Below are positions 1 to 28,835 of a stretch of DNA of 28,835 nucleotides, one piece after another. Positions within the stretch are counted from its first letter, which is position 1; the number at the start of each line of letters is the position of its first letter. The translations under genes were made by a program, and so were the position numbers. The notes under the pieces are model-generated. The model saw only the letters and a list, made by a program, of their open reading frames with translations, did no database searches and was not told the DNA's origin. Source of the stretch: a virus; the IMG/VR virus record IMGVR_UViG_3300032006_000060, positions 1 to 28,835 of that record; one strand, 5' to 3'.

Positions 1-1
1 A

Positions 2-247
2 TTCTTAACCTCTTCCATTCAAAATAACAACTTCTCTCCTCCTCCTCTAACTCTTTCTCTTTATAATCCTCAAACTAATTCCTTTCAATCTTCAACTCCT
101 CAACCTTTAACTCCTCAACCAATTCAACCTCAACCTCAACCAATTCAAACTCAACCAACTACTCCTCCTCTTCAACAACCTACCACATCTCAACCAACTC
201 AACCCACTCAACAAATTCCCACTTCACCACCTCACCCTTCCCTCTAA
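2..247 (+). CDS. 3' end of a P/Q/T-rich protein gene (partial, start outside window)
   Basis: An open frame enters from the left edge and ends at TAA 245-247, giving 81 visible residues. The second half is a run of Pro-Gln, Gln-Pro and Thr-Pro units, like a disordered linker or tail. Six TAA triplets occur before the end, all in the other two frames. Pro and Thr codons vary at the third base (CCT/CCA/CCC, ACT/ACC/ACA), as expected for real coding sequence. The coding strand has no G at all from 1 to 264, so every Gln is CAA and no Gly, Val, Ala, Asp, Glu, Met, Trp or Arg is possible. A strong terminator follows 18 bases after the stop, consistent with the end of a transcription unit. No family can be named from this fragment. 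It could instead be noncoding low-complexity DNA. Confidence 0.55.
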   Translation, partial: FLTSSIQNNNFSPPPLTLSLYNPQTNSFQSSTPQPLTPQPIQPQPQPIQTQPTTPPLQQPTTSQPTQPTQQIPTSPPHPSL

Positions 248-264
248 CTCTTTCCTAAACTTCT

Positions 265-288
265 GGGGCCTCGCGGCCCCATTTTTTT
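265..288 (+). terminator. Rho-independent terminator after the P/Q/T-rich gene
   Basis: GGGGCC (265-270), a TCGC loop and GGCCCC (275-280) form a perfect 6-bp GC stem, followed by A and seven T. The first G of the window is the first base of this stem. Confidence 0.9.
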
Positions 289-508
289 CTTGTGGACCGG
301 CACGTCTGTCCGGCATCGTAGAGCTCGGGGTGCTGACCGGCATCTTACAGAGTAGTTTACTTGAAGATATTCTCGAGGAATACCGGGAGAGTGACCCGCG
401 TCCTATCTTTTCCTCTCTCTCAACATCCTTTTAAAATTATCTCTGGTTGTCACTCAATAATTTTTTAAATCCTTCTTTCTTTTAATTTAACCAATCCGGA
501 GGTGCAAC
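289..508 (+). other. Intergenic region with repeated ACCGGCATC-like motifs and a short hairpin
   Basis: No credible gene is seen in the 220 bases between the terminator and the Zn-ribbon gene. It holds three copies of a GC-rich motif close to GACCGGCATC (295-304, 308-317, 335-344). A small inverted repeat, TATTC(368-372)/GAATA(378-382), has a 5-base TCGAG loop. A pyrimidine-rich stretch runs at about 405-435. The 3' end (497-503) is the GGAGGTG ribosome binding site of the next gene. A promoter for the early genes should lie here because transcription from the left is stopped at 288. I cannot place a confident sigma70 or T7-type promoter. Confidence 0.5.
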
Positions 509-664
509 ATGTGTCCATCATATAATCCAGACGAAGACTGGGAAGAACTCGAGGGCGAAGAAGCTCAGTGCTCTAACTGTTATCATGAAGAAGACTTTCC
601 TCATGAGACTTTAGTGCTCAACAAACATACACAGCAGACTTATTGTCTATACTGTCATAGATAA
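509..664 (+). CDS. Small Zn-ribbon-like protein (51 aa)
   Basis: ATG at 509 follows GGAGGTG with good spacing, and TAA is at 662-664. The 51-residue protein has an acidic N-terminal half (runs of D/E, residues 8-18). Two cysteine pairs follow, C21-x2-C24 and C46-x2-C49, with histidines at 26, 32, 40 and 50. This looks like a treble-clef or zinc-ribbon knuckle that could bind a host protein or nucleic acid. It is followed within 20 bases by a strong terminator, so it forms a one-gene unit and is likely among the first genes expressed. Function is unknown. The Zn-binding reading rests only on the CxxC pairs. Confidence 0.75.
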   Translation: MCPSYNPDEDWEELEGEEAQCSNCYHEEDFPHETLVLNKHTQQTYCLYCHR

Positions 665-680
665 AGAGAGAGAGAAAACT

Positions 681-708
681 GGGAGAGCCTTCGGGCTCTT
701 CCTTTTTT
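681..708 (+). terminator. Rho-independent terminator with TTCG tetraloop
   Basis: Stem 681-689 pairs with 694-702 (nine pairs with one G-T) around a TTCG tetraloop (690-693), followed by six T (703-708). Confidence 0.92.
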
Positions 709-750
709 AATAGTAACCACCATCATCCATCAACCATAAAGGAGAACTCT

Positions 751-960
751 ATGTTCCGTGAAACATCCGCTAAAGACCTTGAAGATAAAATCATCATACT
801 TGAAGCTAAACTTGATTTAATCTTAGCTAAACTTGATCCAAATCCTGAAGAGCTCTTATCAACATCTGAAATTAACATGATGAAATCTTGGAAAGCTCAA
901 GCAATCTCTATGGACGAAGAAAGATCTAATGAAGCTGATAACACACCTACAGGATCTTAA
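751..960 (+). CDS. Small acidic coiled-coil protein (69 aa)
   Basis: ATG at 751 follows AAGGAG at about 739-744. Residues 8-30 form a heptad-like helix rich in Leu, Ile, Lys and Glu (LEDKIIILEAKLDLILAKLD, from residue 10), so a short coiled coil and oligomerisation are likely. The C-terminal third is acidic and polar and probably disordered. The gene lies alone between two terminators (681-708 and 973-1004), so it has its own transcript. No family recognised. It could be a small early effector or adaptor, but nothing in the sequence shows a target. Confidence 0.7.
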   Translation: MFRETSAKDLEDKIIILEAKLDLILAKLDPNPEELLSTSEINMMKSWKAQAISMDEERSNEADNTPTGS

Positions 961-972
961 CCAATCTCTATT

Positions 973-1004
973 AAAATACCCTCACTGTCGCTCGGGTATT
1001 TTTT
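973..1004 (+). terminator. Rho-independent terminator (copy 1 of a duplicated element)
   Basis: AAAATACCC (973-981) pairs with GGGTATTTT (994-1002) around a 12-base loop, followed by more T. The element recurs at 5979-6010 with a single difference in the loop (A versus G). Confidence 0.85.
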
Positions 1005-1031
1005 AAATCCTTATCTTCTCTAATCATAAAT

Positions 1032-1165
1032 TATCTTGCAGTGGCTGTATTAATCCACGAAATGCAGATACCTGATGTACACACATCTTAGGAGAAGTAA
1101 AGCCACAGTCTACAGTGAGCATCGTGTAGACATGCCTGAGTAAGCATCATAAAACTGCTCATCTT
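1032..1165 (+). ncRNA. Structured leader upstream of the SSB gene
   Basis: The 238 bases between the terminator and the SSB start hold no gene but several hairpins in series. These are TATC-T-TGCA-GTGG (1032-1044) with CCAC-GAAA-TGCA-GATA (1055-1070); GATGT/ACATC (1075-1079/1084-1088); a perfect 7-bp GTCTACA/TGTAGAC (1108-1114/1125-1131) with a 10-base loop; and ATGC/GCAT (1132-1135/1144-1147). GTGGCT (1041-1046) can alternatively pair with AGCCAC (1101-1106), which would be exclusive with the first hairpin. The two exclusive folds suggest a leader with regulatory potential, an attenuator-type switch or processing substrate. I do not recognise a known riboswitch class. A DNA role (origin or hairpin promoter) is equally possible. 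Confidence 0.45.
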
Positions 1166-1175
1166 TATTTTAACC
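1136..1175 (+). repeat. Intergenic repeat copy A (partner at 3313-3347)
   Basis: The segment CCTGAG...GCAT..AT..AAAACTGCTCAT...TTTTAAC is shared, with small gaps, with 3313-3347. Copy A ends 24 bases before the SSB start and copy B ends 20 bases before the gene at 3367. Both are followed by a short AT-rich ribosome-binding region. It may be a weak terminator/processing hairpin (TGAG...CTCA) or a shared promoter. Confidence 0.5.
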
Positions 1176-1198
1176 TCTAGCATAGAAAGGTACTATTC

Positions 1199-1690
1199 AT
1201 GCAGAATTTTGAAGCACGTAATTATCGTATAGATAATGTAGAATTAAATTGGGCTAAATTAGCCAGACCTGTCAACCCATTCGGCACAGAGCAATGGGAA
1301 CTTCAGATAGCTACAAAAGATAAAGCTATCGCAGAAAACTGGGCTGCTAATCATTTCACAGTTAAAAATGATAAAGTAGATCCTGAAAAATTCACAGTTT
1401 CTCTAAAGCGAAAAGCTGTTAAAGCAGATGGATCAGCCAATGGTCCTGTTAAAGTTGTAGACGCTCAAGCACAGCCTTTTGCAGATGTCTCTACAATCGG
1501 CAATGGTTCTACTGGAAACGTTGTTGTATACCAATACGCTTATGAAACAGCTGGTCGTAGTGGTATCGCTAGTTCTCTTACAGCAGTTCAGATTCTTAGT
1601 CTTAAAGAATACTCTGGTGCTGTAATGTTTGAACCAGTAGCTGTAGACACACCAGCAGAATCTGGAACCGCAGAACAGATGCCGTTCTAG
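1199..1690 (+). CDS. Single-stranded DNA-binding protein, T7 gp2.5-like
   Basis: A 163-residue protein in the position and style of phage SSBs. It has an OB-fold-like N-terminal part (VNPFGTEQWELQI at 26-38) and a conserved core motif (IGNGSTGNVVVYQY, from residue 100). The C-terminal tail is flexible and mildly acidic, ending in Phe (EQMPF). In T7 gp2.5 such a tail with terminal Phe contacts DNA polymerase and the primase-helicase, both of which are encoded here. The likely role is to coat exposed ssDNA and coordinate the replisome. The start at 1199 is preceded by AGAAAGG (1184-1190). It has its own structured leader and is separated by a UUCG hairpin from the next gene, so it may be made at a different level from the small early genes. 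If the phage uses an N4-like virion RNA polymerase, SSB could also aid promoter melting, but that is inference. Confidence 0.85.
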   Translation: MQNFEARNYRIDNVELNWAKLARPVNPFGTEQWELQIATKDKAIAENWAANHFTVKNDKVDPEKFTVSLKRKAVKADGSANGPVKVVDAQAQPFADVSTIGNGSTGNVVVYQYAYETAGRSGIASSLTAVQILSLKEYSGAVMFEPVAVDTPAESGTAEQMPF

Positions 1691-1704
1691 CACTGATGGA
1701 CATT

Positions 1705-1736
1705 GAGGCTAGGAAATCTTCGGATCTCCTAGTCTC
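1705..1736 (+). promoter_or_regulatory. Strong UUCG-capped hairpin between SSB and the next gene
   Basis: GAGGCTAGGA (1705-1714) pairs with TCCTAGTCTC (1727-1736), ten pairs including one G-T. An inner ATC/GAT stem is capped by TTCG. Only CCTTT follows, so it is a poor terminator. It is more likely an RNA processing or stabilising hairpin, or a leaky terminator. Confidence 0.7.
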
Positions 1737-1770
1737 CTTTAAAATAATCCTACCGACATCCGGAGGTTCT

Positions 1771-2076
1771 ATGAAAGATCTAAAAGCACGTTGTACTAAT
1801 ACTAAACAGGTAATTCTCACTGATCCGATGGATGAAGATGAGATTATTGGGTTAATCGCTTTAGCGAGCTCACTTGGCATTGAAGTAACTGTAAGTCAAT
1901 CTGCTAAAATACTATTATTCAAATGTGACACTCTTACTGAAGTGTTCGACATTCTATCAGAGTTTGGTCTGATGGAATACATCGGTAGTCTCCGAGAAAT
2001 TATTGAATGGACTATTATTCGTGGAGACTCAAGCAATCCTGCTAAAATAATTAAATTTAAACCAAAAGAAAGATAA
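1771..2076 (+). CDS. Conserved-looking hypothetical protein (101 aa)
   Basis: The start at 1771 is chosen because GGAGG (1762-1766) lies just upstream. An in-frame ATG at 1696 would put the UUCG hairpin (1705-1736) inside the coding region and has no ribosome binding site. The protein has an early basic segment (MKDLKARC), an acidic loop (MDEDE) and alternating hydrophobic stretches that look like a small alpha/beta domain (IIGLIALASSLGIEVTVSQS, then ILLFKC). It ends in a Lys-rich tail (IIKFKPKER). The sequence suggests a soluble globular protein. No family is recognised. It precedes the lipoprotein gene by 3 bases and starts the long run of small genes. Confidence 0.75.
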   Translation: MKDLKARCTNTKQVILTDPMDEDEIIGLIALASSLGIEVTVSQSAKILLFKCDTLTEVFDILSEFGLMEYIGSLREIIEWTIIRGDSSNPAKIIKFKPKER

Positions 2077-2079
2077 GCT

Positions 2080-2277
2080 ATGAAATATTTAATCATACTA
2101 TTATCAGCTGGTGCTCTTGCTAGCTGCTCATTTATGCCACCACCTCTAAATGATCCCCATATTTCTACCTTTGGTAAGAAGTGTAATGAAGAAGTATGGA
2201 GTTACGTTTGGATTACTAAGAGAGGCGAGAATCTTACAGCATCTGAAGAGAACTGTAAAATTCCGATTAAACAATGA
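2080..2277 (+). CDS. Small predicted lipoprotein (65 aa)
   Basis: The N-terminus is a lipoprotein signal peptide: Lys2, a hydrophobic stretch (LIILLSAGA) and a lipobox LASC with the modified Cys at residue 16. The mature part of about 50 residues is short and polar, with two further cysteines (35 and 59), and would sit on a membrane surface. A lipoprotein made early by a phage is often used to alter the host envelope, for example to block superinfection, as with T5 Llp or certain prophage lipoproteins. That function is inference from localisation only. It lies 3 bases after the preceding gene and overlaps the next by 4 (ATGA), so translation is coupled. Confidence 0.75.
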   Translation: MKYLIILLSAGALASCSFMPPPLNDPHISTFGKKCNEEVWSYVWITKRGENLTASEENCKIPIKQ

Positions 2278-2462
2278 ATGATAATAATAAACCTGTTGAA
2301 GGTCTGAAAGGTAAATTCGTTTCAGAACCTAAAGACTTTAGTGTTCCTTTAATGACTGAAGAATTCAAAAAGAATTATGCAGCAGATCTTAAAGAACAAA
2401 TCATTAGAAAAGCTAAAGTTAATCGTGAGTGGGCAAAAGACCACTTAGAAATTATTATGTAG
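2274..2462 (+). CDS. Hypothetical small protein (62 aa)
   Basis: ATG at 2274 overlaps the lipoprotein stop (ATGA), implying translational coupling. The 62 residues are charged and mostly helical in character. There is a disordered N-terminus (NDNNKPVEG), a Pro-containing segment and a Lys/Glu-rich helix (residues 30-60). There is no signal peptide, membrane segment or cysteine. Family not recognised. It is followed after 12 bases by the 170-residue gene, with AGAAAGGA between the two. Confidence 0.65.
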   Translation: MNDNNKPVEGLKGKFVSEPKDFSVPLMTEEFKKNYAADLKEQIIRKAKVNREWAKDHLEIIM

Positions 2463-2474
2463 AAAGGACTGCTT

Positions 2475-2987
2475 ATGTCAGTTTATAGATTACCTCGAAA
2501 TCGTAAAAATGATTATCGTACACCTAGTTATCGTTTCACAGTAGCTAGTAAAGATGATCCAAGTCTAGTTGCTCTTAGAGAAGGTATTACTTTAAGAAAT
2601 GCTCAAGTAAGAAAACGTGCTAGAACTTGGCAGAAAATTAATGAATATGATAAACTATACACTGTCAGACTTATGGGACGTGGACCACGAAGATGGCATA
2701 CTAAATATCAACCAACCACTGCAAGATACTTAAAAGGTTCATTCGGTATTCCTCAGCATCAAAAGTTATTACATGGTAATGCTGATTCTAATTTAAACCA
2801 TAAGTTTGCTGAAGAGTTTGATGTTTATGTACATAGATCTACAGAAATGGAAGATGCTCTTCAAACTGAAATAGAAACTGGTCAAAGTCCTGGAGTTCAA
2901 AGACAAATTGAAAATCTTAAGCATGAAATTTGGAATCTTGAATTCAAAGCCAGAAATACTCTTAGAGATTCCAGAGTCAAAGTATGA
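2475..2987 (+). CDS. Basic hypothetical protein (170 aa)
   Basis: ATG at 2475 follows AAAGGA at 2462-2467. This is the largest product of the small-gene run. The first 110 residues are strongly basic (for example YRLPRNRKNDYRTPSYR near the start, RKRARTWQK, GRGPRRWHTKYQP), with many Arg, Tyr and Trp, suggesting nucleic-acid binding. From about residue 120 it becomes an acidic then mixed helix (EMEDALQTEIETG; QIENLKHEIWNLEFK) that looks like a coiled coil. No catalytic motif is visible and no family is recognised. It could be a DNA- or RNA-binding early protein. The stop overlaps the next start (ATGA, 2984-2987). Confidence 0.7.
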   Translation: MSVYRLPRNRKNDYRTPSYRFTVASKDDPSLVALREGITLRNAQVRKRARTWQKINEYDKLYTVRLMGRGPRRWHTKYQPTTARYLKGSFGIPQHQKLLHGNADSNLNHKFAEEFDVYVHRSTEMEDALQTEIETGQSPGVQRQIENLKHEIWNLEFKARNTLRDSRVKV

Positions 2988-3208
2988 CTATAGAACAGCT
3001 TGATAAAGTCATTAACATACTAAAAGATGCAAAGTCTGCTATCTTATATATTAATGATCCAGCAGTTGAGAGAACTTGTTATACTTGTGCAGATAAAGTT
3101 ATTCGATTAGAAAATCTTAATGATGCACAATCTCTTGATGAAGTTGAAATCTTTATTAATGATTCTATTGATGAATTAAATTGGCTTAGGAATGAATTAC
3201 ATGCATAA
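2984..3208 (+). CDS. Hypothetical acidic helical protein (74 aa)
   Basis: It starts in an ATGA overlap with the preceding gene, and its last 8 bases overlap the next start at 3201. The product is acidic and probably all-helical, with a repeated pattern of Leu/Ile and Asp/Glu (TIEQLDKVINILKDAK; LDEVEIFINDSIDELNWL). A central CYTC pair (C32, C35) has no partner pair, so metal binding is doubtful unless it dimerises. Not recognised. Confidence 0.65.
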   Translation: MTIEQLDKVINILKDAKSAILYINDPAVERTCYTCADKVIRLENLNDAQSLDEVEIFINDSIDELNWLRNELHA

Positions 3209-3302
3209 CGATAATATTAGTCCTTTATGGGAAATTGCCGGTATAGCAGCAGGTTTCTTTATTATATTACGTGCTATAATGTACTGGTGGTCTTATAAAT
3301 AA
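3201..3302 (+). CDS. Single-pass membrane microprotein (33 aa)
   Basis: ATG at 3201 lies inside the end of the preceding gene in another frame. The frame runs to TAA 3300-3302. The 33 residues hold a short polar N-terminus (MHNDNISPLWE), one hydrophobic segment (IAGIAAGFFIILRAIMYWW) and a SYK end. That is the size and shape of a phage inner-membrane microprotein. The translational overlap and the following hairpin (3315-3337) support a real gene at the end of a sub-operon. Function unknown; inhibition of a host membrane protein is one possibility. Confidence 0.6.
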   Translation: MHNDNISPLWEIAGIAAGFFIILRAIMYWWSYK

Positions 3303-3312
3303 TAACTAAAAT

Positions 3313-3347
3313 CCTGAGCATGATTTAAAACTGCTCATTCCTTTTAA
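3313..3347 (+). repeat. Intergenic repeat copy B containing a terminator-like hairpin
   Basis: TGAGCA (3315-3320) pairs with TGCTCA (3332-3337) around an 11-base AT-rich loop, followed by TTCCTTTT. This would be a weak terminator. The whole segment resembles 1136-1175 upstream of SSB. Confidence 0.6.
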
Positions 3348-3366
3348 CAACTTATAGGTAAAGAAA

Positions 3367-3579
3367 ATGTTTGAAGCATTTGTATTAGTATGCTATATGG
3401 GTAATGTAAACTACTGCAAACCCGTAAAAGATACTCGTGGACCATATGAAGAAATTCAAATGTGTCACAGTCGTCTTGAAGAAATGAAAGATGATCTAAT
3501 AAATATATTCCCTGAAACCAAGCTCTTACCACATACAGGCTATTGTGGAAAAGCTAAAGAAGAAAGGATAGCCTTATGA
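3367..3579 (+). CDS. Small cysteine-containing protein, possibly exported (70 aa)
   Basis: ATG at 3367 follows TAGGTAAAG at about 3355. The N-terminus is hydrophobic (FEAFVLVCYMGNV) but short and lacks a basic residue, so export is uncertain. Four cysteines (9, 17, 33, 60) and a DTRGPYEEIQMC segment resemble a family of small secreted-type proteins I associate with marine phages, where a DTRGPY-like box precedes a conserved Cys. That family link is from memory and unverified. The stop overlaps the next start (ATGA, 3576-3579). Confidence 0.65.
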   Translation: MFEAFVLVCYMGNVNYCKPVKDTRGPYEEIQMCHSRLEEMKDDLINIFPETKLLPHTGYCGKAKEERIAL

Positions 3580-3743
3580 AGGATGATGATTACTACAAAG
3601 AATACTTTAATTTCTTAGATGAACTTCGAGAAAGTGGAGTAACAAATATGTTTGGTGCAGTTCCATATTTAATGGATGAATTCGTATTAGATAAAGATGA
3701 AGCACTTAATATTCTTAGTAAATGGATGGAGAGTTATCAATGA
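3576..3743 (+). CDS. Conserved small phage protein with an NMFGA motif (55 aa)
   Basis: It starts in an ATGA overlap after GAAAGGA. The 55 residues read as an acidic helical protein with a central RESGVTNMFGAVPYL block (residues 18-32), an acidic FVLDKDEA segment and KWMESY at the end. I recognise this SGVTNMFGAxPYL...LSxWM layout as a recurrent small hypothetical protein of marine phages. No biochemical role is known to me. The motif-rich middle of such a short protein argues for a conserved partner-binding role. Confidence 0.75.
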   Translation: MKDDDYYKEYFNFLDELRESGVTNMFGAVPYLMDEFVLDKDEALNILSKWMESYQ

Positions 3744-4021
3744 GTTTATCTACACTTTATAAAGACATCGTTAAAGAAATCGAAGCCTCTACTGAAACAG
3801 AACTTGATGATATGGGACATGCAATTTATGATATGATCCAAGATAGAAAAGATTATGTTAGAAATACTCTTTATGAAACTATTATAAATCATCATAAATG
3901 TACTGAAACTGTTGAAGATCTAGAAATTATCATTAAAGGTAATAGTAGATATGAAAACCTTGATGATATGCTTGAAGCTCTATTTTGTGATAATCTTAAA
4001 TCTGCTTTTGGTATAAACTAA
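3740..4021 (+). CDS. Hypothetical acidic protein (93 aa)
   Basis: An in-frame ATG exists at 3722, but 3740 is preferred. It sits in an ATGA overlap with the preceding stop, like its neighbours, and has GGAGAG (3728-3733) at proper distance. The product is acidic and helix-rich (LYKDIVKEIEASTETELDDM; MIQDRKDYVRNTLYETIINH), with two cysteines and a histidine cluster (NHHKC). No known domain is recognised. Its TAA overlaps the next ATG by one base. Confidence 0.65.
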   Translation: MSLSTLYKDIVKEIEASTETELDDMGHAIYDMIQDRKDYVRNTLYETIINHHKCTETVEDLEIIIKGNSRYENLDDMLEALFCDNLKSAFGIN

Positions 4022-4161
4022 TGACTCATATATTATTCACAGTTATCCTTGTTTCTGCTATAGCATACTATATGAAACTAGATAAAAATTCTTATCTACT
4101 TGCTATGGTTACTATCATCCCTTTAATGATTGCTTATAAATTATATCTAGGAGAGTTATAA
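4021..4161 (+). CDS. Two-pass membrane microprotein (46 aa)
   Basis: TAATG overlaps link it to the genes on both sides (4021 and 4161). The 46 residues contain two hydrophobic segments, ILFTVILVSAIAYYM (4-18) and YLLAMVTIIPLMIAYKLYL (25-43). A short polar turn (KLDKNS) joins them into a helical hairpin. Size and topology recall small phage holins, but its place among early genes, far from the lysozyme-bearing late cluster, makes a holin less likely. An early host-membrane effector fits better. AGGAGAG at its 3' end serves the next gene. Confidence 0.6.
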   Translation: MTHILFTVILVSAIAYYMKLDKNSYLLAMVTIIPLMIAYKLYLGEL

Positions 4162-4328
4162 TGGAATTAAAATTTAAATTGTTACTATCTGAAAAAGAAA
4201 GAGATCTTATAATCGATCTTATTGAACATCGAGTATTCTTAATTAATTCTAGACTTGATGAAGAAAAGAAATCTGTCGATTGTAAAGAACTTGATATGCT
4301 TCGTAAAATAGGAGATCGTTTAACATGA
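4161..4328 (+). CDS. Hypothetical small helical protein (55 aa)
   Basis: ATG at 4161 follows AGGAGAG and overlaps the preceding TAA. The product is a charged helix (LSEKERDLIIDLIEHRVFLI, then SRLDEEKKSVDCKELDMLRK) with heptad character, so likely a small dimeric coiled coil. One Cys. Not recognised. The stop is embedded in the next ATGA (4325-4328). Confidence 0.65.
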   Translation: MELKFKLLLSEKERDLIIDLIEHRVFLINSRLDEEKKSVDCKELDMLRKIGDRLT

Positions 4329-4552
4329 TACATAAAAATCTATTTGATCATAATAAATTTGGTGATTCTATTAATTACAACGTATTAGTATGTAATCAAC
4401 AATATTCTGAAAAGAAAATTGCAATCAAAGTAGAAGAAATTGAATCAATTGAAGAATGGAATACTAATTCTTTATGTATATACATGCGATCAGGTACCAG
4501 ACTTTATGTTAAAGGCAAACTATCAGATATATTTAAGGATATAAAGAAATGA
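4325..4552 (+). CDS. Hypothetical protein (75 aa)
   Basis: It is linked by ATGA overlaps on both sides. The sequence suggests a small beta-rich fold: alternating segments NYNVLVCNQQ, KKIAIKVEEIESIEEW, SLCIYMRSGTRLYVKGKL, then a short Lys-rich helix. The pattern is reminiscent of small SH3- or Sm-like barrels, but no diagnostic motif is present, so no function is assigned. Confidence 0.65.
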   Translation: MIHKNLFDHNKFGDSINYNVLVCNQQYSEKKIAIKVEEIESIEEWNTNSLCIYMRSGTRLYVKGKLSDIFKDIKK

Positions 4553-4782
4553 TTAAATTATTCCACTTCGACGTTTCTGAAAGATCTTCTGTTGATAACC
4601 GAGTTCGAGCATTTGCTAAAGCTACAGCTCTTGATCTCGGATTAATTACTAAAGAAGAAATTAAAACTAAACAAAAAATAAATGGAACTCACTGGGTTCC
4701 GTTAGGTTCTTTCAAAAATAAGAAAGATGCTTATGACTATATTCAAGTTCTTCGTGATGAACAGAAAGCGAATAGAGTATGA
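4549..4782 (+). CDS. Hypothetical basic protein (77 aa)
   Basis: It is linked by ATGA overlaps on both sides. The product is basic and mixed: FHFDVSERSSVDNRVRAFAK, a Lys-rich linker (KEEIKTKQKI), then GTHWVPLGSFKNKKDAYDYI and a helical end. The second half resembles a small beta-beta-alpha unit. No known family or active-site motif is seen. Confidence 0.65.
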   Translation: MIKLFHFDVSERSSVDNRVRAFAKATALDLGLITKEEIKTKQKINGTHWVPLGSFKNKKDAYDYIQVLRDEQKANRV

Positions 4783-5135
4783 AAGCAATACTTATAAATC
4801 CTATTGACGAAACCATTAAAGAAGTATTTTATGAAGGAAATAAACAATATTCAAGATTACATTGGATGCAAGATACTATAAATTGTAATACAATTGATGG
4901 TGTACGTTTAGATGAATGGGGCCAATATATGTATATTGATGATGAAGGAATGCTTTCAAATATGAATTACTTCTTTAGATATACTAATAATGATTATTAT
5001 GTAGAACCTATATTAATAGCAGGAAAAGCTTTAGCTGTAGGAACCAATGAAGAAGGTGACGATATAGAACCTGAAATAACTATTGGTGAATTAAGATCTA
5101 GAATACAATTTCTAGGTAGAAAGGCGTTGCATTAA
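4779..5135 (+). CDS. Hypothetical acidic protein (118 aa)
   Basis: It starts in an ATGA overlap. The protein is acidic and rich in aromatic residues (YSRLHWMQDT, WGQYMYIDDEGMLSNMNYFF, NNDYYVEPILIAGKALAVG). This looks like a compact beta-sheet protein, with repeated DE-containing turns and an acidic loop before the last helix. The layout (initial INPIDETI, a D-E-W-G-Q-Y motif, then PILIAGKALAVG) recalls a small hypothetical family common in phages, but I cannot name it. TAA overlaps the next ATG. Confidence 0.7.
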   Translation: MKAILINPIDETIKEVFYEGNKQYSRLHWMQDTINCNTIDGVRLDEWGQYMYIDDEGMLSNMNYFFRYTNNDYYVEPILIAGKALAVGTNEEGDDIEPEITIGELRSRIQFLGRKALH

Positions 5136-5314
5136 TGACTAGAAAACACTTCAAGGCTTTAGCACAATTTGCAGGTTCTAATAATTTAGATGATGATCTA
5201 ATTGTAGAACTCGCTGATGTATGTAAAAGTTTTAATAGAAGATTCGATCGCAATAGATTCTTTGACGCAGTTATTGCTCAAAGAACTCAATTAGATCGAG
5301 AAAAGTTAAGATGA
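5135..5314 (+). CDS. Small conserved phage protein, MTRKHF family (59 aa)
   Basis: ATG at 5135 shares its first base with the preceding TAA, and the frame closes at TGA 5312-5314. The 59 residues start MTRKHFKALAQFAG and end with FNRRFDRNRFFDAVIAQRTQ. The MTRKHF...LA...FxxxNxRFDRxRF pattern is a recurrent short hypothetical protein in marine phages (from memory). It is basic and helical, perhaps nucleic-acid or protein binding. It is the last gene of the small-gene run; five bases after it begins a structured RNA and then a terminator. Confidence 0.75.
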   Translation: MTRKHFKALAQFAGSNNLDDDLIVELADVCKSFNRRFDRNRFFDAVIAQRTQLDREKLR

Positions 5315-5318
5315 GTTT

Positions 5319-5432
5319 AAAGGCGCAAGTAAGTAACTTTGCCTTTAATATGCAATGAGAGTCAAGGCCTCCTACTTGGTAGCGACAAGTAAAAAATGCG
5401 ACTCCTAGCTCACTCGGCCTGGTGAGATTGCA
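5319..5432 (+). ncRNA. Candidate structured noncoding RNA with a pseudoknot
   Basis: No gene fits here, but complementary segments nest cleanly. Hairpin P0 is AAAGGC/GCCTTT (5319-5324/5341-5346) with inner AAGT/ACTT (5327-5330/5336-5339). A closing stem TGCAAT/ATTGCA (5351-5356/5427-5432) encloses two arms. Arm 1 is GAGTC/GACTC (5359-5363/5400-5404) with an internal hairpin ACTTG/CAAGT (5374-5378/5386-5390). Arm 2 is CTCAC/GTGAG (5409-5413/5422-5426). AGGCC (5365-5369) in arm 1 can pair with GGCCT (5416-5420) in the loop of arm 2, forming a pseudoknot across a three-way junction. The terminator at 5438 would give a defined 3' end. It is not a tRNA (no T-loop motif). It could be an sRNA, a 3'-UTR element or a ligand-binding RNA. 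Confidence 0.55.
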
Positions 5433-5437
5433 AAAAT

Positions 5438-5485
5438 AAGCCTAGAGTATATTGTCAGAATTCTGACAGTACTCTAGGCTTTTTT
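5438..5485. terminator. Strong bidirectional terminator
   Basis: The 12-bp perfect arms 5438-5449 and 5470-5481 enclose an inner perfect palindrome TGTCAGAA/TTCTGACA (5453-5468). Six T follow on the + strand, and CTTATTTTT follows on the - strand. It ends rightward early transcription and leftward transcription of the small terminase gene. Confidence 0.92.
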
Positions 5486-5529
5486 AAAGTTCTTACCGGC
5501 ATCCTTTTTTAGAAAACCCACATCCGAAA

Positions 5530-5934
5530 TCATTCGTTTGCGGCCGATAGCTCTACAATTTTCTTTTGCAGTTCTTCTTCAGACAACTCAGAAGCATCTA
5601 ACGACAAATTAGTCTGGTCGATTCGCTGTAACTTTGGCTGCTCATATTCAGCAAGTGCTATTGCTAAACGCTCAATTGTTTCTTGATCTTCTACTTGTAT
5701 AGCTTTTGCTAACTGAATCTTAAGAATCTCAACAGCTGATGGCATTTCAGTTATAACTTCATCTCGAATCTTTTTAAACTCAGAGGCTGATAGTTTCATA
5801 GCTTCTCGAAGTGCTTTATTTTGTCGACGTTTCTCTGCGCCGCGTGCCTGCATCTCTCGAGCTGTATTAGAATCAATAACTGGTCGAAGTTGTGCAAGTG
5901 AATTAGGGTGCTTACCGCAATTTTCATAACCCAT
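5530..5934 (-). CDS. Probable terminase small subunit (134 aa)
   Basis: This is the only leftward gene in the left half. ATG is at 5934, preceded on its own strand by AAGGAGG. Residues 1-20 form a Gly/Pro-containing start (GYENCGKHPNSLAQLRP), and 25-50 are a basic RQNKALREAMKLSASEFKK segment. There follows a long helical region (VEILKIQLAKAIQ...ERLAIALAEYEQPKLQRIDQ) and an acidic C-terminal helix. An NPxSLxxLRP start, a basic helix and an EYxxPKLxRIDQ segment is a layout I associate with small terminases of marine podoviruses, which bind the packaging site. Helix-turn-helix is not obvious. Its strand matches the late genes though it stands 10 kb away from them. It could instead be an unrelated DNA-binding regulator. 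Confidence 0.5.
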   Translation of the reverse strand: MGYENCGKHPNSLAQLRPVIDSNTAREMQARGAEKRRQNKALREAMKLSASEFKKIRDEVITEMPSAVEILKIQLAKAIQVEDQETIERLAIALAEYEQPKLQRIDQTNLSLDASELSEEELQKKIVELSAANE

Positions 5935-6035
5935 AATAACCTCCTTAATATCTTTTAGGAGACATTTAAACTTTAAGTAAAATACCCTCGCTGTCGCTCG
6001 GGTATTTTTTAAACCAATTTATTTAGGACAAAACA
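5935..6035. promoter_or_regulatory. Divergent intergenic region between terS-like gene and nucleotide block
   Basis: These 101 bases must supply a leftward start for the 5530-5934 gene and, after the rightward terminator at 5979-6010, a rightward start for the genes from 6036. Only 25 bases lie between that terminator and the next ATG, too few for a complete sigma70 promoter. Either a compact phage-polymerase promoter overlaps the terminator, or read-through supplies the block. No promoter consensus could be verified. Confidence 0.35.
5979..6010 (+). terminator. Rho-independent terminator (copy 2 of a duplicated element)
   Basis: AAAATACCC (5979-5987) pairs with GGGTATTTT (6000-6008), followed by more T. 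It matches 973-1004 with one difference in the loop. It would stop transcripts that read rightward across the antisense terminase-like gene. The - strand also shows a stem followed by TATTTTA, so weak bidirectional action is possible. Confidence 0.82.
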
Positions 6036-6194
6036 ATGCTAATAAAACCTATAAACCCTATAGCACGAACTTTAGAAGATCCAAAGTATCGTCCTAAAAC
6101 CATACCTAGTAAAAAGGTATACAACAGAAAGAAAGAAAATGACAGATTACGGAAGAATAATAAAAGAATGCGAAAAGGATATGAAAAATCCTGA
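6036..6194 (+). CDS. Small basic conserved protein (52 aa)
   Basis: ATG at 6036 follows TTTAGGA, with TGA at 6192-6194. The 52 residues begin MLIKPINPIARTLEDPKYRP and continue KTIPSKKVYNRKKEN, ending in a very basic stretch. The NPxAxxL....YRxKxxxSKKxYxRK pattern matches a widespread family of very small Arg/Lys-rich phage and bacterial proteins of unknown role (from memory). The last 56 bases overlap, out of frame, the start of the DUF1599 gene if that begins at 6139, or do not overlap if it begins at 6238. Confidence 0.7.
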   Translation: MLIKPINPIARTLEDPKYRPKTIPSKKVYNRKKENDRLRKNNKRMRKGYEKS

Positions 6195-6540
6195 ATTCGT
6201 TAAAAGATATAACGCCTTATTTATGAAAGGAAATAAAATGGCAAAAGTAACAGCATCAACAATCTTACATGAAGCAGCTGAGCTTAAAGAAAAGAAGCAA
6301 GCTGATTATCAAGGAGACATGTGGACAGAAGAAGATTACTTTCCATATGGTAATAAGTCATACATGCATATGATTCATACTAAATATTTACGTATGAGAA
6401 GTCTTGCAGAAAATGAAGACAAAGAAATTAACTTTGAATCATTAGAAGATACACTTGTAGATATGGCAGTTTATTGCGCAATGTTTGCTGCGTATTTAGA
6501 AAATAAGAAATTAGAAAAACCTGTAATGAGGTCTGGATAA
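6139..6540 (+). CDS. DUF1599-like (nucleotide modification associated domain) protein
   Basis: A 133-residue protein whose residues 38-122 fit the DUF1599 pattern, also called nucleotide modification associated domain 1: an E..KK..DY element (ADY near 55-57), a Lys/Arg-bearing helix (YLRMRSLAE, 83-91), and an acidic helix ESLEDTLVDMAVY (about 100-112) followed by a hydrophobic end. The ExxED...D spacing recalls MazG-like metal-binding helices, so a nucleotide-handling role is plausible. Start choice is uncertain. ATG 6139 lacks a good ribosome binding site and overlaps the previous gene, whereas ATG 6238 has AAAGGA at 6229-6234 and would give 100 residues covering the domain. The stop overlaps the TS-family start (TAATG). 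The neighbourhood with a TS-family enzyme and MazG supports a role in modified-nucleotide supply. Confidence 0.75.
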   Translation: MTDYGRIIKECEKDMKNPEFVKRYNALFMKGNKMAKVTASTILHEAAELKEKKQADYQGDMWTEEDYFPYGNKSYMHMIHTKYLRMRSLAENEDKEINFESLEDTLVDMAVYCAMFAAYLENKKLEKPVMRSG

Positions 6541-7331
6541 TGACCAGATATGAAAGCAAATACTTACGTATAGCAGATGAGATCTTAATGCATGGTGATT
6601 ATAGAGAAACTAGAAATGGCTGGGTAAAATCTATATTTACTCAGACTTTACATTTTGATATGAGTGATGATCGATTTCCTGTTCTTACTACACGTAAAAT
6701 GAATATTAACAGCGTACTTGGTGAATATGCAGCAATTATTAGAGAACCTAATAATATAAAAGATTTTCAGAAATGGGGGTGTAATTATTGGAATGAGTTC
6801 GGAGATAGTAATACTGGTGATTTACGTATTGATTACGGTAATAGTTGGGTTGACTATAATGGTGTCAATCAAATCGAAAGATTAATATATAATATTAATG
6901 AGAACCCACATAGTCGAAGACTAATAGTAGATGCATGGAATCCTGAAAATATATCTACATCTAGTTTACCCTGCTGCCATTTTATGTATCAATTTTATGT
7001 AGATAATTCTCATTTAGATTTAACAGTCTATCAAAGATCTGGTGACTGGATGATTGGTGTTCCTAGCGATATGATATTTGCAGCAACTTTCTTAGCAAAT
7101 ATTGCAAGTATTACTAACTTAAAACCAAGAAGAATTAATTTAATTGTAGGTGACTGCCATATTTATGAAGAACATTTTAGTAAAGTAACTGAACAAATGA
7201 GTAGAGCTATAACAACACCACCATTATATAGTTTACTACGCCAATATAAATTTGCAGATTTTGAACCTACAGATTTAAATATATTAGACTATAAACATAA
7301 GGAGTTTATAAAGTATGACCTTAAAAAGTGA
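6540..7331 (+). CDS. Thymidylate synthase family enzyme with Asp177: likely dCMP (hydroxy)methylase
   Basis: A full-length (263 aa) member of the TS family, which transfers a one-carbon unit from methylene-tetrahydrofolate to C5 of a pyrimidine nucleotide. Visible landmarks, which coincide with E. coli numbering, are the double Arg HSRRLIVDAWN (126-127), catalytic C146 in SLPCCH, R166-S167-x-D169 in YQRSGDW, G173, and H207/Y209 in GDCHIYEEH. The residue aligned to Asn177, which selects dUMP, is Asp (GVPSD, residue 177). T4 dCMP hydroxymethylase has Asp at this place, and Asn-to-Asp mutants of thymidylate synthase shift to dCMP. The enzyme therefore probably acts on dCMP, making 5-hydroxymethyl- or 5-methyl-dCMP. 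Sequence alone does not tell which. An atypical dTMP synthase remains possible. It overlaps its neighbours on both sides, forming a cassette with DUF1599 and MazG-like genes. Confidence 0.85.
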   Translation: MTRYESKYLRIADEILMHGDYRETRNGWVKSIFTQTLHFDMSDDRFPVLTTRKMNINSVLGEYAAIIREPNNIKDFQKWGCNYWNEFGDSNTGDLRIDYGNSWVDYNGVNQIERLIYNINENPHSRRLIVDAWNPENISTSSLPCCHFMYQFYVDNSHLDLTVYQRSGDWMIGVPSDMIFAATFLANIASITNLKPRRINLIVGDCHIYEEHFSKVTEQMSRAITTPPLYSLLRQYKFADFEPTDLNILDYKHKEFIKYDLKK

Positions 7332-7818
7332 ATGGTTGTCAGACATAAATGATATGCACTATAAATTTGGTGCAACAGAGTGGGTAGATAACATGCACCG
7401 CTCAAAGAATTATAAATTATTAAAAGATTTTCTTGCATTCAGATTAGATTTTCTTGAAGAAGAATTCGAAGAAACTCAAGCAGCTTTCTTTAAGAATGAT
7501 TCTAAAGAAGTTGTTGATGGATTAATTGATCTTATTGTTATTGCAATTGGTACACTAGATTTATTTAAATGTGATGCTGATGTAGTATGGGATAAGATAC
7601 ATCATTCTAATATGGCTAAGAAACCTGGAGCAAATAAATCCAGACAAAATCCATTTGGTTTACCGGATATGGTGAAACCAAAAGATTGGGTAGCACCTAA
7701 AATAACTAAAGAAGATTGTGGTATACTACCTGACATTCTAAATCCTGAAGATAGAGATAAAAGAGATTTAGAAAATGAATTTAAAAATAATATAGCTAAC
7801 CTACAATATGAGGAATAG
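7315..7818 (+). CDS. MazG-like nucleotide pyrophosphohydrolase
   Basis: ATG at 7315 follows AAGGAG (7300-7305) and overlaps the TS-family gene by 17 bases. Residues 36-100 show the all-alpha NTP pyrophosphohydrolase signature: a first acidic helix RLDFLEEEFEETQAA (E48-E53) and a second helix with D68-G-L-I-D72 for Mg2+ binding, followed by a hydrophobic core and KIHHSNMAKK, typical of phage MazG/dUTPase-type proteins. It should hydrolyse a (d)NTP to the monophosphate plus pyrophosphate. Next to a probable dCMP-modifying enzyme, an attractive substrate is dCTP, which would both supply dCMP and remove unmodified dCTP as T4 gp56 does. That substrate is inference. The C-terminal 60 residues (Pro-rich then acidic) are an extension without visible motif. 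Confidence 0.75.
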   Translation: MTLKSEWLSDINDMHYKFGATEWVDNMHRSKNYKLLKDFLAFRLDFLEEEFEETQAAFFKNDSKEVVDGLIDLIVIAIGTLDLFKCDADVVWDKIHHSNMAKKPGANKSRQNPFGLPDMVKPKDWVAPKITKEDCGILPDILNPEDRDKRDLENEFKNNIANLQYEE

Positions 7819-7820
7819 AT

Positions 7821-8015
7821 ATGAGTAAAAACGATTTACAAGAAACTAATGTAGCTAAAGAAAAGACATTAACAATTGATGACATTAGAGCAACAATTAT
7901 TGGTGATCAAAATAAATTAATACTGCTAAATGTATTTGATAATTTAGTTAATGAAAACAAAAACTTAAGAATAGAATTAGAAAAATCTAAAGAAATAAAA
8001 TCATTTGAAGAATAG
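7821..8015 (+). CDS. Hypothetical coiled-coil protein (64 aa)
   Basis: It starts 2 bases after the MazG-like stop, with GAGGAATAG upstream. The 64 residues are charged. A polar N-terminus leads to TLTIDDIRATIIGDQNKLIL, then a heptad-like helix NLVNENKNLRIELEKSKEI, so a short coiled coil and dimerisation are likely. No family is recognised. It lies just before the DNA polymerase gene. A small GAATC/GATTC inverted repeat (8015-8019/8024-8028) follows its stop. Confidence 0.65.
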   Translation: MSKNDLQETNVAKEKTLTIDDIRATIIGDQNKLILLNVFDNLVNENKNLRIELEKSKEIKSFEE

Positions 8016-8041
8016 AATCTAACGATTCGGAAAGGAATAAT

Positions 8042-9877
8042 ATGAGACTCACGTTTGATATAGAAACGGACGGTCTTGATGCAACTAAGATATGGTGTTT
8101 AGTTATACAAGACTTAGACACCAAACGCATCATGAGATATACAGATAACTCTAAATCCTATGACGGTGACATCAAAATGGGATTAACATTATTGCAACAC
8201 GCAAAATTACTAATAGCACATAATGGAATAGGGTTTGATGCATTAATAATAAAGAAACTTTATGATATTGATTTGTATAATGGAGATAGATTCTTTGATA
8301 CATGGATAGCATCTCAAGTATTAAATTACAGACGACCACATAAACATGGGTTAGCTGGATGGGGTGAATATTTTAAATACCATAAAGGTAACTACGATGA
8401 TTGGACAAAGTTCACTGATAAAATGATGGAGTATTGTGTTAGAGATGTTAAACTAAATACCATAATATACAATCATCTTATAGTAGAACTAAAAGATTTA
8501 GCAGAAAAGAATCCATTAATACGTAAAGGTTTAAAGAATGAGATGGCAACTGCTAAGTTCGATGCATACTGTAGGTACTATGGATGGTCATTCAATAAAG
8601 ATAAAGCCTTGAATTTATTAGATAAAATCAAATCTCGAATGAATGAAATAGAAAAAGTTGTTGAGCCTAAACTTCCAGCAGTTACTCGGTTAATTGATAA
8701 GCAACCTAAGACACCTAAGTTTACTAAGAAAGGTTATTACACTGCAGCTACTGCACGTATGCTAAGTGAGTATCTAAAAGTAGATGTTAAACCAGAGAAC
8801 ACTAAAGTCTGGCCAGCAGGTAGAGAGTTTCAAAGAAAGATAACAAAGCCTGCAAACCTAGGTAACTTAGAACAAGTTAAAGAATATCTTTATACAATCG
8901 GATGGGAACCTGATGATTGGAAGATGGAAAGAATGGGCAGAGAGTTCATTAAGAAAACACCTAAGCTAACTAAAACTTCTTTAGATAAATTAGGTTGGGA
9001 TGGATCTGCTATACATCATTGGACAACACTCAGATCTAGACGCGGTGTAGTAGAAGGTTGGATAGAAAACCTACAGTTTGGTAGAAGATTACATGGTAAA
9101 CTCTGGGTAGTGGGTACACCTACATTCAGATGTCGTCATGAAGTTATCGCTAATCTACCTGCAGTAACTGCTGAACTTGGTAAAGAACTTCGTGAATTAC
9201 TAGTAGCAGAACCAGGAAGAAAGATAGTAGGTGCTGACTCTAGCGGTAATCAATTCAGATCTCTTGCACATTATGCTAAAGATAATAACCTCACCAATCA
9301 GATTATGAGTGGAGATATACATCAGTATAATGCAGACATCATTGATACTGATAGACGTACTGCAAAAACCTGGATCTATGCATTTCTATTTGGTGCTGGT
9401 GCTACTAAACTTGGTAAAGTATTAACAGGTGTTGGTAATATCAAGAGAGGTAAAGAATCTATTGAAGCATACGGTAATGCGATTCCTGGATTGAAAGCAT
9501 TAAAAGATAAATTAGTTTCTATATGGAATAGAACAGATGCACAAAGTAGTGTTGAAGGTTATGTTCCTGGTCTTGATGGTCGTAAAGTATATACACCTCA
9601 GGATTATCAGACACTTAATTATCTATTACAAAGCTGTGAAGCTATCACAACTAAAGCAGCAGTAGCTTATCAAATGAATAAGATTAAAGAAGAAAAGCTG
9701 GATGCTGAACCTAGACTTTATTATCATGATGAAGTAGCTTGGTCTGCAGCAGATAAAGATGCTAACCGAGTATTAGAAATTCTAATAGAATCATTTGCTG
9801 AAGGTCCTAAAGAAGTGGGTGTAGATATTATGGCAGGTGATGGAACTATCGGTTCTAATTATGCGGAGGTGCACTAA
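8042..9877 (+). CDS. Family A DNA polymerase with 3'-5' exonuclease, T7 gp5-like
   Basis: A 611-residue replicative polymerase, shorter than T7 gp5 (704). The proofreading domain is intact: Exo I FDIETD (D6, E8), Exo II NGIGFD (D66) and Exo III YCVRD (D135). Polymerase motif A is GADSSGNQFR with catalytic D399. Motif B is AKTWIYAFLFGAG with K442 and Y446. Motif C is YHDE with D563/E564. Two fingers/palm positions differ from T7: the motif A Glu (T7 E480, Pol I E710, the ribose gate) is Gln404, and the O-helix Tyr (T7 Y530, Pol I Y766) is Phe450. The segment 205-300 is Lys-rich and would correspond to the thumb/thioredoxin-binding region in reduced form. AAAGGA lies before ATG 8042, and TAATG couples it to the next gene. 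It should work with the SSB and primase-helicase encoded nearby. Confidence 0.95.
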   Translation: MRLTFDIETDGLDATKIWCLVIQDLDTKRIMRYTDNSKSYDGDIKMGLTLLQHAKLLIAHNGIGFDALIIKKLYDIDLYNGDRFFDTWIASQVLNYRRPHKHGLAGWGEYFKYHKGNYDDWTKFTDKMMEYCVRDVKLNTIIYNHLIVELKDLAEKNPLIRKGLKNEMATAKFDAYCRYYGWSFNKDKALNLLDKIKSRMNEIEKVVEPKLPAVTRLIDKQPKTPKFTKKGYYTAATARMLSEYLKVDVKPENTKVWPAGREFQRKITKPANLGNLEQVKEYLYTIGWEPDDWKMERMGREFIKKTPKLTKTSLDKLGWDGSAIHHWTTLRSRRGVVEGWIENLQFGRRLHGKLWVVGTPTFRCRHEVIANLPAVTAELGKELRELLVAEPGRKIVGADSSGNQFRSLAHYAKDNNLTNQIMSGDIHQYNADIIDTDRRTAKTWIYAFLFGAGATKLGKVLTGVGNIKRGKESIEAYGNAIPGLKALKDKLVSIWNRTDAQSSVEGYVPGLDGRKVYTPQDYQTLNYLLQSCEAITTKAAVAYQMNKIKEEKLDAEPRLYYHDEVAWSAADKDANRVLEILIESFAEGPKEVGVDIMAGDGTIGSNYAEVH

Positions 9878-10407
9878 TGATTGTAGATATTAGAGTAACT
9901 CAAGATTTTATTTATCAATGTGATGCGCGTGCTACTAAATATAATCCAAGAGGTAGAACATACGAACAGCTAAGACTTGATATTGAATGTGAAATCTTTG
10001 AATGGTGGATGATTAATAAAGGAACTTGGAAACACCATAGTTCATGGGAAGTTGATGGTATCGATCAGATCTGGGGTAATATAGATGTTAAGTTTATTAA
10101 ATCCTGGTACAATATACCATGTAATAAAATGATTTACTTACTTAAACAAAGAGAAATAACTAATGCATTTCTTTTCTGCGAGTGGCATAAGAGACCTCAA
10201 CGTGTATTAAAACCTGGAGATAAAGTACAGGTTAATACTCTTGGTATCTTAGAATACTGGGAATTAATAGATCTAATTAAACCCTCTAAGTTTAACGGAT
10301 TTTATGCAGATATTCGTAAGCATTTAAATCTAACACCCAACACTAGTAAGTTTGAAGTAGGCAATACAACATACGATCATAGAAGAAAGGAACAAAATGA
10401 AAACTAA
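9877..10407 (+). CDS. Hypothetical protein, possible PD-(D/E)XK-type nuclease (176 aa)
   Basis: It is coupled to DNA polymerase by TAATG and overlaps the exonuclease gene by 11 bases. The first half contains RLDIECEIFEWWMINKG followed by VDGIDQIWGNIDVKFIKSW. A Glu-containing helix, then an Asp and a strand with D-V-K, has the order of a PD-(D/E)XK core (E, D, D-x-K), the fold of T7 endonuclease I and many phage repair nucleases. The second half (LKPGDKVQVNTLGILEYW, then ADIRKHLN) looks like an added beta domain. The position between polymerase and exonuclease fits a DNA-processing role. The motif is short and the call is tentative. Confidence 0.45.
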   Translation: MIVDIRVTQDFIYQCDARATKYNPRGRTYEQLRLDIECEIFEWWMINKGTWKHHSSWEVDGIDQIWGNIDVKFIKSWYNIPCNKMIYLLKQREITNAFLFCEWHKRPQRVLKPGDKVQVNTLGILEYWELIDLIKPSKFNGFYADIRKHLNLTPNTSKFEVGNTTYDHRRKEQNEN

Positions 10408-11200
10408 ATTTATGTTTGTAGATACAGATTCTATATTCTTTAAGATAGCTTATAAATCTAAGAATCAATCTGAGTTAAGAAAGAATTACAATAGCTTCTG
10501 TAATAAAATGAAGATGGAAGTATCAGATAAAATGGTTAATCCTTTTACTGATGAACTCCAAGTTCTATATGCAGTTAAAGGTACTGGAAATTTTAGAAAA
10601 GACTTGAGCCCTGATTATAAATCCCAGCGCCCCGAGTTAGATAAAGAAGTAAAAGATAAATTAAATTACTTACATAAGTATGCTGTATCTAAAGGCGCTA
10701 TCCAAGCTGATGGCATGGAAGCTGATGATCTTGTTGCTATCTGGGCACATGAAGCGCTCGATAGAAAAGAAGAGTATGTAATCTGTGGTATTGATAAAGA
10801 TCTATTACAGATACCAGGTCATCACTATAACTATGGTAAAGATACTTGGAAACTTATTAATGAAGAAGAAGCATTACATAATTTATATCTTCAATGTTTA
10901 ACTGGTGATGCAACAGATAATATCCCAGGTCTTAAAGGTATTGGACCTAAGAAAGCTGAAAAGATATTAGCTGGCGTGCCATTAAGTAGACAATGGAATA
11001 AGATTAAAGCTACTTGGAAAGAGCATGGACAAACTATAAAACAGTTAGAACTTAGTCATAAGCTATTAAGAATGCTAACAACATGGATAGAATATGAAGA
11101 TATTAAAACATACATTCAAGATCAAACCTCTGTCAGCAAATCAGATGACGTACAGGAACAAAGCAATAAAGCAGATCAAGTACATACAGTATCAAAATGA
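10397..11200 (+). CDS. 5'-3' exonuclease / flap endonuclease (T7 gp6 / T5 FEN-like)
   Basis: A 267-residue member of the FEN-1/PIN-like family. Metal-binding acids appear in order: VDTDS (D9, D11), GMEADDLVA (E108, D110, D111), CGIDKDLLQIPG (D133, D135) and LTGDATDNIPGLKGIGPKKA (D161, D164). The last includes the helix-3-turn-helix DNA-binding motif. The NFRKDLSPDYKSQRP block (residues 65-79) is the usual arch-base motif. It should remove RNA primers and 5' flaps and degrade host DNA. ATG 10397 follows GAAAGGA. The final 36 residues are a polar, Gln/Ser/Lys-rich tail whose DNA also encodes, in another frame, the N-terminus of the RusA-like resolvase. Confidence 0.9.
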   Translation: MKTKFMFVDTDSIFFKIAYKSKNQSELRKNYNSFCNKMKMEVSDKMVNPFTDELQVLYAVKGTGNFRKDLSPDYKSQRPELDKEVKDKLNYLHKYAVSKGAIQADGMEADDLVAIWAHEALDRKEEYVICGIDKDLLQIPGHHYNYGKDTWKLINEEEALHNLYLQCLTGDATDNIPGLKGIGPKKAEKILAGVPLSRQWNKIKATWKEHGQTIKQLELSHKLLRMLTTWIEYEDIKTYIQDQTSVSKSDDVQEQSNKADQVHTVSK

Positions 11201-11537
11201 ATTGAGAGCTCAACTTCTAGGGGTCGCATGGCCCTTTGAAGATTCAGATCTCCTGGAGTTTGAGATTATTGCGGGTGTATCTAATAAGATGGCAGATCTA
11301 GATAATGTAGTGAAGCCTGTGTTAGATACATACCAATATATCTTTGAAAAGTTTAATGACAATAAAGTTTATCACATAACATTAGATAAACATATAACAA
11401 ATAAGGGTAAAGAATATCTCTATGTTAAAGTAGAAAAGTGGATAGACTCTTTACCATTAACAATAGTAAACGATAAAGAGTTATTAGAAAGGACAATTAA
11501 TTATGAGTTACAAGCAGACAGCGTGTCCAAAGTGTGA
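11094..11537 (+). CDS. Holliday junction resolvase, RusA-like
   Basis: A 147-residue RusA-family enzyme, which cuts four-way junctions as a dimer. The N-terminus KPLSANQMTYRNK followed by YIQYQNELRAQL is the usual RusA opening. The catalytic acids appear as ADLDNVVKPVLD (D68, D70) and FNDNKV (D89). The spacings 2 and 19 are the same as D70, D72 and D91 of E. coli RusA. K74 matches the conserved Lys. The likely role is to resolve replication and recombination intermediates before packaging, the job done by endonuclease I in T7. The first 107 bases overlap the exonuclease gene out of frame, and the last 35 overlap the primase-helicase start. No better start downstream keeps the family N-terminus. 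Confidence 0.85.
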   Translation: MKILKHTFKIKPLSANQMTYRNKAIKQIKYIQYQNELRAQLLGVAWPFEDSDLLEFEIIAGVSNKMADLDNVVKPVLDTYQYIFEKFNDNKVYHITLDKHITNKGKEYLYVKVEKWIDSLPLTIVNDKELLERTINYELQADSVSKV

Positions 11538-13119
11538 TTCATCAGATGCATTTACAATTTATGAAGACGGTGCATACTGTTTTTCATGTCAATATTCAAC
11601 TAAGAAAGTAAATAATATGAATGACTTAGAACCTGTTGCTAAACCTAATAGCAGCATAACACTCGATGAAATCCATGAGTTAAATAGTTTTGCAATTACT
11701 TCTCGTGGTATAAGTAAACAAGTAATAGATCACTTCGGAATTAAGATGGCTGTAAATCCTGACGGTTCCGGTGGTTCACATTTCTATCCTTACACTAGCG
11801 AAGGTAAAGTGATTGCATTTAAAGAACGTAAGTTACCTAAAAGTTTTATAGCACATGGTAGCTTCACTAATATAGAATTGTTTGGTCAAGCAGTTAGTAC
11901 CGGTGGTAAGACACTTGTAATAACTGAAGGCGAACTAGATGCATGTGCTGTAGCACAATGTTTCTTAGATAAATATAATAGAATCTTTCCTGTCGTATCG
12001 ATTCCAAGTGCATCAGGTTGTAAGGTTGTACTTGAGCAGAGAGAATGGATTAGAAAGTTTGAATCCGTAATATTATTCTTTGATAAAGATGAAGCTGGTC
12101 AAGCAGCAGTACAGAAAGTTGCTAAGATAATTGGTGCTGGTAAAGTTAAAGTAGCTAAGCTATTAGAAAAAGATCCCTGTGATCAGCTACTAAAGCATGG
12201 CTCTAAGAGTTTATTACAAAGCTACTGGGATGCAGAAACCTGGTCACCCGCTGGTTTAGTAATGGGTGAATCAATATGGGAACAGTTTCAACAGCGACAA
12301 AGAACTAAGTCAAGACCTTATCCTAAATGTTTAGATGGATTAAATCAAAAGCTAAAGGGTATAAGACATGGTGAGATTACTTTGTTTACTAGTGGCACTG
12401 GCTCAGGTAAATCTACTATCGTTAAAGAAGTTGTATTAGATCTATTAAAAGATAAAGAAAATAAAGTAGGTTTAATATCTCTTGAAGAAAGTGTAGGTGA
12501 TACAGCTGAGAAGTTTATTGAGATGGCACTGCAACAAAGGCTAGACCATTCAGAAGGTATGATGCTATCACAGGCTGAACTAAGACATGGCTTTGATACT
12601 GTATTTAAAGATGAGCGTTTAGTTTTGCTAGACCACCAAGGTTCTGTTGGAGATTCAACATTAACAGATAAGATAGAGTACATGTGTTTAATGGGTTGTA
12701 AGTATTTAATCCTAGACCACATAACAATCGCAGTTTCTGAAGGAGCTGAAGGTTTATCTGGTAATGAAGCAGTCGATAAAGTAATGAGTGACTTACTTAA
12801 GATTGTAAAGAAACATAACATATGGTTGTGTTTAATATCACACTTAAGGAAAGCTCCTGGAGGTGGTGCTTCTTTTGAAGAAGGTAAGCTAGCATCTATT
12901 GATGATATAAAAGGTAGTGGTTCTATCAAACAAATATCATTTGACATAGTAGCATTTGCTAGAAACCTAATCGCTGATAATGAAACTGAACGTAATACTA
13001 TTAAGTTTAGAGTACTGAAGTCTAGGTTTACTGGGCTAACAGGTGCAGCAGGTTCAGCGGTATATAGTAATAAGACGGGGAGACTAACAGCTACTGAAAG
13101 TATTTTTACGGAGATCTAA
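11503..13119 (+). CDS. Bifunctional DNA primase-helicase, T7 gp4-like
   Basis: A 538-residue replicative enzyme. The N-terminal zinc-binding domain has C8-x2-C11 and C26-x2-C29 and selects priming sites. The TOPRIM primase domain has ITEGELDA (E142) and FFDKDEAG (D194, D196). The RecA-like helicase has Walker A SGTGSGKST (K303), the catalytic-Glu motif SLEES (E328/E329), Walker B YLILDH (D405) and a downstream DDIKGSGSIKQ motif. It lacks the long acidic C-terminal tail of T7 gp4 and ends TESIFTEI, so polymerase contact may differ. AGAAAGGA precedes ATG 11503, which lies within the resolvase gene. The stop overlaps the dCMP deaminase start (TAATG). Confidence 0.95.
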   Translation: MSYKQTACPKCDSSDAFTIYEDGAYCFSCQYSTKKVNNMNDLEPVAKPNSSITLDEIHELNSFAITSRGISKQVIDHFGIKMAVNPDGSGGSHFYPYTSEGKVIAFKERKLPKSFIAHGSFTNIELFGQAVSTGGKTLVITEGELDACAVAQCFLDKYNRIFPVVSIPSASGCKVVLEQREWIRKFESVILFFDKDEAGQAAVQKVAKIIGAGKVKVAKLLEKDPCDQLLKHGSKSLLQSYWDAETWSPAGLVMGESIWEQFQQRQRTKSRPYPKCLDGLNQKLKGIRHGEITLFTSGTGSGKSTIVKEVVLDLLKDKENKVGLISLEESVGDTAEKFIEMALQQRLDHSEGMMLSQAELRHGFDTVFKDERLVLLDHQGSVGDSTLTDKIEYMCLMGCKYLILDHITIAVSEGAEGLSGNEAVDKVMSDLLKIVKKHNIWLCLISHLRKAPGGGASFEEGKLASIDDIKGSGSIKQISFDIVAFARNLIADNETERNTIKFRVLKSRFTGLTGAAGSAVYSNKTGRLTATESIFTEI

Positions 13120-13553
13120 TGGATAAACAACAAAGATACGATGAGTTATATTTAGATATAGCTCAGAGAATTAGTGAGATGTCTCACGATACTGACCATA
13201 AAGTTGGAACAGTAATCGTTAAAGATAATAATATACTTGCCTTTGGATTCAATGGTATGCCAGCTGGTATGTCTAATGAATGCAAGCATCCTAATGGTAG
13301 CACGCTACCTGAAGTTATACATGCAGAAGCTAATGCAATATGTAAGCTAGCTAAAAGTACAGGGAGTTCGGAAGGTGCTACATTATATAGTACTCTTTCA
13401 CCCTGTGTAGAATGCGCTAAACTCATAATGCAAAGTGGAATAAACAGAATTCTTTTTAGAGAAACGTATAAAGATGAAGCAGGTATATTGTTACTACTTA
13501 ATAATAATAAAGAAGTGAAAGGAGTAAAATGGAGGAGCAGCTTAACTACTTAA
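13119..13553 (+). CDS. Deoxycytidylate (dCMP) deaminase
   Basis: A 144-residue Zn-dependent deaminase that converts dCMP to dUMP. The Zn and catalytic motifs are intact: HAE (H68, E70) and PCVEC (C96, C99). The substrate-pocket signature GFNGMPAGMSNEC is typical of dCMP deaminases. It would feed dUMP toward dTMP by the host or phage route. It also competes with the proposed dCMP-modifying TS-family enzyme for dCMP, a combination also found in T4. It is coupled to the helicase by TAATG and overlaps the RNA polymerase start by 25 bases. Confidence 0.9.
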   Translation: MDKQQRYDELYLDIAQRISEMSHDTDHKVGTVIVKDNNILAFGFNGMPAGMSNECKHPNGSTLPEVIHAEANAICKLAKSTGSSEGATLYSTLSPCVECAKLIMQSGINRILFRETYKDEAGILLLLNNNKEVKGVKWRSSLTT

Positions 13554-15718
13554 AGCATAAGATAACTAAAGCGAAAGCTCATATTGCTTGTAGTCTTTTA
13601 AAAGAAACATCTTTAGAAGATCTTAAAGCATACCTAGTATTCTCAATGGATACTATACAACAACACTTTGCTCGTAATAGTATGAGAGGAAACAAATCAT
13701 ACCAAGGTGAAGCGAATCTTACGCACTTAAGCGTAGCGATTGGTACTCATATCTTAACAGAAATAAAATATTCTAATGAGGAGGACGCACCTTGGGATTG
13801 GTTTAGACTTCGAGTTATGATGGGGGATTTATTCTTAGAACCTTTCTATCAGACACATCAAATTAATATAGGTAAGACTAGGGATAATACATTTATTCCT
13901 GTAGAATCTTTAGACCGTAGTCTTAAGAGAAGTCGTGCACATTATATTGTAGTACCTGAGAAGTGGGATCTACTTGTGCCAGAAGGAAGTGAGAATTTAT
14001 TAAGAGGTACTGTCTTTGAAAAGCCGGAACCAATTAATTCTTTAATGCAACCGACTGAGAGACCTGTAATAAAAGGATGGACACATGAAAGAAGTAAAGA
14101 GTTTAAACCCTACCTAGCTAACGGCTTTATTAAAAGCATGAATGTGTTACAACAAACCGAATGGAAAATCAATACCAAAGTTAGAGATGTTTTACTTCGT
14201 AACCGAAAGAAAATATTAAATCAGTATAAAGATTTTCCTAAGAAATATAAATCAAAGATAATAGAATTTGATTTAACACTAGCACGATCTGAATTGATAG
14301 GTGACCAACCATTTTATCAGTATGTAGAAGCAGATTACAGGGGTAGAGTATACTACACTACACCGTTCTTAAACTTCCAGGGTAATGATTTAGCCAGAGG
14401 CCAAATGCTTTTTGCTAAAGGTAAACCAATGACAGACGCAGGATTAAGAAGACTTAAGATTCATATAGCTTGCTGCTATAATGAAACTTATAGTAAAGAT
14501 AATCTTCCTGGATGGTTAACAACTAACTACCTTCCTTACTTAAAGGATGAAGAGTTAGATGATATATCTGTAGATAAGATGACGTTAGAAGATCGTGAAG
14601 CATGGACCGATAATAATATAGAGAAGCTATTAGTTATAGCTGATAGAGAAGTGATCGATCCTAATGCAGAAAAACCTATTAGTTTATTAGCGAGTGTCTT
14701 AGAAATTAAAGATGCTTTAGATAAAGAAGAATATATTACTTACCTTCCTATTCCAATTGATGGTTCTAATAATGGATGGCAACATCTATGCGCAATGTCT
14801 AAGGACAAAGAAGCTGGAGAGTTAGTTGGGATTGTACCACAGGATATACAAAAAGATTTTTATGTACAGTGTGCTAAAGATTTAATCAAGAGAGTTCCTG
14901 ATTGGTTTGAAGAAAGACAGATGCCTATGAAACATATACGTAAAGGTATAGCTAAACGCGGTTCCATGACTCGTGCGTACAGCGCAGGAGCACAGAAGAT
15001 CGCAGAGAATATGTATCTTGACTGTCATGTAGAAGGGTATCTTAGGAAGTATAATATAACCGAAGAGGACTGTGAATTACTTGCTAAGCATTTAATCAAA
15101 GCAATAGATGAAGTTTGTGCAGGTCCATTACAAACTATGAAGTTCTTACAAAAGATAGCAGAAGCTGAGATAGCCTCTGAATATTCTAAGAATATCAAAC
15201 AGAAATCTATAAGATGGACAACACCTTCTGGGTTTCCAGTTATCTATGAAGCATTCGTTGAGAATGAATTCAAAGAGAAAGCTATCATCAGCTGTAGTGA
15301 AAGGGAAGTTAAACCTATTCTAACTAAAGAAGATGGAAGCAAAGAGGAAACAGATACAATAAGAATACAACACGTCGGTAAAGAACCAACAGACAAACCA
15401 AAGATAAGATCTTTTATGTCTGGGATCTCACCTAACTTCGTGCACTCTATGGATGCTGCACATATGGCTAAGGTTATAGCTAAGTGGGAGGGGGATTTTG
15501 GTGCAGTACACGATTCATTTAGTGTACATGCCTGTGATGTAGATGAATTATTAGAACTTATTAAAGAAGAGTTCATAACAATGTATAGTTACTCTAACTT
15601 CTTTGAAGTCATTGAGAGAATGCTAGTAACGAACCCGGATAATTTTAACCACAACCAACCTAAGCTAGGCAGCTTAGACATTAGAGAGGTAAAGAACAGT
15701 GACTACTTCTTCGCGTAA
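13529..15718 (+). CDS. Single-subunit T7-like DNA-directed RNA polymerase
   Basis: A 729-residue phage RNA polymerase, shorter than T7's 883 because the N-terminal promoter/RNA-binding domain is reduced. The catalytic landmarks are complete: DYRGRVY (D269-R273), motif A PIDGSNNGWQH (D411), motif B AKRGSMTRAYS (K476, Y484) and motif C VHDSF (H661, D662), corresponding to T7 R425, D537, K631, Y639 and D812. SGISPNFVHSMDAAH (631-645) is another family hallmark. ATG 13529 follows AAAGGAG. Unlike T7, where this gene comes first, it is nearly last in the rightward block, after the replication genes. Something else (host polymerase or the putative second polymerase at 16016-20239) must transcribe the earlier genes. 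It probably serves middle or late promoters. Its promoter sequence could not be identified here. Confidence 0.96.
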   Translation: MEEQLNYLKHKITKAKAHIACSLLKETSLEDLKAYLVFSMDTIQQHFARNSMRGNKSYQGEANLTHLSVAIGTHILTEIKYSNEEDAPWDWFRLRVMMGDLFLEPFYQTHQINIGKTRDNTFIPVESLDRSLKRSRAHYIVVPEKWDLLVPEGSENLLRGTVFEKPEPINSLMQPTERPVIKGWTHERSKEFKPYLANGFIKSMNVLQQTEWKINTKVRDVLLRNRKKILNQYKDFPKKYKSKIIEFDLTLARSELIGDQPFYQYVEADYRGRVYYTTPFLNFQGNDLARGQMLFAKGKPMTDAGLRRLKIHIACCYNETYSKDNLPGWLTTNYLPYLKDEELDDISVDKMTLEDREAWTDNNIEKLLVIADREVIDPNAEKPISLLASVLEIKDALDKEEYITYLPIPIDGSNNGWQHLCAMSKDKEAGELVGIVPQDIQKDFYVQCAKDLIKRVPDWFEERQMPMKHIRKGIAKRGSMTRAYSAGAQKIAENMYLDCHVEGYLRKYNITEEDCELLAKHLIKAIDEVCAGPLQTMKFLQKIAEAEIASEYSKNIKQKSIRWTTPSGFPVIYEAFVENEFKEKAIISCSEREVKPILTKEDGSKEETDTIRIQHVGKEPTDKPKIRSFMSGISPNFVHSMDAAHMAKVIAKWEGDFGAVHDSFSVHACDVDELLELIKEEFITMYSYSNFFEVIERMLVTNPDNFNHNQPKLGSLDIREVKNSDYFFA

Positions 15719-15965
15719 GAACGATAAAGGAATACTTCCAGTACGATTAGGCTTGGAACCTGATAACAAAACCGCATTAAGCGAACTAGGAATGGACCCA
15801 GCTCTTGCTGATACCATGACTAGCGAACAATTAGATAAGTTAATAATTGAAAATGAATATACCGAAGGAATTGAATGGTATAAAAGTCAAGACCTAGAGA
15901 AAGAAGGTTATAAAAACATGGGTAACTGGAAACAGTTTGCTCTTAATAGAATTAAAAAGATGTAA
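15699..15965 (+). CDS. Hypothetical small protein at the end of the rightward block (88 aa)
   Basis: The reading frame opens at GTG 15699, inside the end of the RNA polymerase gene, with GAGAGG at 15684-15689. No better start without loss of the N-terminal region is seen. The 88 residues contain LGLEPDNKTALSELGMDPALADTMTSEQLDKLII, a helix-rich acidic segment (given here by its ends: about residues 18-50). A Lys/Trp-containing end (KNMGNWKQFALNRIKKM) follows. No family is recognised. It is directly followed by the convergent terminator, so it is the last gene of the rightward unit. Confidence 0.6.
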   Translation: MTTSSRKNDKGILPVRLGLEPDNKTALSELGMDPALADTMTSEQLDKLIIENEYTEGIEWYKSQDLEKEGYKNMGNWKQFALNRIKKM

Positions 15966-15966
15966 A

Positions 15967-16015
15967 TAAAAAACCCCTAAGAGTATCATAAGATATTCTT
16001 AGGGGTCTTTTTTTA
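15967..16015. terminator. Bidirectional terminator between convergent gene clusters
   Basis: CCCCTAAGA (15974-15982) pairs with TCTTAGGGG (15997-16005), with an inner TATC/GATA. The + strand continues TCTTTTTTTATT; the - strand continues after its stem with TTTTTTATTT. It serves both the rightward replication block and the leftward late cluster, whose last stop codon lies at 16016-16018. Confidence 0.93.
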
Positions 16016-19000
16016 TTAGCTTGTAGAGAAATCGATATTATTTGACCAGCTTGGACCTAGCGCTCCTCTAACTTCTCTCTTACCTTCTCTAACATTTTTC
16101 TTAGAAGCTGCTACACTTTCATCAATTTTAATATGACGGTTGATTGTTTCTAATAGCTTAGCTATCTGCGGACCTGATAATTTTCCAGTACTATTTAACT
16201 GTGCTATAATATCTTGAGCTACATCTTTTTTATTCTTAGCTAATAGACTTGCTTCTGATTCACCAGTAATTGCAGCAAGATTATAAGCATCCATACGACC
16301 CATTTTAATTGCACCAAGTTCTTGTTGTATATCAATTGCCGTATCAAATGCTACCCTACCTAAACGCTTGTTCCAATCTTTTAAAGTTTCTTTACCTCTT
16401 CTATAAGTTTTCCCTCTAAAAGTAGCTTCAGTTGCATCTCGATTCCATTTCAATCTTATATTTTTCTTAAGGAATCTAACTAAATTCTTATAAGGGTGGA
16501 TCGGACCATACTTATTTTGATACTGATCACCTGTAAATAATTCATAGAACTTTGCAAAGTCTTGCTGCATATCATATACTTTATTATCTTTACTAAGTTC
16601 TTCTATTTTCTTTTTACGTAAACCATAATACCAATTAAAGATTTTATCTGCAACATTCTCATTAATAATACTGTCTCGATGAATTTGATTTGCTATTTGT
16701 TTAACTGCTTTTAGACTTCCTGTATCTCCTATAAAAGCATCATAAACTTGAAAAACAAATGGTCGACCTACAATTTCTTCTTTACCATCTTTTATTCTTT
16801 TCATCTTTGCACCATTATTAAGTGCAGCTTTTTGAATCTGATCCCAGTAGTTTGTAGTTTTAAATTCAGCGTTTCCGTATTTATCTCTGCCTGTAAACTT
16901 AACATTATTAAAGACGCCCTGAGTTATATCAGGATCATATCCTTGTATCATAGCAGCTAAAATTCTACTTACTGTCCAGCCACCGATCTCATCTTCACCT
17001 TCAGTCCACCTTCTTATTGCCTGAGCCGAGGCTTCTCCTTTATAACTCCAGTCTTTTATAAGTCCAGATTTAGGTAAAGCATCTTGATCTCCTTCTTGTT
17101 TAGTAATTTTATATTGCATATCTTTATCTGGAGTAAACTCCATTCCAGCAGAGCGTACTGTTATTCCTGTAGGTTGATCCCATTCAATCATCTCATTTAA
17201 GAGTACTGATTGCCAAGCAATACTTTTTATAGTATCCATTGTATCAATTGTATGACCATCCATATTTGCATAGATAGAATCAACCATTAAGTTATGCAAG
17301 AAATCTACGACAGAAGGTAGACCTAACTTATTATTTGCAGCAGCTTCCCTAATCTTTGGATTTAAATCAACTGTCTTTTGAACATGCTTCTTTAATAGCA
17401 TTTTATTTTGGCCATATCCCATAGTCATAGGAGATTTCTTTAAGAAATTTGTTCTATCTTTAAGAGCTTCTGTTAATATAAAACCTAAAGCATCTGCTGA
17501 ATTACTACCAACCTTTCCTCGCCAAGCATCGCTCTGATTTAATCTACCGAACTCATCTATCATAGTATTAGCCATAGCATCTCTTAGATCTATGTATTCA
17601 TCTGATGACATTCTTTCAGCAAGTGGGATGGAAGTTATCATATCACCACGTTTAGTCATATTTAAACTACCAAACTGTGCACCCATTGTTAAAGTTCCAT
17701 GTGTCTGACCATCCATTTCCCATGACTGAGTGTCTACAAACTGCTGACCATTCTTTTTAGCATCTGTATACTTTGCTAAAGCCATTAAGTAATCACCTTG
17801 TTTTATACCTTCATGTTCATACTTAGCTAAGTAAGCTCTCAATGGTTCGCTTATAGTATTCCCTTTAAACTGTTGTATTAATGCACTTCTAATTTGACGG
17901 CCTTGTCCACTTGTTGCATTTTTAATTTGACTTAAGTAAGAACCAATTACTTTCTTATCAATTGATTGGTTGAATCTTATTAACTCATTTCCCCATGCTA
18001 CATACTGATTCCATAATCCTTCGTTAGGATTTTCTCTGGCCTGTACTTCTTCTTCTGCAAAGCGTCGTAGTCTTTCTTCAGTAGGCATACGACGACCTCT
18101 ATCTCTTTTCCAACTATAAGTATTTGATATTTTCGGATCTTCAAACAGACGAGCATACATTCCTTCTTGCCAAGCTTCTTCTAATAAACTATTAGTACCA
18201 GGTTTCCAGATAAATTTGTTTTGTCCGCTAACCACGTTCCTAATCATTGAATGTGATTGAGGATTATAAAGAGTTTGTTGTGCATGCATTCTGCCAGTTA
18301 ATAACTGCAGTGCATAAGTTAAATACTTAAGTCCTCCTCCATCATATCTTAGCATAGCCTCTGCAATATTTACAGACTTCTCTCTTTCAAGTCTAAAGAT
18401 TGTTCTAGGTTGATAGTTATCTGCAACCTTTTGTGCTACATTTATTTCTTCTTGAGATACTGCTTTAGGATCAGCAGTTCGTCGTCTTTTAAGATCATCT
18501 ACTCTTTCATGTAAAGCATTCTTTTCACTTTGTAAATCATCAAATTTACTTCTACCGATATTAAATATATCTGCATAATAATTTCTTTCATTATTAGGTT
18601 CTACATACTGATCATACCTAGCTTCATTAGGATCCTGTTGAATTCCACCACCATGTGCTAAGGCATATGCATAAAGACCTGCACTTAATGTTGATCTATT
18701 AACATCATTATCCATACCAACAAGATTTTGATTAGCCATTGCATTGAAAGCCATCGTCGTATCACCAATCTCTTTAGACATCCAGGTTGTCATTCTCCTG
18801 GTAATCATCCCACCTTCACCAGCAATTACACCACCGTTAGTTGAAAATTTCTGAGGCTTAACTTCTGTTGCATCAAATAAACCTGTAAACAATCGATACA
18901 TATCTTCATAGAGACTAGCTCCCTTAGGAGTAATAACATATTCTACTGTTAACTTATCTGTACCTCCTGCCTTAGGTCTTCTTAGTAAACCATTTATTGG

Positions 19001-20239
19001 ATCAGCTTCTGCTGAGTTAGCTTTGTAATATAACTCTTTAGCTCTTGAACCTAAATGAATAAAGACTTCTTTATTTATATCTTTTATATCATCCATATAA
19101 GCATCAGGATCTGTTTGTCCTGTAGTTAATGCTTTAAATCTCATGTATTCTCTATAAATATCTTTGCCAACCTGTTCAAGGCCATCACTCTTTCTAACTA
19201 CATATTCTTTTACTTGCTGTTCTGCCTTAGGATCATTCTCCCTAGGTCTAGGAACTTTAGTATCAGCATCTTCATCAATTATTATATCTGCTACTTGCTG
19301 ATCTAGATCTGTTGCAAACATAGAAGTAACAAAAGATTGTTCAGCATTCAATACCATAATGTTAGAGAGCTCAGGATCAACAGCTATCTGTCCTTTTGTA
19401 TCTAAGTAACCTGCTCCTAGAATATCTAATACAATATTAGTTAAGTTAGTATTTAAAGTATTATCACTCTTACGTATAGGAGCTGTTGCAGATTCAACTT
19501 CTTCCGTACCAAATATAAAACTCTCTCTTACTCCTGGGGTTGGAGTTCCTATTCCAGAGGGCTTTGCGGCTTGTGCTACTTTCCAATTCCCACCTATAGT
19601 AGGATCGAAGAGAGCTGCACGCTGAGCTTGGTTTACCTGTATGTTCATGTTCTGTGCTGTTCGTGCAGCAGTTGTTCCCCACCTAGATAATGCATCAATA
19701 AAAAGTTTACCTGCTCGGCCAGTAGCTCTCATCTCTAAAGCAGATTCTTCAAGAACTTTACGTGTTAAAGCAGGTCTCTTTATTTTTAAACCAGCTGATT
19801 CATACTTTCCTAATAATCGATTATCTATTTTTAGTTGTTGTAACTTCTCATCTTGCGCAGCCTGGTCATCACCTATTCTTGCAGCAAAAACAGGTTCACT
19901 TAATCTTGCAGCTAATTCTTCTGGTGATAAGTTGGCAGTTGCATCTACTTGTTCAGCAACAGGAACCTCCTCTAAACCAGTAGTCGGAGCAGTACCTAAG
20001 TCAGGAAAAGCTGCAGCCACTTGCTCAGCGGCTTTCATTCCTTCAAGCTCACCTTCTAATTGTTGTTGTACGTTCGCACCCTTTGCTCTAAGTCGATCCT
20101 CCTCAGTTCTTGCTAGAAGATCTTCATGAGTTCTCATTCCGATATTCTTTGCTAAGCTTGCTATTCTTTTTCGTTCTTGTAATACAGCAGAGGGTGTTGT
20201 GCTTACCCCTACCGCTCCTGGTATATTAGTTTGTACCAT
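16016..20239 (-). CDS. Putative virion-associated single-subunit RNA polymerase (1407 aa)
   Basis: The last gene of the late cluster. The central part carries all the landmarks of T7/N4-type single-subunit RNA polymerases in order. They are a GR motif with Asn-Pro-Gln downstream (LLTGRMHAQQTLYNPQ, R650; compare T7 GRVYAVSMFNPQ); motif A EMDGQTHG (D843); motif B KKSPMTMGYGQ (K934, Y942, same K-x7-Y spacing and MT as T7 K631/Y639); and motif C FQVYDAF (D1167; T7 HDSF). Spacings are close to those of T7 and N4 polymerases. N-terminal (about 1-600) and C-terminal (about 1200-1407) regions are large, mostly helical and unassigned. In phage N4 such a giant polymerase is packaged and injected to transcribe early genes. 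The neighbours here are ejection-type proteins, so packaging is likely but is inference. ATG 20239 follows AAGGAGA on its strand, 11 bases after the upstream gene. Confidence 0.82.
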   Translation of the reverse strand: MVQTNIPGAVGVSTTPSAVLQERKRIASLAKNIGMRTHEDLLARTEEDRLRAKGANVQQQLEGELEGMKAAEQVAAAFPDLGTAPTTGLEEVPVAEQVDATANLSPEELAARLSEPVFAARIGDDQAAQDEKLQQLKIDNRLLGKYESAGLKIKRPALTRKVLEESALEMRATGRAGKLFIDALSRWGTTAARTAQNMNIQVNQAQRAALFDPTIGGNWKVAQAAKPSGIGTPTPGVRESFIFGTEEVESATAPIRKSDNTLNTNLTNIVLDILGAGYLDTKGQIAVDPELSNIMVLNAEQSFVTSMFATDLDQQVADIIIDEDADTKVPRPRENDPKAEQQVKEYVVRKSDGLEQVGKDIYREYMRFKALTTGQTDPDAYMDDIKDINKEVFIHLGSRAKELYYKANSAEADPINGLLRRPKAGGTDKLTVEYVITPKGASLYEDMYRLFTGLFDATEVKPQKFSTNGGVIAGEGGMITRRMTTWMSKEIGDTTMAFNAMANQNLVGMDNDVNRSTLSAGLYAYALAHGGGIQQDPNEARYDQYVEPNNERNYYADIFNIGRSKFDDLQSEKNALHERVDDLKRRRTADPKAVSQEEINVAQKVADNYQPRTIFRLEREKSVNIAEAMLRYDGGGLKYLTYALQLLTGRMHAQQTLYNPQSHSMIRNVVSGQNKFIWKPGTNSLLEEAWQEGMYARLFEDPKISNTYSWKRDRGRRMPTEERLRRFAEEEVQARENPNEGLWNQYVAWGNELIRFNQSIDKKVIGSYLSQIKNATSGQGRQIRSALIQQFKGNTISEPLRAYLAKYEHEGIKQGDYLMALAKYTDAKKNGQQFVDTQSWEMDGQTHGTLTMGAQFGSLNMTKRGDMITSIPLAERMSSDEYIDLRDAMANTMIDEFGRLNQSDAWRGKVGSNSADALGFILTEALKDRTNFLKKSPMTMGYGQNKMLLKKHVQKTVDLNPKIREAAANNKLGLPSVVDFLHNLMVDSIYANMDGHTIDTMDTIKSIAWQSVLLNEMIEWDQPTGITVRSAGMEFTPDKDMQYKITKQEGDQDALPKSGLIKDWSYKGEASAQAIRRWTEGEDEIGGWTVSRILAAMIQGYDPDITQGVFNNVKFTGRDKYGNAEFKTTNYWDQIQKAALNNGAKMKRIKDGKEEIVGRPFVFQVYDAFIGDTGSLKAVKQIANQIHRDSIINENVADKIFNWYYGLRKKKIEELSKDNKVYDMQQDFAKFYELFTGDQYQNKYGPIHPYKNLVRFLKKNIRLKWNRDATEATFRGKTYRRGKETLKDWNKRLGRVAFDTAIDIQQELGAIKMGRMDAYNLAAITGESEASLLAKNKKDVAQDIIAQLNSTGKLSGPQIAKLLETINRHIKIDESVAASKKNVREGKREVRGALGPSWSNNIDFSTS

Positions 20240-20250
20240 TTATGTTCTCC

Positions 20251-23200
20251 TTAACTTTCAAATACATCTGCAATTTTTTGTGAAGCCCATCTATTAGTCT
20301 GGTTAAAAGGACCAGTTAATGGTCCTGTCTTAAATAATTTATAAAGACCTGGCTGTATACTACTGTCTGTAATAGCTCCTTCAACTAATTGTGTAGCACC
20401 TGTCGCTGCTCTTGTTAAGTTAGATATAGCAGCAGCTTCTCCAGATATTCCATGAAAAACTTCTTCTACTATATTACTAGAAGATGTTTCATAGATAGGA
20501 AAGAAAAAGTTTAAAGGTCTCTCACCTACGCCTAGCATACCTGATGCACCTAAACCTCTCTGTAGTTTTTCCATATGATCTAAGTAAGGACTGGACTTTC
20601 CATACTTTAATAAATCTTTTAAATGTTGTGCAGCAAATCCTAATGCAATCATCATTGTCATAACAGCAAAAGCATTATACTTCATTGCTGGTGTACCACG
20701 TCTAACGTAATCACCCCACAGTCTAGGAATATGATTTGCTGTAAAGGTTGCAATGAAACCTTGGAACTGTGTGAACATTGCTAAGTGTGGATTCTGATAG
20801 AACAACGGTCTGTTCGCAGTACCAGGTAATGCAACAGCTTCATTAATAAAATTGAATTCAGCATTAGCAAATATTCTTTCAAGCCTCTCATTATTTCTTC
20901 TCATATTAAGAATATATTCTTCTCTTGTTTGATCAGCTGGTTTTGTAATAGGTAAACTATCTATCTCTAAAAGTTCTTCTATATTAATTCCTAAGTTTCT
21001 TAGATGCTCTTCTGATTCTTGTACTTCATTATCATATACCGCACCACTATTTCTTTGTTCTCTTATAATACCTAAGTGATGCATAATAAAATCAGCAGCT
21101 TGCGCACCCCTTAAGTTACGATTAAGATCTGTCCATTGCTGTAAGAATATTATTCTAAAATATTTATCTAGAAAATATCTTGAAGCAAATGTATTTTCTG
21201 TAGCACCTGTAGTTTGCGCTGCACCTGTATCCCAAGTAAAATAACCTAATCTTTTTAAACGTGCTTGTGCTTTTTCTTTAGCAAGCTGTCCTTCAACTGA
21301 TGTTGCAAACTTAAAGTTGGGTGTTGCGGTTGTCATTGTTTTCCAGATACCATTTCCAAATTCTACAGCAGTATCTTTTATAACATTATTTATTTGTTCA
21401 GGACTAAGCGCTCTTACAATCATCATGTACTCTACAAAAGAAGAGATCGTAGCCATCGGTAAACCTGCAAGGGTTGTCCATACTAATAGATTCTTTTGTA
21501 AGTTAGCGACTTCAGGACTTGCTATCTTCTTATAGTTACCTGATTCACCATCAAGATAATCTTGTATGAAAGCAGCATGAGCATTTCCTTCTTCTCTAGT
21601 TATCTCACCGCTTTCTATTGCCTGCTCTATACCTTCATTAAGAATTTCATTGTTATCCCCTAGAAATCTTTGATAAGTAATATATCTTGCAGCAGACTTA
21701 GCAGCATTAGAAATATTTATAAACAAATCCTGTTCCATCCACTTACTTAAGACAGGATCGTCTGCCATATTTAATCTTCTTTCTCTATGTGCAGAAGGAA
21801 TATGAACTCCTCTCCCAACTTCAAATAAAGAATCTTCATCTACAAGTTCATCATTATCTAGGATAGCTTGTGTTAATTTCTTAGCATCATCTCTAGTATA
21901 TCCTTTGTCCATCAGATCTCTTATAAATCCTTCCCGATCTTTTTCAATCTTAACTTTATCTATCGATCTATATCTTCCAATGTAGTTTTGAATAAAACCA
22001 ACACCAAACTCTTTGCCTGTATCACTCTCTCTATTTGGTGTACCATCAGCATTAAAGTAATGAAGTCTTGCATTTTTTTTATCTTTAAATAATCTGTTAC
22101 CAAATGTGTTAAGGCGTTTTGTTATATTAATATAGAAGTCTCTATTATTTCTTATCACTTCAGGGAATTTATATTCACCAGTACTAGGATCTCTAGCATC
22201 AAAATCTACTTCATCAATAGGAGTTTCTTTAATTATTTGAAAGAAATCATAGATATGCTTAGAGATTTGTAGTTGATTAATTGTTTTGTATCCCAATGCT
22301 TTTGCTACAGAAGCTGCACTAAAACTTGCCATATCAGGATTGCCATCAGGTAAAACTCCAACTTGAACTTCGCCTAATTGATTTTTAAAGAATGCTAATG
22401 TATTGTGCTTAAAGTTTTCAAGAGCTTCCCCTGAAAATACAGGGTGTAAGAAAGCACCAAGTCCTGCTGAATACTTTCTAACGCTAGGTGCTTTAAGATT
22501 GGACTCTCTAAAGAATTGGACCGGAGCTCCCTTCCATAATATAGGGAAAGCTCTAGCAGCATCTTTAATCTTTTGCCAAACATCTCTAGCCTTAAGTTGT
22601 TTCCTACCTAACTGTTTCTTCTCATCAAAGCTAGTTACTTCTTGTAGTTCTCTAATCCTTGCTTCAGTATTCTGTCTTACTTCATCTGAAATCCGAGGAT
22701 CTGCTAATTGTAATTGAAGAGTTTCTAGCTCAGCTCTAGCTGTAGCTTCTCTATGCTGTGCATCTTTTTTAAGATCAGTAAAATTACTTTGGATTGTTGG
22801 AGCAGGTCCATGTGCATAATGCTGTTTTATATCACCAACCTTTACACCTTCTGGTAGAGTATCACCTTCTTCCCAGTAAGTATGTAGATGTGCATCCTGT
22901 TCTTTTTGCATTCTACTTTCTTCAGACTTTCTCCAATCTTCAGCTGGAGATTTTCTAACTTGAACATCTGTCCATGCTCCTACATCATAAGCTGTTCCAG
23001 GTACTGAGAATGCAGAACCTAAAGTTCCACCTGCTATGAAAGCATTAACCATTCTATTGTGAAGTTCTACTGTATCAAATGGCCGGTCACTACCTAATGT
23101 CGCTGCCATGTATTGAGTAAGTTCCTGTCCTACTTCTGTTGAGGATTCTATACCAAATCCAACACCAGCTCTAGCAGCAAAAGCCCTTAAGATATTTCCA

Positions 23201-24636
23201 TACTTCAATTGTTCCTTAGCAACATTAGCTGCGTTACCTACTAGCTTAGCAGCTTCCATTCTTGTCATCCTAGCTACAGCACTTCTTGCTTCAGCAATTG
23301 TCATACCCGCCGCTACATTTACCGGTTTATTTTTAAATGCTTCAGCCATTGCTTCACGATACCTAGGACTTAGCAACGTACCTGTCATCTTACCCATTAA
23401 TAAATGAATACCTAAACGATCAAGGACTGCCATTGTAACACCACTAGCTACTGCTAAGGTTGCACTTTTATTATCGCCTTCCATATCATTCCAGGTCATA
23501 CCAGTATACATCGAGACAGGTGCCATCATACTTGCGCCAGCTAATCTAGCCATACCTACACCGGTTGCCGAAGCTAATGCAGCTCCTCCAGTCATTGGAG
23601 ATAACAAAGCGCCTGCTGCTGTAACTCCCATGTAAGGAAGTGAGACAGCTAGCATATTTCCAGCATACTCAAAGAATCCCCCGACACCATCTACATCCCA
23701 TTCATTATCAATCACCTTACCATAAGGATCTAGAACAGGTTTAAGTATATTTAATTTTAACTCAGGCTTAGTTGCAAGGTATTCTCTTTGTCTTTTAATA
23801 CCTGCTTCTCCTAGATTTTCTAACCAATTAAATCCAGTCTTCTCACCGATTAATTCAGCAGCTCCATATAAACTTTCTATAACACCGGTCCATCCTACAT
23901 CAAAAGAATCAGACCAAGGATGAAGTGATTTGTTATCAATCGTTCTATCCGCATGCCTTTGCTGCACACGATAGTTAGAATACTTGGCAGCTTGTGATAG
24001 CCTCCAAGCATAAGCACCTTCTGATTCTCCAGGTTGTCTTGGAGCTTTTAACTTAGCAAGTTCAGTTTCATTTAAAGCTGCCTTTGCAAACTCGGTATCA
24101 TACCACTGTTCAGATTTAATTGAATCATTTAAAGCAATAGCAGATTTTTCATAATCATTTAAAGATTGCTCAGAGATATTTCTTTGAGATCTCTTTGCCA
24201 TACCATATTGATACTTATCAATCTCTTCTTCAGAACTATACCTGCTTAACTTATTAATACCATAACGGCTAAGTGTTTCTGTAAAGTCTCTACCATACTC
24301 ATCAGTTAATCTAACAAGCTGTCGACCATGAACATCTAACTTAGGAGAACCATCTGGATTTGTAAGATACTTTACATTATTATATCCAAATTGACTTGCA
24401 AGACTTTGGATTTGTTTGTATGCTTCTAATCCTCCAGGAGTTCCAGGTTTAAAGTAACCTGATTCCATAAGTCTATTAATTTCTGGAGCGCTTAAACCTT
24501 CTATCCTAAGTAACTTACCTTCTTCATTTACTAATGTATCTCCATCAATAAATGTATGACCACCACTTCCTGTTATAGGTTTAGGTACTTCAAGAGTAGG
24601 TATATCTATCCTAGGAAGATTACTAAAGTTTGCCAT
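20251..24636 (-). CDS. Large internal virion/ejection-type protein with N-terminal SNase-like domain (1461 aa)
   Basis: The first 130 residues look like a staphylococcal-nuclease (TNase) fold: FIDGDTLV (D31, D33), LLRIEGLSAPE (R44, E52) and DVHGRQLVRL (R105), matching SNase DGDT, R35, E43 and R87. The Ca2+ ligand D40 is replaced by S49, so activity may be lost or altered. Residues about 320-400 are rich in Gly, Ala and Met with hydrophobic stretches (EYAGNMLAVSLPYMGVTAAG), compatible with membrane insertion on ejection. The rest is mostly helical with coiled-coil parts. The end contains a conserved-looking block (FTQFQGFIATFTANHIPRLW; MKYNAFAVMTMMIALGFAAQ) that I associate with internal proteins of marine podoviruses. 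It sits between the lysozyme-bearing protein and the putative polymerase, 9 and 11 bases away, in one late unit. It was probably assembled in the capsid and injected. Confidence 0.75.
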   Translation of the reverse strand: MANFSNLPRIDIPTLEVPKPITGSGGHTFIDGDTLVNEEGKLLRIEGLSAPEINRLMESGYFKPGTPGGLEAYKQIQSLASQFGYNNVKYLTNPDGSPKLDVHGRQLVRLTDEYGRDFTETLSRYGINKLSRYSSEEEIDKYQYGMAKRSQRNISEQSLNDYEKSAIALNDSIKSEQWYDTEFAKAALNETELAKLKAPRQPGESEGAYAWRLSQAAKYSNYRVQQRHADRTIDNKSLHPWSDSFDVGWTGVIESLYGAAELIGEKTGFNWLENLGEAGIKRQREYLATKPELKLNILKPVLDPYGKVIDNEWDVDGVGGFFEYAGNMLAVSLPYMGVTAAGALLSPMTGGAALASATGVGMARLAGASMMAPVSMYTGMTWNDMEGDNKSATLAVASGVTMAVLDRLGIHLLMGKMTGTLLSPRYREAMAEAFKNKPVNVAAGMTIAEARSAVARMTRMEAAKLVGNAANVAKEQLKYGNILRAFAARAGVGFGIESSTEVGQELTQYMAATLGSDRPFDTVELHNRMVNAFIAGGTLGSAFSVPGTAYDVGAWTDVQVRKSPAEDWRKSEESRMQKEQDAHLHTYWEEGDTLPEGVKVGDIKQHYAHGPAPTIQSNFTDLKKDAQHREATARAELETLQLQLADPRISDEVRQNTEARIRELQEVTSFDEKKQLGRKQLKARDVWQKIKDAARAFPILWKGAPVQFFRESNLKAPSVRKYSAGLGAFLHPVFSGEALENFKHNTLAFFKNQLGEVQVGVLPDGNPDMASFSAASVAKALGYKTINQLQISKHIYDFFQIIKETPIDEVDFDARDPSTGEYKFPEVIRNNRDFYINITKRLNTFGNRLFKDKKNARLHYFNADGTPNRESDTGKEFGVGFIQNYIGRYRSIDKVKIEKDREGFIRDLMDKGYTRDDAKKLTQAILDNDELVDEDSLFEVGRGVHIPSAHRERRLNMADDPVLSKWMEQDLFINISNAAKSAARYITYQRFLGDNNEILNEGIEQAIESGEITREEGNAHAAFIQDYLDGESGNYKKIASPEVANLQKNLLVWTTLAGLPMATISSFVEYMMIVRALSPEQINNVIKDTAVEFGNGIWKTMTTATPNFKFATSVEGQLAKEKAQARLKRLGYFTWDTGAAQTTGATENTFASRYFLDKYFRIIFLQQWTDLNRNLRGAQAADFIMHHLGIIREQRNSGAVYDNEVQESEEHLRNLGINIEELLEIDSLPITKPADQTREEYILNMRRNNERLERIFANAEFNFINEAVALPGTANRPLFYQNPHLAMFTQFQGFIATFTANHIPRLWGDYVRRGTPAMKYNAFAVMTMMIALGFAAQHLKDLLKYGKSSPYLDHMEKLQRGLGASGMLGVGERPLNFFFPIYETSSSNIVEEVFHGISGEAAAISNLTRAATGATQLVEGAITDSSIQPGLYKLFKTGPLTGPFNQTNRWASQKIADVFES

Positions 24637-24645
24637 ATTAAACTC

Positions 24646-27600
24646 CTATGGTTGTAGTGATGTACCAATATCTGCAATCTCATTTTCTATTATTGATTCA
24701 GCAAATAAACCGAACGGTGTGTATGCAGCATTCTTTTTTTCTTTAGCCATCTTCATAAATACTTCTCTCCAAGTTTTCTTTTTCTTAGGATCATCTTGAA
24801 AATCTTCGTGAGCTTCCTCCTTCCATTGCGCAGCAATCTCTGCCCAGAATATATCAGATTTAGCAGCAGTATATACTGATTCAATTCTCTGTTGGATTCT
24901 TACTAGATCTTCATTAGTCATAGTTCTTTCTTTACCATCGACTGTAGCTTTTACAGGAGAAGGTAGTGGACGCATCTTACCATCTTTATCTTTGTACATC
25001 ATATTCTCAAGACGAAGTTTGATAGTTGCATCTTCTAAGAAAGGAATAAGAGAGCTATGTAATACTGCATCTTCGTCATCTTCTAAAAGTTTCTGATTAG
25101 CAGCAATCAATGCAGCATAAGCATCATCTAATGGCTGAAGAAATTTACCAGGTGGGATGTCTCTATCAAATAACCATTGAGCAGTCTCACCAGCTATTGC
25201 ATCAGGTATAATACCTGGAGTACTTCCTCGACCACTACGGTATACAGTCTTCTTATTATCTTTAGATCCTGTAGTATGCTTATCTCTTGCTGTATAAATA
25301 CCAGTTAAAACTTTATTAACTTGTCCTATTGTTTCAAGAGATACATCAATCACATTCTCATCTGACCAACCAGACCCAACCCTTAACTCAGGCTTAAGAC
25401 CATTAATATCAAAAGACCAGTAAGTAATATCATCACCTGCAGTATTCTTTACCTTAAATTCATAGGCCATCATTTGTCCTAGCTCTTTATGGTATTGCAT
25501 TTCTTTTTTACCTGTAGATCTAGGAGATGCCCCTATTCGTATAAGTTTAGAAGGATCTTTTGTTTTCTTAAATTCAGCGAGAGAATCTTTCGTATACAAA
25601 TGAGAGTTAGCCAGTATCCATTTATCCATCTGAGCATTCTTCGCATCAACTCTCTTAAGATATTGCTTAGCAACAAAACCAATACTACCATCATGATTAT
25701 AACCTAAAGCTCTTGAAGCTAAATAAACTGCGATCGCTCTACCTATTTCTCCACCATCTATGAGATCTCCGAATAGGAAATCAAACATTTGTCTGGTCTT
25801 AGATACTTCAGGATCATTATCATCTTTGTTTTCTTTTTCATCTAAAACTTTCTGACCCTGCTCTGAGTCTAGCTTAGCTTTTATTTCAGCTTCAGTTGTA
25901 TTGTCAATTTTACTACCAAGTTTTGCTAATTTATTTTGAGATTCTGTTTGTACTTCAGCTGCTTTAGCATCAATACTTTTTTGTATCTCAGCTATCCTTC
26001 CTTTAATTGCTTCTTTATATTCTTCAGGAAGACTAGGATCATTAAGTCTTGCTTTCAATTCATCAATCGTAGCTTGCTCATCTGCAATTAAATTACGAAT
26101 CTCAGCATCTTTAATCCACTGAGGCTCTCCTCCAAACTGTGGAGCAACATCTTTATAAGTATCAAGTATCTTGTGTCCAGATTTCGCAGCATCTAATTTC
26201 TCTTTTGCTTTCTTTACATATGCTTGCTTCGCTTCAAAGTCAGGATCATTTGGGTTAGATAGCATAGCTGTATTCACAGCATCTTTATATTCTGCCTCTA
26301 GCTCTGCTATATTTCCTAGCTCAAGGTTTTCTCCTATTGTATAAGGATTAGCTTCTAGCATTGTCGGAACAAATCCGCTAGGTCGATAGTCTTCTCTACC
26401 ATCTCCAACTGTAATCTCTTCTCCTGGCATTACAGGTATTTCTCCAGTATCATGTTCACCAAAATTATAATCTGTAGGAGGAGGAGGTATGTTATAGGCA
26501 GGAGAACCTGCTATTTCATCTTGAGCCATTTGATCATATGCACTTGTAAATGTAGGATCACCTATAGGATTATCACCAGGATGTTTACCAGCATAAGGAA
26601 TATTTATAGTATCTAATAAATCACTATGAGGAGGTATTGCTCCTTGTCCAGAACCAATTGATCCATATAGATTTTCTATAAGGTCTTCAGACTTAGGTAC
26701 ATTCTGCATTACATTAGGATCTATTCCTGCTCCTCCTAGATCATGTGTATCTAAATGATAATTTGTAGATGGATTAAAGCTATCAACATTCTGAAGAATC
26801 TTTTTATCTAACTCTTTCTGAAATCCACGATCTACTCTGCTAGGAATTGGTACACTTGGAACTGATGCACTTGAAGTACTAGGAACATCAGGATAAGAAT
26901 AAGGATATTTATATGTTATACCAGCTTCATAATCCCAAGGATTAAATACACTTGGTTCTACAACATCTTCTATCTCTTGCACATCTCCTGGTACTAATGC
27001 AGCAGGAGGAATAATCTTTTCAGGTTCTGTATATACATCTGGAACAGGTCGCATAGCTGTAGGCGCATAACCTAAGTCATCACCATCTCCTCCACCTGCA
27101 CCTGATCTATACACAAGATTCTCTGCTCCAGGAATTACATATCGATTTAAGTATGCTTCAAGTTCATCATCCTGTAAGTCAGCAAGATAACGTGGAACTT
27201 CTTGTCCCATAAATGCATGGACTACTCCACCATCTTGCATTCCTCTTTTCTTTAACTCTTTATCATAATTAAATTTAGCTACAGTATTTTCTTTACCGCG
27301 GTGATTAGGAAAGAGCCAATTAAAAGGATTGAAAGGACTGGGATTAACTTCTGGTATTTCAACCTTTGGTTTATTTAATTCTTTCCATTGAGCTTGAGAT
27401 GCTTCTATAGCTTGCTGTAAACTTGGATCTATTTCATTACTTGGTTTAGGAATAGGAAGATCTGGCATTGCTGATTGAGGTGTTATAAAATTTTGAAAGT
27501 CCACTACTCTTGTAGGAGATGTCTTATACCAATCAGTTTCACTATGAACTTTATCAGGAGCATGCTTAAAGAAATTATATTGTGCTTGCTGTCTAGCCTT

Positions 27601-28323
27601 AGCCCAGTCTCCAGCTTTAACAGCCTTCATTGTTTCTAGCATTGCAGCTTGATTAGGCTGCCCCATTTGAAATGCCATATTAGCTAAACCAAATTGTTGT
27701 TTATCAGATAATTTTCTCCAAGTATCTGTCCCTACATTTCTTTGAGCTGCTGCAAGAGCTATAGCAAAATCCTCTTCAAACTGTCTGTTAGCTGCAGCTT
27801 CATCTGCGAATGGACCTTGCACTCCTCCTTGACCATACTTTTCAAAAGTGTATTCGTCTATTGGTAGTAAATGCCCGATGCCAGAAGTAGGTTCCCATTC
27901 TTCTTTACGATAAGGTTTTTTAGTAGGAGAATATACATCAAGTCTTACTCCACCTTCTCTGCTTTTTAATAAGTCTTTCCATTCTTTTAATAGCTTACCT
28001 TCACTAGCATACACAGGAGGTGCCTGATCAGGACTCATATTACCATCTTGAATCTCTCTACCTATATCATTCATCTGTTTAATCTGTGGTCCAAATAAAT
28101 CAGTAGCTTCTTTGTTAACAACGAATTCTCCAGGAGTAAGCCAAGCCGGTACAGTATCAGATCCCTTTGGATCGCCTGGATGATTCTCAGCTAATCCTCC
28201 AACAGCTTCATACTGAGGAATACCAGAGTTCATAGGAGGAACCTCTAAGTTATTACCATCAGTTTCAATTTCCAAAGATCTCATGTTTCCATACCGATCC
28301 TTTTGAGTAGTTTTATATTTCAT
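24646..28323 (-). CDS. Large virion protein with phage lysozyme (GH24) domain (1225 aa)
   Basis: Residues about 110-280 are a T4-type lysozyme: SREGGVRLDVY (E123), EPTSGIGHLL (T146, H151), then LANMAFQMGQ and a late SPTRVVDF (TPNRAKRV in T4). The catalytic Glu and Thr are kept, and the position of T4 D20 is not. Before it lies GSDTVPAWLTPGEFVVNKEA (residues 54-73), a box common in tail/tape-measure-type phage proteins. The middle (about 280-700) is Pro/Asp/Tyr-rich and probably extended. About 690-860 is charged coiled coil, and the C-terminus is globular. The likely role is local digestion of peptidoglycan during DNA entry, as done by T7 gp16 and other virion lysozymes, rather than lysis. 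GGAG-type signal AGGAG precedes ATG 28323. Confidence 0.8.
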   Translation of the reverse strand: MKYKTTQKDRYGNMRSLEIETDGNNLEVPPMNSGIPQYEAVGGLAENHPGDPKGSDTVPAWLTPGEFVVNKEATDLFGPQIKQMNDIGREIQDGNMSPDQAPPVYASEGKLLKEWKDLLKSREGGVRLDVYSPTKKPYRKEEWEPTSGIGHLLPIDEYTFEKYGQGGVQGPFADEAAANRQFEEDFAIALAAAQRNVGTDTWRKLSDKQQFGLANMAFQMGQPNQAAMLETMKAVKAGDWAKARQQAQYNFFKHAPDKVHSETDWYKTSPTRVVDFQNFITPQSAMPDLPIPKPSNEIDPSLQQAIEASQAQWKELNKPKVEIPEVNPSPFNPFNWLFPNHRGKENTVAKFNYDKELKKRGMQDGGVVHAFMGQEVPRYLADLQDDELEAYLNRYVIPGAENLVYRSGAGGGDGDDLGYAPTAMRPVPDVYTEPEKIIPPAALVPGDVQEIEDVVEPSVFNPWDYEAGITYKYPYSYPDVPSTSSASVPSVPIPSRVDRGFQKELDKKILQNVDSFNPSTNYHLDTHDLGGAGIDPNVMQNVPKSEDLIENLYGSIGSGQGAIPPHSDLLDTINIPYAGKHPGDNPIGDPTFTSAYDQMAQDEIAGSPAYNIPPPPTDYNFGEHDTGEIPVMPGEEITVGDGREDYRPSGFVPTMLEANPYTIGENLELGNIAELEAEYKDAVNTAMLSNPNDPDFEAKQAYVKKAKEKLDAAKSGHKILDTYKDVAPQFGGEPQWIKDAEIRNLIADEQATIDELKARLNDPSLPEEYKEAIKGRIAEIQKSIDAKAAEVQTESQNKLAKLGSKIDNTTEAEIKAKLDSEQGQKVLDEKENKDDNDPEVSKTRQMFDFLFGDLIDGGEIGRAIAVYLASRALGYNHDGSIGFVAKQYLKRVDAKNAQMDKWILANSHLYTKDSLAEFKKTKDPSKLIRIGASPRSTGKKEMQYHKELGQMMAYEFKVKNTAGDDITYWSFDINGLKPELRVGSGWSDENVIDVSLETIGQVNKVLTGIYTARDKHTTGSKDNKKTVYRSGRGSTPGIIPDAIAGETAQWLFDRDIPPGKFLQPLDDAYAALIAANQKLLEDDEDAVLHSSLIPFLEDATIKLRLENMMYKDKDGKMRPLPSPVKATVDGKERTMTNEDLVRIQQRIESVYTAAKSDIFWAEIAAQWKEEAHEDFQDDPKKKKTWREVFMKMAKEKKNAAYTPFGLFAESIIENEIADIGTSLQP

Positions 28324-28332
28324 ACTAAACTC

Positions 28333-28835
28333 CTAGTTCTTGTATTCAATCGTCTCTTTCTTTTCTATCTTAACAGACTTGTTATTTGAGAGTGGACCAG
28401 TCATTCCACCATGTTCTTTGTGCTGTACGTTACCACCTTTATTAAAAGGAATGCTATCATCTTTTGAAATTTCGTCCCATACTAGATCTTCTGGTTCTAT
28501 ACCAAACATACTATCTTCTAAAAAGTCTTCGTAGTCAGGACCTCTATAGCCATCCCAAGCACCAGCGCCATGTCCTATAGGAAAAGTATACATACCTTCA
28601 CCAGCATACTGCGGGGACAGAGGACCAACTCCTCCACCTTTATTAAACAAACCAAACATCTTAGCACCGAATAAAGCGGGGAGAGCCCAAGGTGCAGCGG
28701 CTGCCATCATACCTGGAGCTAATCCTGCAGCAGCAGGAGCAGCAGCACCAGTAGCTGTTAGTCCACCCATATAACTAGCTGGCGCAGCACCTGTACTTGC
28801 TAGCTGAGCTGCTAATTTAGGTGCAGCACTACCAG
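28333..28835 (-). CDS. Virion-type Gly/Ala-rich protein (partial, start beyond the window)
   Basis: A frame with stop at 28333-28335 stays open to the right edge. An internal ATG at 28770 exists, but upstream in-frame codons (…AAPKLAAQLASTGAAPASY) have the same Ala/Pro-rich character, so the gene starts outside. The visible 167 residues comprise an Ala/Gly/Pro-rich hydrophobic segment (ALPALFGAKMFGLF), a KGGGVGPLSP box, an acidic central part (DYEDFLEDSMFG) and a second NKGGNVQHKEHGG box before a Lys-rich end. Repeated KGG boxes and the junction of 9 bases to the lysozyme gene suggest a structural or ejection protein of the same unit. No specific family can be named. Confidence 0.7.
   Translation of the reverse strand, partial: GSAAPKLAAQLASTGAAPASYMGGLTATGAAAPAAAGLAPGMMAAAAPWALPALFGAKMFGLFNKGGGVGPLSPQYAGEGMYTFPIGHGAGAWDGYRGPDYEDFLEDSMFGIEPEDLVWDEISKDDSIPFNKGGNVQHKEHGGMTGPLSNNKSVKIEKKETIEYKN

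Follow-up and report, generated by a model that had tools for sequence, protein, structure and literature searches.

The gene at positions 6540-7331 on the plus strand of the window, by which we mean the whole 28.8 kb viral contig analysed, encodes an enzyme of the thymidylate synthase (TS) fold with Asp at position 177. In the reading favoured here, to which we give somewhat better than even confidence, it is a dCMP C5-methylase that would form 5-methyl-dCMP and dihydrofolate and, together with neighbours that remove dCTP, would bring 5-methylcytosine (5mC) into the virion DNA. The fold, the residues, the clade and the gene linkage of this enzyme are established in the following. Although a system of this kind is already known, no description of this clade, of its independent origin or of its residue signature seems to exist in the papers found.

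The window phage and its TS-like enzyme

The window comes from a marine phage and encodes a T7-like RNA polymerase, a family A DNA polymerase and a primase-helicase on one strand. The RNA polymerase is nearest to that of Roseobacter phage CRP-7 (36% identity), whose layout is similar, and the early gene order of Pelagibacter phage Kolga also resembles that of the window. The three giant open reading frames (ORFs) of the window (1407, 1461 and 1225 amino acids) are located on the minus strand at 16016-28323 and are almost without database matches, at least one of them being structural. Two further proteins could not be assigned, namely the product of a lone minus-strand ORF of 134 amino acids inside the plus-strand early region (5530-5934), for which no convincing family match was obtained, and a protein of 176 amino acids encoded between the DNA polymerase and an exonuclease (9877-10407), which has no match in Pfam or PHROG.

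The ORF at 6540-7331 is uninterrupted from ATG to stop and encodes 263 amino acids. The Pfam family PF00303 (Thymidylat_synt) covers the protein almost fully with an E-value of 5.4e-68, and in PHROG it matches phrog_160 with an E-value of 2.6e-73. The predicted structure, modelled from 29 sequences, has a mean pLDDT of 93 and shows the TS fold, and its best matches in the PDB are all thymidylate synthases. For the comparison of single residues, the enzyme was aligned with E. coli ThyA, T4 gp42 and SPO1 gp29, using the sequences from their own records. The alignment with ThyA bears out the original prediction that C146, R166, D169, H207 and Y209 are retained at E. coli numbers, and E58, Y94, R126 and R127 are also present at these numbers. 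With its near-full-length profile match and the catalytic Cys, Arg, Asp, His and Tyr, the protein belongs to the PF00303 superfamily, with sequence identities of 29% to E. coli TS, 20% to T4 gp42 and 21% to AXL1 gp63. It had also been anticipated that automatic annotation would label such a gene as thymidylate synthase, and nearly all relatives are indeed annotated in this way, with one named “pyrimidine hmase”.

Position 177 and substrate choice

Residue 177 had been predicted to be Asp, to match an Asp of T4 dCMP hydroxymethylase and to be the residue that distinguishes dUMP from dCMP. The codon is GAT (7068-7070, plus strand), the residue aligns with T4 Asp179, and the role ascribed to it agrees with published mutants and structures (PMC8670742, PMC6400193, PMC5175136). 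Residue 177 is reported to dictate substrate choice, and Asn-to-Asp mutants of TS yield 5-methyl-dCMP (PMC8670742); in the reverse direction, the D179N substitution lowers the kcat of the T4 enzyme about 3600-fold (PMC6400193). Asp is common to MilA, BcmA and the T4 enzyme at this position, where TS and SPO1 have Asn (PMC5175136).

Asp177 is present in all 104 sequences of the clade including the window, down to about 35% identity, whereas all 156 canonical TS (80 viral and 76 genome-encoded) have Asn177. The window enzyme therefore lacks the Asn of canonical dUMP-specific TS and carries the Asp of the T4 type. A chance substitution or a sequencing or assembly error in the window is ruled out by the invariance of Asp in the 104 sequences, and with Asn in every canonical TS checked, Asp177 is a fixed character of the clade. 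Because of this invariance, the published mutants and structures, and neighbouring genes that are common to T4-type and Xp12-like phages and rare beside ordinary TS, the enzyme is very probably specific for cytosine. The part of the original prediction that concerned the choice of cytosine is thus well supported. It is highly improbable that the enzyme is an ordinary TS that tolerates Asp177 and converts dUMP to dTMP: every other catalytic residue agrees with TS and so do the best structural matches, but position 177 is invariant on both sides, the published mutant switches to dCMP, and ordinary phage TS genes hardly ever have the operon partners described below.

Phylogeny and distribution of the Asp177 clade

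Scanning viral contigs with the window protein alone gave 31 relatives. When an alignment served as the query, one scan yielded 459 candidate loci, and 80 of them were retained. Four further members of the Asp177 clade come from bacterial assemblies (L206, L207, L208 and L209). Two of these, L208 and L209, are assigned to Candidatus Gracilibacteria, and their gene (at about 6001-6771) has an uninterrupted reading frame only under genetic code 25, in which TGA specifies glycine. It is followed by a dCMP deaminase gene, and both contigs are probably of phage origin.

A maximum likelihood tree was constructed without alignment columns 143, 147 and 177. In this tree, the Asp177 clade of the window forms one side of a branch with an SH-aLRT support of 100 and adjoins the canonical TS, while the T4-type hydroxymethylases (100) and the Xp12-like enzymes (99) form separate groups. 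SPO1 and MilA are located on long branches, which makes their exact placement unsure. The window clade groups neither with T4 gp42, from which direct descent is ruled out by the tree, nor with the Xp12-like enzymes, to which its likeness is only functional. Since the three groups with Asp are separate, cytosine specificity seems to have had more than one origin in the TS family.

The members of the clade are mostly aquatic phages of several kinds. Cultivated members are Kolga (Pelagibacter), VPMS1 (Vibrio), PH1 (Pseudoalteromonas), KF-1 (Edwardsiella) and Amaethon (Dickeya), of which Kolga is the nearest annotated isolate by its TS-like protein (gp35; 45% identity). The description of Kolga mentions no thymidylate synthase (PMC8163748). 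In literature searches, no paper was found on modified bases in the DNA of Kolga or KF-1, nor on the base composition of VPMS1.

Neighbouring genes

The TS-like gene is enclosed by two overlapping genes on the same strand. The upstream gene (6139-6540), the stop codon of which extends into the beginning of the TS-like gene, encodes a DUF1599-like protein (nucleotide modification associated domain 1), whose match to PF07659 falls slightly short of the cut-off (E = 4e-5). The downstream gene (7315-7818), which starts before the TS-like gene ends, encodes an all-alpha NTP pyrophosphatase of the MazG type (PF01503, E = 4e-9; DR2231-like in the PDB) and is a candidate dCTPase. Of the 72 distinct clade loci, 59 have a MazG-type gene and 36 a DUF1599-like gene at a distance of at most 300 bp from the TS-like gene, the latter count after removal of a false match in L207, which was due to an unrelated C-terminal domain.

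For the comparison groups, a neighbour was counted anywhere in the fetched flank, which is looser than the limit of 300 bp. MazG-type and DUF1599-like genes occur around 2 and none of the 80 canonical viral TS, and around 2 and none of the 76 genome-encoded TS. Around the T4-type hydroxymethylases they are frequent (36/80 and 69/80), as they are around the Xp12-like enzymes (8/8 and 6/8). When the window clade was compared with the canonical viral TS by Fisher tests, the results were 1e-26 for MazG-type and 4e-15 for DUF1599-like genes, values to be read with the restriction that related loci are not independent.

In phage AXL1, both domains are fused in a single protein, gp64 (L043, 4820-5593), with E-values of about 1e-23 and 1e-20 against the two neighbours of the window enzyme. 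Its N-terminal half is homologous to the protein encoded at 7315-7818 and its C-terminal half to that at 6139-6540. The gp64 gene directly precedes the Asp177 enzyme (gp63), which is followed by dCMP deaminase and dihydrofolate reductase (DHFR). T4 gp56 dCTPase shares only a short region with the MazG-type neighbour (hhalign E = 0.07, probability below 1%), and no homology to gp56 was demonstrated for either neighbour. The model of the DUF1599-like protein reaches a pLDDT of 75, and its structural matches to dCTPase and MazG-like proteins have E-values above 0.3, so that its fold is uncertain. A cyanophage MazG has been reported to hydrolyse dCTP and dGTP, as cited in PMC9038755. The simplest reading is that the neighbouring proteins of the window hydrolyse dCTP.

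Methyl or hydroxymethyl product

The original prediction left open whether the enzyme is a methylase or a hydroxymethylase and leaned on the T4 enzyme. The answer turns on whether the methylene intermediate is reduced or hydrated, which in the T4 enzyme involves the residue three positions before the catalytic Cys (C-3, position 143). In the window, it is Leu143 (codon 6966-6968, plus strand), followed by Cys146 and His147 (codons 6975-6980, plus strand), as counted from the ORF start in the alignments, and both Leu143 and His147 are present in all 104 clade sequences. The C-3 residue is Asp in every hydroxymethylase checked, i.e., T4, MilA, SPO1, SP8, M6, ViI and PhiW-14, regardless of whether they act on dCMP, CMP or dUMP, a rule built on about seven known hydroxymethylase lineages. 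The Xp12-like enzymes have Asn here, and both TS and the window clade have Leu. As position 143 shifts with alignment gaps in MilA and the Xp12-like enzymes, residues were counted back from the catalytic Cys without gaps. In the T4 enzyme, this residue (Asp145) activates water and is essential for hydroxylation, and the D145N mutant is inactive, with hydroxymethylation abolished (PMC6400193).

The T4 enzyme also lacks the C-terminal tail of TS (PMC6400193). The tail from position 212 has a median length of 52 residues in the window clade compared with 53 in TS and 16 in the T4-type enzymes, so that the clade has kept it. When metagenomic contigs with and without cytosine modification are compared, position 147 is one of the two with the largest differences (PMC8670742). 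However, His147 does not mark all methylases, as the Xp12-like enzymes have Pro147, and with Asn143 and Pro147 in these presumed natural methylases, the combination of Leu143 and His147 is not a general methylase signature. What the Xp12-like enzymes and the window clade have in common is that neither carries Asp at C-3, and the window clade has Asp177 without this Asp and a tail of TS length.

Because of Leu143, His147, the TS-length tail and the position of the clade nearer to canonical TS than to T4 gp42, a dCMP methylase is favoured over a hydroxymethylase, and the leaning of the original prediction towards T4 is not upheld. Given cytosine specificity, these sequence features indicate that the product is probably methyl rather than hydroxymethyl. 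A dCMP hydroxymethylase, in which the methylene intermediate is hydrated to 5-hydroxymethyl-dCMP as by T4 gp42, would have to position the water differently from T4. Such an enzyme would share Asp177 and the DUF1599-like and MazG-type neighbours with the T4 type and would release tetrahydrofolate, a reaction that needs no DHFR, and none was found in the 22 related records searched. An altered folate pocket would also suit it. Position 176 is Phe in TS, Ser in the window enzyme, and Ser or Ala in the clade, and position 83 is Trp in TS and most of the clade, and Phe in the window enzyme. With Ser176 and Phe83, the folate site of the window enzyme is therefore not identical to that of TS. Nevertheless, we consider a hydroxymethylase unlikely in view of the missing C-3 Asp, the retained His147 and tail, and the branching of the clade with canonical TS; in addition, neither a T4-type dNMP kinase nor a carbamoyltransferase was found in the clade records searched. 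Against the preferred methylase it must be held that the combination of Leu143, His147 and Asp177 has its precedent in laboratory Asn-to-Asp mutants and not in a natural methylase, that no DHFR was found in the 22 records, and that no kinase for 5-methyl-dCMP was recognised.

Further genes of nucleotide metabolism

Each of the 22 related records contains exactly one gene of the ThyA fold, and neither ThyX, a second ThyA nor a C5 DNA methyltransferase was detected in them. A carbamoyltransferase was likewise not found in these 22 records, and the T4-type dNMP kinase (gene 1), which was found in T4 itself, was not found in the 13 clade records searched or in AXL1. Many clade loci are fragments, so such absences are weak evidence. 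As methylation produces dihydrofolate, DHFR would have to be supplied by the host.

A dCMP deaminase is encoded at 13119-13553 on the plus strand of the window (PF00383, E = 3e-23; phrog_174, E = 5e-49) and in 31 of the 72 clade loci, in some of which it is the immediate neighbour of the TS-like gene. The methylase could thus serve the supply of thymidine instead of DNA modification, with dCMP being converted to 5-methyl-dCMP and then to dTMP by the phage deaminase. Some dCMP deaminases accept 5-methyl-dCMP. The deaminase adjoins the TS-like gene in several members without pyrophosphatase and on the two Gracilibacteria contigs, and the window genome is AT-rich, with no ThyX or ordinary ThyA in its relatives. 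However, deamination of dCMP itself followed by host TS would achieve the same, no deaminase is present in the examined region of Kolga, T4-type and Xp12-like phages carry a deaminase alongside true base modification, and the candidate dCTP pyrophosphatase linked to the enzyme speaks for the removal of dCTP. We therefore regard this route as very unlikely, and the base is likely used in DNA rather than for dTMP.

The enzyme might also open a longer pathway of cytosine hypermodification. As the contig is incomplete, genes for later modification steps could lie beyond the window, and its relatives have many unannotated genes. Besides the carbamoyltransferase not found in the related records, a methyl product gives no hydroxyl group for glycosylation, and we give this possibility hardly any weight.

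Proposed pathway and implications

In the proposed dCMP methylase pathway, a one-carbon unit would be transferred from methylene-tetrahydrofolate to dCMP and reduced, yielding 5-methyl-dCMP and dihydrofolate. Cys146 would attack C6 of dCMP, Asp177 would hold N3 and N4 of the cytosine and protonate N3, and Glu58 would activate the folate. Leu143, His147 and the C-terminal tail are expected to keep the TS geometry, in which the exocyclic methylene is reduced by the folate hydride and not hydrated. The MazG-type protein, perhaps together with the DUF1599-like protein, would cleave dCTP to dCMP and thereby both deplete the usual precursor and supply the enzyme with substrate. The 5-methyl-dCMP would then be phosphorylated by a host kinase or an unrecognised kinase, and the family A DNA polymerase (8042-9877, plus strand; PF00476, E = 5.5e-22; phrog_17) would have to insert the modified nucleotide in place of dCTP. 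The resulting 5mC in the virion DNA could confer resistance to host nucleases. We infer the methyl product, the dCTPase role, the incorporation into DNA and the benefit to the phage by comparison with the systems described below.

Very few phages are firmly known to have all their cytosine replaced by 5mC. Xp12 is the foremost of them, and for AXL1 such a replacement is suspected. That an aquatic phage lineage including a SAR11 phage evolved whole-genome 5mC independently of Xp12, through an Asn-to-Asp change in TS and a dCTP-removing operon, is an assumption whose chances we judge to be evenly balanced. Nearly all members of this lineage are deposited in databases as ordinary thymidylate synthase, and as some are cultivated, their base modification is directly checkable. 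More generally, genes of the TS family could be read at two positions, with 177 separating uracil from cytosine and 143 apparently separating methyl from hydroxymethyl, which would correct many annotations. If true, this bears on the restriction escape of these phages and on methylation-sensitive sequencing reads.

Comparison with known systems

Canonical ThyA is nearest to the window clade in the tree and shares with the window enzyme 29% identity (E. coli), the catalytic residues except 177, Leu143, His147 and the tail length. It differs in Asn177 and Phe176, where the clade has Asp and Ser or Ala, and in its operon. The mutants N177D of E. coli TS and N229D of L. casei TS combine the TS scaffold with the cytosine-selecting substitution and were reported to form 5-methyl-dCMP (PMC8670742). 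However, they are engineered, and the clade also departs from them at 145, 176 and further positions, to which the window enzyme adds 83.

T4 gp42 has the TS fold, the cytosine-selecting Asp (179) and, in its environmental relatives, DUF1599-like and MazG-type neighbours in common with the window enzyme. In contrast, it belongs to a different clade, shares 20% identity, has Asp145 (143 in E. coli) and Thr at 147, and has lost the tail; the phage also has the gene 1 kinase and the gp56 dCTPase. On one contig with a T4-type hydroxymethylase (L188), a second TS-like gene is located nearby, which among the queries used is closest to SPO1 dUMP hydroxymethylase. The CMP hydroxymethylases MilA and BcmA also have Asp at position 177 but prefer ribonucleotides and act in antibiotic biosynthesis, and MilA has Asp at C-3 and Thr at 147. 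Gene 50 of Microbacterium phage Pikmin (L376), annotated as thymidylate synthase and itself uncharacterised, combines a C-3 Asp with Thr following the Cys and another Asp near position 177, and by these residues looks like a dCMP hydroxymethylase.

The closest functional parallel is the Xp12 type, represented here by the relative AXL1 (gp63) and not by the Xp12 genome MT664984 itself. All cytosines of Xp12 are 5-methylcytosine (PMC9206674, PMC7653180). AXL1 is a close relative with an Xp12-like restriction resistance and digestion pattern, the genetic mechanism of which was called unknown (PMC9206674), and its DNA probably carries 5mC. The window enzyme and the AXL1/Xp12 type are alike in the TS fold, Asp177, the absence of Asp at C-3 and the TS-length tail, and both have a MazG-type pyrophosphatase, a DUF1599-like domain and a dCMP deaminase nearby. 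They differ in that the Xp12-like enzymes form a separate clade with about 21% identity and have Asn143 and Pro147 in place of Leu143 and His147, and in that the neighbours are fused and accompanied by a DHFR gene in AXL1, whereas the window clade has separate genes and no DHFR was detected.

Follow-up and report, generated by a model that had tools for sequence, protein, structure and literature searches.

The window analysed here (28,835 nucleotides, positions 1–28,835 of the IMG/VR virus record IMGVR_UViG_3300032006_000060) carries a gene for a T7-like RNA polymerase (RNAP) on the plus strand (13529–15718; PHROG 414, E = 1.5e-101; Pfam RNA_pol, 6.1e-59) and, convergent with it, a minus-strand ORF running from ATG to stop (16016–20239) whose 1407-aa product is the putative virion RNA polymerase (vRNAP) considered below. 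A terminator-like hairpin found in the hairpin listing lies between the convergent blocks (15973–16006). Also on the minus strand are genes for two giant proteins, both probable ejection proteins: one of 1461 aa (20251–24636) matching a virion structural protein family (PHROG 6958, 2.1e-19) and one of 1225 aa (24646–28323) with an endolysin-like stretch at residues 117–251 (PHROG 7, 2.7e-6). They are accompanied by a small late-block ORF (28333–28770; 145 aa from the first ATG) whose frame leaves the end of the window. The putative vRNAP gene is the final gene of the late block in the window and in two related genomes (G004 and G007), and in a third (G003) one further ORF of 342 aa follows it on the same strand. 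The late, distal site beside ejection-type proteins given in the preliminary description is therefore what we find, the neighbours being giant proteins of structural type at the late-block end.

None of the four minus-strand products contains cysteine, while the adjoining T7-like RNAP has ten. Only two cysteines were counted in 45 homologues of the 1407-aa protein as against 14.7 per 1000 in 66 T7-like RNAPs, which have 9–14 each. The absence of cysteine is also typical of ejection proteins that are not polymerases. Together, cysteine absence and gene position indirectly support a location of the 1407-aa protein in the virion.

Polymerase motifs, kinship and predicted fold

The homologue set was reduced from 49 to 45 by removal of duplicates, and five fragments shorter than 900 aa (L025, L039, L043, L053 and L084) were dropped before counting; the locus listing holds the best 80 of 100 confirmed loci. 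The 36 proteins used for alignment leave out nine members of the CRP-7 and L080 clusters and include four that are incomplete (L019, L020, L038 and L056), the complete ones being 1162–1426 aa long. The 36 show 18–94% identity over residues 240–1300, the part of the window protein with the predicted polymerase fold.

All of the motifs claimed for the 1407-aa protein are present, and together they amount to the set expected of single-subunit RNAPs of the T7/N4 type: a DxxGR/TxxGR box plus motifs A to C, whose catalytic residues are D, K, Y and D. A TxxGR-type box and an NPQ box (residues 647–667; 18239–18301, minus strand) contain G649-R650 and N659-P660-Q661; R650 and R667 are found in 36/36 homologues and N659 in 35. 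Motif A (residues 841–848, EMDGQTHG; 17696–17719, minus) has the catalytic D843, which like G844 and G848 is kept in all 36, E841 being kept in 33. Motif B (residues 934–943; 17411–17440, minus) reads K934-x3-M938-T939-x2-Y942-G943 and motif C (residues 1166–1184; 16688–16744, minus) reads Y1166-D1167-A-F, with the catalytic D1167 followed 17 residues later by N1184, and both motifs are preserved in all 36 proteins. The spacings given previously (R–D 193, D–K 91 and K–D 233) are correct. In N4 vRNAP the corresponding residues, read from the sequence, are R1421, D1556, K1667/Y1675 and D1948, giving spacings of 135, 111 and 281; in T7 RNAP, D537 and K631 were located in the sequence and we take the other counterparts to be R425 and D812. 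Loss of the motifs in close homologues was to have counted against the polymerase reading; instead R650, D843, G844, K934, M938, T939, Y942, G943 and D1167 are invariant in all 36 and, because of this invariance, the motif set goes beyond chance. The motifs and their spacings are thus real features of this ORF.

Taken alone the window protein gave no significant sequence match in Pfam, PHROG (nothing at E 0.01) or PDB. The virion RNA polymerase family PHROG 2206 was matched neither by the window protein at E 1 nor by 32 members of its family at 0.01; PHROG 414 (‘RNA polymerase’) was reached by 13 of 32 homologues (best 7.1e-8). Searching PDB sequences with the family profile likewise brought up nothing significant, N4 vRNAP was not found when its sequence was searched with the profile of the 36 homologues and the window protein was not found by phmmer with N4 gp50. 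The profile–profile comparison proposed in the preliminary description did give a match: the family profile aligns with 13 Schitoviridae vRNAP domains at a hhalign E of 1.8e-15 over 720 columns, with the GR/NPQ, A, B and C motifs in register and the TxxGR/NPQ region lying against GRM..YNPQ of N4. Control comparisons (neighbour protein, PolA, helicase) gave E values of 0.055 or worse, and the T7-like RNAP family matched the 1407-aa family at 0.016. The kinship of the polymerase domain with N4 is therefore one seen by profile–profile comparison only.

The preliminary description would also have taken a predicted fold of another kind as evidence against a polymerase. The AlphaFold2 model (pLDDT 77.6, pTM 0.73) instead has the cupped-right-hand fold of a single-subunit RNAP, and all 50 of the PDB structure matches listed are single-subunit RNAPs. 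The similarity of the model is higher to T7 RNAP (Z 23.8) than to N4 mini-vRNAP (Z 19.6 over 674 residues).

Hairpins in the early regions

Short hairpins of the form GC(TNNC)GC followed by a T run, resembling those of N4, were found in seven of 18 early regions scanned. This strict signature occurs 12 times in the sense orientation of the early genes, never in antisense and never in late regions; it is post hoc, because it was narrowed after hits had been seen. A looser rule was unspecific, since antisense matches outnumbered sense ones (24 to 16 in early regions) and late regions were matched too (6 sense, 10 antisense). Clusters of repeated hairpins were present in four of the 18 early regions (G003, G004, G011 and G012), in none of six late regions and in no shuffled sequence (first-order Markov resamplings, the kind of shuffle used with the strict signature as well), although at its settings this clustering misses N4's own promoters, which the rule scan or the listing shows.

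Within positions 1–13528 of the window we saw no strict promoter hairpin and no clear copy of the signature. The only sense match of a relaxed scan there, TGGGGCC(TCGC)GGCCCCA followed by a T run (264–281, plus strand), is a weak promoter candidate that could equally well be a plain terminator: it is also terminator-like in the hairpin listing, and its spacing to the C that follows the T run is 14 rather than 9–10. The window has no hairpin cluster, and the stretches 289–508 and 1005–1198, which had been named as single-stranded templates, contain no repeated hairpin. An Rfam search of the window found nothing, and a sigma-70 scan gave 62 sites against a shuffle mean of 68, i.e. no excess.

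It is possible, though we consider it the less likely of the two, that the hairpins seen in the relatives act as intrinsic terminators and not as promoters of this polymerase, which would leave the polymerase reading unaffected. Most have GC-rich stems followed by T runs, terminators too are expected in the sense orientation and some of the hairpins fall inside long open frames. Against this, two copies in G003 have stems made up entirely of A/T pairs and another has a single G–C pair, a copy lies 36–42 nt upstream of an ORF start in six of seven records, the stems differ in sequence yet still pair, and the inner bases and spacing resemble those of the three N4 hairpins, with a loop of four bases in place of the three in N4. 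Hairpin promoters are suggested, in the relatives only.

A probable short virion polymerase outside Schitoviridae

The 1407-aa protein and the N4-type vRNAPs (N4 gp50 and Schitoviridae relatives, PHROG 2206) have the catalytic motifs in common, together with an Arg eight residues after the NPQ Asn, an Asn placed 17 residues beyond the motif C Asp, a near absence of cysteine (nearly always lacking in N4-type vRNAPs) and, in the case of gp50, a gene that closes the late block. The ExDGxxxG box, given as the signature of N4-type vRNAPs (PMC10654107), is present in the window protein and in 33 of 36 homologues. The proteins differ in length, N4-type vRNAPs having about 3500 aa and the reference range being put at 2,842–3,820 aa (PMC10654107), well above the 1407 aa here, and motif B is closer to that of T7. 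T7 RNAP and the T7-like RNAP of the window share with the 1407-aa protein the single-subunit fold and the motif B pattern K-x3-MT-x2-YG, and T7-like RNAPs differ from it in being cysteine-rich and encoded in the early block, as well as in the poor profile match.

Two kinds of RNAP in one phage, which had been thought unexpected, have a precedent in N4, where a heterodimeric RNAPII (gp15/gp16) is found besides the vRNAP (PMC4496689); here the second enzyme is single-chain and T7-like. Schitoviridae are described as having genomes of 59–80 kb, three RNAP genes including a vRNAP of about 3500 aa and 17 conserved proteins (PMC7650795). The present phages do not fit this description: two relatives with end repeats have 58.0–58.1 kb and, among 18 N4 proteins searched, only gp16 gave a match, to the T7-like RNAP. 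The portal of G003 belongs to N4's portal family (PHROG 1216); its major head protein and that of N4 have no PHROG in common. The best reading is of a short, N4-type vRNAP that lies outside Schitoviridae and has a T7-like RNAP of one chain as its partner.

Virion-carried polymerases for the first genes have been described elsewhere, multisubunit in phiKZ-like jumbo phages and fused to the tail tape in Thermus phage P23-45, and these are akin to cellular multisubunit RNAPs, not of the single-subunit kind. In Roseobacter phage CRP-7, the closest isolate that came up, gp33 has the same place beside a related T7-like RNAP (35.9% identity), no cysteine and a motif-C-like IHDAL with an Asn 17 residues later. 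BLASTP gave no match, the hhalign comparison with the vRNAPs gave 2.8e-4 over 42 columns and structure prediction of the gp33 family failed (pLDDT 33.9); because of these weak matches and the failed prediction, we do not count gp33 as a proven relative. Large virion proteins of Zobellviridae have been suggested as possible vRNAPs (PMC10747016) and those of PA11, ICP2 and SIO1 were therefore examined; they are cysteine-free, have no clear RNAP motif set and gave no significant profile match.

Sequence and fold prediction support a polymerase fold with catalytic residues, N4-type kinship, lack of cysteine and a late, distal gene, and the polymerase interpretation of the preliminary description is supported overall. 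Very probably the 1407-aa protein is a short, divergent N4-type vRNAP that is packaged, injected and reads the early genes; its packaging, ejection, activity and place in the order of transcription are what we infer. Synthesised late, it would go into the particle together with its giant neighbours, the three forming one ejection set, and would enter the cell along with the phage DNA. There it would transcribe the early genes, for which hairpin promoters are the probable start sites. This would allow production of the T7-like polymerase, whose gene closes the early block, and that enzyme would then transcribe later genes. The better fold score against T7 RNAP might indicate an active second polymerase that is made inside the cell for a later class of genes and is absent from the virion, but we think this improbable for a protein that lacks cysteine, as ejected proteins do, and whose gene adjoins those of structural-type proteins. 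Least probable is an ejection protein of polymerase descent that has lost RNA synthesis, as its cysteine-free, ejection-type surroundings and the large virion proteins of PA11, ICP2 and SIO1 might suggest, since the catalytic residues are invariant down to 18% identity.

The giant virion RNAP has been described as a hallmark of N4-like phages that is unique among bacterial viruses (PMC7650795). When N4-like viruses were sought in IMG/VR in 2023, vRNAP relatives of less than 2,500 aa were reportedly removed, which is said to discard nearly all T7-like RNAPs (PMC10654107), and a class of short vRNAPs may have been overlooked because of this filter. With somewhat less assurance than for the enzyme itself, we favour a separate lineage of short vRNAPs outside Schitoviridae, in a widespread group of podoviruses whose hosts may be marine and SAR11-like. 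Each short vRNAP would have a single-chain T7-like RNAP as its partner, and many members would use GC(TNNC)GC hairpin promoters with four-base loops instead of N4's three-base loops, so that host RNA polymerase would not be needed to start infection. The 1407-aa protein is less than half the size of N4 vRNAP and occurs in a different kind of phage. If this reading is true, a vRNAP of 1,160–1,430 residues would mean that the extra two thousand residues of N4's enzyme are dispensable for such a polymerase and would offer a smaller enzyme for the biochemistry of hairpin promoters, and for a group of uncultured phages it would point to transcription that begins independently of the host's RNA polymerase.

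The putative polymerase gene and its homologues

The putative virion RNA polymerase (vRNAP) is encoded by a 1407-aa ORF on the minus strand of the window (16016-20239), and translation of this ORF bore out all of the motifs and spacings that the preliminary description had listed for a T7/N4-type polymerase. The window, a virus record of 28.8 kb, carries a replication block on its plus strand (thymidylate synthase, family A DNA polymerase, toprim/DnaB-type helicase-primase) with the T7-like RNAP gene close to the end of that block, while the minus strand carries the putative vRNAP, two further giant proteins and a small ORF. A lone 134-aa minus-strand ORF (5530-5934), which by eye looks similar to a small terminase subunit, opposes the early block. 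One giant late protein (24646-28323), itself cysteine-free, has an endolysin-type stretch at residues 117-251 (PHROG 7, 2.7e-6) that may serve the ejection set as its wall-cutting component. The first close relative found matched the putative vRNAP at 93% and the T7-like RNAP at 98%. A search with three T7-like RNAPs as baits (from the window, this relative and Roseobacter phage CRP-7) gave 100 confirmed loci of which the best 80 were taken, and a positional homologue was defined as the large ORF next after the T7-like RNAP gene on the opposite strand. Among these best 80 of 100 loci, a long ORF lay downstream of the RNAP in 49 of the 63 with a complete RNAP gene and was convergent with it in 48 of the 49. 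The returned loci, three extra loci and CRP-7 supplied 45 distinct proteins of at least 900 aa, which split into 36 linked by BLASTP (the window's included), six CRP-7-like proteins and three around the related locus L080. Residues invariant in the 36 include R650, R667, D843, G844, G848, K934, M938, T939, Y942, G943, D1102, D1167, D1172 and N1184. The PHROG 414 model (‘RNA polymerase’) was matched by 13 of 32 homologues (best 7.1e-8) and by N4 vRNAP at 5.1e-6. By tblastn one homologue reached N4-like records over 30 residues (60-63%, E 0.03-0.08; weak alone), and in two of the five records so matched the protein is named virion RNA polymerase; the window protein and that of the related locus L082 gave no match at tblastn sensitivity among 50,697 phage records. 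One homologue (L200, NZIO01000029.1; 32% identical) comes from a contig assigned by binning to Candidatus Pelagibacter MED605, which is only a hint as to host.

Profile comparisons and predicted fold

Compared as profiles, the 36 and 13 Schitoviridae vRNAP domains aligned over 720 columns (E 1.8e-15, probability 98.5) with the GR/NPQ box and motifs A, B and C in register, as against 0.016 for the 36 and a set of 66 T7-like RNAPs. Controls against the 36 gave 0.46 (a neighbour), 0.055 (PolA) and 0.058 (helicase), and the T7-like set gave 7.9e-7 against the vRNAPs. With the catalytic half alone the values were 1.2e-15 for vRNAPs and 0.0018 for T7-like RNAPs. The 36 and the vRNAPs have in common an Arg 8 residues past the NPQ Asn, ExDGxxxG (in 33 of the 36) and an Asn 17 residues past the motif C Asp; motif B of the window family (KKSPMT), in contrast, is nearer T7 (KRSVMT) than N4 (KNPLT). 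In searches against single sequences, the profile of the 36 scored 0.012 against T7 RNAP and did not find N4 vRNAP, and phmmer with N4 gp50 as query did not find the window protein. The L080 cluster matched the 36 at 2.1e-16, and its alignment retains the motif A Asp, the motif B Lys and Tyr-Gly, and the motif C Asp with the Asn 17 residues on.

A structure predicted for residues 240-1300 from the 36-row alignment (pLDDT 77.6, pTM 0.73) matched single-subunit RNAPs in 50 of the 50 PDB matches listed by Foldseek, among which T7 RNAP ranked first (6.8e-12) and N4 vRNAP 43rd (9.0e-9). VIA-align gave Z 23.8 over 521 residues (5.0 A) with T7 RNAP and Z 19.6 over 674 residues (6.3 A; model 7-1023) with N4 mini-vRNAP, these large rmsd values being usual for remote multi-domain models. 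The predicted model is thus nearer T7 by score but nearer N4 by aligned length; the fold was not used to choose between the two. In the model D843 comes immediately after a predicted strand and D1167 lies in a turn joining two strands, the placements expected for motifs A and C.

Hairpins and other repeats of the early region

The promoters of N4 vRNAP are described as hairpins that have a GC-rich heptamer, its centre at -11, and four As near the start site, the enzyme recognising +1C on the template (PMC4496689). When N4 itself was scanned by this layout, three hairpins of this kind were recovered. A stricter signature (perfect stem of at least 5, inner GC(TNNC)GC, T run at N4 spacing), tightened after hits had been seen, was sought in 18 early regions that total 215 kb and include that of the window; it occurred 12 times in sense and 0 times in antisense, in seven records, and was absent from seven late regions (135 kb); in resampled sequence the means were 0 and 0.05. 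In six of the seven records a copy lies 36-42 nt ahead of an ORF start. The relative G003 has extra copies that share this loop and have AT-rich stems, and other repeated hairpins are present in the relatives G004 and G012. Five hairpins of the form AAATTTNN(TWWC)NNAAATTT, with covarying inner pairs, were seen at G003 20001-26225 (L168), all early and sense, with none elsewhere in G003. The window has no match to the strict signature; its hairpin at 264-281 is a weak candidate promoter that is also terminator-like, and that the early-region hairpins are terminators is a live alternative. A 36-nt repeat of the window (972-1007 and 5978-6013, 97% identity; stem AAAATACCC/GGGTATTTT, a near-identical 12-nt loop, then Ts) is likewise terminator-like, yet its loop is conserved as well. 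A 16-nt palindrome, TGTCAGAATTCTGACA, possibly an operator, lies in an early intergenic gap of the window (5453-5468), at L176:14121 and in a G003 gap (25278-25634), the copy in the relative G007 being identical and that in G003 one base off.

Cysteine content, gene position and placement

The 45 homologues contain two cysteines in total (43 have none), against a mean of 14.7 per 1000 residues in the 66 T7-like RNAPs. At the rate of the window's early block (62 in 4495 aa, 24 ORFs) the chance of zero cysteines in 1407 aa is 3.3e-9. The neighbouring 1461-, 1225- and 145-aa proteins of the window are cysteine-free, as are 29 of 30 neighbours of the 1461-aa type and 12 of the 13 vRNAP sequences from Schitoviridae, most of which are partial. 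As large virion proteins of other podoviruses that have no RNAP motifs are also cysteine-free, absence of cysteine is a sign of ejection and not of a polymerase. In the window, as in G004 (58,114 bp, end repeats 55 bp) and G007, the putative vRNAP gene is the final gene of the late block, and in G003 (58,008 bp, end repeats 77 bp) one more ORF (342 aa) follows it. The N4 gp50 gene has the same kind of place, its product being described as one of three ejection proteins from one operon (PMC12633501). The G003 late block includes a ribonucleotide reductase large subunit (L169:8945-10714; PHROG 84, 2.7e-133). In the window a hairpin, AGGACCA(TTAAC)TGGTCCT followed by Ts, lies on the late sense strand at 20308-20326, inside the end of the 1461-aa gene and about 70 nt ahead of the putative vRNAP gene start.

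The 2019 CRP-7 paper gives ORF30 as a predicted RNA polymerase (PMC6918029), and the CRP-7 record annotates gp33, the large protein beside its T7-like RNAP, as a hypothetical protein. The window protein differs from the N4 vRNAP family in being shorter and, together with the homologues tested, in having no match to PHROG 2206 (virion RNA polymerase); the phage group of the window likewise lies outside the definition of Schitoviridae, although the portal of one relative falls in N4's portal PHROG. Judged by its sequence and its predicted fold, the 1407-aa protein would work like an N4 vRNAP.
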